64,000 nucleotides of DNA, taken from contig NZ_BSTQ01000001.1 in the NCBI RefSeq assembly GCF_030269605.1, forward strand, positions 766,850 to 830,849. Reading direction: 5' to 3'. The translations under genes were made by a program, and so were the position numbers. The number at the start of each line of letters is the position of its first letter. Within the stretch, counting starts at the first letter, position 1. Shown here in pieces: positions 1 to 64,000 of the stretch. This DNA is from Lentzea sp. NBRC 105346 (GTDB lineage Bacteria > Actinomycetota > Actinomycetes > Mycobacteriales > Pseudonocardiaceae). The notes under the pieces are model-generated. The model made no database searches. It saw only the letters and a list, made by a program, of their open reading frames with translations, and had not been told where the DNA came from.

Positions 1-302
1 CCCGGGGCGCTGCGGCACACGACGCGGGCCTCGAAGTCGATCGTGCGCGACCGGTTGCCGACACGGGCCAGCGTCGCGGTCGCCTCGATCACGTCACCGG
101 CCTGGATCGGTGCCAGGAACTCGACCTTGTCGTAGCCCGCGAACAGGCCTTCGTCGGCGTCGGTCTGGATGAGCAGCTCGGTCGCCACGTCACCGAACAT
201 GCCGAGCCCGTACGCGCCGTCGACCAGGTTGCCGCCGTAGTGGGCGTGCGAGTGCGGGACGTACCGGCGGTGCGTCACCGAAAAGCCCTCATACAGGTTC
301 AC
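1..302 (-). CDS. kal: 3-aminobutyryl-CoA ammonia-lyase (hotdog fold), 3' end outside window
   Basis: Partial gene of about 100 codons running off the left edge. The translation begins [14 protein letters not shown] and contains [20 protein letters not shown] and [17 protein letters not shown], which I recognise as typical of Kal, the small hotdog-fold enzyme that eliminates ammonia from L-3-aminobutyryl-CoA to give crotonyl-CoA in lysine fermentation. The GTG start (300-302) shares GTGA with the kamE stop, the same 4-bp coupling used throughout this operon. It is the fifth gene of the kdd-amidohydrolase-kamD-kamE-kal unit, which supports the assignment. A generic hotdog thioesterase is the alternative, but the operon context argues strongly for Kal. 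Confidence 0.85.
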
Positions 303-1042
303 GCCGCGACACCCTTCTTCTCCTTGACCGCGTGCACGAGATACGAAGCCACCTCACCGGGCGTGGTGCCGCGGCTGAACACCCGGTCCACGCCGAGCTC
401 ACCGGCCATCAGCGGGTCGAACCGCGGGCCACCCGCCACCAGCAGGGGCCGCCGGTCGCCCATCGCCTCGCGGAACGCGGCGGACATCTCCTGCGTGTTC
501 AGGATGTGCGCGTCCCGTTGCGTGACGACCTGCGACACGAGCACCGCGTCGGCCTTCTCGTGGCGGGCGCGCCGTACGAGCTCGGGCACCGAGACCTGCG
601 CACCGAGGTTCACGACCTTCAGCTCGCGGTAGTACTCCAGGCCCTTCTCACCGGCGAAGCCCTTGATGTTGAGGATCGCGTCGATACCCACGGTGTGCGC
701 GTCGGTGCCGATGCAACCACCGACCACGACCAGCTTGCGGCGCAACAGCTTCTTGAGCGTCGTGTTCACTTCGGACGGTGAGAGCAGCGGGTACTCCCGC
801 TCGACCACCCGAACGTCGTCCAGGTCGACGATGTGCTTGACGCTGCCGTAGACGACGAAGAACGTGAAGTCCGCGCCGATGGCGTGCGAGTGCACGACCA
901 TCGCCGGATCCATGCCCATCTTCTGCGCCAGCTGGAGCGCCGCGCCGTCCGCCTTCGGGCCGAACGGGACCGGCAGCGTGAACGACGTCTGGATCATGCC
1001 GTCGCCGGTGGTGTCACCGTACGGCCGCACATAGCGACTCAC
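299..1042 (-). CDS. kamE: Lysine 5,6-aminomutase beta subunit
   Basis: A 247-residue small subunit of the adenosylcobalamin- and PLP-dependent aminomutase that moves the terminal amino group of beta-lysine (or D-lysine) to the neighbouring carbon. The base-off cobalamin motif D-A-H-T-V-G is present with His116. Eleven residues further on is Lys127 in LNIKG, the position of the PLP Schiff-base lysine in the characterised enzyme (His133/Lys144 there). A later segment, [10 protein letters not shown], fits the Rossmann-like B12-binding domain. Length is close to the family's roughly 260 residues. It overlaps kamD by ATGA and kal by GTGA, so subunit synthesis is probably translationally coupled. 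Both catalytic residues are intact, so an active enzyme is expected. Confidence 0.95.
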
Positions 1043-2610
1043 ATGCCCTCCAGCAGCTCGCTAGCCGGGTTGTAGTACTCCGGCGCCTTCTCGACCACGC
1101 CGTCCGCGCCCTTGCCCATGTCCGCCGGGCGCTTCATCAGGCCGAACGTGCCGTCCGCGATGGCGTTGAGCAGGCCGTCGTCGACGATGCGCTCCAGGAG
1201 GTCGACCGCCTCGCCGAGCACCTGGTGCGCGCGCTTGACGATGAGGCCGTCCGGTGCCGGGCGGAAGTCCTCGGCCAGGTTGCCCGCGGCGTTGAGCACG
1301 TACCGGACGTTGGCCAGCGCCAGGTCGCGGTCGGACAGGAACGGCGTCACGACCGCCTCGGTCATCATTCCGACCAGCAGGATCGACTGTCCGGTCAGGA
1401 CACCGCAGAGGTTGAAGAAACCGTCCAGCAGGTAACCGTTGAAGACGTCGCCGGTCATGTGCTTGGTCGGCGGCATCCACTTCAGCGGCGCGTCCGGGAA
1501 CAGCTCCCGCGCCAGCAGCGCGTGGGCGAGCTCCAGGCGGAACGAGTCCGGCACCTTCGGGTTGATCTCGAACGCGTGGCCGAGACCGAGCAGCTCGTCG
1601 GGCAGGCCCGCCTCGTGCGCGAAGTGCTCGTTGAGCAGCTGCGACACCGTGACGGTGTGCGCGGCGTCGACCGCGTCCGCGGTGGTGAGGTAGTTGTCCT
1701 CACCGGTGTTGATGATGATGCCCGCGCGGGCGTGGACCTGGCGCGAGAACCGCTGGTCGACGAACGTGCGGATCGGGTTGATGTCGCGGAAGAGGATGCC
1801 GTACATCGAGTCGTTCAACATCATGTCGAGCCGCTGCAACCCGGCCAGCACCGCGATCTCGGGCATGCACAGGCCCGACGCGTAGTTGGTCAGCCGCACG
1901 TACCGGCCGACCTCCTTCGACACGTCGTCCAGCGCGGCCCGCATGATGCGGAAGTTCTCCTGCGTGGCATAGGTTCCGGCGAACCCGTGGTGCGTCGCGC
2001 CCTCGGGCACGTAGTCGAGCAGCGACTGCCCGGTCGAGCGGATCACCGCGATGATGTCCGCGCCCGCGCGGGCCGCGTTCTGCGCCTGCACGACGTCCTC
2101 GTCGATGTCGCCGGTCGCGACGATCAGGTAGATCCACGGCCGCTGCGGCGGATCGCCGAGCTTCGTGACGAGTTTCTCGCGCTGGGCCTTGTTCCGGTCG
2201 ATCGTCCGGATGCCCTTCGCGACCGCGGTCCGAGCCGCCTTCGCCGCCCGGTCACGGTCCTTTCCTTGCGGGACCGTGAACTTGATCTGACCCGCCGCGG
2301 TGGCCTCGGCCAGCTCGGTCAGCGTCGCGATGTTGTTCTCGCGCAACGCGTGGAACGCGGGCAGCGAGACGCCGTGTTCGAGACCGCACTGCTCGCGCAC
2401 GGTGTCGATCACGCGGTTCACCCACGGCACGTCGCCGGCGCGGTGCGTCGAGTCGGCGCCGGTGATGCCGGCGAGCCGGAGCGTGGCGCGCTCGACCGCG
2501 ACCGTGGTGTGCGCCTTCGCGATCGACACCACGGGTTCGGCCGCCCGCGCGGCCAGTTTCCGCGCGGTGGCGACCACCTTCGGATCGAGGTCGAGCAACG
2601 CCATTGTCAC
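1039..2610 (-). CDS. kamD: Lysine 5,6-aminomutase alpha subunit
   Basis: A 523-residue large subunit, near the family's usual 510-525. It forms the TIM-barrel that holds the substrate and the PLP phosphate, while KamE carries cobalamin. Recognisable family segments are the N-terminal LDPKVVATARKLAARAAEPV stretch, GEDNYLTTADAVDAAHTVT and LGHAFEINPKVPDSF. ATG start at 2610, overlapping the upstream amidohydrolase stop by ATGA; its own stop overlaps the kamE start. Product of the pair is 3,5-diaminohexanoate, the substrate of Kdd encoded first in the same operon. Nothing suggests degradation. Confidence 0.95.
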   Translation of the reverse strand: MTMALLDLDPKVVATARKLAARAAEPVVSIAKAHTTVAVERATLRLAGITGADSTHRAGDVPWVNRVIDTVREQCGLEHGVSLPAFHALRENNIATLTELAEATAAGQIKFTVPQGKDRDRAAKAARTAVAKGIRTIDRNKAQREKLVTKLGDPPQRPWIYLIVATGDIDEDVVQAQNAARAGADIIAVIRSTGQSLLDYVPEGATHHGFAGTYATQENFRIMRAALDDVSKEVGRYVRLTNYASGLCMPEIAVLAGLQRLDMMLNDSMYGILFRDINPIRTFVDQRFSRQVHARAGIIINTGEDNYLTTADAVDAAHTVTVSQLLNEHFAHEAGLPDELLGLGHAFEINPKVPDSFRLELAHALLARELFPDAPLKWMPPTKHMTGDVFNGYLLDGFFNLCGVLTGQSILLVGMMTEAVVTPFLSDRDLALANVRYVLNAAGNLAEDFRPAPDGLIVKRAHQVLGEAVDLLERIVDDGLLNAIADGTFGLMKRPADMGKGADGVVEKAPEYYNPASELLEGM

Positions 2611-4139
2611 TTCCTCTCGTAGATCGTCCGTCCGTTGAGGACGGTCCGCAAGCAGGTGGGCAGAGGTCCGGTCAGGTCGGGCAGTCCGGGCACCCCGGAA
2701 CGCGGGTCGGTCGACCAGCGCTGCACGCGCGAGTCGCTCGCCGCGACCACGAGGTCACCGATCTCCCACACGGCGTAGGTGGCCGGCGCGCCCGGTTGCA
2801 GCGTGCCGGTCAGGCCGTCGTCGACACCGGCGGCGCGCCAGCCGCCGCGCGTGTGCGCGACGAACGCCGCGCGCGGCGAGATGCCGAACCCGTCGGTCTG
2901 GTGGTGCACCGCGGCCTTCACCGTGGCCCACGGGTCGATCGCGCACACCGGCGTGTCCGAGCCGAACGCCAGCACGACGCCCGCGGCCGCCAGGCGAGAA
3001 AAGGGATTGAGCCCCACTCCGCGTTCCTTGCCGAGGCGCTGCGCGTACATGCCGTCCGGCCCGCCCCACTCGGCATCGAACAACGGCTGCACGGACGCGA
3101 TGACGCCCCACCCGGCCAGTTTCGCGGCCTGCTCGGCGGTGATCATCTCGACGTGTTCGAGCCGGTGCCGTGCACTGGCCAGCGCGGGTGTGCCGAGGAT
3201 CTTCTCGGCCTGTTCGAAGCCTTCGACCACGGCGGCCATGGCGGCGTCGCCGATGACGTGGAACCCGGCCTGGAGGTTGAGTTCCGTGCACTTGACCAGG
3301 TGTTCGGCGATCTGGCTGGCGTTCAGGTACAGCGCGCCGGTCGTGTCCTGGTCCGCGTAGGGCTCGGTCAGCGCGGCCGTGCGCGAGCCGATCGCGCCGT
3401 CGACGAAGTGGTCACCGGCCAGGCCGCGGATCGGCAGGCCGATCACGTCGTGCCCGCCCCAGTACGCGACCACCTCGGGGCCGTTCTCGAAGGCCAGGAG
3501 ATCGGCCAGATCGTCCACGCCGGAGATGTCCGGGCCCGCGCACTCGTGGACGCTCGCGATCCCCTTGCTCGCGGCGTACTCGAGGAACGCGGCCTGGGCC
3601 TTGCGCCGCTGGTCGGGTGTGATCGCCGCCTTCGCCTTGGCCCGCACGTGGTGGTGCGCGTCCTGGCTGAGCGGGCCCTGGTCGTCCCAGCCCTTCGCTT
3701 TACGCGCATCGTCGGTGACCAGGTTGCTGCTGACCAACGCCGAGTGCACGTCGATCCGGCTGAGGTAGACGAGCTTGTCTCCCGCCGCGGCGTCGATCTC
3801 GGCGCGCGTCGGTGCGTCGTCGGGCCAGCGTGTCTCGTCCCAGCCGTGGCCCCAGACGAGCGGGCCATCGGCGTTCGCGATCTCGTTGAGCAGTTCGGCC
3901 TTCGACTCCGTCTTGGTGAGGTCGAGCCCGGTGAGCAGCAGCCCGGCGCTGGTCGCGTGCACGTGTGCGTCGACGAACGCGGGCGCGACGAACGCCCCGT
4001 TCAGCTCGACGATCTCGGCGTCCGGGTGGAGCCTGCGCCCGACCTCGTCCTGGCCGATCCAGACGATCATGCCGTCGGTCACGGCCATGGCCGTCGCATC
4101 CGGCGCGTAGATGCGGCCGCCGATCAACAAAGTAGTCAC
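2607..4139 (-). CDS. YtcJ-like metal-dependent amidohydrolase
   Basis: A 510-residue amidohydrolase-superfamily protein. The N-terminus has the small beta-sandwich typical of YtcJ/imidazolonepropionase relatives (LLIGGRIYAP), then the metal-binding H-x-H in FVDAHVHATSAG. Further family marks are HEC (SVHECAGPDIS), FHVIGDAA, HRLEHVEMI and the catalytic-type Asp in LAFGSDTPVCAIDPW. The GTG start at 4139 overlaps the kdd stop, and its stop overlaps kamD, so it belongs to the lysine operon. It has no role in the textbook fermentation pathway. It may hydrolyse an N-acylated lysine or cyclic lactam intermediate, or be a salvage enzyme; substrate cannot be read from the sequence. Confidence 0.85.
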   Translation of the reverse strand: MTTLLIGGRIYAPDATAMAVTDGMIVWIGQDEVGRRLHPDAEIVELNGAFVAPAFVDAHVHATSAGLLLTGLDLTKTESKAELLNEIANADGPLVWGHGWDETRWPDDAPTRAEIDAAAGDKLVYLSRIDVHSALVSSNLVTDDARKAKGWDDQGPLSQDAHHHVRAKAKAAITPDQRRKAQAAFLEYAASKGIASVHECAGPDISGVDDLADLLAFENGPEVVAYWGGHDVIGLPIRGLAGDHFVDGAIGSRTAALTEPYADQDTTGALYLNASQIAEHLVKCTELNLQAGFHVIGDAAMAAVVEGFEQAEKILGTPALASARHRLEHVEMITAEQAAKLAGWGVIASVQPLFDAEWGGPDGMYAQRLGKERGVGLNPFSRLAAAGVVLAFGSDTPVCAIDPWATVKAAVHHQTDGFGISPRAAFVAHTRGGWRAAGVDDGLTGTLQPGAPATYAVWEIGDLVVAASDSRVQRWSTDPRSGVPGLPDLTGPLPTCLRTVLNGRTIYERK

Positions 4140-5152
4140 GGTGTTGCAGTCTGCCGGTGCTCGAACAACGCCCGCACACCCGGCTGCGTGCGAAGCAGTT
4201 CGAGCGCGAGCTCGGCGTGTCCGGGCACGTACCCGTTGCCGACCAGCATCTCCACGTCGGCGGCCAGACCCTCCGCTCCCAAGGCGGCGGCGCTGAAGCT
4301 CGTCGCCATCGAGAAGAAGATCACGGTCCCGCCGTCGGCCGTGGCGAGGATCGCCCCGTGCTCACAACCGGGCACGTCGACGCACACGACCGTGACGTCG
4401 GCCTGCCTGCCGACGGCCTCCGCGACCGCGACGGGGTTGCGTGCGTCCGCGATCACGACCTCGTCGGCGAGGCCCGCGTTCTTGACGCTCTGGGCTTCCC
4501 TCTCGGTCGGCACGAGCGCGACGAGCTCCTTCGCGCCGGCCTGCCGCGCGGCCGCCAGCGAGAGGCTGCCGGACTTGCCGCCACCACCCAGGACCAGGAC
4601 GCGCGAGGCGTTCTTCTCCCGCACGACCCGCTCGGTGAGCGCGGGCGCGCCGCACACGTCGAGGACGCTGAGCGCCAGCTCGTCGGGCATGTCGCCGGGC
4701 AGCTTGGCGGCGATCGACCGTCCGAACAGGACGGCCGTACCGCGGCAGGGCACCTGCTCGTCGGTGCCGTCCCAGTCCTGCAGCCCGTCGGTGATCTTCA
4801 GCGGCGTCAGCGTGAGGCTGACGAGCGTCGCGATGCGGTCACCGGCGTTCAGCCCGAGCTTCGACTCGGGCCCGACCTCCAGCACGGTCCCGAGCAGCAT
4901 GCCGCCGGATCCGGTGACCGGGTTCTGCATCTTGCCGCGCTCGGCGACGATGTCGAGGACGGCCTGGCGGATCTTGTCGCCGGTGCCGTGCTCCTCCCTG
5001 AGCTGCCGGAACGACGCCGCGTCCAGGTTGAGGCGCTCGACGGAGACGATCACCTCGTCGGCGTGCGGCGCGGGGTCCGCGTCGAGCCGCCAGGCCTGCT
5101 GAGGCAGCACACCCGCTGGTTCGAGGACACGGTGCAGACCGTACGCGCTCAC
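4136..5152 (-). CDS. kdd: L-erythro-3,5-diaminohexanoate dehydrogenase
   Basis: A 338-residue protein beginning with GTG and reading MSAYGLHRVLEPAGVLPQ, matching the conserved Kdd N-terminus. The nucleotide-binding region is VLVLGGGGKSGSLSLAAA. Kdd oxidatively deaminates 3,5-diaminohexanoate to 3-keto-5-aminohexanoate with NAD(P). It resembles zinc-type alcohol dehydrogenases in fold but I see no clear zinc ligand set. It is the first gene of the operon. An AAGGA ribosome-binding sequence lies 7 bases before the GTG, and the 5153-5313 intergenic region upstream holds the shared kam element described at 5180-5203. Confidence 0.92.
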   Translation of the reverse strand: MSAYGLHRVLEPAGVLPQQAWRLDADPAPHADEVIVSVERLNLDAASFRQLREEHGTGDKIRQAVLDIVAERGKMQNPVTGSGGMLLGTVLEVGPESKLGLNAGDRIATLVSLTLTPLKITDGLQDWDGTDEQVPCRGTAVLFGRSIAAKLPGDMPDELALSVLDVCGAPALTERVVREKNASRVLVLGGGGKSGSLSLAAARQAGAKELVALVPTEREAQSVKNAGLADEVVIADARNPVAVAEAVGRQADVTVVCVDVPGCEHGAILATADGGTVIFFSMATSFSAAALGAEGLAADVEMLVGNGYVPGHAELALELLRTQPGVRALFEHRQTATP

Positions 5153-5179
5153 CTGAAAATCCTTCGGTCGACGTCAAGA

Positions 5180-5203
5180 TGACAACAATATCTTCACGTG
5201 AAG
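5180..5203. promoter_or_regulatory. Element shared with the kamA upstream region; includes 12-bp palindrome
   Basis: The + strand reads TGACAACAATATCTTCACG (5180-5198), running into the perfect palindrome CTTCACGTGAAG (5192-5203). A near copy, TGACAACATATCTTTACG, sits at 10031-10048 before kamA. One site is 28 bp upstream of the kdd operon start codon and the other 25 bp upstream of kamA, in opposite orientation relative to the gene. A binding site for a common lysine-pathway regulator is the likely explanation (inference). Confidence 0.55.
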
Positions 5204-5276
5204 CGGCAAGATCCCGCAAGCCTCCCCCTCGATAGCATTCACCGGTGCAACCGGACAGCGTGGAGTCCGGCAGCCC

Positions 5277-5307
5277 TTGACCTCCAGTTATCTGGAGGTT
5301 TGACGAT
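5277..5307 (+). promoter_or_regulatory. MerR-type promoter/operator for the SDR gene
   Basis: TTGACC (5277-5282) overlaps the perfect palindrome ACCTCCAG-TTAT-CTGGAGGT (5280-5299). A -10-like GACGAT follows at 5302-5307, giving a 19-bp spacer, the elongated spacing characteristic of promoters activated by MerR/SoxR-family regulators. The layout strongly resembles SoxR-family boxes. The ATG of the SDR gene at 5314 would fall at or next to the transcription start, so the mRNA may be leaderless. No MerR gene is in the window. Confidence 0.7.
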
Positions 5308-5313
5308 GGGTGC

Positions 5314-5913
5314 ATGAAGTCCGCACTGATCACCGGCGGGACCCGCGGCCTGGGCCGCGCGCTCGCCGACGAACTGCGACGACGGGGGTGGCGGGTCGTC
5401 GTCGACGCACGTCACGAGGCCGACGTGCCCGGCCTCGTCGTGGGAGACGTCGCCGATCCCGGCCACCGCGAGGCGCTCGCCGCCGCCGGCCCGTTCGACC
5501 TGCTCGTCAACAATGCGTCCGTGCTCGGGCCAGGCCTGTCGTCCCTGGAGAAGTACCCGCTCGACGAGTTCCGCCACGTCTACGAGGTGAACACGGTGGC
5601 GCCGCTGGCGTTGATCCAGCTGATCCCGGCCGATGTCGTCGTCAACGTCTCGTCGGACGCGGCGGTCGAGGCCTACGAGGGGTGGGGCGGGTACGGGTCG
5701 GCGAAGGCGGCGCTGGATCACCTCACCGCGGTGCTCGCGGTCGAGCACCCTGACCGGAAGCTGTACTCGTTCGATCCCGGCGACATGAACACCGACCTGC
5801 ACCAGCAGGCGTTCCCCGGTGAGGACATCAGCGACCGGCCGGAACCGGAGTCCGTGGTGCCGCGGCTCATCGAGTTGATCGAGTCGGGCAGGCCGAGCGG
5901 CAGGTACACGTGA
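5314..5913 (+). CDS. Short-chain dehydrogenase/reductase
   Basis: A 199-residue classical-fold SDR, shorter than the usual 240-260. The NAD(P)-binding TGGTRGLG (T-G-x-x-x-G-x-G) is near the N-terminus. NNAS at the end of strand 4, the catalytic serine in VVNVSSDAA and the Y-x-x-x-K motif YGSAK complete the set. The C-terminal substrate-binding part is trimmed. It is expressed from the MerR-type promoter at 5277-5307 and its TGA overlaps the GTG of the following QueA-like gene. Substrate unknown. Confidence 0.85.
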   Translation: MKSALITGGTRGLGRALADELRRRGWRVVVDARHEADVPGLVVGDVADPGHREALAAAGPFDLLVNNASVLGPGLSSLEKYPLDEFRHVYEVNTVAPLALIQLIPADVVVNVSSDAAVEAYEGWGGYGSAKAALDHLTAVLAVEHPDRKLYSFDPGDMNTDLHQQAFPGEDISDRPEPESVVPRLIELIESGRPSGRYT

Positions 5914-6860
5914 TCACGTTCGCGCTGCCCGCGGGCAGTGAGGCGATCGCTCCCGCCAAGCCACGGGACTCGGTCCGGCTGCTGGTGGCACGCCCGGCAG
6001 GCATCTCTCACCACAGGTTCCGAAACCTGCCGCTCGAGCCCGGCGACCTGCTCGTCGTCAACACCAGTGCGACGTTGCCCGCCGCCGTTGGACACGTGCA
6101 TGTGTCGACGTGGCTGGACGACGGGTCGTGGGTGGTCGAGCCGCGGCTGCCGGACGGGCCGGACCTGTCGCGAACACCCGGCGAGGTCGTCCCGTTGCCC
6201 GGCGGGTACTTCCTGACACTCGAGGAGCACTACCTCGGGTCGCCGCGCCTTTGGCGGGCCGTGGTGACGCCGGACGTGCCGGTGAAGACGTACCTCACCG
6301 CGTTCGGGCGGCCGATCAGGTACTCGTACGTGACCGGCTCCTACCCGCTGGCGGAGTACCAGACCGTGTACGCGGCCGAGCCGGGCAGCGCCGAGATGCC
6401 GAGCGCCGGGCGGCCGTTCACGACGAGGCTCCTCACCAGGTTGATGGCGCGCGGGGTCACGATCGCGCCGCTGACGCTGCACACCGGTGTGTCGTCGCCG
6501 GAGCAGAACGAGCCCCCGATGCCCGAGCGGTACGACGTGCCGTTGCCGACGATCCGGCTGGTCGAGCACGCGCGGCTGACCGGCGGCCGGGTGGTGGCGG
6601 TGGGCACGACGGTGGTGCGCGCGCTGGAGTCCACTGTGGACGACGGCTTGTCCGGGTGGACGAACCTCGTGCTGGGCCCGGACCGGCCCGCGCAGCTGGT
6701 GACCGGGCTGATCACCGGGCTGCACGCGCCGGAGGCGTCACACCTGGCGCTGCTCGAGGCCGTGGCGGGCACCGATCTCGTCAAGGCCGCGTACGAGGAG
6801 GCGGTGCGGGAACGCTATCTGTGGCACGAGTTCGGGGACTCGATGCTGTTGCTGCCCTAG
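5910..6860 (+). CDS. QueA-like S-adenosylmethionine:tRNA ribosyltransferase-isomerase family protein
   Basis: A 316-residue protein, somewhat shorter than canonical QueA (about 340-355). Family features include the N-terminal region ending in DLLVVNTSATLPAAV, the central Y-x-x-Y-V-T-G segment (IRYSYVTGSYPL), TIAPLTLHTGVSS and the C-terminal GLITGLHAPEASHL. QueA adds an epoxycyclopentanediol moiety to preQ1 in tRNA. No other queuosine gene is visible, and actinomycete homologues of this length may act differently, so only family membership is firm. GTG start overlapping the SDR stop implies co-transcription under the same MerR-type promoter. Its stop codon lies within CTAG, shared with the convergent RidA gene. 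Confidence 0.7.
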   Translation: MITFALPAGSEAIAPAKPRDSVRLLVARPAGISHHRFRNLPLEPGDLLVVNTSATLPAAVGHVHVSTWLDDGSWVVEPRLPDGPDLSRTPGEVVPLPGGYFLTLEEHYLGSPRLWRAVVTPDVPVKTYLTAFGRPIRYSYVTGSYPLAEYQTVYAAEPGSAEMPSAGRPFTTRLLTRLMARGVTIAPLTLHTGVSSPEQNEPPMPERYDVPLPTIRLVEHARLTGGRVVAVGTTVVRALESTVDDGLSGWTNLVLGPDRPAQLVTGLITGLHAPEASHLALLEAVAGTDLVKAAYEEAVRERYLWHEFGDSMLLLP

Positions 6861-7336
6861 CCGGAGATCTCGACCTCGGCCTCGCAGTTGACCGGGGCGT
6901 TGAGCGGGATCGCCATGCCGATCGACGACCGGGCGTGCGCGCCGATCTCGGGTCCGTACAGCTCGAGGATCAGGTCGGAGTAGCCGTTGGTGACCCTCGG
7001 CGTCTGGTTGAACCCTGGGGAGACGTTGACCATCGCGAAGACTCGCAACCAGGCGGTGACCCGGTCCAGGTCGCCGAGCGCGCGCTTCAGGCTGGCGAGG
7101 TGGGCCAGCGCGACGAGCCGGGCGGCCTGGTAGCCCTGCTCCACCGTGACGTCGGTGTCCACCTTGCCCAGCGGCTCGGCGAGCGTGCCGTCGTCGTTCT
7201 GTGGCACGTGCCCGGAGATGTAGGCGCGGTTGCCGCGCACCCGCACCCACTCGAACGGCAGCACGACGCCGGGCGGCGGCTGAAGGGGTTCGGGCAGGCG
7301 CAGGCCCATCTCGTCCAGTTTGGCTTCGATCTTCAT
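6857..7336 (-). CDS. RidA (YjgF/YER057c) family protein
   Basis: A 159-residue protein starting MKIEAKLDEMGLRLP. It has the chorismate-mutase-like fold marks VRVRGNRAYISGHVP, AARLVALAHLASLKRALGDL and the C-terminal ARSSIGMAIPLNAPVNCEAE, where an Arg usually contacts the imine/enamine substrate. RidA proteins hydrolyse reactive enamines/imines released by PLP enzymes; the longer (about 155 aa) subgroup is less well defined. ATG at 7336 chosen because it gives the ATGA overlap with the upstream cupin stop and matches family N-termini. Last gene of the GNAT-cupin-RidA operon facing away from PadR. Confidence 0.85.
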   Translation of the reverse strand: MKIEAKLDEMGLRLPEPLQPPPGVVLPFEWVRVRGNRAYISGHVPQNDDGTLAEPLGKVDTDVTVEQGYQAARLVALAHLASLKRALGDLDRVTAWLRVFAMVNVSPGFNQTPRVTNGYSDLILELYGPEIGAHARSSIGMAIPLNAPVNCEAEVEISG

Positions 7337-7731
7337 GGTGTGCGCTCCTCGAGTTCGGGAAGGGGAACGGCGCTCTCCTGCTCGTTGGGGTCGGTTCGCG
7401 CGAGAACGGCGACCGCGGGCTCGGTCTCGCTCGCGTTGGCGGGCCGGTGCGGCACACCGGCCGGGATGTAGAGGAAGTCGCCCGCCCGCGCGACGACGCA
7501 GTCCTCCAGGTGTTCGCCGAACCACAGGGTCAGCTCGCCGCTCAGCACGTACGCGGCGGACTCGTGCCCGGCGTGCAGGTGGGCCTTGGCGCGGGCGCCC
7601 GGCGGCAGGGTCGCGAGCTCCAGGCAGAGCCCGCGGGCGCCGGCGCTGTCCGCCGAGACGCCGGGCGCGTAGGTCACGCCGGTCGAGCCGGGAGCCCCCG
7701 TGCCGGAACGGATGAGCACGCACTTGTCCAT
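7333..7731 (-). CDS. Cupin-domain protein
   Basis: A 132-residue single-domain cupin starting MDKCVLIRSG, which fits the family N-terminus as I recall it. Metal-ligand type motifs are in KAHLHAGHESAAYVLSGE and DFLYIPAGVPHRPAN (His, His, Glu and a second His), so it probably binds a divalent metal. The C-terminus ARTDPNEQESAVPLPELE is typical of this subgroup. The chosen ATG overlaps the preceding GNAT reading frame by 58 bp; a GTG at 7677 would instead give a GTGA overlap but would cut conserved residues. Function unknown; operon partner of GNAT and RidA under likely PadR control. Confidence 0.8.
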   Translation of the reverse strand: MDKCVLIRSGTGAPGSTGVTYAPGVSADSAGARGLCLELATLPPGARAKAHLHAGHESAAYVLSGELTLWFGEHLEDCVVARAGDFLYIPAGVPHRPANASETEPAVAVLARTDPNEQESAVPLPELEERTP

Positions 7732-8288
7732 GACGATCGCTCCTTCGCCAGGTCCAGCCAGTACGCCTGCGCCTGCCAGGAGAACTCCGCGGGCAGCGGC
7801 CGGCCGGTGAACATCTCGCCGATCTCGATGTCGTCACCCGGCCTGCGGCGGAAGCCGAGACCTTCGTACAGCCGGGTGGCGGCGGTCATGAAGGACGCGG
7901 TGTGCAGGCCGATCGCCCGTGCACCGCACTCCTTGGCCCGGCGCACGCACTCCGCGCCGAGCGCCGTCCCGATGCCCAGCCCGCGCGCGTCGGCACGCAC
8001 GGCGAGCGCCCTGATCGACGCCCAGTTCTCCGGCCAGTGCTCCAGCGCCGAGCGGGTCGCCTCGGGATAGAAGCCGACCGTTCCGACGAGCTCGCCGTCG
8101 TGGTCGGCCACGATCAGTTCGGAGTCGGCGAGCCGGCTTTCGACGTCGACGATCTCGCCCAGGTACCGCTCCCAGGCGTCCGCGGGGAACCGCGCGCGAA
8201 ACGCCCCGTAGACGCTGGCGAGCAGCGCGGCGACGGCGGCCGACTCGTCCGGCCGAGCGTCGCGAACCTGCGATTGTCGAGAGTCCAT
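7674..8288 (-). CDS. GNAT-family N-acetyltransferase
   Basis: A 204-residue protein with the acetyl-CoA binding motif A region IRALAVRADARGLGIGTALG (R/Q-x-x-G-x-G/A pattern) and the C-terminal ATRLYEGLGFRR typical of GNATs. First gene of an operon with cupin and RidA, directly next to the PadR operator. An AGGAG ribosome-binding site precedes the ATG. The last 19 codons run into the cupin gene; this tail (after DLAKERSS) looks unconserved, so the true functional end may be earlier or the overlap could reflect an ancestral indel. Substrate unknown. Confidence 0.85.
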   Translation of the reverse strand: MDSRQSQVRDARPDESAAVAALLASVYGAFRARFPADAWERYLGEIVDVESRLADSELIVADHDGELVGTVGFYPEATRSALEHWPENWASIRALAVRADARGLGIGTALGAECVRRAKECGARAIGLHTASFMTAATRLYEGLGFRRRPGDDIEIGEMFTGRPLPAEFSWQAQAYWLDLAKERSSWTSACSSVPARGLPARPA

Positions 8289-8298
8289 GACGACTCCT

Positions 8299-8340
8299 AT
8301 ACTCCCAACTGGAGTAAATTTTTCCTCCGGTTGGGAGTAT
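8299..8340. promoter_or_regulatory. PadR operator: perfect 11-bp inverted repeat in divergent promoter
   Basis: ATACTCCCAAC (8299-8309) and GTTGGGAGTAT (8330-8340) are exact reverse complements separated by 20 bp. A shorter internal inverted repeat, ACTCC-N5-GGAGT, is at 8301-8315. The site lies between the start codons of the GNAT-cupin-RidA operon (8288, minus) and padR (8357, plus), where an autoregulating PadR repressor would act on both. That PadR binds here is inference from position and symmetry. Confidence 0.75.
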
Positions 8341-8356
8341 TCGTCAAGTGCGCAAG

Positions 8357-8989
8357 ATGACTACGACCAGCTACGTGATTCTGGGCCTGCTCGCACTGCG
8401 CCGCTGGTCGACGTACGAACTGGCGCAGCAGATGCGGCGCAGCATCCGGTACTACTGGCCGCGCGCCGAGAGCCACCTCTACGAGGAGCCGAAGAAGCTC
8501 GTCGCGCTCGGACTCGCCACGGCCACGCGGGAGGACGTCGGCCGCCGGCCGCGCACCGTCTACGAGATCACCGACGCCGGCCGCGAAGCGCTGCGCGAGT
8601 GGCTGGCCACGCCCGGCAGCACGCCGCTGGTCGAGTTCGACGGGCTGGTCAAGGTCCTCTTCGCCGAGCAGGGCACCAAGGAACAGTTGCTCGCCACGCT
8701 GGCGACGATCCGCGCGGACGCGGAGTCCACGCGTCTCCACCACGCCGAGCTCGCGGCCGACCTGGTGGAGACGGGCGGCCCGTTCCCGGACCGGCTGCAC
8801 GTCAACTCGCTGGTCTTCGCGTTCATGTGGCAGCAGGCGGAGGCCGTGCTGCGCTGGGCGGAGTGGGCCGAGGGGGTCGTGGCGGCGTGGCCGGACACCA
8901 GCACCCAGCCGCCGGCCGGTCCGCTCGAGGAGGCCGCTAGAGAGGCATCCCGAACGCCAGCTTCTCCGGGGTCTCGTCGACCTCGGTGA
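8357..8989 (+). CDS. PadR-family transcriptional regulator
   Basis: A 210-residue regulator starting MTTTSYVILGLLALRRWSTY, the usual PadR opening with the winged-helix domain in the first 85 residues (YYWPRAESHLYEEPKKL recognition region, then TVYEITDAGREAL wing). The C-terminal half (about 90-185) is the helical dimerisation/effector domain of the longer PadR subgroup. An in-frame GTG at 8348 would add three residues; ATG is preferred by family comparison. The 3' end overlaps the convergent GNAT gene by 53 bp, and the last 20 or so residues look unconserved. Likely represses the divergent operon and itself through the operator at 8299-8340. Confidence 0.88.
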   Translation: MTTTSYVILGLLALRRWSTYELAQQMRRSIRYYWPRAESHLYEEPKKLVALGLATATREDVGRRPRTVYEITDAGREALREWLATPGSTPLVEFDGLVKVLFAEQGTKEQLLATLATIRADAESTRLHHAELAADLVETGGPFPDRLHVNSLVFAFMWQQAEAVLRWAEWAEGVVAAWPDTSTQPPAGPLEEAAREASRTPASPGSRRPR

Positions 8990-9506
8990 AGCCCAGGTGG
9001 CGGTAGAAGCCGATCGCGTGCACGTTGTGGTGCCGCACGAACAGGTGCACGCCGCGCGAACCGTGGTCCTGCAACGCTTCCAGCAGCGTGTCGACCAGCG
9101 CCCCGCCCAGCCCCAGCCCGCGGGTGCGGGCGAGCAGGTTGACGTGCAGATGCGACGGGAAGCGCTCGACCAGCGCCGGGTCCGTGCGCGGCGGAGAGTG
9201 GATGTGCTGGACGACCCTGTTGTCGCTCAACGGATACCGCTCGCGGGCGGCGGGCCACCACTCGCGTTCGAGCCGATCTTCGAACGCCGTCGTGTCGAGG
9301 GCACCGAGGACGTAGCCGCTGACACCTTCGCCGTCCGCGCTCACGAACGCGAGCTCCGGGTGCAACGCGGCGTAGGGCGCCGCGAAGGCGTGGCCGAGCA
9401 ACCGGGGGTCGTCGAACTCGTGCGCGGCGCCGCGCCCACCGTTGCCCGTGTGCAGGCAGATCTCGTACAGCGCGTCGAGATCGTCCGGACGGTAGGGACG
9501 GATCAA
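8937..9506 (-). CDS. GNAT-family N-acetyltransferase
   Basis: A 189-residue acetyltransferase. It reads LIRPYRPDDLDALYEICL at the N-terminus and has HLHVNLLARTRGLGLGGALV (acetyl-CoA motif A, R-x-x-G-x-G) and the C-terminal AIGFYRHLGFTEVDE. The start is TTG at 9504-9506, forming a TTGA overlap with the fxsA stop; no better start in frame fits the family N-terminus. This subgroup resembles GNATs annotated near O-GlcNAcase-like proteins, but no substrate can be assigned. Convergent with padR, overlapping by 53 bp. Confidence 0.82.
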   Translation of the reverse strand: MIRPYRPDDLDALYEICLHTGNGGRGAAHEFDDPRLLGHAFAAPYAALHPELAFVSADGEGVSGYVLGALDTTAFEDRLEREWWPAARERYPLSDNRVVQHIHSPPRTDPALVERFPSHLHVNLLARTRGLGLGGALVDTLLEALQDHGSRGVHLFVRHHNVHAIGFYRHLGFTEVDETPEKLAFGMPL

Positions 9507-9964
9507 GGCAGCTGACGCGGGTGCTCGATGATCACCGGCTCCCCGGCGACCACCTCGCCGTCCACGACACCCGGCGTCGCACCGAACCGGCGCTCGTGCT
9601 CGAACCGCAGCGCCTGAGCCTCGGCGCGCGCGGCCATCCGGCGGCTGACCAGGCGGCGGGTGGGCGGAAACAGCAGGAACAGCGCGGCCACGTCGCTGAT
9701 GAAGCCCGGCACCATGATCAAAGCGCCCGCGGCGGCGATCAGCACGCCGTCGGCCACCTCCTGATGCGGCACGCGGCGCGTGCGCAGGGCGTCGGTGAAC
9801 GCCAGCAGCGTGCGCGAACCCTCGCGGCGCAACAGCGCGACGCCGATGACGGTGCCGAGGATCAGCAACAGGAGCGTCGAGCCCAGGCCGATGGCCTGGC
9901 CGACGGCGATGAGCACGGCGATCTCGGCGACGACACCGGCGAGCAGGAGCACGAAAACGGGCAT
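9503..9964 (-). CDS. fxsA: FxsA-family cytoplasmic membrane protein
   Basis: A 153-residue membrane protein. Predicted transmembrane helices are at about residues 3-22, 27-47 and 72-95, with the conserved loop GVALLRREGSRTLLAF between, typical of FxsA, plus a charged cytoplasmic tail. FxsA was named for suppressing F exclusion of phage T7 in E. coli; its normal function is unclear. Its stop overlaps the TTG of the following GNAT gene, so the two are co-transcribed. The promoter must lie in 9965-10072, shared with the divergent kamA. Confidence 0.85.
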   Translation of the reverse strand: MPVFVLLLAGVVAEIAVLIAVGQAIGLGSTLLLLILGTVIGVALLRREGSRTLLAFTDALRTRRVPHQEVADGVLIAAAGALIMVPGFISDVAALFLLFPPTRRLVSRRMAARAEAQALRFEHERRFGATPGVVDGEVVAGEPVIIEHPRQLP

Positions 9965-10006
9965 GCCCGTTCAACGCACAGTGACCGTCGTATGCTCCCG
10001 GTCAGA

Positions 10007-10053
10007 AATATTTACGGCGAACTGACGATGTGACAACATATCTTTACGCAACC
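10007..10053. promoter_or_regulatory. kamA upstream regulatory region with two ATAT-TTTACG half-sites
   Basis: TGACAACATATCTTTACG (10031-10048) nearly repeats the sequence at 5180-5198 upstream of kdd. A second, degenerate copy of its right half, AATATTTACGGCGAAC, is at 10007-10022, so two direct half-sites (ATATTTACG and ATATCTTTACG) lie about 30 bp apart. This is what a site for an Lrp/AsnC- or LysR-like dimer could look like, but the regulator is not identified. GGGAG at 10063-10067 is the kamA ribosome-binding site. Confidence 0.5.
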
Positions 10054-10072
10054 ACGACGCCAGGGAGTACGG

Positions 10073-11440
10073 ATGACTGCGCTGCATGACGTCGCACCCG
10101 CGCTGGAGCGGCTGGACCGCCAGCCGTACGAGTACGTCCGCCGCGAGCTGGTCGAACCCGACTGGCGCCGGTTCCCCGGCTGGCGGGACGTCACCGAGGC
10201 GCAGTGGCGCGACGCCCAGTGGCAGCGCGTCAACTGCGTCAAGAACATGCGGCAGCTCCGCAAGCTGATGGGCGACCTGCTCGACGAGTCGTTCTACGAA
10301 GACCTCGAGCGCGACCAGCAGCAGCTCGCGACGATGTCGATGCTGATCCCGCCGCAGATGATGAACACGATGAACGTCGACTCCACGGAGGCGTTCCTCG
10401 CGGACCCGATCCGCAAGTACATGCTGCCGGTCGCGTCGGACCGCGACCCGCGCTGGCCGTCGCACCCGCACTCCCAGCGCGACTCGCTGCACGAGGCCGA
10501 GATGTGGGTCGTCGAGGGGTTGACCCACCGCTACCCCACCAAGGTGCTGGCCGAGATGATCTCGACCTGCCCGCAGTACTGCGGTCACTGCACCCGCATG
10601 GACCTGGTCGGCAACTCGACCCCGTTGATCGACAAGCACAAGCTGTCGCTGAAGCCGGTCGACCGCCAGGACGCGATGATCGACTACCTGAAGCGCACGC
10701 CGGGTGTCCGCGACGTGGTCGTCTCCGGCGGTGACGTGGCGAACGTGCCGTGGCCGCAACTGGAGTCGTTCCTGATGCGGTTGCTGGACATCGACACCGT
10801 GCGCGACGTCCGCCTGGCCACCAAGGCGCTGGCCGGCATGCCGCAGCACTGGCTGCAGCCGCGCGTCGTCGAGGGCATGGAGCGCGTCGCCCGCACCGCT
10901 TCCCGGCGTGGCGTGAACCTCGCGATCCACACGCACGTCAACCACGCCCAGTCCGTCACCCCGCTGGTGGCCGAGGCCGCGCGCACCGCGCTGGAGGTCG
11001 GCGTCCGCGACGTGCGCAACCAGGGCGTGCTGATGAAGGGCGTCAACGCCACGGCGGACGACCTGCTCGACCTTTGCTTTGCGCTGCAAGGGGAAGCGAA
11101 CATCCTCCCCTACTACTTCTACATGTGCGACATGATCCCCAACGCCGAGCACTGGCGGGTCGCGGTGTGGGAGGCGCAGGAGCTGCAGCACGCGATCATG
11201 GGCTACCTGCCTGGGTACGCGACGCCGCGCATCGTGTGCGACGTGCCGTACGTCGGTAAGCGGTGGGTGCACCAGCTCGCGTCGTACGACCGTGAGCTCG
11301 GGATCTCCTATTGGACCAAGAACTACCGGACCGGGATTGAGCTCGAGGACCCGGAAGCCTTGGACCGCCAGTACCCCTACTACGACCCGATCTCCACCCT
11401 GAGTGAGACCGGTCAGAACTGGTGGGCCGACCAGGGCTAG
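10073..11440 (+). CDS. kamA: Lysine 2,3-aminomutase (radical SAM, PLP)
   Basis: A 455-residue radical-SAM enzyme converting L-lysine to beta-lysine. The [4Fe-4S] cluster motif C-x3-C-x2-C is Cys166, Cys170 and Cys173 in STCPQYCGHC. GVRDVRNQGVLMKGVN and LPYYFYMCDM match conserved core segments. Lys396 in CDVPYVGKRWV aligns with the PLP-binding lysine of the clostridial enzyme, although the usual glycine-rich P-G-G-G-G-K is replaced by P-Y-V-G-K. The N-terminal extension is longer than in the 416-residue clostridial enzyme. Monocistronic, ending in a strong hairpin terminator. Its product feeds KamDE. A related mutase acting on another amino acid is possible, but the neighbouring kam genes favour lysine. 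Confidence 0.9.
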   Translation: MTALHDVAPALERLDRQPYEYVRRELVEPDWRRFPGWRDVTEAQWRDAQWQRVNCVKNMRQLRKLMGDLLDESFYEDLERDQQQLATMSMLIPPQMMNTMNVDSTEAFLADPIRKYMLPVASDRDPRWPSHPHSQRDSLHEAEMWVVEGLTHRYPTKVLAEMISTCPQYCGHCTRMDLVGNSTPLIDKHKLSLKPVDRQDAMIDYLKRTPGVRDVVVSGGDVANVPWPQLESFLMRLLDIDTVRDVRLATKALAGMPQHWLQPRVVEGMERVARTASRRGVNLAIHTHVNHAQSVTPLVAEAARTALEVGVRDVRNQGVLMKGVNATADDLLDLCFALQGEANILPYYFYMCDMIPNAEHWRVAVWEAQELQHAIMGYLPGYATPRIVCDVPYVGKRWVHQLASYDRELGISYWTKNYRTGIELEDPEALDRQYPYYDPISTLSETGQNWWADQG

Positions 11441-11447
11441 ATCGGCC

Positions 11448-11489
11448 GAAACGGCCTGTCGCGGGACATGTTCCGCGACAGGCCGTTTC
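11448..11489 (+). terminator. Terminator of kamA
   Basis: A perfect 17-bp stem, GAAACGGCCTGTCGCGG (11448-11464) with its reverse complement at 11473-11489 and an 8-base loop. It begins 7 bp after the kamA stop. No U-tract follows, as is common in high-GC actinomycetes. Confidence 0.85.
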
Positions 11490-11545
11490 GCATGACGCGT
11501 GTACCGCGGCCGCCAGCACATCGGCCTTGCCGGAGAAGTAGTCAC
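11490..11545 (-). pseudogene. Short TetR-like remnant
   Basis: Read on the minus strand this stretch encodes YFSGKADVLAAAVHAS, which resembles the end of a TetR helix-turn-helix domain (Y-F-x-x-K-x-x-L-x-A-x-V). It has no start, no stop of its own and no regulator domain around it, and it merges with the HPr-kinase-like remnant on one side and the kamA terminator on the other. Short match only. Confidence 0.35.
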
Positions 11546-12188
11546 CGCTCCACGAACGCCAGTCCCGCCAACGGAACCCGTGCCGTGATCCGGTCGTGGA
11601 ACACGTGGTCAGCCTGGACGATGTGGTGCTCGGGGGACCATCGGCGGGTGATGGCCGCCAACCGCGGATACCGTGCCACCAGCGGATGCACCGCGGTCGC
11701 GACCTCACCGACCGGGCGGGGTCAGCCGACCTGGCACCAGCGGTTTGCGCAGTGTCCGGAACACCTGCGGATACAGCGCCCGGTGGTGTGCCTTGAGAAA
11801 CAGCGGCTTCGGCCGGCTCGGCAACTCACCCGATGATGAGACGAACGCCCAGTCGTCGCCCATGAACCGCACGCCCGGCATGCGCATCGGCCTGGCGACC
11901 GTGCTGGTCTTGCCCACCCCGGCCCGAGACCCGTCACCCGTGGCCGGTCCGCGTGACGGTGGCCCACGGCAGGTGGACATCGCCCGTGTCGTACCGGTAG
12001 GCGGTCTCGGCGTACGCCGCGGCGGCCGGCGAGACCGGCCTGCCCGTGACCGTGACGACCGGTGTGACGTCGGACCGGCCGACTTCGAACAGGGCGAGCA
12101 TCAGGCGCAGCTGCGGTTCGGCGGGAGCGGCCCGGCTGACCTGGACCGACACCAGGCCGTGTACGTCGAAGCTCGTCCACTCGGTCAC
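11542..12188 (-). pseudogene. Degraded HPr-kinase/PEPCK-like P-loop protein gene
   Basis: Three consecutive pieces in different frames look like one gene. The first, from ATG at 12188, begins MTEWTSFDVHGLVSVQVS and ends at a stop at 11934. The second, in another frame, has the P-loop SRAGVGKTSTV followed by RFMGDDWAFVSS and KPLFLKAHHRALYPQVF. The third has VATAVHPLVARYPRLAAI and RRWSPEHHIV, ending near 11542. Order and spacing match the serine-kinase-like family in which G-D-D-W-A follows the P-loop, but the region between the N-terminus and the P-loop is missing and there are at least two frame changes. The gene is therefore inactive. Family naming is from memory of such sequences. Confidence 0.6.
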
Positions 12189-12220
12189 GGCAGCCCTCCG
12201 TCCTCTGCCCAGTCCACTGT

Positions 12221-12427
12221 GTACAACGAGACAACCCGGTAAAGAAGTACGCCGGACACACTCTGCGCAGAGGAACGCGAACGGTCCTTCGGTGGCGTTG
12301 GTTCCGCCGCTCCGACCAGCGGCGATGCACGTGCCGGCACGACTACCGCGCGCACTCGCACTACCGCCGCGGCACCGACTGCGCGCTGTGCCCCGGCGAA
12401 CGGTTCACTCCCGCACACGACAGCTGA
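12221..12427 (+). pseudogene. Cys/His-rich small protein remnant lacking a start
   Basis: The + strand frame ending TGA at 12427 encodes RRCTCRHDYRAHSHYRRGTD followed by CALCPGERF, a compact C-x-C-x2-H...C-x2-C pattern like a small zinc-binding protein. No ATG, GTG or TTG start is found upstream in this frame before it enters unrelated sequence, so I read it as the 3' end of a truncated gene. The rest of 12189-12486 shows nothing recognisable. Confidence 0.35.
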
Positions 12428-12486
12428 GCCGATCTTCGGCTCACCGGACGGCCGGCGGCGCCAGGTGACTCGCATCCGGCACCGGT

Positions 12487-15400
12487 TCACGCCAACCAAT
12501 AGCGCTCCCGCTGGAACGCATAGGTCGGCAGCTCGACCCGCCGGCCGCCGGCCAGCTCGGCCGGCCAGTCGAAGGTCTCCCCGCGCGTCCACGGATGCGC
12601 GGGGGTGTCCTCGCCCGCGGCCAACGCCTTCAGCGCGGCCACGAATCCCTCCCGATCGGCTGCCACGACCACCGCTCGCCGTTCGAGCGCGGCCCGCCCG
12701 GTCGCCAGGGTGTAGCCGATGTCCCGTGGGTTCAGGTCGCTCCGTAACTGCACGAACGAGGCGAGCCGTTCCGCCTGTGCCCGCAGCGACTTGTCGTCGT
12801 ACGCGGACAACGGCCACGCGACCTCGCTGCCGTCGTGCTCGACCGCAACGGCCGAGTCGGGCGCGGCCTCCAGGATGACGTGTGCGTTGGTGCCGCTCAT
12901 GCCGAACGAGGACACGCCGGCCCGGCGCGGCCGCCCGGTCTCGGGCCAGGGGCGCGCCCGCGTCAGCAGTTCGATCGCCGACCAGTCGACCTCGGGGGAC
13001 GGCTCGTCGGCGTGCAGCGTCCTGGGCAGCACGCCGTGCCGCATCGCCAGCACCGTCTTGATCACGCCGGTGACGCCCGACGCCGACTGGGTGTGGCCGA
13101 TGTTCGACTTCACGGTGCCGACGAGCAGGGGATGGTCGCGGTCATGGCCGTAGGCGCCGGTCAGTGCCCGCGCCTCGATCGGGTCGCCCAGCGGCGTTCC
13201 CGTGCCGTGCGCCTCGACAACGTCCACTTCGGACGGACGCAGTCCCGCCGCGGCCAGCGCCTGGCTGATGACCTGTTGCTGCGCGAGGCCGTTCGGCGCG
13301 GTCAGCCCGTTGGAGGCACCGTCGGAGTTGACCGCGGTGCCCCGCACGACGGCGAGCACCGGGTGCCCGTTGCGCCGGGCGTCCGACAGCCGCTCCAGCA
13401 GTACGACGCTCGCGCCCTCGGCGAGTCCCATGCCGTCGGCGGACGCGGCGAAGGCCTTGCAGCGGCCATCGGCGGCCAGCTCCCCCATCCGGCTCAGCCC
13501 CGTAAGCTCGTCGGGCCGGACCATCACGGTGACGCCGCCCGCCAACGCGAGCGTGCACTCGCCCTGGCGCAGCGCCTGCGCGGCGAGGTGCAGCGCCACC
13601 ATCGAAGACGAACACGCCGTGTCGACCGTGACGGCCGGGCCCTGCAGGCCGAAGACGTAGGAGATCCGGCCGGACAGCACGCTGATCAGCCCGCCGAGGC
13701 CGACCTCGTCGGGCGCGGTCTCGCCGTAGCCCTGATAGCGGCTGCCGACGTACACGCCCGTCCGGCTTCCCTTCAGTGACAACGGATCGATGCCCGCGCG
13801 TTCGAACGTCTCCCAGCAGATCTCCAGCAGCAGCCGTTGCTGTGGGTCCATGCCGAGCGCCTCAGCCGGTCCGATTCCGAACGGTGCGGGATCGAACTCG
13901 TCCGCCTCGTGCAGGAACCCGCCCGCACCCGCGTCGAGATCCCAGCCCCGTCGCCGGGGCAGTCCGGAGATGACGTCCGCGCCGGCGTCGAGCACCTGCC
14001 ACAGGTCGTCCGGCGAGCCGATTCCGCCGGGTAGCCGGCATCCCATGGCCACGATGGCGATCGGCTCGTCACCGGCGGCCGTGGTGATCGCGGGCGCGGC
14101 GGCCGGATCACCGGCGAGCTCGGCCCGCAGATGAGCGGCCAGCGCATCGACCGTGGGATGGTCGAAGACGACCGTGGACGGCATCCGCAGCCCGGTCGCG
14201 GCGTTCAACCGGTTCCGCAGGTCCACAGAGGTCACCGAGTCGAACCCGAGCTCGCGCAGCGCCCGGCCGGTCGGGATCGACTCCGCCGAGTCGTGGCCGA
14301 GCACGGCGGCGACGTGCTCGCGCACCAGATCGACGGCGTTCTCGGTCAACCGCGGTTGCGTGGGCGGCGTGTCGGGACGCCGCATGCGGTCCAGCAGCGG
14401 ATGCGCCCGCGCGCTGGTGAAGACCGGGATGAACCGGTCCCAGTCCACGTCCGCGACGGTCACGCACGTCTCGCCGCGGCCGACGGCCTGGCCCATGGCG
14501 GCCAGTGCCGGGCCGGGGTCGATGAGGGGCAGGCCCTGCTTGCCGACCTTGAGGTCCGGCACGCCCTGCCACCGTTCGGGAGTGTTCCAGACGCCCCAGG
14601 CGATCGAGGTCGCGGCGAGTCCTCGTGCCCTGCGCCGTTCCGCGACGGCGTCGAGGAAGGCGTTGGCCGCCGCGTAGGCGCCGTGATCACCGCTGCCCCA
14701 GACGCCCGCCACCGACGAGAAGAGCACGAAGGCGTCGACCGACGGGAACAACGCGTCCAGGTGCTCGGCCCCGGCCGCCTTGGCGGCGACCACGTCCGCG
14801 AACTCCGCCAAGGTCGTGTCCGCGACGGCGGCCAGCGAGATGTGCGCCGCCGCGTGCACGACGGCCGTGACGCCGGGCGTTCGCTCGGCCAGTGCGGCGA
14901 TCTGCTCGCGGTCGGCCACGTCGCAGGTCTCCACGGTCACCGGGATGCCCAGCTCGGCGATCCAGGGGGCGTCACAACCGCCGCGGGTGGTCAGCACCAG
15001 GTGCTCGGCACCGTGTTCGGCCAGCCACCTCGCCAGGTACGGCCCGACCGCGCCGGTCGCTCCGGTGACCAGCACCGTGCCACGGGGCCGCCACGCCGGG
15101 CCCGGCGCCGCCGGTGCGGGCACCAGCCGCCGGGCGAAGACGCCGTCCGTCCGCACCGCGACCTGGTCCTCGGTACCGCCCAGCACGCCGATCAACCGGC
15201 GGACGGCCAGGTCGTCGAGGTCGGCAGGGAGGTCGATCAAGCCGCTCAGCAGTTCGGGATGCTCTAGACCGATCACCCGGCCCAGGCCCCAGACCGCCGC
15301 CTGCGCCGGGGCGGTCCCGCTGTCGCGGGTCAGCGACCACAGGGGAACCCGGAGCTCCGCGTCGATCATGCCCTGCGCGAAGGCGAGGGTCAGCGCGAGA

Positions 15401-18348
15401 CCGGCGGGCAGCTCGGGATGCGCCGCTTCGGCGATCGCCAGCAACGACAGCACGCCCGTGACGGCGGGCATGTCCCGCAGCCGCGCGGCCACCGCGTCCC
15501 GGGAAGGCTCGGCCAGTTCCAGTGTGACGTCACCGAGTTCGGCCAGCGTTCGCACCCAGGGGTCCTCGCCGTGTCCCGCCGGGATCACCACGAGCCATCG
15601 GCCGGACAGGTGCAGCGGCGCCGGCTCCGGCAGTGGCTCCCAGGAGACTCGATAACGCCAGTCGTCCACGGTGTCGTCGGCGCGTGGCGAGCCTTCGAGC
15701 CAGTAGTGCCGGTGCTGGAAGGCATACGTGGGCAGGTCGACGCGGCGACCGCCCGCGGTGACGACGCCCCAGTCGACGGCGACCCCGCCGGCCCACAGTT
15801 CCGCCGCCGAGGCCGACAACCGGGCCGCGCCGCCGTCGTCGCGCCGCAGCGTGCCGCCGACGACCGCGTCGGCGGCGATCTCCTGCACGTCCGCGGTCAG
15901 CACCGGATGGGGGCTGACCTCCACGAACGCCTGGTGGTCATCGGCGACCAGCGACCGGACCGCGCTCTCGAACTCCACCGGCTGCCGCAGGTTCCGGTAC
16001 CAGTACTCCGCCGTCAGCTCGGCACCGTCCAGCCACCGCAAGTCCACAGTGGAGTAGAACGGCACGGCGGCCCGCCGCGGCCGGACCGGCGACAGCTCCG
16101 CCAGCAGCCGCTCCCGCACCGCCTCCACGTGCACCGAATGCGACGCGTAGTCCACCGGAACCCGCCGCGCCCGATCGACTCTGGCGAGAACCTCCTCCAG
16201 CGCCGCTGGATCACCGGCGACCACCGTCGACGACGGGCCGTTGACCGCCGCCACCTCCACGCCGGGAAACCGCACCTCCTCCGCCGGCAGGGGCACCGAC
16301 ACCATCCCGCCACGACCGGCGATCTCCCGCAACGCCCGGCTCCGCAACGCGACGATCCGCGCGCCGTCGTCCGTTGACAGCGCTCCCGCGACGACCGCCG
16401 CCGCGATCTCCCCCTGTGAATGCCCCAGCACCGCGGACGGCGCCACACCCCACGACCGCCACGACGTGGCGAGCGACACCATCACCGCCCACAACGCCGG
16501 CTGCACCACGTCGACCCGTGCCAACGCGGCCGCGTCGGCCAGCACCGCACGCAACTCCCAGTCCACAAAGGACCGCAACGTCTCGGCGCACTCGGTCATG
16601 CTCGCGGCGAACACCGGGCTGGAATCCCACAGCTCCAAACCCATACCGGCCCACTGCGACCCCTGGCCGGGAAAGACGAACACCGTGCCATCGGCCGGAC
16701 GCGTGCTGCCGCGCGTCACCCCGGCGGCGGCCTGGCCGCCGGCCAGCGCGCCGAGTCCCCGCAGCAGGCTCTCCCGATCGGGACCGGCCACGACCGCGCG
16801 GTGCCCGAAGGCCGAGCGTGTGGTGGCCAGCGAGTGCGCGACGTCCAGCACGTGCGGATCGTGGGTGTTCAGGTGAGCCAGCAGCCGGCCCGCCTGGGCG
16901 CGCAACGAGGCTTCGTCGTGTCCGGAGATCACCCACGGCGCCACGTGGTCGCCGGACGGCGCGGCCTCCACGGCGGGCGCCTGCTCCAGCACGACGTGCG
17001 CGTTGGTGCCGCTGATGCCGAACGACGACACGCCGGCCCGGCGCGGCCGTCCGGTGACCGGCCAGGGCCGCGCCTCGGTCAGCAGCTCCACCGCGCCCGA
17101 CGACCAGTCGATCTTCGGCGACGGTTCGTCGACGTGCAGTGTCTTCGGCAGCAGCCCGTGCCGCATCGCCTGCACCATCTTGATGACCCCGGCGATGCCC
17201 GCGGCGAACTGCGTGTGGCCGAGATTCGACTTCGCCGAACCCAACCACAACGGAACCGAACGGTCCTGACCGTAGGTCGCGAGCAACGCCTGCGCCTCGA
17301 TCGGATCACCCAGCGTGGTGCCGGTGCCGTGCGCCTCGACAGCGTCCACATCGGACGCGGACAACCCGGCGTTCGCCAGCGCCTGGCGGATCACCCGCTG
17401 CTGCGAGGGGCCGTTCGGCGCGGTCAGCCCGTTGGACCTGCCGTCGGAGTTCACCGCCGAGCCGCGGACGACCGCGAGCACCGGGCGGCCGAGTCGCTCG
17501 GCGTCCGCGAGACGTGCCAGCACCAGCACGCACACGCCTTCGGACAGGCCGATGCCGTCCGCGGCGGCGGCGAACGGCTTGCAGCGGGCGTCCGGTGCCA
17601 GTGCGCGCTGACGGGCCATCTCGACGAACGGCGTAGGGGTGGCGGCCACCGAGACACCGCCCGCGAGTGCGAGGTCGCATTCGTTCTGCCGCAACGACTG
17701 CACGGCCAGGTGCAGGGCCACGAGGGAGGACGAGCAGGCCGTGTCGATCGTGACGGCCGGTCCCTCGAGGCCCAGTGTGTAGGCGATCCGGCCCGACGCG
17801 ATGCTGCCCGCGCTGCCGTTGCCGAGATAGCCCTCCAGGTCGGCGGGCACGGTGCGCAGCCCGGCCCCGTAGTTCTGGTAGCTCAGTCCGGCGAACACCC
17901 CGGTCCGGCTGCCCCGCAGGGAAGCCGGGTCCACGCCCGCGCGTTCGACCGCCTCCCAGGACGTCTCCAGCAGCAGCCGATGCTGCGGGTCCATCGCCAC
18001 CGCCTCACGCGGCGAGATCCCGAAGAAGCCCGCGTCGAACGCGCCCGCGTCGGGCAGGAAGCCACCGCCGCGGGCATACGTCCGGCCCGGTGCCGCCGGG
18101 TCGGCGCTGTACAGCCGGTCCACGTCCCAGCCGCGGTCACGCGGGAAGTCGCCGATGACGTCGATCTCGTCCACCAGCAGTCGCCACAGCTCCTCCGGCG
18201 ACCGGACGCCGCCGGGAAACCGGCACGCCATGCCGACGATGGCGATCGGTCCGGAGGCGGCCTGCAGCTCGGCGTTGCGCTGCCGCAGCAGCTCGTTCTC
18301 CTTGAGGGCGTGGCGAAGGGCCTCGACGAGCCGGTCCTGGGCGGTCAT
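12487..18348 (-). CDS. Type I PKS, final subunit (PKS4): KS-AT-KR-ACP then a truncated KS-only module
   Basis: 1953 residues. After a short coiled-coil docking helix ([20 protein letters not shown]) comes a complete module: KS (active Cys about 205 in TACSSS, then EAHGTGT and KSNLGHTQ); AT with GHSQG (about 646) and YASH, indicating methylmalonyl-CoA; KR (TGATGAVG about 1093; no LDD, but [15 protein letters not shown], an A-type pattern with Ser, Tyr and Asn present); and ACP (LGFDSVTSV about 1370). A second KS follows with intact Cys (about 1582), HGTGT and KSNIGHTQ. Then the KS-AT linker passes straight to the post-AT linker [14 protein letters not shown] and a stop. The AT, any reducing domain, ACP and TE are absent. 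ATG at 18348 overlaps the upstream PKS3 stop by ATGA. Confidence 0.93.
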
Positions 18349-21300
18349 GCGGAACCTCCGGTGAAGGCACGCGCGATGAGGTCCTCGGCATCCATGGTGT
18401 CGATCAGGTCGAGCGCGACCGGCTGCTCGACTTCGGGAAAGAGTTCCTGTCGCAGGTGGCGGGCCAGCTCGGCCGGGCTCGGATGGTCGAACACCAGCGT
18501 CGCCGGCAACCTGAGCCCGGTGACCGCCGACAACCGGTTGCGCAGCTCGACAGCGGTCAGCGAGTCGAATCCGAGCTCCTTGAACGGCCGGTCCGCGCCG
18601 ACGAGGTCGACACCGGTGTGCCCGAGCACGGCGGCAGCGTTGCGGCGCACGGCGGTGGTCAGCACCCGGTCGCGCTCGGCGGGCGACGCCGAGCGCAGTC
18701 GCTCCGGCAACGACTCCTCGGCATTCCTGGCTGTCCGCTTGGGTTTGCGGGCCGGCGGGTCGAGCGGAGCGGCGATCACGGACGGCATCGCGAGCGTGCC
18801 CGCGGCGTCGAACAGGGCCATGCCCTGCGCGGAGGACAACGCGCGCGAACCGCCCCTCGCCAACCGGCCGCGATCGGTCGCGCCGAGGCGCCCGGTCAGG
18901 CCGCTGTCCTGCTCCCACAGCCCCCACGCCAGTGACGTCGCGGGCAGGCCGAGTGCCGCGCGGTGCTCGGCGAGCGCGTCGAGGAAGGCGTTGGCCGCGG
19001 CGTAGTTCGCCTGTCCGGCGTTGCCGAAGACGCCGGACGCCGAGGAGTACAGCACGAACGCGGCCAGGTCGAGGTCCTTGGTGAGCTCGTGCAGTGTCAC
19101 GGCCGCGTCCGCCTTGGGCCGCAGCACCGTGTCCACCCGGTCCGGGGTCAGCGCCTCGACCAGGCCGTCGTCGAGCGCGCCCGCGGTGTGGACGACGCCG
19201 GTGAGCGGCGGTTCGATTCCCGCGACGAGCTCCGCGAGTGCGGCGGGGTCGGCCACGTCGCAGGACGCGATGACGACCTCGGCGCCCAACCCGGCGAGCT
19301 CGGCCTCCAGCTCGGCGGCCGCGGCACGACCGCGCCGGCTCGCCAGCACGAGGTGCCGGACGCCGTGCGTGGCGACCAGGTGCCGGGCGGCGATCCCGCC
19401 GAGCGTGCCGGTTCCACCGGTGATCAGGACCGTGCCTTCGCGGTCGAGCGGCCGCGGAATCGTGAGCACGACCTTGCCGATGTGCTTGGCCTGGCTCATG
19501 AATCGGAACGCCTCCGGAGCCCGGCGAACGTCCCAAGTGGTCACGGGCAACGGCGACAGCGCGCCCTGTTCGAACAGGTCCACGAGCTCGGCCAGCATCC
19601 GGCCGATCCGATCCGGGCCTGCCTCGGTCAGGTCGAACGCTCGATAGCCCACATCGGACGGATTGCGAATGTCGGTCTTGCCCATCTCGATGAACCGCCC
19701 GCCCGGTGCGAGCAACCCGAGCGACGCGTCCACGAACTCACCCGCCAGCGAGTTCAGCACCACATCGACCTCGCCGAACACGTCCGCGAACTCCGTCGTC
19801 CGCGAGCTGGCGATCCGGTCAGCGTCCACGGCGTGCCACTTCTCCGGACTCGCGGTCGCGAACACCTCGGCGCCCCAATGCCGGGCGAGCTGGATGGCCG
19901 CCATCCCGACCCCGCCGGCGCCCGCGTGGACCAACACCCGTTCACCGGCACGCAAACCGGCCAGCTCACGCAACCCGTAGTACGCGGTCAGGAACGCCAC
20001 CGGCACCGACGCCGCCCGCGCGAACGACCACCCGTCCGGCATGCGCATCACCATGCGGGAATCCGTCACCGCGACGGGTCCGAAGGCGCCGGGGATCATG
20101 CCCATCACGCGGTCACCGGGCGCGAGTCCCGTCACCCGCGGCCCCACCTCGAGAACCACGCCGGCGCCCTCGCCGCCGATGTAGTCCTGCTCCCGGATCA
20201 TTCCGAGCGCGATCAGCACGTCCTTGAAGTTCACGCCGGCTGCGCGGACGGCGATGCGTACCTCGTGGTCGCGCAACGGCAGTCCGGCCTCGGGGCTGGG
20301 CGCGAGCCACAGCTCGTCGAGCGTCCGCCGGTCGGTGATGTCCAGTCGCCACACCGGTTCCGCCGGTGCCGCCAAGGCCGTGGACGCGCGTGCCACCCGA
20401 GGAACCAGCACCGTTCCCGCGCGCACCGCGAGCTGCGGCTCGTCCAGTGCGAGCGCCGCGGGCAGGACGTCCAGCGAGGCCTGCTCGCCGTCGATGTCCA
20501 CCAGCACGAACCGGCCGGGGTGCTCCAGCTGTGCCGAGCGCACGAGACCCCACACCGCCGCGCCGGCCGGGTTCGTCACGTCCCGCACGGCCCCGCGCGT
20601 CACCACCGCGAGACGACCGGACCCGTCCGTGGAAAGCCACGTCCGCACGAGAGCCAGGGCGTGGTGGGTCGTCGTGTGCACGGCCTTGGCGAGGTCCGCG
20701 GTGGCCGGTACGACGACCGAGGCCAGCACATCGTCGGTCTTCGTCGCCGGCGCGTCCACCGGCGTCCAGTCGAGGTGGAACAACGCGTCGAGGTGGAACA
20801 ACGCGTCGGGGTGGACGGCCGGCAGTGGGCGCGTCACCACCGCGCCGATCGCCGCGACGGGCCGGCCAGTGTCGTCGGCGAGCGTCACCGAGAGCTCACC
20901 GTCCCGATCGGACACCAGCCGCACCCGTACCGCGGACACTCCGGTCGCGTGCAGGCAGACGTCGTTGAAGGAGAACGGAAGCCTGACCTCGTCGACCGGG
21001 CCGCCCGCCGCCGCCGCGTGCATGGCCGCGTCCAGCAGCGCGGGATGGATGCCGAAGCCCTTGGCCGAGTCCGGCCCCTCCACCTCGGCGAAGATCTCGC
21101 CACCGCGCCGCCAGATCGCCCGGACGCCCTGGAACGCCGGTCCGTAGCCGTAACCGGCCGCATCGAGGTCCCCGTAAAGATCGATGTCGACGGGCACCGC
21201 GTCCGCGGGCGGCCACTCGCTCAGGTCCGTCGCGCGATCCGGCCGCTCGGCGGTGATCATCCCGCTGGCGTGCCGCGTCCACTCCGAGCCGTCAGACTTG

Positions 21301-24300
21301 GCGTGGATGGTGACCGGCCGGCGACCGGGCTCGTCCTCCGCGGCGACCTTGACCTGGAGGCGGACCGCACCGGTTTCCGGTACGGGCAACGGCGTTTCGA
21401 TCACCAACTCGGCCACGACCGGGCAGCCCACCTCGTCGCCGGCGCGCAACGCCAGCTCGACGAAGGCGGTTCCCGGCACGATGGCCGATCCACGCACCGC
21501 GTGGTCGGCCAGCCACGGGTGCGTCCGCAGCGAGATCTGTCCGGTGAGCAGCACACCGTCGTCGTCGGCGAGGTCGACCACCGCGCCGAGCAGCGGGTGG
21601 TCCCCCTCGGTCAGCCCGAGTCCTTCCGCGGCAACGCTTCGGGTCGGTTCGACCCAGAACCGCTCGTGCTGGAACGCGTACGTCGGCAGCTCGGTCCGGT
21701 GGCCACCGGCGACGGCGTGGCTCCAGTCGACGGGTACACCGCGCACCCACAGTTGGGCGAGGGAGTTCCACAGTCGCGGCAGTCCGCCGTCGTCGCGCCG
21801 CAGTGTTCCCGTCACGATCGCGTGCTCCGCGATCTCCTGCACGTCCGTGGCCAGCACCGGATGCGGGCTGACTTCGACGAACACTCCGTGGTCCTCGCCG
21901 AGGTCCCTGATCGCGGGCTCGAAGTGCACCGTCTGCCGCAGGTTGCGGTACCAGTACTCCGCGGTGAGCTCGGTCGTGTCCAGCCAGTCGCCCGTCACCG
22001 TCGAGAAGAACCGCACCGCCGCGGATTTCGGCGTGACGTTCAGTACGTCCAGCAGCTCGTCGCGGATGTCCTCCACGTGCGGCGAGTGTGACGCGTAGTC
22101 GACCGGGATTCGCTTGCCCACCAACGCATCGACGTCGCCCGAGAGCACGAATGACGAGGGCCCGTTCACCGCCGCAACGGACAACCGCGGATCGTCCGGC
22201 ACCTCCGACACCACACACATCCCGCCGCGGCCGGTGATCTTCCGCAACGCCCGGCTCCGCAACGCCACAACCCGCGCGCCGTCCGCCAGCGACAACGCAC
22301 CCGCCACCACCGCCGCCGCGATCTCACCCTGCGAATGCCCCACCACCGCATCGGGTTCAACACCATACGAACGCCACAGCTCGGCCAGCGACACCATCAC
22401 CGCCCACAACGCCGGCTGCACCACATCCACCCGCTCCGTCTCGTCGAGATCCAACTCAACGAACGGAGCAAGCGCCTCCGCACACTCCCCCATCCGCGCC
22501 GCGAACACCGGCGAAGACTCCAACAACTCCCGCGCCATCCCCGCCCACTGCGAACCCTGACCGGGGAAGACGAACACCACCTTGCCGGTGGCACGAGCGA
22601 CACCTTCGACGACGTTCGCCGACGGCATCCCCTCGGCCAGCGCCGACAGACCGGACCGGACGTCGCCGACCACCACGGCCCGATGCTCGAACGCCGATCG
22701 CGTGGTCGCCAGCGAGTAGGCCACGTCCACCGGATCCACATCCGCCACACCCAGCAACCGCTCGGCCTGGTCCCGCAACGCACGACCGGTCCGGCCGCTC
22801 ACCAACCACGGAACCGGCCCACCCTGGCCGGAAGACGGAGGGACCACCGAGGGTGGCGCTTCCAAGATCACGTGGGCGTTCGTGCCACTCACCCCGAATG
22901 CGGAGACGGCCGCGCGGCGCGGCCGCCCGGTACTCGGCCACGGTCGTGCCTCGGTCAGCACCTCGACGGCACCCGCCGTCCAGTCGACCTTCGTCGACGG
23001 CTCGTCGACGTGCAGGGTTCGCGGCATGGTCCCGTGCCGCATCGCCAGCACGGTCTTGATCACCCCGGCCACCCCGGCCGCCGCCTGCGTGTGCCCGAGA
23101 TTCGACTTCACCGACCCCAGCCCCAACGGCACCGAGCGGTCCTGCCCGTACGTCGCCAGCAGGGCCTGCGCCTCGATCGGATCACCCAGCGTGGTACCGG
23201 TGCCATGTGCCTCGACAACGTCCACATCGGACGGAGTCAGCCGCGCGTTGGCCAGCGCCTGCCGGATTACGCGTTGCTGCGACACGCCGTTGGGGGCGGA
23301 CAGACCGTTCGACGCGCCGTCCTGGTTGACCGCGCTGCCGCGCAGCACCGCGAGGACCGGGTGGCCGTTGCGTTGCGCGTCGGACAACCGTTCCACCAGA
23401 ACCAGGCCGGTGCCTTCGGACCAGCCGGTGCCGTCCGCGGCCGCCGCGAACGGCTTGCACCGGCCGTCGGGCGACAGCCCCCGCTGCCGGGAGAACCCGA
23501 CGAACGCGCTGGGTGTGGCCATCACCGTCACACCGCCGGCCAGTGCGAGCGAACATTCGCCTGCTCGCACGGACTGCGCCGCCAGGTGCAGCGCCACCAG
23601 CGACGAGGAGCACGCCGTGTCGACCGTGACGGCGGGTCCCTCCAAGCCCAGGGTGTAGGCGATCCGGCCGGTCAGGACGCTGGCCGCGCTGCCGGTGCCC
23701 ATGTACGCCTCGAGTTCGTCGCCCGCCTGGTGGAGCAGCGCTCCGTACTCGTGGTAGATCACGCCGGCGAACACACCGGTCGCACTGCCCCGCAACGACT
23801 TGGGGTCGATGCCGGCCCGTTCGAACGTCTCCCACGCGGTCTCCAGCAGCAACCGCTGCTGCGGATCCATGGCCAGCGCTTCGCGCGGGGAGATGCCGAA
23901 GAACGCGGGGTCGAAATCGGCGGCGCCGTCGAGAAACCCGCCGGCGTCGACATAGCTCGTGCCCGCCCGGTCCGGGTCGGGGTCGAAGAGGCGATCGAGA
24001 TCCCAGCCGCGATCGGTCGGGAACCCGCCGACCACGTCCCGCTCGGAGCCGACCAACCGCCACAGGTCCTCCGGCGAGCTCACGCCACCGGGGAAGCGAC
24101 AGGCCATGCCGATGATCGCGATCGGCTCGTCGGCGTCGGCCACCACCGCCGTCGGTGCCTCATCGACGGTGTCGCCGAACAGGTCCGCGCGCAGGCGCCG
24201 GGCCAGCGCGACCGGGTTGGGGTGGTCGAACACCAGCGTCGCGGGCAGCCGCAAGCCGGTCGCGGCGGCGAGCCGGTTGCGCAGCTCGACCGCCGTCAGC

Positions 24301-27300
24301 GAGTCGAACCCCAGGTCCCGGAACGCGCGCTCCGGCTCGACTCCGGCGGCGTCCGAGTGGCCGAGGACCGCGGCGGCGTTGGCGCGCACCAGGTCCAGCA
24401 GGGTCCGGTCCTTCGCCGCGTCATCGAGCCCGGCCAGGTGGCCGGCCGCGGAGCCGTCGACGGCGACCCGGCGAGCCGGTCGCACAAGGCCACGCAGGAG
24501 AGGCGGCACGTCCGCCCCGCGCAAGGCGGCCAGGTCGAGCCGCACCGGTACCACGGCGGCGTCGGCGGCGTTGATCGCCGCGTCGAACAACGCCATGCCC
24601 TGTGCGTTGGAGAGCGGCAACGCGCCGTTGCGCGACATCCGGGCGTGGTCGGTCTGCCCGAGGTGGCCGGTCATCCCGGTCGCCTCCGCCCACAGCCCCC
24701 ACGCCATCGCCGTCGCGGGCAGCCCCTCATCACGGCGACGCTGGGCGAACGCGTCGAGGAAAGCGTTGGCCGCGCCGTAGTTCGCCTGGCCCGGACCGCC
24801 GAAGACCCCGGCGGCCGAGGAGAACAGCACGAACGCCGCCAGATCCGCGTCCCTGGTGAGCTCGTGCAGGTGGACGACGGCGTCGGCCTTGGGGCGCAGC
24901 ACGGTGTCCACGCGTTGCGGCGTCAACGATTCGACGACGCCGTCGTCGAGGACACCGGCCGCGTGCACGACCGCCGTCAGCGGGCGGTCGAGCCCCGCCA
25001 GTAGTTCGGCGAGCGCGACACGATCGGCCACGTCGCACGCGGCGACCCGCACCTCCGCATCCGGAATGGTCAGCTCGCCACCGCTGCGGCTGACCAGCAG
25101 CAGGTGCCGGACACCGTGCCGCGCGACGAGATGACGGGCCAGCACACCGCCGAGCGTCCCGGTGCCGCCGGTGATGAGGACCGTGCCTTCGGGGTCGAGC
25201 GGCCGGGGAATCGTGAGGACGATCTTGCCGATGTGCCTGGCCTGGCTGAGGAACCGGAACGCCTCCGGTGCACGACGCACATCCCACGCCGTCACCGGCG
25301 GCAGCGACAGCACACCACGCTCGAACAGTTCCACGAGCTCGGCCAGCATCCGCCCGATCCGCTCAGGACCGGCCTCCATCAGGTCGAACGCCCGGTAGTC
25401 CACATCGGACAGATCGCGAATGTCGGTCTTGCCCATCTCCAGGAACCGGCCACCCGGTGCGAGCAAACCCAGCGAGGCGTCCACGAACTCACCGGCCAGC
25501 GAGTTCAGCACCACGTCCACCTCGCCGAACACCTCCGCGAACTCCGTCGTCCGCGAACTCGCGAGATGATCGGCGTCCACCGCGTGCCACTTCTCCGGAC
25601 TCGCGGTCGCGAACACCTCCGCACCCCAATGCCGCGCCAACCGCACCGCGGCCATCCCCACACCACCCGCGGCAGCGTGGACCAACACCCGCTCACCAGC
25701 ACGCAAACCCGCCAGCTCACGCAACCCGTAGAAAGCGGTCAGGAACGCCACCGGCACCGACGCCGCCCGCGCGAACGACCAGCCATGAGGAATTCGGGTC
25801 ACCAGGCGCGCGTCTGCGCGGGCGACCGTACCGAACGCGCCGTCGAGCAGTCCCATGACCCGGTCGCCGACGGCGAAGCCGGTCACGCCCGGACCGGTCT
25901 CCAGCACGATCCCCGCGCCCTCGCCGCCGATTCCGTGCTGACCGGGCACCATGCCCAGGGTGACGACGACGTCCCGGAAGTTGACGCCGGCGGCCCGGAC
26001 AGCGATCCGGATCTGCCCCGGCGCCAACGGTTCTTCCTCGTCGCTGGGAACGAATCCGAGTCCGTCGATGCTGCCCTCGCCGAGCACGTCGAGCCGCCAG
26101 CCGGAGGTGCCGGGCAGCGCGAGCTCGCGCGCGCCTCGGGTCAGCCTGGGCACCAACGCCTCGCCGGACCGCACCGCGACCTGGGACTCACCGGGAACGA
26201 AGAGTACGTCGGGGCCATCGGTGTCCACGAGCACGAAGCGGTCCGGATGTTCGGCCTGCGCACAGCGCACGAGCCCCCACACCGCGGCGCTCGCCGGATC
26301 GACGTGGTCGCCGGGCCGGGCGGCGACCGCGTTGCGCGTCACGATGGCGAGCCGGGCCGAGTGATCTCCGGCGAGCCACTCCTGCACCAACGCCAGCCCC
26401 CGATGGGCCGGCGGGCGTACCTCGGAGTCCGGAAGGCAGTACGCCACCTCGACGTCCGGCGCCGGCTCGGCGCTCGCCGGGACCCAGTCCACGCGGTACA
26501 GGGAGTCCGGGGTCGCCGCCTCCACGGAGACGGGTCGCATCCGCAACGACTCCGCCGAGGCGACGAGGTGTCCCGCGCCGTCCGCGACCGCGACGCTCAT
26601 CGCATCGGTTCCGGCCGGCACCAGCCGGACCCTCAGCGTGGTCGCCCCCGTAGCCCGCAGGCGGAAACCGTTCCACACGAACGGCAGCCGCGCCTGCTCC
26701 TCCCCGGCCAGGAACCCGGCGTGCAGCGCGGCGTCGAGCAACGCGGGGTGCAGGCCGAACCGACCGGCGTCGGCGCGCTGCTCGTCCGGCAGGCTCACCT
26801 CGGCGAACAACTCGTCACCGCGCCGCCAGGCCGCGCGCAGCCCGCGGAACGCGGGGCCGTAGCCGTAGCCGGTCCGCGCCAGCCGCTCGTAGATCCCGTC
26901 GATGCCCACCGCCACGGCCCGTGCGGGCGGCCACTCGGTGAAGTCGAAGTCCGGCTGGGCAACGGAATCCGCCAGCGTGCCGGCGGCATGCCGGACCCAC
27001 GTGCCGTCGTCGTGCTGGGCGTGGACGGTGAGCTGCTCACGATCGGTGACCCGCACCTGCACCACCACGGCGCCGTCCGGTGGCAGCACGAGCGGCGTCT
27101 CGATCACCAGCTCGGCCAGACCGTCCCGGCCGACGTGGTCGGCTGCGTGCATGGCCATCTCGACGAACGCCGTTCCCGGCAGGAAGATCGAGCTCGCCAC
27201 GGCGTGATCGGCCAGCCACGGGTGGGTATGCCGGGACAGCCGTCCGGTGAGCACCACCTCCGCGGAGTCGGCCAGGCCGACCACCGTGTCCAGCAACGGA

Positions 27301-29936
27301 TGCGCGGCACCGTCGGCGGACGGCGTGCCCGCGTCCAGCCAGAAGCGCTGACGCTGGAAGGCATAGGTCGGCAGCGCGATCCTGCGGCCGCCGTCGAACG
27401 CGGCCGTCCAGTCGACGTGGCAGCCGTGCACGTGGAGTTCACCGAGCGACATCAGGAACCGGGCCAAGCCGCCGTCGTCGCGACGCAGCGACCCGGTGAC
27501 GACCGCGTGCTCGGCGATCTCCTGCACTTCGGTGGCCAGCACGGGATGCGGGCTGACCTCGACGAACACCCCGCGCCCCTGACTCAGTTCCCTGATCGCA
27601 GGCTCGAAGTACACCGTCTGCCGCAGGTTGCGATACCAGTACTCCGCGGTCAGCTCGCCGCCACCCAGCCACCGCGAGTCCACAGTGGAATAGAACGGCG
27701 TCCGCGCGGACGTCGGCGTGACGTCCAGTACGTCCAGCAGTTCGTCGCGGATGTCCTCCACGTGCGGCGAGTGTGACGCGTAGTCCACCGGGATTCGCTT
27801 GCCCACCAACGCATCGACATCGCCGGAGAGCACGAACGACGACGGGCCGTTCACCGCCGCCACCGACAGGCGCGGATCGTCCGGCACCTCCGACACCACG
27901 GCCATGCCGCCCCGGCCCGCGATCCTTCGCAACGCCCGGCTGCGCAACGCCACAACCCGCGCGCCATCCTCCAGCGACAACGCACCCGCCACCACCGCCG
28001 CCGCAATCTCACCCTGCGAATGCCCCACCACGGCGTCCGGCTCCACACCGTACGACCGCCACAGCGCAGCCAGCGACACCATCACCGCCCACAACGCCGG
28101 CTGCACCACATCAACCCGCTCCACCTCGTCGAGATCCAACTCAACGAACGGAGCAAGCGCCTCCGCACACTCCCCCATCCGCGCCGCGAACACCGGCGAA
28201 GACTCCAACAACTCCCGCGCCATCCCCACCCACTGCGAACCCTGACCGGGAAACACGAACACCACCTTGCCGGTGGCACGAGCGACACCGCTCACCGTCC
28301 GCCCGTGAGGTTCGCCGTTGGCCAGAGCGCGCAGCCCGCGTTCCAACTCGGCCCGGTCCGCACCGACGACGACCGCCCGATGCTCCAGGGAGGCACGGCT
28401 CGTGGCCAGGGAGTAGCCGACGTCCAGGGGATCCGCGCCGGTCTTGTCCAGCAACCGTTTCGCCTGGTCCCGCAGTGCCGCCGGGCTCCGGCCCGAGATC
28501 ACCCACGGCGTCGTGGAAAGACCTCGTGAGTGGTTTCCGTCGTCCTGGCGACGGAAACCACTCACGACCTCTTCGAGGATGACGTGCGCGTTGGTGCCGC
28601 TCATACCGAAGGAGGACACACCCGCCCGGCGGGGCCGGTCGGTCGCCGGCCACGGGCGGTTCTCGGTGAGCAGCTCCAGCGCGCCCGACGACCAGTCGAT
28701 GTGCGGGGACGGCTCGCGCACGTGCAGGGTCTCCGGCAACATGCGGTGCCGCAGCGCCTGCACCATCTTGATGACCCCGCCGATGCCCGCCGCGCCCTGG
28801 GCGTGCCCGATGTTGGACTTCAGCGAGCCCAGCCACAGCGGCCGGTCGCGTTCGCGGCCGTACGTCGCGAGCAGGGCATGTGCCTCGATCGGATCACCGA
28901 GCGTGGTGCCCGTGCCGTGCGCCTCCACAACGTCCACATCGGACGGAGACAGCCGCGCGTTCGCCAGCGCCTGCCGGATCACCCGCTGCTGCGACGGGCC
29001 GTTCGGCGCCGTCAGGCCGTTGGACCGGCCGTCCTGGTTGACCGCGGAGCCGCGCACGACCGCCAGCACCTGGTGGCCGTTGCGGACGGCGTCGGACAAC
29101 CGCTCCAGCAGCACCAGCCCGACGCCTTCGGCCATCCCGAATCCGTCGGCGTCCGCGGAGAACGCCCGGCAGCGGCCGTCCTTGGACAGTCCGCGCAGCG
29201 TGGCGAAACCGACCAGCTCGACCGGGGTGAGCATGACGGTCACCCCGCCCGCCAACGCCAGCGAGCACTCCCCCGACCGTAGCGACTGGGCCGCCAGGTG
29301 CAGCGCCACCAGTGAGGACGAGCAGGCCGTGTCCACGGTGACGGCCGGGCCTTCCAGGCCGAGCGTGTAGGCGATCCGCCCGGACGCGACGCTCGACGCG
29401 CTGCCGGTGCCGATGTGGGCCGCCAGCTCCTGCGGGATCGCGCCACCACGACGGCCGTAGTCGTCGTAGATCATCCCGGCGAACACGCCGGTGTCGGAAC
29501 CGCGGAGTGTGCCGGGATCGATCCCCGCGTCCTCGAAGGTCTCCCACGCCGTCTCCAGCAGCAGACGCTGCTGGGGGTCCATGGCCAGGGCCTCACGGGG
29601 TGAGATCCCGAAGAACGCCGCGTCGAACTCCGCCGCGTCGTACAGGAAACCGCCCTCGCGCACGTAGGTGCGGCCGGGCGCATCCGGGTCGGGGTCGAAG
29701 AGGTTGGCGAGGTCCCAGCCCCGGTCGGCCGGAAAGCCGGAAACGGCGTCGACGCCCGTCGCCACCAACTCCCACAACGACTCCGGTGAACTGACGCCGC
29801 CGGGATAGCGGCAGGCCATCCCCACGATCGCGACCGGCTCGTGCCGCGCGTCCTCGAGCTCGCGCACGCGGTCGCGTGTCTCGCGCAGCTCCGCGGTGAC
29901 GCGGTTGAGGAAGTAGCGCAGCTTCTCGTCACTCAT
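18345..29936 (-). CDS. Type I PKS (PKS3): two fully reducing modules
   Basis: 3863 residues. N-terminal docking coil ([20 protein letters not shown]), then two modules of KS-AT-DH-ER-KR-ACP. Module A: KS Cys about 205, AT GHSQG/YASH, DH about 909 with [10 protein letters not shown] (the usual Gly at position 5 is Ser), [10 protein letters not shown] about 1423, KR with LDD (B-type) about 1663, ACP Ser about 1878. Module B: KS Cys about 2109, AT GHSQG/YASH about 2537, DH with intact H-x3-G-x4-P about 2809, ER about 3338, KR with LDD about 3590, ACP about 3792. Both ATs read as methylmalonyl-specific, predicting two fully reduced C3 units. The C-terminus after the last ACP is short (about 30 residues). 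An 18-bp gap separates it from PKS2 upstream. Confidence 0.94.
22095..22226. repeat. AT-domain stretch nearly identical to 41866-41998
   Basis: More than 100 consecutive bases of the AT coding sequence in PKS3 module B match PKS2 module 1 essentially base for base, including third positions (around the YASH-upstream region encoding [12 protein letters not shown] and KSNGPSSF-like segments). Related but less exact copies are at about 27775-27900 and 36240-36370. Such identity indicates recent duplication or gene conversion between modules. Confidence 0.75.
28524..28567. repeat. 19-bp-stem palindromic repeat inside the PKS3 KS-AT linker
   Basis: TCGTGAGTGGTTTCCGTCG (28524-28542) and its exact reverse complement (28549-28567) with loop TCCTGG. 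It is translated in frame, giving [13 protein letters not shown] between the conserved end of the KS (HVILEEV) and the linker PWVISGR. The same palindrome occurs at 42600-42643 in PKS2. Other modules have unrelated linker sequence here. Confidence 0.9.
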
Positions 29937-29954
29937 GTCCGGTCCCTTGCCAGC

Positions 29955-32900
29955 TCAGTAGATGCCGAACTCGTCACCGAGCAACTCGATGAGCTCGTCG
30001 TTGGTCGCGGCTTCCAGTTCGGTCACGCGGGGCCCGTCGCCGCACACCGCGAGCAGCCTGCGCAGGCGCCCGGCGGCCAGCTCTCGTTGTTCCTCGCCTG
30101 CCCCGGCGAGCAGGGCCTCGAGGCGGTCGAGCTCGGCGAGCACCGGACTCTCGTCGGGCATCAGCTCCGCGCGCAGGTGCTCGGCCAGCGCGGCAGGCGT
30201 CGGGTGGTCGAAGATCAGGGCGGACGTCAGCCGCAGGCCGGTCAGCGCGGCCAGCCGGTTGCGCAGCTCGACCGCCGTCAGCGAGTCGAATCCGAGGTCC
30301 TTGAACGGCAGGTCGGCCGCGATCCTCGCGGATGACGGGTGTCGCAGCACCGACGCGACGACAGGCCGGACGGCATCGAGCACCACCTCGCGTTGGTCCA
30401 CTTCGGACAGACCGACGAGTCGGCGTCCGAGGTCGGCGTACTCGTCCCTCGGCGGCGCCTCGGGTCCGGCCGGCTGGATCACCACGAACGTCTCGTCGTG
30501 GTCGAGCACCTCGCCGAGCGCGGTGAGCGCCAGCTCCGGGTCGAGGTCGGCGCCGCCGTGCCTGCGCACCGCCTCGTCGGCGACGCCCGCCCAGTGGCCC
30601 CAGGCGATCGAGGTCGCCACCAGGCCCTGCGCGCGACGATGCTGGGCCAGCGCGTCGAGGAAGGCGTTGCCCGGGGCGTAGTTCCCCTGTCCCGCGCGCC
30701 CTCGGGTGCCCGCGAACGAGGAGAACAACACGAACGCCGACAGATCCAGGTGGCGGGTGGCTTCGTGCAGGTTCACCGCCCCGGTCGCCTTGACCCGCAG
30801 CACCCGGTCCATCTGCTCGGACGACAAGGAGCCGATCAGCGCGTCGTCGAGCACGGACGCCGTGTGGATGACGGCGGTGAGCGGATGCTCCTCGGGCACG
30901 GTGGCGAGGGCGCCGGCCAGCAGCGCCCGGTCGGCCGGGTCGTCGACCAGGAGCAGGTTCTCCGCGCCGTTCTCGGTCAGCCAGCGCACGACGTCCCGGC
31001 CCGGCACACCGTCCGCGCCGGTGACGAGGATCGTGCCACGCGGCTGCCACTCCCGGATCGGCCGGCCGTCGAGCGGAGCGGGCACGAGCCGTCGTGCGAA
31101 CGTTCCTCCGGGCCGCACGGCGATCTCGCGTTCGCCGGCGGCGGCCGTCAGGACGTCGACCACCCGCCCGGCGGTGAGGTCGTCCGGTTGACCGGGCACG
31201 TCGAGCACGCCACGCCAGTTGTCCGGGTGTTCGGCCGCGACGACGGGCGCGAGGCCCCACACCATGGCCTGCGCGGGATTGACCACCGGATCGGAGTGAC
31301 CGGTCGTGACGGCGCCACTGGAAACGCACCACAGGGGAGCCTCGAGCCCGGCTTGCACCAGCCCGACCGTCGCGGCGAGTCCGCCGGGGACGTGCTCGGT
31401 GTGCGGCTCGCCGGAGAGTGCGAGCAGGGACACCAGTCCCGAGATCGGCTCCCGGACCTCCGGGATCGCGTTGACCCGGCGCACCTGTGCACCGCGCTCG
31501 GCGAGGGTCTGTTCGAGTCGCGTGGCCCACTCGGTGGCGCCGGGATCGTCGGGCTCCAGCAGCAGCCAGGTTCCCGAGATCGCGGCGGGCGCGGCCGGAT
31601 CAACCGGCTGCCAGTCCACTTTGTACCGAAGCGAGTCGGTCGAGGGCGCCGGCGTGCCCGGCCAGTAGCGTTCCCGTTGGAACGCATACGTGGGCAGGCC
31701 GACCCGCCGTCCGCCGGCGACGGCCGGGCCCCAGTCGACAGCGACACCGCGCACCCACAGTTCCGCGACCGACGTGAGGAACCGGTCCATCCCGCCGTCG
31801 TCGCGGCGCGAAGACCCGACCACGACGGAGTCCTCGACCGTGTCCTCCACGGCGGCGCTCAGCACGGGATGGGCGCTGGACTCGACGAAGACCCGGTAGC
31901 CGTCCGCGGCCAGTCGCCGGGTGGCGCGGTCGAACCGCACGGTCTGCCGCAGGTTCCTGTACCAGTACTCGGCGTCCAGCGAGCGAGTGTCGATCGGCTC
32001 GCCGGTCACCGTGGAGTAGAACGGAATCCGGGCTTCGCGCGGCCGGACCGGGGCGAGGGCGTCGACGAGTTCGGCGCGGATGCGTTCCACCTGAACGGAA
32101 TGCGAGGCGTAGTCCACGGGAATGCGTCGCAGTTGCAGCTCGTCGATCGCCGCGTTGTCACCCGACACCACGATCGAACCCGGTCCGTTCACAGCCGCCA
32201 CCGACAGGCGCGGATCGTCCGGCACCTCCGACACCACGGCCATTCCGCCGTGCCCGGCCAGCTCACGCGCGATCGCCTTGGCGCGCAACGCCACCACGCG
32301 CGCACCGTCCTCCAGTGACAGGGCACCGGCCACCACCGCGGCCGCGATCTCGCCCTGCGAGTGCCCGATGACGGCTTCGGGCTCCACGCCGTGCGACCGC
32401 CACAGTTCGGCCAGCGACACCATCACGGCGAACGAAGCGGGCTGGACCACATCGACGCGATCGAGAACCAGCGATCCGCGCACCACGTCCAGCAGCGACC
32501 AGTCCACGAACTCGGCGAGCGCCCGGTCGCAGGCGCGCATGCGGTCCGCGAACACGGGCGAGGACTCGAGCAGTTCCCGGCCCATCCCCGCCCACTGCGC
32601 GCCCTGGCCGGGGAACACGAAGGCGATCTTGCCCGCAGCCCGTGCCACACCACGGACAACGCGGTCGCCGAGCACGACCGCACGGTGGTCCAGCACGGAA
32701 CGCGTGGCCACCAGCGAGTACCCGATGTCGTGTGGATCGCCGTCCAGCGCACGCACCCGCTCCACCTGCGCCCGCAACGCCGCCTCGGTCCGGGCCGACA
32801 CGACCCACGGCACCACGTCCGGCCGCGTCGACTCGTGCTGTGTCGGTTCCTGGACCTCCGCAGGTACCGCCTCCAGGATCACGTGCGCGTTGGTGCCGCT

Positions 32901-35900
32901 GATCCCGAACGAGGACACCCCGGCGCGGCGCGGACGGTCGACGGCGGGCCACGGCTGAGGCTCGGTGAGCAGCCGGACCGCGCCCGCCGACCAGTCCACC
33001 TCGTGTGTGGGCTCCTCGACGTGCAGGGTCTTCGGGAGCCGGCCGTGGCGCAGGGCGAGCACCATCTTGATCACGCCGGCCGCACCGGCCGCAGCCTGTG
33101 TGTGCCCGAGGTTGGACTTCACCGACCCCAGCCACAACGGAACCGAACGATCCTGCCCGTACGTCGCCAGCAAGGCCTGCGCCTCGATCGGATCACCCAG
33201 CACCGTACCCGTCCCGTGCGCCTCCACCACATCAACGTCCGAAGTGGACAGACCAGCCGAAGCCAGCGCGGCCCGGATCACCCGCTGCTGCGACGGACCA
33301 TTCGGCGCCGTCAACCCGTTCGACGCACCATCCTGGTTCACCGCCGAACCCCGCACCACCGCCAACACCGGATGCCCCAGCCGACGCGCATCCGACAACC
33401 GCTCCAGCAGCACCAGCCCGGCCCCCTCCGCCATGCCGAAGCCGTCGGCGGTCGAGGAGAACGCCCGGCACCGGCCGTCGGCGGACAGGCCGCGCTGCCT
33501 GCTGAACTCCACCAGCGCGGCCGGCGTCGACATCACCGTGACGCCACCGGCCAGCGCGAGGGAACACTCGCCCCGCCGCAGCGACTGAACCGCCAGGTGC
33601 AGTGCCACCAGCGACGACGAACAGGCGGTGTCGACCGTGATCGCCGGGCCCTCCAACCCGAGCGCGTAAGCGATCCGGCCGGAGAGCACGCTGCCCGCGC
33701 TGCCGGTCATCGCGTAGCCCTCGACGTCGGCAGTGTCCCGCAGCAGCGCCGGATAGTCCTGGACGCTCACCCCCGCGAACACGCCGACATCGTTGCCCCG
33801 CAGCGAAGCGGGGTCGATGCCCGCGCTCTCGAAGGTCTCCCACGCGGTCTCCAGCAGCAACCGCTGCTGCGGATCCATCGCCAGCGCCTCACGCGGCGAG
33901 ATCCCGAAGAACGCCGCGTCGAACTCCGGCGCGTCGGACAGGAAACCACCGTCGCGCACGTAGCTGCGTCCCGGCGCGTCCGGATCGGGGTCGTACAGCT
34001 CGGTCAGGTTCCAGCCGCGATCACGCGGCAGGCCGGACACGGCGTCCGCACCCGACTCGAGCAGCCGCCACAGGTCTTCCGGCGATCGGACCCCACCGGG
34101 GAACCGGCAACCGATTCCCACGATGGCAACGGGTTCGTCCAGCGCGGCGGCGGGAACCACCACGTCCCGGGAGGCCGCCATGCCGTACTGCGTCGACCAC
34201 AGGTGGTCGGCCAGCAGCGCGGGTGTCGGGTAGTCGTAGATCAGGGTGGCGGGCAGCTTCTGGCCGGTCGCGAGACTCAGCCGGTTGCGCAGTTCGACGG
34301 CCGTCAGGGAGTCGAATCCCAGTTCCTTGAAGGCTCGGTCCGTTTCGACGCTTTCGGGTGAGGAGTGGCGCAGCACCGCAGCGACGTGCGGCCGTACGAG
34401 GTCGAGCAGCGCACGCCGTTGCTCCGCCTCGGACATGCCCGCCAGGTCAGGGTTCTCCTCATCCGGCCGGTGCTTCGGCATCAGGTCGCTGAGCAGCGGG
34501 ACGGGCCGGGTCGTCGCGAGGTCGTCCCACCGCGTGTTGATGACGGCGACGGTGGTCTCGTCGCGATCCAGGACCTGCCCCAGCGCCGTCAACGCGAGCT
34601 CGGGCGGGAAGCTCAGCAGGCCGCGCCTGCGGATCTGTTGCTCGGCCTCCGGTCCCGCGATGCCGCCACCGTCCCAGTGCCCCCAGGCGATCGAGGTCGC
34701 GACCAGGCCCTGCGCGCGGCGGTGGTGGGCCAGCGCGTCGAGGAAGGCGTTGCCCGGCGCGTAGTTGCCGTGACCGGCCAGGCCACACGTCCCCGCGATC
34801 GAGGAGAACAGCACGAACGCCGACAGGTCCAGGTCCTTGGTCAGCTCGTGCAGGTTCAGCGCGCCGCCCATCTTGACCCGCAGCACGCGGTCCATGGCCT
34901 CGGGCGTCACGTCGGCGAGCAGCGAATCCTCGAGCACGGCCGCGGTGTGCACAACCGCGGTCAGCGGATACTCGGGCGGGATGTCGTTCAGCACGGCCGC
35001 GAGCGCGTCACGGTCGGCCACGTCGCATTGGGCGAACGTGACCTTCGTGCCGAGATCCGCGAGCTCGGCCGAATGACCGGTGCGGCTCACCAGCACGAGA
35101 TGCTCCGCGCCCGCGTTCGCCAGCCAGCGCGCCACGTGCCCGCCGAGCGCCCCGGTGCCGCCGGTGACCAGGACCGTGCCGCGCGGCCGCCAGTCGCGCA
35201 CCGGCGGCCGGTCCGCGAGTGGGGCCGGCACCAGCCGGCGTGCGAACACGCCGTCGGCACGCACGACCAGCTCGTCCTCGCCGTGGGAACCGGTGATCAC
35301 CGCGACGGCACGCGTGGCCGCCTCGTCGGTGACCGGCCGCGGCACGTCGACCACGCCACCCCACCACCGCGGGTACTCGGCGGCGGCCACCCGCCCCAGC
35401 CCCCACAGCAACGCCTGCTCCGGGTTGGTCACCGCGTCGCCGGCCGCACCGGTCGTGACGCACCACAGCGGCGCGTCCGAGCCGAGCTCGTCGAGCTTCT
35501 GCAGGAGCGCCACGGTCGCGGCCGCACCCCGCGGCACCGCCGGAAAGTCCACATGCGACCGATCGTCCAACGCCAGCAGCGACACCACGCCGGTCACATC
35601 GCGCACGTCCGGTACCGACTCGACCACCCGCACGGTCGCGCCGCGATCGGCCAACGCGCGCTCGAGTGCGGCGGACCAGTCGTGCCCTCCGGGCGCGGTC
35701 ACCAGCAGCCACGTGCCGGACAGCCCGCGCGGCGACACCGGCACGGATTTCCAGCTGATCGCATAGCGCCAGGAGTCGACGACCGACCGCGGGCGCGGCA
35801 CCTCGACCCAGTAGCGCTGCCGTTGGAACGCGTAAGTCGGCAGGTCGACCAGGCGGCCACCGGCGACGGCGTCGCTCCAGTCCACCGGCACGCCCCGCAT

Positions 35901-38900
35901 CCACAGCTCGGCGGCCGACGCGAGGAACTGTTCCACGCCACCGGCATCGCGGCGCAAAGTTCCCACGACCACGGCGTCGTCCACGGTCTCCTGGATGTCG
36001 GACGTCAGCACCGGATGCGGCCCGACCTCGACGAAAGTCGAGAATCCCGCCGTGGCAAGGCCTTCGACGGCGGGCCGGAACCGCACGGTCTGCCGCACGT
36101 TGCGGTACCAGTACCCGGCGTCCAGCTCCGTCGTGTCCAGCCAGTCGCCCGTCACCGTCGAGAAGAACGGCACCCGCGAGGACGCCGGCGTGACCTCCAA
36201 CGCACTCAGCAGCTCGTCCCGGAACTCCTCGATGTGCGGGGAGTGCGACGGATAATCCACCGGGATCCGCTTACCCACCAACGCATCGACGTCACCCGAG
36301 ACCACGATCGACGACGGTCCGTTCACCGCGGCCACCGACAACCGCGGATCGTCCGGTAGCTCCGAGATCACGGCCATGCCGCCCCGGCCGGACAGCTTCC
36401 GCAGTACCCGGCTCCGCAACGCCACCATCCGCGCGCCGTCCGCCAGCGACACCGCACCGGCGACGACCGCGGCCGCGATCTCACCCTGCGAATGACCGAC
36501 AACGGCGTCCGGCTCCACACCGTAGGAACGCCACAGCGCGGCCAGCGACACCATCACCGCCCACAACGCGGGCTGCACCACATCCACCCGCTCCGTCTCG
36601 TCCAGGTCCAACGAAACGAACGGCGCAAGCGCCTCGGCGCACTCCCGCATCCGCGCCGCGAACACCGGCGAGGACTCCAGCAACTCCTTCGCCATCCCGG
36701 CCCACTGCGAACCCTGACCGGGAAACACGAACACCATCTTGCCCGCGGGGCGAGCGACCCTCTCCACGGTCCGGGCGTGCGGCACGTCGTTGGCCAGTGC
36801 CTCCAGCCCGTCCCGATCGGCGGCCAGCACCACGGCCCGATGCTCGAACTCGGACCGTCGCGCGAGCGAGAAGCCGACGTCCAGCGGACCCGCTTCGATC
36901 TCCAGCAGCCGTTTCACCTGATCCCGCAACGCATCGCGCGTCTTGGCCGACAACACCCAGGGCACACAGCGCGGCGATTCACCGACCGGTGCCACCGGCG
37001 GCGCGGGAGCCTGCTCGATGATCAGGTGCGCGTTGGTGCCACTCATTCCGAACGACGACACCCCGGCGCGGCGCGGACGGTCGGCGACGGGCCACGGCCG
37101 CGGCTCCGCCGGCACCTCCACCGAGCCGGCCGACCAGTCCACCTGATGGGTGGGCTCGTCGAGGTGCAACATCCCCGGCACCATCCCGTGCCGCAGTGCC
37201 GCCACCATCTTGATCACGCCCGCGACACCCGACGCGGCCTGGGTGTGACCGAGGTTGGACTTCACCGACCCCAGCAGCAGCGGCGTCGCACGATCCTGAC
37301 CATAGGTCGCCAGCAAGGCCTGCGCCTCGATCGGATCACCCAGCACCGTCCCCGTCCCGTGCGCCTCCACCACATCAACATCCGAAGTGGACAGACCAGC
37401 CGAAGCCAGCGCGGCCCGGATCACCCGCTGCTGCGACGGACCATTCGGCGCCGTCAACCCGTTCGACGCACCATCCTGGTTCACCGCCGAACCCCGCACC
37501 ACCGCCAACACCGGATGCCCGAGCCGACGCGCATCCGACAACCGCTCCAGCAGCACCAGCCCGGCGCCTTCGGACCAGCTCGTGCCGTCCGCCGCGGCGG
37601 CGAACGGCTTGCACCGCCCGTCCGGCGACAGTGCGCGCTGCCGGGAGAACTCGACGAAACCGCCCGGCGTGGCCAGGACGGCGACACCGCCCGCCAGCGC
37701 CAGCGAGCACTCCCCCGAGCGCAGCGACTGCGCCGCCAGGTGCAGTGCCACCAGTGATGACGAGCACGCCGTGTCGATCGTGACGGCTGGCCCTTCCAGT
37801 CCGAACGCGTAGGCGACCCGGCCGGACACGACGCTCGCGGCGGTCGCGGTGGCGCCGTAGCCCTCGGCCTCGCCGGGGGCGTCGTGCAACAGCAGGCCGT
37901 AGTCCTGGATGTTGGTGCCGGCGAACACGCCGGTCCGGCTGCCGCGCAGGGAAACCGGGTCGATGCCCGCCCGCTCGAACGTCTCCCACGCGGTCTCCAG
38001 CAGCAGTCGCTGCTGAGGATCCATCGCGACCGCCTCGCGCGGCGAGATGCCGAAGAAGCCGGCGTCGAACTCCGCGGCGTCGGACAGGAAACCTCCGTGC
38101 CGCACGTAGGACCGGCCGGATGCGTCCGGATCCGGGTCGTAGAGGCCGGCGAGGTCCCAGCCACGGTCGGCGGGGAACCCGGAGATGGCGTCGGTACCGG
38201 ACGCCACGAGCCGCCAGAGGTCGTCCGGCGACCGCACGCCGCCGGGGAACCGGCAGCCCATCGCGACGATCACGACCGGATCGTCCGAGGTCGCGGCCGG
38301 CACGACGGCTTCGCTCACCGCGCTGTCACCGCCGATCTCCGCACGCAGGTAGTCCGCCAGCGTCGCGGGCGTGGGATGGTCGAAGACCACCGTGGTCGGC
38401 AGCCGCAGCCCGGTCGCGGCGTTCAGCCGGTTGCGCAGCTCGACCGCGGTCAGCGAGTCGAACCCCAGCTCCTGGAACGCGCGATCCGCCGCGATGTCGT
38501 CCGCCGAGGCGTGGCCGAGCACCGCGGCGACGTGGGACCTGACCAGCTCGGTCAACCCGGTCGGCTGCCGGGCCGCGCCGGCCTCGGGGCCGACGACCCG
38601 CCGGGCCGGGCGCACCAGTCCCCGCAGCAGCGGGGACACCGGCTCGCGTCCCATGGGGTTCATCGCCACCAGCATCGGCCGGCTGGACGCGACCGCCCGG
38701 TCGAACAACGCGAGCGCGTGGTCGGTGGCGAGGCCGCGCCGGCGTTCGTCATCGCCGAGGTGCCCGGTCATCGCACTGGCCTGCGCCCACAGCCCCCACG
38801 CCACCGAGGTCGCGGGCAGCCCCCGGTGGCGCCGCTGCTCGGCGAGCGCGTCGAGGACCACGTTGGCCGCCGCGTAGCCGGCCTGCCCCGCGCCGCCGAG

Positions 38901-41900
38901 AACGCCCGCCGCCGAGGAGAACAGCACGAACGCGGCGAGATCCGCGTCCCGCGTCAGCTCGTGGAGGTTCCTGGCGCCCAACGCCTTCGGCCGCAGCACC
39001 GCGTCCAACCGGTCCGGGGTCAGCGACTCGATCACACCGTCGTCGAGCACGCCGGCCGCATGCACGACGGCGGTGAGTGGATGGTCCAAAGTGGACAAGA
39101 GTGCGGCCAGCTGGTCGCGGTCGGCGACGTCACAGGCTACGACCCGCGCGCCGGGCACGCCGGATTCCCCGCCGCTGCGGCTGGTCAGCACGATGTGCCG
39201 GATCCCGTGCCGCTCGACAAGATGGCGTGCCACGAGGCCGCCGAGCGTGCCGGTACCGCCGGTGATCAGGACCGTGCCGTCGGGATCGAGCGGCCGCGGC
39301 ATCGTCAGCACGAGCTTGCCGACATGCCTGGCCTGGCTCAGGTGCCGCAACGCCTCCGGCGCGCGGCGGACGTCCCAGGCCGTGACCGGCAGCGGGGTCA
39401 GCACACCGCGTTCGAAGAGGGCGAGCACTTCGGCCAGCAACTCACCGATGCGCTCCGGCCCGGCCTCGCTCAGGTCGAACGCCCGGTAGCCGTCGATCCC
39501 CTGCCGGATGTCGGTCTTGCCCATCTCCACGAACCGGCCGCCCGGCGCCAGCAGGGCCAGCGACGCGTCGACGAACTCGCCGGCCAGGCTGTTCAGCACC
39601 ACGTCAACCTTGCCGAACGCACGCGAGAACTCCGTGGTCCGCGAACTGGCGATGTGCCGGTCGTCCAGTCCCATCGCGCGCAGCGTGCCCCATTTGCCGG
39701 GACTGGCCGTGCCGTAGACCTCCGCGCCCCAGTGCCGGGCGAGCTGGACGGCGGCCATGCCCACACCGCCGGCGGCCGCGTGGACCAGCACCGACTCCCC
39801 CGCACGCAGCCCGGCGAGGTCACGCAGTCCGTAGTACGCGGTCAGGAACGCGACAGGCACCGCGGCCGCGTCGGCGAAGGACCAGCCCGCGGGCATGGGC
39901 ACGACCATCCGCGCGTCGGCCGTGGCCACCGGCCCGAACGCACCGTCGAATAGCCCCATCACGCGGTCGCCGGGGGTGAACCCGGTGACGCCCGGCCCGA
40001 CCTCCAGCACCACTCCGGCGCCCTCGCTGCCGACGCCCTCCTGACCCGGCACCATCCCCAGGCACACCACGACGTCCCGGAAGTTGACGCCCGCCGCACG
40101 CACGGCGACACGAATCCGCCCGTCCGCCAAGGGATCGAGCGGGCGGGGCACCGCGCGCAGCCCCTCGATACTGCCCGCCTCGACGACATCCAGCCGCCAT
40201 GGCTCAGCGGGCAGATCCAGCTCCCCCGAGGAGTCCTCGCGCACCAGCCGGGGCACCAGCACCTCGCCCGCACGGACCGCGAGCTGTGGTTCGTCGAGCG
40301 CGACCGCGGACCGCAACACGGCGAGCGACGCCTCGTGATCGTCGATGTCGGCCAGCACGAACCGGCCGGGGTGCTCCGACTGCGCCGAGCGCAGCAGGCC
40401 CCAGATCGCCGCGCCGTCCACATCGGACACTCCCTCGCCGGGCCGCGCGGCCGTGGTACCCCTGGTCACCACGACGAGCCGCGCCGATTCCGCAAGCGAG
40501 GACTGCACCAGATTCAGCGCCGCGTGCACCGAACGACAGGAGACGAACACGGCGTCCGACGCCGCAGCCGGGACCGGCACGGGGATCCAGTCGACCCGGA
40601 ACAACGCGTCGGGCCGGGTGAGCCGACCGGCATCGACCGGCCGGGTGACCAGCGAGCCGACCGTGACGAGCGGCCGGCCGGTCGTGTCGAAGGCCGCCAG
40701 CGACACCTGCTCACCCGTGGTCAGCCGGACCCGTGCCGCCGTGGCGCCGGACGCGTGCGCCGTCACGCCGTGCCACGAGAACGGCAACCGCAGCTCCGCC
40801 CCGTCCAGGGACAGCGCATGCAGCGCCGCGTCCAGCAACGCCGGATGGACGGTGACGGCGTCGACGCCGACGTGTTCGGGCAGAGCCACCTCGGCGAAGA
40901 TCTCGGTACCGCGCCGCCACACCGCACGCAGTCCCCGGAACGCCGGGCCGTAGCCATAGCCGGTCGCCGCCAACCGCTCGTACAGCCCGGTCACGTCCAC
41001 GCTCGCCGCGCCGGCGGGCGGCCACTCCGCGAGGTCGGCCGGAGGTACCGAGTCTTCGGCGGCGAGCACGCCGGTGGCGTGCCGGACCCAGCCGCCGTCG
41101 CCAGACGAGGCGTGGATGTCCAGCGATCGGCGTCCCGACTCGTCGGAGCCGACGACGACCTGCAGCCGGACCGGCTCGTTCCCGGGAATCACCAACGGTT
41201 TCTCGATGACCAGCTCGTCGACGAGCCCGCACCCGGCCTCGTCGCCCGCCCGCAGCGCGAGCTCCACGAACGCGGTGCCGGGCAGCACGACCTCGCCCGC
41301 CACCGCGTGGTCGGGCAACCAGTCGTGCGACAGCCGGCCCGTCAGCACGACGCCGTCGCCATCGGCGAGCCGGACGACCGTGTCCAGCAACGGTTTCCCG
41401 GCCGCGCCCAGCCAGAACCGCCGGTGCTGGAAGGCGTAGGCGGGCAGGTCCACGCGCCGTCCACCGGCGACGGCGTCCCGCCACGACACGGGAACACCGC
41501 GCGTCCACAGCTCGCCCGCGGAGGTCAGCCAGCGCCGCAGCCCGCCGTCGTCGCGGCGCAGCGACCCCACCGCGACGGCGTCCACGCCGGCCGCGTCGAA
41601 GGTCTCCTCGATGCTCATCGTCAGCACCGGGTGCGGGCTGACCTCCACGAACACCCGATGTTCCTGGCTCAGTGACCGGACCGCCCGCTCGAACAACACC
41701 GTCTGCCGCAGGTTGCGGTACCAGTACCCGGCGTCCAGCTCCGTCGTGTCCAGCCAGTCGCCCGTCACCGTCGAGAAGAACGGCACCCGCACGGAGGCCG
41801 GCGTGACGTCCAGAACATCCAGTAGTTCGTCACGGATGTCCTCCACGTGCGGCGAGTGTGACGCGTAGTCGACCGGGATCCGCTTACCCACCAACGCATC

Positions 41901-44006
41901 GACGTCGCCCGAGAGCACGAATGACGAGGGCCCGTTCACCGCCGCAACGGACAACCGCGGATCGTCCGGCACCTCCGACACCACACACATCCCGCCGCGA
42001 CCGGCGATCTTGCGCAACGCCCGGCTCCGCAACGCCACAACCCGCGCGCCGTCCTCCAGCGACAACGCGCCCGCCACCACCGCGGCCGCGATCTCACCCT
42101 GCGAATGACCGACAACGGCGTCCGGCTCCACACCGTAGGAACGCCACAGCGCGGCCAGTGACACCATCACCGCCCACAACGCCGGCTGGACGACATCCAC
42201 TCGCTCGGTCTCGTCGAGATCCAACGAAACGAACGGACCAAGCGCCTCGGCACAATCACGCATCCGCGCCGCGAACACCGGTGCGGACTCCAGCAACTCC
42301 TTCGCCATCCCGGCCCACTGCGAACCCTGACCGGGGAAGACGAACACGACCTTGCCCGCGACGGCCCTCGGCACCGGCGCGCCGTTCGCCAGGTCGATCA
42401 GGCCCTCGCGCAGCTCCCGCCGATCGTTGCCGACCAGGACGGCCCGGTGCTCCAACGCCGCCCGGCCCGCCAGCGAGTAGCCGACGTCCCGGACACCGGC
42501 GTCCGGCTGATCGTCGAGGAACTCGGCCAGCCGTGCCGCTTGCGCGCGCAACGCGGCTTCGGTTCGGCCGGAGATCACCCAAGGGGTGGGGGAAAGACCT
42601 TGTGAGTGGTTTCCGTCGTCCTGGCGACGGAAACCACTCACGACCTCTTCGAGGATGACGTGCGCGTTGGTGCCGCTCATGCCGAACGACGACACCGCGG
42701 CCCGGCGCGGCCGGTCTCCGGCCGGCCACGGATGGGCCCCGGTCAGCAGCTCGACCGCGCCCGCCGACCAGTCGACGTGCGGCGACGGCGCGTCGACGTG
42801 CAGCGTCCGCGGCAGCACACCGCGGCGCATCGCCTGCACCATCTTGATGACGCCCGCGACCCCGGCCGCCGCCTGGGTGTGGCCGAGGTTGGACTTGATC
42901 GACCCCAGCCACAACGGAACCGAACGGTCCTGACCATAGGTCGCCAGCAACGCCTGCGCCTCGATCGGATCACCCAGCACCGTTCCCGTGCCGTGCGCCT
43001 CCACAACGTCCACATCGGACGGTTCAAGCCCGGACGAGGACAGCGCCGCACGGATCACCCGCTGCTGCGCCAGCCCGTTTGGAGCGGTCAGTCCGTTCGA
43101 TGCGCCATCGGAGTTGACCGCCGATCCGCGGACTACGGCCAGCACGGGATGACCGAGGCGCTCGGCGTCGGAGAGCCGGGCCAGCACCAGCACGCCGGCG
43201 CCCTCGGACCACGCGGTGCCGTCGGCCGCGGCGGCGAACGGCTTGCACCGGCCGTCCGGTGCCAGCGCGCGTTGCCGGGAGAACTCGATGAACGTGTCCG
43301 GATCGGCCATCACCGACACGCCACCGGCGAGCGCGAGCGAACACTCGCCGGATCGCAGCGCCCGCGCCGCCCAGTGCAGCGCGACCAGCGACGAGGAGCA
43401 CGCCGTGTCGACGGTGACCGCCGGGCCCTCCAGGCCGAACGCGTAGGCGATCCGGCCCGTCACGACACTGGCCGCCGTCCCGGTGACCAGGTGCCCCTCG
43501 CCGGTGTGCCCGGCGGCCGCGCCGTAGCCGTTGTGCATCACGCCGGCGAACACGCCGGTGTCGGTGCCCCGCAACGAAAGGGGGTCGATCCCCGCGTGCT
43601 CGACCGCCTCCCACGTCGTCTCCAGCAGCAGCCGCTGCTGCGGGTCCATCGCCAGCGCCTCACGCGGCGAGATCCCGAAGAACTCGGCGTCGAACGCACC
43701 GGCGTCGTGCAGGAAGGCGCCTTCCCGCACGTAGCTGCGCCCAGCGGCGTCCGGGTCGTCGTCGAACAGCGCGCCGAGGTCCCAGCCCCGGTCGGCGGGA
43801 AAGTCCGAGATCGCGTCGCGGCCCGAGGCGACCAGCCGCCACAGGTCGTCCGGGGTGCGCACGCCACCGGGGAACCGGCAGCCCATCCCGATGATCGCGA
43901 TCGGCTCGCGCGCGCCCTCCTCCAGCTCGGCCACGCGGCGCTGGGCGTGCCGCGCGTCGGCGATGGCGCGCTTGAGGTACTCGCGCAGTTTCTCCTCGTT
44001 CGCCAT
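29955..44006 (-). CDS. Type I PKS (PKS2): three modules
   Basis: 4683 residues with N-terminal docking coil. Module 1: KS (Cys about 203)-AT (GHSQG, YASH)-DH ([10 protein letters not shown], about 898)-ER (about 1414)-KR (LDD about 1653)-ACP (about 1850). Module 2: KS (about 2081)-AT (GHSQG, variant YPSH)-KR (TGGTGALG about 2952, LED, B-type)-ACP (about 3231). Module 3: KS (about 3461)-AT (YASH)-KR-ACP (about 4572). In module 3 the KR cofactor motif is altered to TGADGVPG and about 20 residues after LLLV, including the S-R-x-G loop, are missing, so this KR is probably inactive. The C-terminal 90 residues form a docking domain ending [17 protein letters not shown] at 44006; 9 bp after the PKS1 stop. 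Confidence 0.94.
33165..33422. repeat. KS-coding segment nearly identical to 37308-37565
   Basis: About 258 bp of the KS sequence of PKS2 module 3 recur in the KS of module 2 with an offset of 4143 bp (1381 codons) and only a few mismatches. It codes for the stretch from around KSNLG-proximal LATYGQDR back to [18 protein letters not shown]. Third-position identity points to recent exchange between modules. Confidence 0.8.
37308..37565. repeat. Partner copy of the KS segment at 33165-33422
   Basis: Second copy of the near-identical KS-coding DNA, in PKS2 module 2. See the entry at 33165-33422. Confidence 0.8.
41866..41998. repeat. Partner copy of the AT segment at 22095-22226
   Basis: AT coding sequence of PKS2 module 1, nearly base-identical to PKS3 module B over more than 100 bp. 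Confidence 0.75.
42600..42643. repeat. Second copy of the palindromic repeat, in the PKS2 KS-AT linker
   Basis: GTGAGTGGTTTCCGTCG (42602-42618), loop TCCTGG, exact reverse complement at 42625-42641, extended by one G-T and one A-T pair. Same in-frame peptide [13 protein letters not shown] as at 28524-28567 and the same position relative to the KS end. Confidence 0.9.
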
Positions 44007-44015
44007 GAACGTCCT

Positions 44016-47000
44016 TCAGCGGTCGAGCAGTTGGAAGAGCTCGTCATCGGTCGCGGTGTCGAGATCGATGTCGTCGCCGGGCGCGAACCGGGCCAGCAGT
44101 GACCGCAGCAACGCGGTGACCTTGGGCCGGTGTTCCGCGTCGGCGGCGATCGAGGACAGCACGGACTCGACCCGATCGAGTTCTGTGTGGACGGTCGGGC
44201 CGGTACCACCGAGGTGGGCGGCGAGCGCGGCGGGGGTGGGGTGGTCGAAGATCACGGTGGCGGGCAGGCGGACGCCGGTCACGGCGGCGAGCCGGTTGCG
44301 CAGCTCGACGGCGCTGAGCGAATCGAACCCGAGGTCGGTGAACGACCGGGCCGGGTCGACTGCGCCGACCGGCTGACCGAGGAAGCCCGCGATCTCGGCG
44401 AGCACCAGCTCACGGATCGGCAGCCGCACCACCGGTCGCGTTCGCGGCGCGGGTACGTCCGCGGTCAGCCTGGCGGGCACGACGAGCGGCGCGCCCGTCC
44501 GCAGTGCCGCGTCGAACAGGGCGAGGCCCTGCGAGGCGGACATTGGCCGCACACCGCCGCGCGCGATCCGGGCGAGGTCGCCGTCGCCGAGCCGCCCGCC
44601 CATGCCGGACTCCCAGAGTCCCCAGGCGAGCGAGGTCGCCGGCAGGCCGCGCGCGGCGCGCCGGCAGGCGAGGCCGTCCAGGAAGGCGTTGGCCGCGGCG
44701 TAGCTCGCCTGACCGGCGGCACCGAGCACCCCTGAAGCCGACGAGAACAGGACGAACGCGGCCAGGTCGAGGTCCGCGGTGAGCTCGTCGAGGATGCGGG
44801 CACCCTCCACCTTGGGCCGCAGCACCGCGTCGAGGCGTTGCGGGGTCAGCGACTCCACGACAGCGTCGTCGAGCACACCGGCGGCGTGCACCACGGCGGT
44901 CAGCGGACGGTCGAGCCCGGCCAGCAGCTCGGCCATCGCGTCGCGGTCGGCCACGTCACAGGCGACGACCCGCGCGCCGGGCACGTCGGATGCACCACCA
45001 CCGCGGCTGGTCAGCACGAGGTGGCGAACCCCGTGCCGTTCCACGAGGTGGCGTGCCACCAGGCCGCCGAGTGCCCCCGTGCCTCCGGTGATCAACACCG
45101 TGCCCTCGGGATCGAAAGGCCGGGGAATCGTGAGCACGATCTTGCCGATGTGCCGGGCCTGGCTCATGTACCGGAACGCCTCCGGCGCCCGGCGGACGTC
45201 CCACGCCGTCACGGGCAACGGCGACAGCACACCGCGCTCGAACAGGTCCACGATCCCGGCCAGCATCCGCCCGATCAGCTCCGGCCCGGCGTCACCGAGG
45301 TCGAACGCCCGATAGTCCACATCGGACAGCTCGCGGATGTCGGTCTTGCCCATCTCCAGGAACCGGCCGCCCGGCGCGAGCAACCCCAATGACGCGTCCA
45401 CGAACTCGCCCGTCAGGGAGTTCAGCACCACGTCCACTTCGCCGAACACGTCCGCGAACTCCGTCGTCCGCGAGCTCGCGACGTGATCGGCGTCCACGGC
45501 ATGCCACTTCTCCGGACTCGCGGTCGCGAACACCTCCGCACCCCAATGCCGGGCGAGCCGGCCGGCCGCCATGCCGACCCCGCCGGCGCCCGCGTGGATC
45601 AGGACCCGCTCACCGGCGGCCAGCTTTCCGAGTTCCCGCAGCGCGTACCAGGCGGTCGCGAACACCAGCGGCGTCGCGGCCGCCGTGGCGAACGACCAGC
45701 CGGCGGGAATCCGGACCGCCATCCGCGCGTCCGTCACCGCGATCGGACCGAACGCGCCGTCGAACAGCCCCATCACCCGGTCGCCCACCGCCAGGCCGGT
45801 CACCTCGGACCCGGCCTCCAGCACCACTCCCGCGCCCTCACCGCCGATCCGGGCGGCGCCGGGGTACATCCCGAGTGCGATCAGGACGTCGCGGAAGTTC
45901 ATGCCCGCGGCCCGCATCGCGACCCGGATCTGCCCCGGTTCCAACGGCTCGAGCACCTCCGGGCACGCGGCGAGCCGCAGCCCGTCCGCGGTGCCGGAGC
46001 CGGTGACGTCCAGCCGCCACGGGCCTTCGGGCGGCGTCAGTGCCTCGTGCGGACCGGCCTGGACCAGCCGGGGCGCGAACAGCTCGCCGCCGCGCACCGC
46101 CACCTGCGGCTCCCCGGCGGCCACGGCGTCGCTCAGGCTGCCGGAACCGTCGGAGTCCACCAAGACGAACCGATCCGGGTGCTCCGACTGCACGGACCGC
46201 AGGAGTCCCCACACCGCCGACTGCCGAGGGTCGGTGACATGGTCACCGGCACGCACGGCCACCGCACCGCGCGTCACCACGACCACGAGCGAGTCTCCGG
46301 CCAGGTGCGACCGCACGGCGGCGAGCACCTGGTGGAGCGACTCCGCCTCCACCGCAACGAAATCAGGTACGTCCTTCGTGGCCCCGGCGACCGGCTGCCA
46401 GTCCACTCGGAACAGTGCGTCCGGCTGGTCGTCCCGCAATGGTCGCAGCGCCAGGGAATCGACGTTGGCCACCGCGGCCCCGCGATGGTCGGTCACGCAC
46501 AGCGAGATCGCATCCGGACCGGCCGGAGTGATCGCGACGCGCAACGCGGTCGCCCCGGTGGCGTACCACCGGACGCCACTCCACACGAACGGCACCTTCG
46601 TCGTGGTGGTGCCCAGCGCACTCGCGTGCAGCGCCGAGTCGAGCAGGGCGGGGTGCAGGGCGAACCCCGAGCCGCGGACCGGCAGGTCCACCTCGGCGAA
46701 GATCTCCGCTCCACGCCGCCACACCGCTCGAAGTCCCCGGAACGCCGGGCCGTAGTCATAACCCGCCGCGGCCAGGCTGTCGTACGCGCCGTCCGTGGAG
46801 ACCGAGGTGGCACCCGCGGGCGGCCACTCGGTGAACGCCGGCGGCTCGGCGGCACCACCACCGGCCAGGGTCCCGTTGGCGTGCAACGTCCACGGGGCGT
46901 CCGCCGATCGCGAGTAGATCTCCACAGTGTGCTGGCCGCTGTCGTCCACCGCCCTGACGACAACTCGGACGTCGACCGCTTCGGACAGCGCGAGCGGCGT

Positions 47001-49739
47001 CCGCAGCGTCAGCTCCTCGACGACCTCGCCGCCGGCCTGACGACCGGCGTGCACCGCCATCTCGACGAACGCCGTCCCCGGCAGCGTGACCGTCCCGGCC
47101 ACCACGTGGTCGGTCAGCCACGGATGCGTGGCCGGCGACAGGCGGCCACGCAGCAGGACGCCGTCCGGGAGCGCGATCACCTCGTCCAGCAAGGGGTGCG
47201 CCGGCGCGGCACCGCCGATCGCCGCCCGGACCGTCGCCGCGGACCGGGCGGCCGGCTGGTCCTTGCGCAGCATCGCGAGGCACGTCCCGGAGACGTGTTC
47301 GCGCGCCAGCGCGGTCAGCACGCCGTCGGGACCCAGCTCGACGAACGTCCCCGCCCCCAGCGCCGCCAGCCGCCCGACCGCGTCGGCGAACCGCACGGTC
47401 CGCCGGACGTTGTCGACCCAGTACTCGGGTGAGCACAACCGTGCGGCCGAAGCCACGTCGCCGGTCACGGTGGAGACGATCGGAATGGCGGGCGGACGGA
47501 ACGTCAGCTCCGCCGCGACCGCGCGGAACTCCGCGAGCATGCCGTCCATCAACGGTGAGTGGAACGCGTGGCTCACCCGCAACCGCTTCGTCTCCCGGAA
47601 CCGCGCGGCCACCGCGAGCACCCCGGCCTCGGCACCGGACAACACCACGGAGTCCGGGCCGTTGACCGCGGCCACCGCGACACCTTCCGGCAGCAGTGGC
47701 AGCACTTCGCTCTCGGTCGCGCGCACCGCGATCATCGCGCCGCCCGCGGGCAACGCCTGCATCAACCGGCCGCGCGCCGCGACGAGCCGGCAGGCCTGGG
47801 GCAGCGACAGCATTCCGCTGACGTGGGCGGCGGTCAGCTCGCCGATCGAGTGGCCGAGCAGGAACCGGGGCTGAGCCCCCCAGTGCTGGAGCAGCCGGAA
47901 CTGAGCGACACCGACGGCGAACAACGCGGCCTGCGTGTAGAGCGTCTGGTCCAGCACCTCGTCGTCGATCACCTCGCGCAGCGGACGCGGCAGGTGCTGA
48001 TCGAGCTCCGCGCAGACCTCGTCGAACGCCTGCGCGTACACCGGGAACTCGGCCGCCAGTTCACGTCCCATCCCGGCACGCTGCGCGCCCTGGCCGGTGA
48101 ACAGCACCGCGAGCTTTCCCTCGTCGCCGACGCGCAGGTACTGCCGGTACAACGGATGCGTCGGCAACGGGATCCGGCGGCCGCGCGGGACGGGCCCGGA
48201 CGGCGCCGCGCCGTTGGCCGGTGCACGCAGGGCGGCGGCGACCTCGTGCGCGCCGGAGCCGATCACCGTGTGCCGGAACGGGAAGTCACGCCGACCGGCC
48301 CGCAGCGTGTACGCGACATCGGCGAGCGCGGGGGCGTTCTCGGCGACCAGGTGGTCCGCGAGGCGATTCGCCAGTTCCCGCAACGCCTCCGCCGTCTTAG
48401 CGCTGACGGTCACCACCTGCGGCGAGCGGTCCGGTTCGCCGGGTGCCACCGGGGCCGCCTCCTCCACGACCACGTGTGCGTTGGTGCCGCCGAACCCGAA
48501 CGAGCTCACCCCGGCCCGCCGCGGCGTGTCGCCGTCCGGCCAGGCACGAAGATCGGTGCTGATGTAGAACGGACCGCTGCCGAGGTCGATCTCCGGGTGC
48601 GCCCGCGTGAAGTGCGGGTGCGGCGGAATCTCCCGGTGCCGCAGCATGAGCACCGTCTTGATCAGCCCGGCCACCCCCGCCGCCGCGGCCAGATGACCGA
48701 TGTTGGCCTTGATGGAGCCCAGCGCGCAGTACCCGGTGCGCCCGCCCGGCCCGAAGGCCTCCCGCAGCGCGGTGAACTCGATCGGGTCGCCCAGCGCGGT
48801 CGCCGACCCGTGCGCCTCCAGGTAGCCGATGCTCTGTGCGTCGGCTTCGGCGACGGCCAGCGCCTCGCCGATCACCTCGCGCTGGCCCGCCATGCTGGGC
48901 GCGGTGTAGGCGAGCTTGCCGTCCGCGCCGTCGTTGTTCACGGCGCTGCCCCGGATCACCGCGAGCACCTCGTCGCCGTCCTCGACCGCCTCGGCCAGGC
49001 GTTTGAGCGCGACGATGCCGACACCGTCGGTGAACGAGGTGCCCGCCGCGGCGGCGTCGAACGAGCGGCAGCGCCCGTCCGGCGAGAGCATCAGCCCGTC
49101 CTGGTGCAGGTATCCCGGCCGCGGTCCGATGTAGACGGACACCCCGCCCGCCATGGCGATGTCGCACTCGCCGGTGAGCAGGCTCTGCACCGCCAGGTGC
49201 ACGGCGACCAGCGACGTCGAGCACGCCGTCTGCACGCTCAGGCTCGGCCCGGTCAGGCCGAGCTTGTAGGACACCCTGGTGGCCAGGTAGTCCTTGTCGT
49301 TGGTGACCAGCAGTTCGGTGCCCTCGAACGACAGCAGGTCGCAGTGGCGGGCGATGACGTTGGGCAGATAGGTGTTCATGCCCGCCCCGGCGAACACGCC
49401 GATCGACGGTCCGCCGCCCGCGTAGCCGATGGCCTCCAGCAGTTCCCACGCGACCTCGAGGAACAGCCGCTGCTGCGGGTCGATCAGCTCGGCCTCGCGG
49501 CGGCTGTAGCCGAAGAACTCGTGGTCGAACAGAAAGGCGTCGGGCAGGCTGCCGCGCGCCTTCACGTAGCGCGGATCGCCGAGCAGTGCTCTCGGCACGC
49601 CCGCGGCGGCCAGCTGTTCGTCGGTGTACGACGAGATCATGTCGTCGCCGGCCCGCACCCGCCGCCACAGCTCGTCGACGTTCGCGGCGCCGGGGAACCG
49701 GCCGTGCATGCCGATGACGGCGATGTCCTGGGAACGCAC
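44016..49739 (-). CDS. Type I PKS (PKS1): KS-AT-DH-ER-KR-ACP, malonyl-specific, receives chain from NRPS
   Basis: 1907 residues, GTG start at 49739, five bases after the NRPS stop. The KS (Cys173 in TACSTS, HGSAT, IKANIGH) differs from all other KS domains in the cluster and resembles KSs of hybrid NRPS-PKS lines that accept a PCP-bound chain; it begins directly at [13 protein letters not shown] without a docking coil. AT: GHSIGE about 630 and HAFH about 724, malonyl-type. [12 protein letters not shown] about 878; [10 protein letters not shown] about 1387; [10 protein letters not shown] about 1556 with [15 protein letters not shown] about 1807. A C-terminal docking region ends [11 protein letters not shown]. 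Predicted to add one fully reduced C2 unit to the aminoacyl intermediate. Confidence 0.94.
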
Positions 49740-49744
49740 GCCGA

Positions 49745-52700
49745 CTACCTGGTGCGCCGGCGCAGCTGTGCAGTCGCCGCCTTGCGCATGGCCGCGCGGT
49801 CGCGACCGGCGCCACCGGCGGGTTCGGGACCATCGGTGTCGAGCCGCTGGGCGATGCTGGCCACCGTCGGGTGCCGGAGCAGCTCGGACGGGGCCACGCC
49901 GGCTCCGCCGGGCAGGTCCTTGAGCAGGCGGTGGACCTGGAGCAGCAGCATGGAGTTGCCGCCGATCTCGAAGAAGTTGTCCGACGCGCCGATCTCGTCG
50001 CGCATCAGCACCCGGCCCCAGATCTCCGCCACCGTGCGCTCGGTGCCGGTGAGTCCGGGCAGTGCGACGGGCCGGGTGTCCCGGCGCGCGCGGACCAGCT
50101 CGGCCAGCGCCCGGCGGTCGACCTTGCGGTTCATGTTCAGCGGCAGCTCGTCGAGGAACACGAACGACGCGGGCACCATGTACGGCGGCAACCGGCGCTG
50201 AAGCGACGACCGCAGCTCCGCGACGCTCGGCGGATCGGCCGCGTCGGGCACGACGCACGCGGTCAGCCGCCGGTCATCGGCCCGGTCGCCCTCGACCACC
50301 ACGGCGGACCAGAAGACCTTCGGCTCCTGTTCCAGCGCGGCCTCGACCTCTTCCAGCTCCACCCGGAAGCCGTTGATCTTCACCTGGTTGTCGGCGCGGC
50401 CGAGGATCTCCAGCAGGCCGTCAGCGTTGACCCTCGCCAGGTCGCCGGTCCGGTACATCCGACCGGATGCGAAAGGGTTGGGCAGGTAGCGCTCGGCGGT
50501 AAGCGACGGGCGGTTCAGGTAGCCCCTGGCCACGCCGATCCCGCCGATGTAGAGCTCACCGGTGACCTGCGGCGGCACCGGTTGCCGGTGCGCGTCCAGC
50601 ACGTAGAGCAGGGTGTTCGACAGCGCCGATCCGACCGGCACGCCACCGCCGGTGCAGTCCTCGGGCCGCACCCGGTGGACGGTCGCGAACATGGTGATCT
50701 CGGTGGGGCCGTAGACGTTCCACAACGTTCCGCACCAGCCCAGCGAGTCCAGCGCGAGCTCGGGCAGCAGCACCTCGCCGCAGGCGAAGGTGTGCCGCAG
50801 CACCAGCCCGCCGACGCCGTCGGCGCGCACCTGCGCCGCCAGGCCGTGCAGCGCCGACGGCGTCTGGTTCAGGTGCGTCACTCGTTCCTCGACCAGCAGC
50901 CTGCGGAACGCGTCGGGGGCGCGTTCCGCACCCGAGGGCACCACGACCAGGCAGGCGCCCGAGTGCAGCGCGCCCCACAGTTCCCACACCGATACGTCGA
51001 AGGCGGTGGAGGCGAACAGGGTCCACACCGCGTCCGGATCCGGCTCGACGTGCTCGGCCATCGCGTCCAGCAGGGTCAGCACGGTGCCGTGCGCGACTTC
51101 GACTCCCTTGGGCACCCCCGTCGACCCGGAGGTGTAGATCGTGTAGATCAGGTCGTCCCGGCCGGGCCGCCCCGCGGGCAGCTCGCCCTCGGCGGGCAGC
51201 CCGTCGCCCATCCGTACAACGTCCACATCGGACACCCGATCGGCCAGTGCCTCCTTGGTGAGCACGATCCGCGCCGCGCAGTCGGCCAGCATTGTGCGCA
51301 GCCGTGCCGGTGGGTGCTGCACGTCGAGTGGAACGTAGGACGCGTTTGCCTTGAGCACGGCCAGGATCGCGACCGGCGTCTCCAGCGACGGCTCCAGCAG
51401 CACGGCGACCCGGTCGCCCGGCCGGACACCCCGGCGCACCAGCTCGGCCGCCCACCGGCCGGCCCGCCGGTCGAGCTCCCGGTAGGTCAGCTCGGTGCCG
51501 CGGAACCGCACCGCGACCCGGCCGGCGTGCCCGGCAAGGGCCCGCTCGAACCGGTGCAGCACGCTGTCCGGCCGGTCGTCGACCCGCTGGCGCAAAGATT
51601 GCGCACCCGCCGAGTCGATCATGGTCAGCCTGGCCACGCTGCGATCCGGGTCCGCCACGATCGACCGCAGCAGCGTGAGGTAGTGGTCGACGGCCCGCCG
51701 CGCGGCCTCGTCGGAGAACACCGACCGGCGGTACTTGAGGACGCCGTGCAGCCGGTCACCGTCCTCGACCACCTCGATGAGCAGATCGTGCTGCCCCTCC
51801 TGCTGGTGCAGCGGGAACGGGGTCAGCCGCAGCCCGCCCCAGGACACCGGCTCCGCGGTCTCGTCGCCCACGTACAGGGAGATCCACTCCGGGAACCGCC
51901 GCGGCCGGTGGTACACGAACATGGACTGGAAGATCGGGTTCACGCCCGGCACCCTGGGCGGCGCCAGCTCCCGGACCAGCAGTTCGAACGGGTAGTCCTG
52001 ATGCTCCAGCGCCTCAGCGACCGACCGCCGCGTCTGCCGCAGCTGGGCGCGGAACGCGGGCTCGTCGCGGAGGCCGGCGCGGAGCACCACCGGGTCCGCG
52101 AAGTAGCCGACGGTCTCGTCGAAGACCGGATCGGTGCGCCCGGCGACCGGCGTGCCGACCAGGACGTCGTCCTGCCCGGTGTACCGGTGGATCAGCACCT
52201 GGAACGCGGTCACCAGCACCATGTACGGCGTGGCCTGCTCGGCGGACGCGAGTGCGCGCAGTCCTTCGGCGAGCTCGGGTTCAATGCGGAACGACACCGA
52301 CGAGGCGCCCCGCTGATCGGGACAGCCGAACGCGGGCCACTCGGTCACCGGGAGCGGTCCGGCCAGCCGCTCGTGCCAGTGCTCCCGCGCCCGGCAGGCC
52401 CGGTCGCTGTCGAGGTACCGGCGCCGGCGGTGCACGAACTCGTCGTAGGAGGCCTTCTCGCGGGTGGCGGGTTCCTCGCCGAGGTACAGCGCGGACAGCT
52501 CCTCCAGCAGCTGGCTCAGCGACGAGAAGTCACAGATCAGGTGGTGCGTCGTCAGCAGCACCACGCACTCGTCCCCGTCCAGGCCGAACACGCTCACCCG
52601 CAGCATCGGTCCCGAGTCGAGGGCGAACGGCCGTTCGTAGTCGGCACGTACGGCTTCACGCAGCCGCTCGTCGGACCAGCCGGTCGCGTCGATGACCGTG

Positions 52701-53239
52701 AACTCGGGAGACAGCTCGGCGTGCACCGTCCGGGTCGCGTGGTGAAACGTGGTGCGCAGTGCCGGATGCCTCGCCACGAGGTCGCGGATCGCTCGGCGAA
52801 ACCTTTCAGCGACGAAACCGTGACGAATTCGGGCGGTGAAGGCGACATTGAACGCGGAGCTCTCCGGCGCCATCTGGCACAACAGCCACAATGCATGTTG
52901 TCCGTGCGACAGCAAGCTTCCCGTCTCATTTGACGCGATACTCGACGCCTGCACTGTAACGAAATTCTCCGCAATTGCGTTTTCAAGCACCCGGATGCTG
53001 CCGTTGTCGAGCATCTCCGGTATCGCCAGGTCGACCCCGAGCTCGGCACGCACGCGGCCGGCGATCTCGACGAGCAGGATCGAGTCGAGTCCCAGGTCGG
53101 TGAGCGGCAGATCGCGCTCGTCGGCTGTCGGAACGCCACCCAGCCAGCCGGTCAGCACCTCGTCGAGGTAGTTCGCCACGAGCGCACGCCGTCGTTCCGG
53201 GGTGGCCGTTTTCCACTCGCTGCGAAACACATCGAGCAC
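49745..53239 (-). CDS. NRPS subunit: ACP/ArCP-C-A-PCP
   Basis: 1164 residues. An N-terminal carrier domain has the phosphopantetheine Ser at about 53 (LGLDSILLV). A condensation domain follows (T-H-H-L-I-C-D about 231, with Phe where Gly usually follows the Asp). Next is an adenylation domain with [23 protein letters not shown] and [15 protein letters not shown], and a C-terminal PCP ([10 protein letters not shown] about 1095). Reading the specificity pocket against GrsA gives D-V-W-N-F-C-V-M-F-K, nearest in form to Thr/Ser-type codes but not a known one. The A10 lysine sits in NMNRK rather than N-G-K. The carrier-first order without its own loading A domain implies loading by the divergent aryl-AMP ligase. 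GTG at 53239 chosen as it gives the natural carrier N-terminus. Confidence 0.92.
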
Positions 53240-53381
53240 GCTTTTCCGCCTTACGCATCCGGGTGACCAGTTGAGACGTGAGGCCGCCGTCAACGCTGGG
53301 GACCGTATGCCCGGCAATCTCACCGCACAACAGCATCGACTTAGGCGTTCACCCACATTTTTGCGTGCTACTTTCCGCCGC
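53240..53381. promoter_or_regulatory. Divergent promoter region of the NRPS-PKS operon and the ligase-P450-LOG operon
   Basis: A 142-bp intergenic region between the GTG of the NRPS gene and the ATG of the ligase gene must drive both arms of the cluster. It and the first 400 bp of the NRPS gene are visibly less GC-rich than the rest. I see no convincing operator palindrome or -10/-35 pair. Confidence 0.5.
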
Positions 53382-55031
53382 ATGGCATTTCCCAGCGCCG
53401 CTGAATCTGTTCCCGCCGAACGTGCCGCGCGCTACCGGGAAGAGGGCTGGTGGCTGCCGGAACGGATCGGCGATCTGGTACTGCGTGACGCGCCCGGCCG
53501 GGCGGACCGGTGCGCGGCCGTGTCCGGCGACCGCAGCCTCACCTACGGCGAACTGGCGGCGGCCGTCGACCGGGTCACGGCGCACCTGCGCAGGATCGGC
53601 ATCGCGACCGGCGACCGGGTGCTCGTGCAGCTGCCCAACGACCTCGAGTTCCTCGTCCTCGTGCTGGCCCTGATCCGGCTGGGCGCGCCCCCGGTGGTGG
53701 CGATGCCCGCGTTGCGGCAGCACGAGCTGGACCACGTGATCACCGTGACGCGGCCCGTCGCGTTCGCCGTGCCTCGGTACTCGGACAAGTTCGACCACCT
53801 GGGGATGGCCGAGGACCTGAGCCGCCGGCACCCCTGCGTCCGCACGCTGCTGGTGGCGGGCCACGACCGGGACGATCACGTCGACATCGGCGAGCTGTGC
53901 TGGGGGCCCGGCGACGGCGCCCACGACGTGGCCGGCATCGATCCCAGGCACACCGCGCTGTACCTGCTGTCCAGCGGAACCACCGGGCCGCCCAAGGCGA
54001 TCCCCCGCACGCACGAGGCGTTCGGCCACGTCATCCGCACGTCCGCCGAGATATCCGCGCTGGCGCCGGACACCGTGTACCTGGCGCTGATGCCCGCGTC
54101 GCACAGCTTCGTGTTCGGCCACCCCGGCATGCTCGGCACCCTCGCGTGCGGCGGCACCGTCGTGTTCGCGACGCCGGGCGACCCGCGCGACGCACTGGAA
54201 CTCGTTGCGAGAGAACGGGTTTCGCACTGCGCACTGGTGCCGGCGCTGGTGTCCCAATGGCTCTCGGCGGCCGAAGAGTCCACTTGCGATCTGTCGAGCC
54301 TGCGGGTGCTCCAGGTCGGCGGCGCCCGCCTGGACGCGAGCACCGCCCAGCGCATCCACGACGTGCTGGGGTGCCGCGTGCAGCAGGTGTACGGCATGAG
54401 CGAGGGTCTGCTCAACTTCACCCGGCTCGACGACCCGGACGAGGTGGTGCTCGACTCGCAGGGCCGGCCGTCCTCCCCCGGCGACGAGGTGCTCGTGCTC
54501 GACGACGAGGACCGCCCGGTGGCGCCCGGCGGGGTGGGCGAGCTCGTCACCAGGGGGCCGAGCGTCATCGCGGGCTACTACGCGGATCCGGAGACCAACG
54601 CGCGCGCGTTCACCCCGGACGGCTACTACCGCACCGGCGACCTCGTGCGCCGGCTGCCCTCGGGCGACTACGTGGTGTGCGGCCGGATCAAGGACGTGAT
54701 CAACCGCGGTGGCGAGAAGATCGCGGCCGACGAACTGGAGGCGCTGCTGCTGGCACACCCGTCGGTACGTCAGGTGGCGGCGGTCGCGATGCCGCACCAG
54801 CTCTACGGCGAGGCCGTGTGCCTGTACGTGGTTCCGGCCGGCGACGACCGGCCGCGGCTCCCCGAGCTGCGGCGCTTTCTCGGCGGGCGCGGGCTGGCCG
54901 CGTTCAAGCTGCCCGCGCGCGTGGAGTTCGTCGACGCGCTGCCGATGAAGGGCGTCGGAAAGATCGACAAGGTCGCGTTGCGCCGGCGGATCGCCGACCG
55001 GGTCGCGGCCGAGCAACCGACCCGAGCGTGA
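53382..55031 (+). CDS. Stand-alone aryl acid-AMP ligase (DhbE/EntE family)
   Basis: 549 residues of the 2,3-dihydroxybenzoate-AMP ligase family: SSGTTGPPKAIP phosphate loop, RVLQVGGARLDA, QQVYGMSEGLLNFTRLDDP, YYRTGDLVRR, GRIKDVINRGGEKI and the C-terminal K of MKGVGKIDK. It activates an aromatic or heteroaromatic acid with ATP and loads a partner carrier, here probably the N-terminal ACP of the NRPS. The substrate-pocket motif of DhbE (H-N-Y-x3-S) reads H241-S242-F243-x3-H247, so neither dihydroxybenzoate nor salicylate is a safe prediction. First gene of a + strand operon; the stop overlaps an alternative GTG of the P450 gene. Confidence 0.92.
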   Translation: MAFPSAAESVPAERAARYREEGWWLPERIGDLVLRDAPGRADRCAAVSGDRSLTYGELAAAVDRVTAHLRRIGIATGDRVLVQLPNDLEFLVLVLALIRLGAPPVVAMPALRQHELDHVITVTRPVAFAVPRYSDKFDHLGMAEDLSRRHPCVRTLLVAGHDRDDHVDIGELCWGPGDGAHDVAGIDPRHTALYLLSSGTTGPPKAIPRTHEAFGHVIRTSAEISALAPDTVYLALMPASHSFVFGHPGMLGTLACGGTVVFATPGDPRDALELVARERVSHCALVPALVSQWLSAAEESTCDLSSLRVLQVGGARLDASTAQRIHDVLGCRVQQVYGMSEGLLNFTRLDDPDEVVLDSQGRPSSPGDEVLVLDDEDRPVAPGGVGELVTRGPSVIAGYYADPETNARAFTPDGYYRTGDLVRRLPSGDYVVCGRIKDVINRGGEKIAADELEALLLAHPSVRQVAAVAMPHQLYGEAVCLYVVPAGDDRPRLPELRRFLGGRGLAAFKLPARVEFVDALPMKGVGKIDKVALRRRIADRVAAEQPTRA

Positions 55032-55039
55032 GGCCGAAC

Positions 55040-56245
55040 ATGCCGGATGCCAGCATCGTCCTGGACCACGAGTTCCTGCAGGATCCGCACCGTCTCTACA
55101 CCAAGTTGCGCGAGGAGGCGCCCGCGCATCGGGTCGTCTCGCCGGACGGGCTGAGCGCGTGGCTGGTGACCGACTACGAGCACGCCGCCGCGCTGCTCAA
55201 CGATCCGCGGCTGCGCAAGGACGCACAGGGAGCGGCACCCCTGTTCGTGCGGCACCTGCGCGACCCCGAGCGCGCGATCGGTCAGGACATCAACACCAAC
55301 CTGCTGACCTCCGATCCGCCCGACCACACGCGGCTGCGCCGGCTGGTCAACAAGGCGTTCACCCCCCGCACTGTCGAACGACTGCGGCCGCGGATCGAAC
55401 AGATCGCCGACGAACTGCTGGACGCCATCCCCGACGGCACCACCGTCGACCTGATCGAGGCGCTGGCGTATCCCTTGCCCACCACCATGATCTGCGAGCT
55501 GCTCGGTGTGCCCGCCGAGGACCGCACGCGGTTCGGCGCGTGGACGTCGGCGATGCTCGCCTCGGAAGCCGACGCCCAGCAGGTGCGCGACGCGGGCGTC
55601 AACATGGGCGGCTATCTGGCCCAGCTGGTCGCGGACAAGCGCGTCCACCCCGGTGACGACGTGATCACCGCCCTGGTCCGGGCCAGGGACGACGAGGACC
55701 GGCTCAACGAGGTCGAGCTGACGTCGATGGCGTTCAACCTGCTGGTCGCCGGACTCGAGACGACGGTCAACCTGATCGGCAACAGCGCCTTCGCGCTGCT
55801 GGCGAACCCCGCCGCGCTCGCGGCGCTGCGCGCGGACCCGGCACAGCTGCCCGCGGCGGTCGAGGAGTTCCTGCGCTACGAGCCGCCGCTGTACGTCAGC
55901 ACCCTGCGGTACACTGCGGAACCCGTGGCGGTCGGCGAGGTCACCATTCCCGAGGGCGAGTTCGTCCTCGTGTCGCTGTCCGCCGCGTGCCGCGATCCAC
56001 GCCGGTTCCCCGACCCCGACTCGCTGGACTTCGGCCGCGGCACCACCGGTCATCTGGCGTTCGGGTACGGAATCCACTACTGCATCGGCGCGCCGCTCGC
56101 ACGGATGGAGACCGAAGTCCTGTTCCGCAAGCTGATCGAACGCTTCTCCGTCTGGTCCCCGGCCGTCCCGCTCACCGAGCTGCGCTGGCGGCACAGCTGG
56201 ATCATCCGCGGGCTCGAGCGGCTGCCCGTGCGGTTCGGGAGGTGA
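55040..56245 (+). CDS. Cytochrome P450
   Basis: 401 residues, a typical soluble actinobacterial P450. The I-helix oxygen-binding motif is AGLETT, the K-helix E-x-x-R is EEFLRY, and the heme loop is FGYGIHYCIG with Cys348 as thiolate ligand. ATG at 55040 has GTGAGG six bases upstream; a GTG at 55028, overlapping the ligase stop as GTGA, would add four residues. Position between the aryl-AMP ligase and the LOG gene suggests it oxidises either the aryl starter or the finished chain. Which of the two cannot be told. Confidence 0.93.
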   Translation: MPDASIVLDHEFLQDPHRLYTKLREEAPAHRVVSPDGLSAWLVTDYEHAAALLNDPRLRKDAQGAAPLFVRHLRDPERAIGQDINTNLLTSDPPDHTRLRRLVNKAFTPRTVERLRPRIEQIADELLDAIPDGTTVDLIEALAYPLPTTMICELLGVPAEDRTRFGAWTSAMLASEADAQQVRDAGVNMGGYLAQLVADKRVHPGDDVITALVRARDDEDRLNEVELTSMAFNLLVAGLETTVNLIGNSAFALLANPAALAALRADPAQLPAAVEEFLRYEPPLYVSTLRYTAEPVAVGEVTIPEGEFVLVSLSAACRDPRRFPDPDSLDFGRGTTGHLAFGYGIHYCIGAPLARMETEVLFRKLIERFSVWSPAVPLTELRWRHSWIIRGLERLPVRFGR

Positions 56246-56247
56246 CC

Positions 56248-56802
56248 ATGGGCTACTCGGTCGGTGTCTTCTGCGGCTCCTCTCCCGACATCGCCCCGCA
56301 CTATCTCCGGCTGGCCGCCGGGGTCGGCACCGCGATCGCCGAACGGCGCTGGACCCTGGTCTCCGGCGGCGAACACGTCTCCATGATGGGCGCGGTCGCG
56401 GTGGCCGCCCGCGCCGGCGGCGGGCGCACAGTGGGTGTCGTGTCGCGCAACCTGCTGCACAAGGCCGATCGCGACGCCGACGAGCTGGTGATCACCGAGT
56501 CCATGTCCGCGCGGAAGGCGGAGCTGCTGGCCCGGTCCGACGCGCTCCTGGTGCTGCCGGGCGGGGTCGGCACCTGCGACGAGTTCTTCGAGGTGTGGAC
56601 GGCCCGCATGGTCGGCCTGCACGCGAAACCGATCGTGGTGCTCGACGTCGACGGGTTCTACACCGGACTGCTGGCGTGGCTGGGCGACGCCCATGATCAC
56701 GGTTTCGTCCGATCTTCGTCGCTCGCGGCGGTGACCAGCGCGCGGACCGTGGCGCAGGCCCTCGACGCCTGCGCGGGCGCCCCGTCCTCGCACGCTGCGT
56801 GA
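56248..56802 (+). CDS. LOG-family (TIGR00730) nucleotide phosphoribohydrolase
   Basis: 184 residues with the family signature PGGVGTCDEFFE and the upstream M-x-x-R-K (SMSARKAELL). The first glycine-rich loop is altered: SGGEHVSMMG instead of the usual G-G-G-x-x-G-L-M-G. LOG proteins cleave nucleoside 5'-monophosphates (classically cytokinin ribotides) to free base and ribose 5-phosphate. It starts 3 bp after the P450 stop in the same operon, so it was probably recruited to the cluster, perhaps to release a base used in biosynthesis (speculation). The operon ends with the hairpin at 56939-56975. Confidence 0.85.
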   Translation: MGYSVGVFCGSSPDIAPHYLRLAAGVGTAIAERRWTLVSGGEHVSMMGAVAVAARAGGGRTVGVVSRNLLHKADRDADELVITESMSARKAELLARSDALLVLPGGVGTCDEFFEVWTARMVGLHAKPIVVLDVDGFYTGLLAWLGDAHDHGFVRSSSLAAVTSARTVAQALDACAGAPSSHAA

Positions 56803-56938
56803 CACGCCAGAACGGCGCGACGTTCACCAGTGGCTCGTGCCCGCCGGCTGCAGGGCCGGCTCCACGGCCGCGGGAGACGTGGTCCGATGGGTGCGGATGC
56901 CCGGCGCGATGACGTCGGGACCGAGGTTAGCCCCATGG

Positions 56939-56975
56939 AAACGGCCTGCCGCGCAACGCGTTCAGGACAGGCCGT
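56939..56975 (+). terminator. Probable terminator of the ligase-P450-LOG operon
   Basis: AACGGCCTG (56939-56947) pairs perfectly with CAGGCCGTT (56967-56975) around a 19-base loop. The stem sequence is related to the kamA terminator. It lies 136 bp after the LOG stop. Confidence 0.55.
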
Positions 56976-57230
56976 TCCCATACCGGCCGCGGACGCGCCG
57001 GGCGCGCGGCTCCCCGATCGTCGCCTCGAAGGTCCTATGTGGACAGATTTCGGCGAGTACTGCTCTCTCGGGGCGTTCCTCCATCCGGGTGCTGTCCGTT
57101 TCGCGATGGACGAAATGGGGCACAGTGGAGGCCGTGCTCGATTCGACCAAGTGGCGCAGCCTCGTTCGCGAATACTCGGTGCTGGACCACGACGAATCAA
57201 CCACTTCGTGCCTCAGTCCGTGAAGCAAAT
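56976..57230. other. Intergenic region without a recognisable gene
   Basis: Together with 56803-56938, this stretch separates the biosynthetic operon from the protease gene. Short open frames exist on both strands but none has family resemblance or the strong third-position GC bias of the neighbours. I see nothing I can name. Confidence 0.4.
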
Positions 57231-57268
57231 GCGGATGCCCGGCTGTACAGGAGCAGCCGGGCATCCGC
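57231..57268 (-). terminator. Terminator of the protease gene
   Basis: A perfect 15-bp stem, GCGGATGCCCGGCTG (57231-57245) with its complement at 57254-57268 and an 8-base loop, starting 5 bp past the protease stop codon. Confidence 0.85.
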
Positions 57269-57273
57269 GCGGA

Positions 57274-57987
57274 TCAGGGCAGTGTCCCCACCTGCTGGCT
57301 GATCCAGGTCCGGACGCTGGTCAGGTCGACGTAGATGGACGGCCCGGCGCCACAGGCGGAGGTGGTGCCGCGGCTGTCGCTGCCGATCTGCCGCCACACG
57401 CCGTTGACCTTGGTGATCTGCGGCCCGCCCGAGTCGCCGTAGCAGTCACCGCCCTTGTTCGGGTTGTTGGTGCAGATCTCGGTGGCGGACCGGATGCCCC
57501 GGCACTTGCTGTCGGCCAGGATCGACGTGTCGAACTCGTGGTTGGCCACCGGAGCGCTGCCGCAGCCGCGAGTCGGACAGGTCACTCCCCAGCCGAGCAG
57601 CCGGGTCGCGGTGCCCGGCGGGCCGGACTGGACTGGAATCGCGATCGGCTGGTGCGTCACCGAGTCGGCGAGCTGCAACAGCTTGACGTCCTCGGTGGGG
57701 TGGCTGACGCCGCGGGTGACCTTCACGACGGTACCGCCTTTGGTCCGGTCGTTGCTGCCGACCCGGACCGAGGAGGGCGTCGAACAGTGTTTGGCGGTGA
57801 GCGCCCAGTTCGCCTTGATCAGCGAACCGGTGCAACCGCCGGTGTAGACCATGAAGGTGTAGTTCTCGGTTGCCGGACGCCCGCCGACGATGAACGGGGT
57901 GGGTGTATCCGAAGCGGTGGCGGCCGGTGCCGACACCACACCGGCCGCCGCGACCGTCAGGCCGATCAGCAGAGAGCGTAATTTCAT
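57274..57987 (-). CDS. Secreted trypsin-like serine protease (S1 family)
   Basis: 237 residues. A signal peptide (MKLRSLLIGLTVAAAGVVSA, cleavage near ATA-S) precedes a short propeptide and IVGG at 33-36, the zymogen activation site of S1 proteases. The catalytic triad is His67 (LTAKHC), Asp100 (TEDVKLLQL) and Ser186 (CYGDSGGP). Six or more cysteines fit extracellular disulfides. At the S1 pocket base, the residue six before Ser186 is Gly/Asp (KGGDCYGDS), compatible with trypsin-like or broader specificity. Monocistronic with its own terminator. The SSI-type inhibitor gene at 58251-58649 is upstream on the same strand. Confidence 0.93.
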   Translation of the reverse strand: MKLRSLLIGLTVAAAGVVSAPAATASDTPTPFIVGGRPATENYTFMVYTGGCTGSLIKANWALTAKHCSTPSSVRVGSNDRTKGGTVVKVTRGVSHPTEDVKLLQLADSVTHQPIAIPVQSGPPGTATRLLGWGVTCPTRGCGSAPVANHEFDTSILADSKCRGIRSATEICTNNPNKGGDCYGDSGGPQITKVNGVWRQIGSDSRGTTSACGAGPSIYVDLTSVRTWISQQVGTLP

Positions 57988-58124
57988 TCGTAACTCCGTT
58001 GCGCCGCAGAACTTTCAGTCCGCGGCGGCGGCAGCAACAAACGCTATTGGCTGGTCGGTCTCCGGTCTGCCTCCGTTTGCCGGAACCGGGACCGGCGCCG
58101 GTCTCGTTTGGGCAGTGGACTCGC

Positions 58125-58250
58125 CTGGGCAGGGACGCCTCCACCGTCCGGTGCGAGACGCTCCCGCCCCTGATCGAGGGCCTCGGCCGGCGCACCTACC
58201 TCCCGCCGCGCTGGGTGCACGACCTGGCGATCATGCGCGCCGAGCCCCCG
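58125..58250 (+). pseudogene. Unidentified gene remnant
   Basis: The + strand frame reading RTYLPPRWVHDLAIMRAEPP has almost uniformly G or C in third positions, as in real genes here, yet has no plausible start and fades at the 3' end of the inhibitor gene. I cannot assign a family. The remainder of 57988-58250 holds the protease upstream region. Confidence 0.3.
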
Positions 58251-58649
58251 CTAGAAGGTGAACACCGATCCTGTCTCACTGCGCAGCACACACGAGTTCG
58301 GGAACGTTTCCACGTACTCGACGGTCTGGCCACGCCACGTGCCGATCGCGCTCACCGTGACCGGTGAGTACTCGAAGGTGCAGTACGTCGAGCCCAGGTC
58401 ACCGGGCAGCTTGGTGAAATCACCGCCGGCCGCCGTGATCTCGTCGCACGCCACGGACGCACGCGGGTGGTCGCCACCGGCCGGGCCGCACCGCAGCTCC
58501 GTCACGTTGTTCGTGCCGTTCTCCTGCTGGTGCACCGCCAAGAGCAGGTCGGCCGGCTCCGCGGCCCCTGCGATCCCAGGCGAAGCCAGCGGAACGGCCA
58601 GCCCGGTCGCGGCGAGCATGGACATCACAAGGATTCGCTTTCTGGTCAT
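58251..58649 (-). CDS. Subtilisin inhibitor-like (SSI family) secreted protease inhibitor
   Basis: 132 residues: signal peptide (RKRILVMSMLAATGLAVPLA) and a mature domain of about 100 residues. It contains LRCGPAGGDHP, ACDEITAAGGD, YCTFEYSPVTVSAIGTWRG and the C-terminus SVFTF, all SSI hallmarks. Four cysteines (54, 68, 90, 120) match the two SSI disulfides. Aligning to SSI (C-P-M-V-Y), the reactive-site P1 residue is Phe92, suggesting inhibition of subtilisin- or chymotrypsin-like enzymes. The ATG at 58649 has GGAGG only one base upstream, an unusually tight spacing; a downstream Met in the signal peptide is an alternative start. Confidence 0.9.
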   Translation of the reverse strand: MTRKRILVMSMLAATGLAVPLASPGIAGAAEPADLLLAVHQQENGTNNVTELRCGPAGGDHPRASVACDEITAAGGDFTKLPGDLGSTYCTFEYSPVTVSAIGTWRGQTVEYVETFPNSCVLRSETGSVFTF

Positions 58650-58799
58650 GCCTCCGGGGTAACCGCGATCGCCGCCCGGAACACGACCTGTCACCAAGAT
58701 TTCGAACTTCGGGGCGGCTTGGAATCCTTGGTGCACAAGGGTTTCCGGTTCGACGCCGGGCGGACTTCACTGGTCCGCCCAGTACTCTCCGGACACCGT

Positions 58800-58990
58800 G
58801 GACACTCCGGCCCATCGCCACGGCGGACCCGAAGGCCACCTTCATCGAGAGCAACACCTCCACCAGGAACACCACGTGGGTGGATCTGTCGTAGGCCCAC
58901 AGGCCGAGGCCGGTGCCGGAGACCGTGTCCTTGATCCGGCGGTCGGTGGCGCCGAGGACGATCGCGTGCCCGGCGGGTGCGGCCCCGGCG
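58800..58990 (-). pseudogene. Unidentified gene remnant
   Basis: On the minus strand the frame DTVSGTGLGLWAYDRSTHVV followed by FLVEVLLSMKVAFGSAVAMG shows strong third-position GC bias and a plausible amphipathic protein sequence. No start codon in good context or credible C-terminus is present. The remaining part of 58650-59055 shows no gene. No family recognised. Confidence 0.3.
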
Positions 58991-59055
58991 GGTACAGCCA
59001 GTCGAGAGGAAGCCCAGCGGTGTTTCGCCTGCCCACGGAGCGGGTAGCAGGTGTT

Positions 59056-59490
59056 ATGCGGCGCTGGTTGCTGGCCGGGACGGTCGTGGTGGTGGCGCTC
59101 GGCGCCATCGGCCTCGGACTGCTGCCCACCACTGAGGACGGCTTCCGGTCGACCGCGGTGACCAGTGCGCGCGACACCAGGTCGGCGGTGCTCAGCACCC
59201 GCGAGGTCGGCGCCGCCGCGCTACGCGGCCGCGTGTTGCAGTCCTATGTGAACATTGCCGTTCAGCGAGCGCGGGACCAGGTGTCCACGGCCATCACCGA
59301 CCTGGTGGACACCGAGGTGCCCGGCCCGTCGTCGCAGCGGCTGCGCGACGAGGTGCTGCCGATGCTCACCCGCTCCGCCGCCCGGATCAACGACGTCGCC
59401 ACCGCGAGCTCCACGGAGGACCGGGACGCGTTGTCCCGGGCCGTCGACGAGCTGAGCGGTCTGGCCGGCGAACTCGGCGGTGTCCGGTGA
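59056..59490 (+). CDS. Small membrane-anchored protein of unknown function
   Basis: 144 residues. The N-terminus MRRWLLAGTVVVVALGAIGL is a single transmembrane anchor or uncleaved signal. The rest (about 25-144) is helical, with many Ala, Arg, Asp and Ser, and lies outside the membrane. I recognise no domain. Its stop overlaps the GTG of the Nramp-like gene, so it is the first gene of a four-gene operon and may be an accessory of the transporter. The ATG at 59056 is preceded by AGGTG. Confidence 0.75.
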   Translation: MRRWLLAGTVVVVALGAIGLGLLPTTEDGFRSTAVTSARDTRSAVLSTREVGAAALRGRVLQSYVNIAVQRARDQVSTAITDLVDTEVPGPSSQRLRDEVLPMLTRSAARINDVATASSTEDRDALSRAVDELSGLAGELGGVR

Positions 59491-60716
59491 AACGCGTCTT
59501 CGCCATCACCCTCGGCATCCTCACCGCGATCGGTGGGTTCGTCGACATCGGCGATCTCGTCGCGAACGCGGTGACCGGCGCCCGGTTCGGCATGCGGCTG
59601 GCCTGGGTGGTCGTCGTCGGCGTCATCGGCATCTGCGTGTACGCGGAGATGTGCGGGCGGGTGGCCGCGGTGAGCGGGCGCCCGGTGTTCGACCTCGTGC
59701 GCGAGCGGCTCGGTCCCCGCATCGGGCTGACGAACCTCATCGGGTCCTATCTGGCCACGCTGTTCACGCTTTCGGCGGAGATCGGCGGTGTCGCGATCGC
59801 GGTCGAGCTGGCGACGAGCGTGCACTACCTGCTGTGGGTGCCGATCGCGGCGTTCGTCGTGTGGGTGGTCATATGGCGGGTGAAGTTCGAGATGATGGAA
59901 CGGATCTTCGGCCTCGCCGGCCTCTCGCTCGTCGTGTTCGTCGTCGCGCTGATCCAGCTCGCGCCGCCGTGGGGGCAGCTCGCCGGGCAGGCGGTGACGC
60001 CGGTCGTCCCGGCCGGGGAGGACTGGGCCACCTACGGTTTCTTCGCGGTCGCACTGTTCGCCGCGGCACTCACGCCGTACGAGGTGTTCTTCTTCTCCAG
60101 CGGTGGCGTGGAGGAACGCTGGACCCGCAAGGATCTCGTGGTCTCGCGGCTCAACGTGTTCATCGGCTTTCCGTTGGGCGGCCTGCTGTCCCTGGGCGTG
60201 ATGGGGACGGCGGCGACGTTGTTCCTGCCGCTCGGGGTGCGGGTGGAGAGCCTGGACCAGGTCGCGCTGCCGGTCGCCGTGGCGCTGGGCAAGCTCGGCC
60301 TCGCCGTGGTCATCCTCGGGTTCTTCGCCGCCACGTTCGGCGCGGCGCTCGAGACGGGTCTGTCGGCGGGCTACACGATCGCGCAGTACTTCGGCTGGCA
60401 GTGGGGAAAGCTCGTCCGCCCGCGCGAGGCCGCCCGGTTCCACACCGTGGTGCTGGTGAGCATCCTGATCGGGGTGGCCATGCTGCTCACCACCACGGAC
60501 CCGATCATGATCACCGAGTACTCACTGGTGTTCAGCGCGGTCGCGCTGCCGCTGACCTACCTGCCGATCCTCATCGTCGCGAACGACCGCGACTACCTCG
60601 GCGACCAGGTGAACAGCCGCACGGCCAACGCCCTCGGCGTGACCTACCTCGTGATCATTCTCGTCGTCGCAGTGGCCGCCGTGCCACTGATGATCATCTC
60701 CGGGATGGGCGGATGA
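59487..60716 (+). CDS. Nramp-like divalent metal transporter family protein
   Basis: 409 residues with about ten to eleven hydrophobic segments in the LeuT-fold Nramp arrangement. In Nramp the metal is held by D-P-G-N in helix 1 and M-P-H-N in helix 6. Here these positions read D-I-G-D (GGFVDIGDLVA) and T-P-Y-E (LTPYEVFFFSSGG), replacing the methionine and both asparagines and adding acids. The protein is therefore a divergent clade member, perhaps transporting Mg2+ or another ion rather than Mn2+/Fe2+ (inference). GTG start overlaps the preceding gene; the ATGA overlap with the PRC-barrel gene downstream ties them into one operon. Confidence 0.85.
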   Translation: MKRVFAITLGILTAIGGFVDIGDLVANAVTGARFGMRLAWVVVVGVIGICVYAEMCGRVAAVSGRPVFDLVRERLGPRIGLTNLIGSYLATLFTLSAEIGGVAIAVELATSVHYLLWVPIAAFVVWVVIWRVKFEMMERIFGLAGLSLVVFVVALIQLAPPWGQLAGQAVTPVVPAGEDWATYGFFAVALFAAALTPYEVFFFSSGGVEERWTRKDLVVSRLNVFIGFPLGGLLSLGVMGTAATLFLPLGVRVESLDQVALPVAVALGKLGLAVVILGFFAATFGAALETGLSAGYTIAQYFGWQWGKLVRPREAARFHTVVLVSILIGVAMLLTTTDPIMITEYSLVFSAVALPLTYLPILIVANDRDYLGDQVNSRTANALGVTYLVIILVVAVAAVPLMIISGMGG

Positions 60717-61102
60717 AGATCCCCGATCCGCTGCGCGTCGACTTCCACCTGCTGGACCGGCAGGTGGTCGATCCCGACGGCTACCTCATCGGCAAGGTCG
60801 ACGACGTGGAGGTGTCGGTCGGCGAGGACGGTGTGCCCGTCGTGACCGCGATCCACATCGGACAGCACGCGCTGGGCAACCGGATCGGCGGCGTGATCGG
60901 GCGCTGGCTGGCCGCCACCGCCCGGCGGCTGCACGAGACCGGTGACCCGCGGCCGCTGCGGGTGCCGTTCGAGCTCGTGCACAAAGTGGACAGTGCGGTC
61001 GTGCTGTCCGTGCGGCACGAGCTCATGGACCCCTCGGCGTTGGAGATATGGTTGCGCGACAACGTGATCGGCCGCATTCCGGGAGCGCGTGATGCTGGCT
61101 AG
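60713..61102 (+). CDS. PRC-barrel domain protein
   Basis: 129 residues. FHLLDRQVVDPDGYLIGKVD and the following beta-rich stretch match a PRC-barrel (L-x-G-x-x-V-x-D-x-x-G-x-x-I-G-K-V-x-D). A basic middle (RWLAATARRLHETGDPRPLR) and a C-terminal second half-barrel-like segment (VPFELVHKVDSAVVLSVR) follow. PRC barrels mediate protein interactions. It is translationally coupled to the Nramp-like gene and may be its cytoplasmic regulator or partner. Confidence 0.85.
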   Translation: MKIPDPLRVDFHLLDRQVVDPDGYLIGKVDDVEVSVGEDGVPVVTAIHIGQHALGNRIGGVIGRWLAATARRLHETGDPRPLRVPFELVHKVDSAVVLSVRHELMDPSALEIWLRDNVIGRIPGARDAG

Positions 61103-61352
61103 TGACTATCTGGGCCGGACCGTGCGCGACGCCGACGGCCAGGAGCTCGGCCGGGTGGCGGACCTGATCGCCCAGGTCGGCGAGGACGGCACACCCCGCA
61201 TGGTCGCCGTACTGGTCACGCCGCGGTGGCGCGGCCGGCTGCTCGGGTACGAACGGCCCGGCGTGCAAGGGCCGTGGGTCTTCGACAAGCTCGCCGGGTG
61301 GCTGCACCGCGGCACGCGCGAGATCCCGTGGGACGAAGTGCGCTGGGAGTGA
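61092..61352 (+). CDS. Small PRC-barrel domain protein
   Basis: 86 residues, a minimal PRC barrel: LGRTVRDADGQELGRVADLI then TPRMVAVLVTPRWRGRLLGY and the C-terminal IPWDEVRWE. ATG at 61092 has GGGAG six bases upstream; a GTG three bases earlier would add one residue. It overlaps the previous PRC-barrel gene by 11 bp. Second PRC protein of the transporter operon, and its last gene; the convergent decarboxylase gene ends at the very next base. Confidence 0.85.
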   Translation: MLASDYLGRTVRDADGQELGRVADLIAQVGEDGTPRMVAVLVTPRWRGRLLGYERPGVQGPWVFDKLAGWLHRGTREIPWDEVRWE

Positions 61353-62810
61353 CTACCGCTTGACCACCCTGATCTTCTGCACGTCGACGTCGGTCGGGTC
61401 CGGGATGTACATGCCCGCCTCGCGGCCGGACCGCAGGTAGTCGATCACCGGCTGGGTGATCACCTCACCGGGCAGCGCGGCCGGCACGCCCGGCGGGTAC
61501 GGGCTGATGGTCTCCGCGCAGATCCGCCCGACCGCGTCGGCCGCGTCCACGTGCTCGGCCAGGGCGAAGAACGCGTCGCGGGGCGGCATGGCCTGGTCGA
61601 GTTCCAGCTCGCCGGGATCGGGGATCTCGACGTGCCGGGCGCGCGGCAGGTTCTCGGCCTCCTTGGCCAGTGCGGCGATCGCGTCGACCAACCGGCTGAC
61701 CGTCTCGTCGTCGTCGGCGATCGTGATCTGGGCGGCGATCCGCCGGTGGTCCGAGAGGCCCACGTCGACGCGTTGGTTGTCCCGCAACCACTCCGCGGCC
61801 GTGTAGCCGCTGATCCCGAGCTCCCGCACGTCCATCACGATCTTCAACGGGTCGTGGTCGAACGCCTTGCCGTCGCCCACGACGTCCTCACGCGACACCA
61901 CGCGCACGAGCGGGCCGAGCCGGGCGCGCGTCTCGTGCACCAGGTCGATCGCGCGGTCGAGCAGCTCGTGCCCGTGTTCGTACATCTGCCGGCGCCAGCC
62001 GTCCAGGCACGCGTAGACCAGCGCCGACGGGCTGGTGGTGTTGAGCAGGTCGGCGCGCATGGCCAGCACTTCCGGCGCCACGCGGTCGCCCTGCAGGTGG
62101 TAGACGGAGCTCTGTTCGATGCCCGCGCCCATCTTGTGCACGCTCGTGACGCAGAGGTCGGCGCCGGCGTCCATCGCCCACGCGGGCAGTCCGTCGTGGA
62201 ACGGCAGATGCGCGCCCCAGGCCTCGTCGACGATGAGCGTTTTGTCCCGTTCATGGCAAACGTCGGCGATCGCGGCGATGTCGGCGCAGGTGCCGTAGTC
62301 GGTCGGCGTGATCAGCAGCAGACCCCTGGTGTCCGGGGCGCGTTCACACGCCGTGACCACCTCGTCAGGTCCCGGCGGGTAGGCCCACTCCCACTCCGGA
62401 TCCCAGCGCGGATGCACCCACACCGGGTGCACGCCGCTGATGATCAGTCCCGCGACCACCGACTTGTGCGCGTTGCGCGACACCAGCAGGCGTTCACCCG
62501 GCCGCGCGACGGTGATGATGCAGCTCTTGACGCTCAACGAGCTGCCGCACGTGGAGAAGTACGCCCGGTCGGCGCCGACGGCGTCGGCCATGAGGTCCTC
62601 GGCGTTCGAGATGACCTCGTTGCTCATCTCGCGGTCGTCCAGGCCGTTGAGCACGATGATGTCGGACGCGAAGACGTCCGGGCCGAGTACGTCCAGCACG
62701 CGCTGGTCCACTCCTCTGCCCTGCTTGTGTCCGGGCGGAATGAACGGCAGGTGGCCGCGCCGCCGGAAGTTCTCGATCGCCTCCAGGACTGGTGCGCGCG
62801 AATGGTCCAT
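61353..62810 (-). CDS. Orn/Lys/Arg decarboxylase family PLP enzyme
   Basis: 485 residues, the fold-type I short group (as in YaaO/SpeA-like proteins), lacking the N-terminal wing domain of inducible LdcI/AdiA. Key segments are HLPFIPPGHKQGRG, FSTCGSSLSVKS, VDEAWGAHLPFH and the PLP-binding lysine in VTSVHKMGAG. The C-terminal domain ends PDPTDVDVQKIRVVKR. The reaction is decarboxylation of lysine, ornithine or arginine to a polyamine precursor; the substrate cannot be fixed from sequence. The ATG at 62810 matches the family N-terminus (SRAPVLEAIENFRRRGHLPF) but has a weak ribosome-binding site. Not in an operon with the kam genes. Confidence 0.9.
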   Translation of the reverse strand: MDHSRAPVLEAIENFRRRGHLPFIPPGHKQGRGVDQRVLDVLGPDVFASDIIVLNGLDDREMSNEVISNAEDLMADAVGADRAYFSTCGSSLSVKSCIITVARPGERLLVSRNAHKSVVAGLIISGVHPVWVHPRWDPEWEWAYPPGPDEVVTACERAPDTRGLLLITPTDYGTCADIAAIADVCHERDKTLIVDEAWGAHLPFHDGLPAWAMDAGADLCVTSVHKMGAGIEQSSVYHLQGDRVAPEVLAMRADLLNTTSPSALVYACLDGWRRQMYEHGHELLDRAIDLVHETRARLGPLVRVVSREDVVGDGKAFDHDPLKIVMDVRELGISGYTAAEWLRDNQRVDVGLSDHRRIAAQITIADDDETVSRLVDAIAALAKEAENLPRARHVEIPDPGELELDQAMPPRDAFFALAEHVDAADAVGRICAETISPYPPGVPAALPGEVITQPVIDYLRSGREAGMYIPDPTDVDVQKIRVVKR

Positions 62811-62839
62811 GGAGACGATGTACCCGCGTGCGTCCCGCG

Positions 62840-63853
62840 CTACTCCGGTGTCCCTCGTTCGTGCAGCGGGGTCACCGTGGCGCCGTCCATGCGCACCAGC
62901 GGTTGCAGCGGCAACGCGACGCCGGTGTTCGCCATGGTCTCCAGATGCCGCAGCATGATCCCCTCGCGCAGCGCCCACGGGCACACCCGCAGGCGCCGCA
63001 CCCCCAAAGCGCTCATCGTCGCGTGCGCCACGATGGCCCCGGCCAGCAGCTGCCGGGCCCGCGGCCGCGACACCCCGCGCAACCGCGCGCGTTGCGCCGC
63101 CGACATCCCGGCCAGCCGCGGAATCCACGCCCGGACGTCCTCGATCGCGAGCTCACGCGTGACGAACGGCCCCTCGCTCTGCGGTGGCGCCCCCGCCAGC
63201 CGGGCGAGCTGCTTGAACGTCTTCGAGGTCGCCACCACCCGGCGTGGCACGCTCTCCCACCGCAACCGGTCGACCACTTCGCCCAGCGTCTCGCGTACGT
63301 GTCTGCGCAGCGCCTTCACCTCCCCGCGCTTGGGCGGGTCGTGGTCGAGGAACGCGCGGGTCAGCCGCCCCGCGCCCAGCGGCAACGACAGGGCGAGCTC
63401 CGGATCGGCGTCGCGGCCGAGCGCGATCTCCATCGAGCCGCCGCCGATGTCGAGCAGCAGCAACCGCCCGGCCGACCACCCGTACCAGCGATGCGCGGCG
63501 AGGTAGGTCAGCCGCGCCTCGTGCTCGCCGTCGAGGAACTGCGGCCGGATCCCCGCGGCCTGCTGGATCCGCCCGATGATGTCGTCGCGGTTCGTGGCGT
63601 CGCGAACAGCCGAGGTCGCGAACGGGTACAGCTGGTCCACCCCGTGCCGGTAGGCCGCGGCCACGGCGTCGGCGGCCGCCTTCGCCACCCGTTCGACGCC
63701 CTCGTCGCTGACCGACCCGTCCGGCAGAATCTGCTCGCCGAGCAGGGTCGGCTCCTTCACCGCGTGCGCGGGCAGCGGCGGCGCGCCGGGCCGCACGTCG
63801 ACGATCTGCAGCTGAGCCGAGTTGGACCCGATGTCCAGGACGCCAAGTCGCAT
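62840..63853 (-). CDS. Ppx/GppA phosphatase family protein
   Basis: 337 residues of the ASKHA-fold exopolyphosphatase/guanosine pentaphosphate phosphatase family. Phosphate-binding motifs are LGVLDIGSNSAQLQIVD near the N-terminus and LLLLDIGGGSMEIALG about 130-145. AGRLTRAFL and the HD-less short C-terminus place it with the roughly 310-residue actinobacterial Ppx1-like proteins, which lack the extra C-terminal domains of E. coli Ppx. It hydrolyses polyphosphate and/or pppGpp. It is transcribed in the same direction as the decarboxylase gene, 29 bp upstream of it. Confidence 0.9.
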   Translation of the reverse strand: MRLGVLDIGSNSAQLQIVDVRPGAPPLPAHAVKEPTLLGEQILPDGSVSDEGVERVAKAAADAVAAAYRHGVDQLYPFATSAVRDATNRDDIIGRIQQAAGIRPQFLDGEHEARLTYLAAHRWYGWSAGRLLLLDIGGGSMEIALGRDADPELALSLPLGAGRLTRAFLDHDPPKRGEVKALRRHVRETLGEVVDRLRWESVPRRVVATSKTFKQLARLAGAPPQSEGPFVTRELAIEDVRAWIPRLAGMSAAQRARLRGVSRPRARQLLAGAIVAHATMSALGVRRLRVCPWALREGIMLRHLETMANTGVALPLQPLVRMDGATVTPLHERGTPE

Positions 63854-64000
63854 GGAGTGCAGTTACCCGCGCGCGGCCTTTCTATGCTCGTTCCGGAATC
63901 CCGAAGAACTTTCAAGTTCACCTTGTGATCCATCCCACAGCCTTGGTACAACTGAACGGCTTCACGGCGACTACGACACAGGTCTGAGAGCTCATTGCTC
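63854..64000. other. Intergenic region at the right edge
   Basis: Upstream region of the Ppx gene, clearly less GC-rich than its surroundings. No gene is recognised; it probably carries the Ppx promoter and perhaps one for a gene beyond the window. Confidence 0.5.

What the first reader, a model, noticed from the sequence alone, without database searches (positions are those of the whole stretch)
12487..14140. Terminal PKS module reduced to a KS, with clean loss of the AT and all later domains
The second KS of PKS4 keeps its catalytic Cys and both His motifs, but the KS-AT linker is joined directly to the post-AT linker (about residues 1900-1953) and the protein stops at RERYWLA. No TE or ACP follows. 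Either the line is truncated by deletion, or the terminal KS passes or releases the chain by an unusual route (trans-acting AT/ACP, or KS-mediated transfer).
Basis: seen in the sequence. Interest (0 to 1): 0.7.

Follow-up and report, generated by a model that had tools for sequence, protein, structure and literature searches.

The report
Ebelactone-type chain-releasing terminal ketosynthase
The last enzyme of this bacterial assembly line is likely not a broken module: it ends in the same stripped-down kind of ketosynthase as the assembly line for the esterase inhibitor ebelactone, and that unit is predicted to free the finished molecule, likely by closing a reactive four-membered lactone ring.

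Summary
PKS4 (12487-18348, minus) reads docking-KS-AT-KR-ACP-KS, then only the KS-AT linker joined to the post-AT linker, ending in RERYWLA. It is not a fresh truncation: EbeE, the last protein of the ebelactone synthase, and its homologue in a Kitasatospora genome have the same architecture and end. The terminal KS groups with theirs (bootstrap/SH-aLRT 100/99); placing it in its own line's core KS clade is rejected (AU p = 0.003). It is the best conserved domain between PKS4 and EbeE (76% identity), keeps Cys, both His and Lys, and is modelled as a complete KS-linker-post-AT-linker unit like those of trans-AT synthases. The window shows no thioesterase, alpha/beta-hydrolase, free ACP or free AT hit. 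Published work suggests that EbeE's C-terminal KS promotes beta-lactone formation and release. I infer the same here, on a different line: aryl ligase, carrier-C-A-PCP, seven PKS modules. A shared gate motif SRYQ (its Arg in 0 of 479 other KSs) gives a testable lead. No activity or product is shown, and the ebelactone thioester is reported to cyclise unaided. A new member of a known, rare and untested kind.

The parts
12487..18348 (-). PKS4: docking-KS-AT-KR-ACP-KS-LD-PAL, 1953 aa, last protein of the line
   Evidence: groups with EbeE at both KSs
12880..14067 (-). terminal KS (396 residues); catalytic Cys codon 13612-13614, His 13207-13209, Lys 13108-13110, His 13093-13095
   Evidence: clade with EbeE KS2 100/99
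13738..13740 (-). Arg124 of the 540-residue piece, position 2 of the dimer-interface gate motif SRYQ
   Evidence: 0 of 479 other KSs have Arg there; SRYQ in 3 of 424 readable KSs
12601..12879 (-). KS-AT linker domain (LD); lower boundary approximate
   Evidence: PF22336/PF22621; modelled fold
12490..12600 (-). post-AT linker (PAL) joined straight to the LD, ending RERYWLA; the AT (about 300 residues in complete modules) is missing between them; upper boundary approximate
   Evidence: the model aligns to residue 538 with KS-AT chains whose matched range runs past the AT
18345..29936 (-). PKS3: two KS-AT-DH-ER-KR-ACP modules
29955..44006 (-). PKS2: three modules (KS-AT-DH-ER-KR-ACP, KS-AT-KR-ACP, KS-AT-KR-ACP)
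44016..49760 (-). PKS1: one module KS-AT-DH-ER-KR-ACP; malonyl-type AT motif HAFH; upstream boundary approximate
49745..53383 (-). NRPS: carrier-C-A-PCP starter protein
53202..55031 (+). aryl-AMP ligase (best NCBIfam model 2,3-dihydroxybenzoate-AMP ligase, below its cut-off), probable starter loader; true start probably inside the ORF
55028..56245 (+). cytochrome P450, probable tailoring enzyme

Best explanation
The KS at the C-terminus of PKS4 is an EbeE-type terminal ketosynthase, of common descent with EbeE together with the rest of its protein, that likely takes the finished beta-hydroxyacyl chain from the last ACP onto its cysteine and would release it as a beta-lactone. Shown by sequence: common ancestry and identical architecture with EbeE, intact Cys-His-His-Lys, an A2-type ketoreductase motif in the last full module (as in EbeE), and no thioesterase, hydrolase, free AT or free ACP hit in the window; predicted by AlphaFold: a complete AT-free KS-LD-PAL unit. 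Inferred: acyl transfer from the ACP of module 7 to Cys166; inability to extend, because no AT or ACP serves this KS; attack of the beta-hydroxyl on the Cys thioester, with Arg124 of the SRYQ gate motif and the retained His as likely helpers. The predicted product is an aryl-aminoacyl-primed, mostly polypropionate chain that ends in an alpha-methyl beta-lactone.
Against: No activity of an EbeE-type terminal KS is shown in the passages I read; the footnote is a suggestion, and the paper it cites (Wyatt 2013) is not held. A review reports that the SNAC thioester of the ebelactone precursor cyclises spontaneously (PMC4979870), so the KS may be dispensable for ring closure. PKS4 KS2 is 24 residues shorter than EbeE KS2, and the product is unknown. 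Part of KS2's high identity may reflect less divergence overall, since its fourfold sites also agree more than those of KS1 (0.61 against 0.55), and averaged constraint would not reveal a recent loss of function. Only three family members were found.
Confidence: 0.62

Rival explanations
1. The terminal KS is a release catalyst, but with an external nucleophile: water, or an amine as in CalA3, giving an acid or amide instead of a beta-lactone.
Against: The KS is closest to EbeE, whose product is a beta-lactone, and not specially close to CalA3: 76% identity to EbeE KS2 against 50-51% in the CalA3 structural alignments, where ordinary extending KSs score higher. I recognised no gene for a dedicated amine nucleophile among the window genes I looked at; the aminomutase-like gene downstream of PKS4 lies near lysine-degradation genes.
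Confidence: 0.17
2. The beta-lactone closes without help on the last ACP and the terminal KS is a passive or only structural relic.
For: Spontaneous cyclisation of the ebelactone SNAC thioester is reported in a review (PMC4979870). The window shows no other release-enzyme hit.
Against: KS2 is the best conserved domain between PKS4 and EbeE, keeps every catalytic residue, and third codon positions are far less conserved than second ones; a relic should drift.
Confidence: 0.11
3. The line is a dead or decaying remnant: the last module was cut off by deletion in this lineage.
For: The 1 kb downstream (11440-12487) holds short ORFs that look like gene debris, and the KS has two shortened loops.
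Against: The same end exists in two other genomes; all five megasynthase frames are open; KS2 has been under constraint.
Confidence: 0.05
4. The terminal KS is the first half of a split module completed in trans by an AT and ACP encoded elsewhere.
For: KS-LD-PAL is the form of trans-AT modules.
Against: The protein ends at the post-AT linker, so no C-terminal docking domain is seen. No discrete AT or ACP hit in the window; the only AT hit over the cut-off in a frame under 1000 aa is a 336-aa frame on another contig, which I take for housekeeping FabD. EbeE has the same end, and the modules before it suffice for ebelactone (PMC5082578).
Confidence: 0.05

Closest known systems
EbeE, ebelactone synthase, Streptomyces/Kitasatospora aburaviensis (PMC5082578), and its homologue P0145 in Kitasatospora sp. 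NBC_01246
   Same: Architecture DD-KS-AT-KR-ACP-KS-LD-PAL-stop, A2-type KR motif, exclusive KS residues, KS1 and KS2 both grouping with theirs, no TE hit around the line.
   Different: PKS4 closes an aryl ligase / carrier-C-A-PCP / seven-module line, not a malonate-primed six-module line; KS2 lacks two loop segments; AT motif YASH, not VASH.
CalA3, calcimycin synthase (PMC10006239)
   Same: A terminal cis-AT-type KS with an intact Cys-His-His that releases the chain.
   Different: CalA3 is a separate KS-AT-DH-KR protein without ACP and makes an amide (or acid); PKS4's KS is fused behind its own ACP and lacks AT, DH and KR.
TAS1, tenuazonic acid synthetase (PMC4640141)
   Same: A KS alone at the C-terminus closes a ring and releases the product.
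   Different: Fungal C-A-PCP-KS with a Cys-His-Asn triad; forms a tetramate by Dieckmann-type ring closure.
KS-LD-PAL units of trans-AT synthases (bacillaene, isomigrastatin, oxazolomycin KS structures)
   Same: Structural extent: KS, linker domain and post-AT linker without an AT.
   Different: PKS4's KS is 52-60% identical to the DEBS, Lsd14 and rifamycin KS-AT structures but 35-42% to these, all other PKS modules of its line carry an AT, and no ACP follows.

Membership tests
EbeE-type terminal PKS protein | Order DD-KS-AT-KR-ACP-KS with LD and PAL and then stop | tested here: met
EbeE-type terminal PKS protein | Terminal KS of common origin with EbeE KS2 | tested here: met
   100/99; SH-aLRT 100; AU tests
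EbeE-type terminal PKS protein | Intact Cys-His-His-Lys in the terminal KS | tested here: met
EbeE-type terminal PKS protein | Last full module leaves a beta-hydroxyl (A2-type KR, no DH) | tested here: met
   sequence motif and domain list only:
EbeE-type terminal PKS protein | No thioesterase in the line | tested here: met
   PF00975 searches
EbeE-type terminal PKS protein | Product is a beta-lactone | not testable with these tools
   needs isolation or in-vitro assay
CalA3-type release module | Separate KS-AT-DH-KR protein without ACP | tested here: not met
   the terminal KS is fused behind KS-AT-KR-ACP and has no AT, DH or KR of its own
CalA3-type release module | KS-catalysed amide formation | not testable with these tools
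   needs assay
trans-AT PKS module | AT-free KS-LD-PAL form | tested here: met
trans-AT PKS module | Discrete AT in the cluster and AT-free modules throughout | tested here: not met
   seven cis ATs in the line, no discrete AT hit in the window
TAS1-type terminal KS | KS directly after a PCP in a C-A-PCP-KS protein | tested here: not met

The most novel reading that the evidence does not exclude
EbeE-type terminal KSs are a dedicated family of KS-turned-lactonases. An arginine at gate position 2 (SRYQ), together with Met at Cys+4 and the retained His pair, orients and activates the beta-hydroxyl so that the Cys-bound chain closes on itself to a beta-lactone. The unit moves between assembly lines as one protein, here onto an aryl-NRPS-PKS line whose product would be a new beta-lactone class.
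Probability: 0.38. Interest if true: 0.75.

Novelty: new member of a known kind. Interest (0 to 1): 0.52.

Why it matters
In the texts I could read, whether the C-terminal KS of the ebelactone synthase makes the beta-lactone is a footnote suggestion, set against a report of spontaneous ring closure. A second, divergent assembly line with the same terminal unit (PKS4 and EbeE 65.5% identical overall, terminal KS the best conserved domain) argues that the KS does work, and comparison of the two gives four exclusive residues, one of them an arginine at a known substrate-gate position, to mutate. It also makes the terminal protein a genome-mining handle for TE-free beta-lactone polyketides and a candidate portable release unit.

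Tried and rejected
Fresh truncation or assembly error: rejected because two other genomes share the end. Split module rescued in trans: no discrete AT or ACP hit in the window (one search scored 150 of 212 candidates). A hidden release enzyme: no PF00975 or PF12697 hit at E up to 0.001 in the window; other hydrolase families were not searched. A beta-amino-acid route through the aminomutase-like gene at 10073-11440: set aside because lysine 5,6-aminomutase subunits and 3,5-diaminohexanoate dehydrogenase lie at 299-5152, so a lysine-degradation setting is likelier; that gene itself scores below all six family cut-offs listed, so its own role stays open.

SRYQ as a mere motif for A2-type substrates: of 5 A2-KR/KS pairs read, SRYQ was in the 2 terminal ones and VSHQ, LAEQ, GNVS in the 3 others (small sample). 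Of 424 readable KSs (58 of 482 had no readable motif), 170 were N-terminal, 117 had no readable KR, and 124 were counted after duplicates and edge cases fell out; P0145 was missed by the pattern and its KR read. The first version of that script had a slicing error for N-terminal KSs and is not used.

More family members: DTACSSSMV plus YQGYG in genome contigs gave 0 stretches; RYQ (with Arg as CGC only) plus DTACSSS gave 18 stretches, of which 6 were in frame and 4 of these KSs (L022, L023, L030, L035), none with GSRYQGYG. GSRYQGYG in whole genomes: 1 of 24 in the genus (own), 1 of 394 in the class (own), 1 of 394 in the family around G165 (G627). These are exact-motif searches of samples or of one genome per species, and the tool may leave out the own genome and near ones. 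The window's NRPS protein found no relative above 42% identity at E up to 1e-150 in 149 genomes, its own locus apart. One search's top hit P0001 is a partial sequence with a repeated stretch, so its score is inflated. One search lists the best 120 of 7961 proteins ranked by summed KS score, so weaker family members may be hidden. The 484-KS set comes from searches with this KS and its linker, so it is biased towards similar KSs, and no trans-AT KS row is known to be in the trees; P0121 (the window's own protein, 2 KSs) was dropped before counts of 482, and the trio before 479. PKS1 KS1 was left out of the careful tree as a long branch. The AU tests were named after I had seen the quick tree. 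The plasmid search gave 1294 records; the 15 listed are generic PKS hits at 60-62% identity. The first structure job with 7 sequences was poor (pLDDT 41) and is not used.

Papers: PMC10006239 abstract, opening part, first part of the KS section, and discussion; PMC11321453 first of three parts; PMC5082578, PMC4979870 and PMC4640141 passages; the rest search listings only. The KS-like chain-transfer proteins of polyether clusters, the A2 signature residues and the AT specificity motifs are recalled; the first were not tested.

Full report
Observation. PKS4 lies on the minus strand at 12487-18348 (ATG at 18348 behind GGAGG, overlapping the PKS3 stop). Pfam gives docking domain, KS, AT, KR, ACP, a second KS and the KS-AT linker families, and nothing after them. 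The linker is joined straight to the post-AT linker, and the protein ends ...GGRRVELPTYAFQRERYWLA. The finding as written is right.

The line. Upstream, on the same strand, are PKS3 (two modules), PKS2 (three), PKS1 (one) and an NRPS with carrier-C-A-PCP. Beyond it, on the plus strand, are an aryl-AMP ligase closest to dihydroxybenzoate-AMP ligases (below the family cut-off) and a P450. AT motifs are HAFH in PKS1 and YASH or, once, YPSH elsewhere, which by general knowledge points to malonyl and then mostly methylmalonyl units. The nine carrier-domain hits in the window sit in these long frames (150 of 212 candidates scored), and no PF00975, PF12697 or discrete AT hit lies in the window.

The key comparison. 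A search with the linker region alone returned EbeE of the ebelactone synthase (P0133) with 99% coverage and, further down, P0145; a script that looks for KS ends without an AT picked out both. Both proteins end in KS-LD-PAL and stop two residues after the YWL or FWL. In G627 the plus-strand megasynthase ORFs carry KS/AT counts of 0/1, 1/1, 2/2, 2/2 and 2/1 (the loading KS is not read by that pattern, and one antisense frame also matched an AT motif), which fits Table 1 of PMC5082578 for EbeA-EbeE. No PF00975 match lies in the 60 kb fetched there.

Ancestry. Of 484 KS domains cut from the search hits and the window, PKS4's terminal KS is 78% and 77% identical to those of P0145 and EbeE, at most 72% to any other but its own database copy, and 46-70% to the KSs of its own line. 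In a tree of 61 rows the three form a clade with SH-aLRT 100. In the careful tree of 40 rows the clade has 100/99, and the first KSs of the three proteins also group, 99/92. Holding seven of the line's eight KSs together is rejected, p-AU 0.0124; placing only the terminal KS in the core clade of its own line gives 0.0033, and beside the first KS of its own protein 0.0138. So the terminal protein at both its KSs, and not just one of them, goes back to a common ancestor with EbeE. Identity to EbeE by domain is KS2 76, KS1 72, ACP 67, KR 61, AT 60, LD2+PAL 56%. Against the G627 homologue, codon positions 1, 2 and 3 agree at 0.82, 0.87 and 0.63 in KS2. Fourfold sites agree a little more in KS2 than in KS1 (0.61, 0.55), so part of the difference between the two KSs may be less divergence; still, a long-dead leftover would not be the best kept domain. 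A recent loss of function would not show.

Catalytic reading. Cys166, His301, Lys334 and His339 are kept. Residues shared by the trio and rare elsewhere are R124, I142, M170 and E210 (0 of 479), E201 (1 of 479), L138 (3 of 472), and G80, S123, L205, S342 (under 5%). S123-R124-Y125-Q126 stand where TNGQ and VMYH are the commonest motifs of the set; PMC11321453 describes these four positions on the dimer-interface loop, VMYH selecting enoyl and TNGQ D-beta-hydroxy intermediates. SRYQ was seen in 3 of 424 readable KSs, the trio. The KR before the terminal KS has the A2 motif in all three proteins, while three other KSs behind A2-type KRs have VSHQ, LAEQ and GNVS. That Arg124 touches the beta-hydroxyl is my inference.

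Mechanism. [quoted passage not shown] PMC4979870 reports spontaneous closure of the SNAC thioester. KSs that release chains are documented: CalA3 by amidation or hydrolysis and TAS1 by cyclisation. I take the beta-lactone reading as most likely for PKS4. Shown: ancestry, architecture, intact residues, absence of the release-enzyme hits searched for. Inferred: acylation, ring closure, the role of Arg124, and the product.

Rarity and print. With two exact patterns no other KS with the trio's motif turned up in the collection of 84,980 species, nor in the sampled genomes of the genus (24), class (394) and the family around G165 (394) other than the own genome and G627. In the open-licence library, 'ebelactone' with 'ketosynthase' occurs in 6 papers; in the listings I saw no title or abstract that reports an experimental test of this KS, but most subscription papers are not held.

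Verdict. It is a new member of a known, rare and unproven kind, on a different type of line.

Noticed in passing
window 1-5152 (minus) and 10073-11440 (plus): Likely lysine-degradation locus beside the cluster: lysine 5,6-aminomutase alpha and beta and L-erythro-3,5-diaminohexanoate dehydrogenase over their NCBIfam cut-offs, and a KamA-like radical SAM protein below all six cut-offs listed.
   Followed up: partly
window 11440-12487: The kilobase behind PKS4 holds short ORFs without Pfam match (84 and 91 aa) that look by eye like pieces of a P-loop kinase gene and a TetR fragment; possible gene debris at the cluster boundary.
   Followed up: partly
P0100 (Streptomyces sp. UH6, partial), residues about 598-754: An internal AT-free module in a cis-AT-type synthase: KS-linker-post-AT linker followed directly by a DH.
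   Followed up: no
window 42894, 37260, 33117, 28818, 23106, 17230 (plus): Six Rfam ASpks hits on the strand opposite the PKS genes, spread over the modules; probably conserved PKS coding sequence and not RNAs.
   Followed up: no
P0003 (623 aa), KS: A KS with a deletion after RGW like that of PKS4 KS2 and the nearest row outside the trio (92/66), but with an N-terminal docking domain and an AT after it.
   Followed up: no
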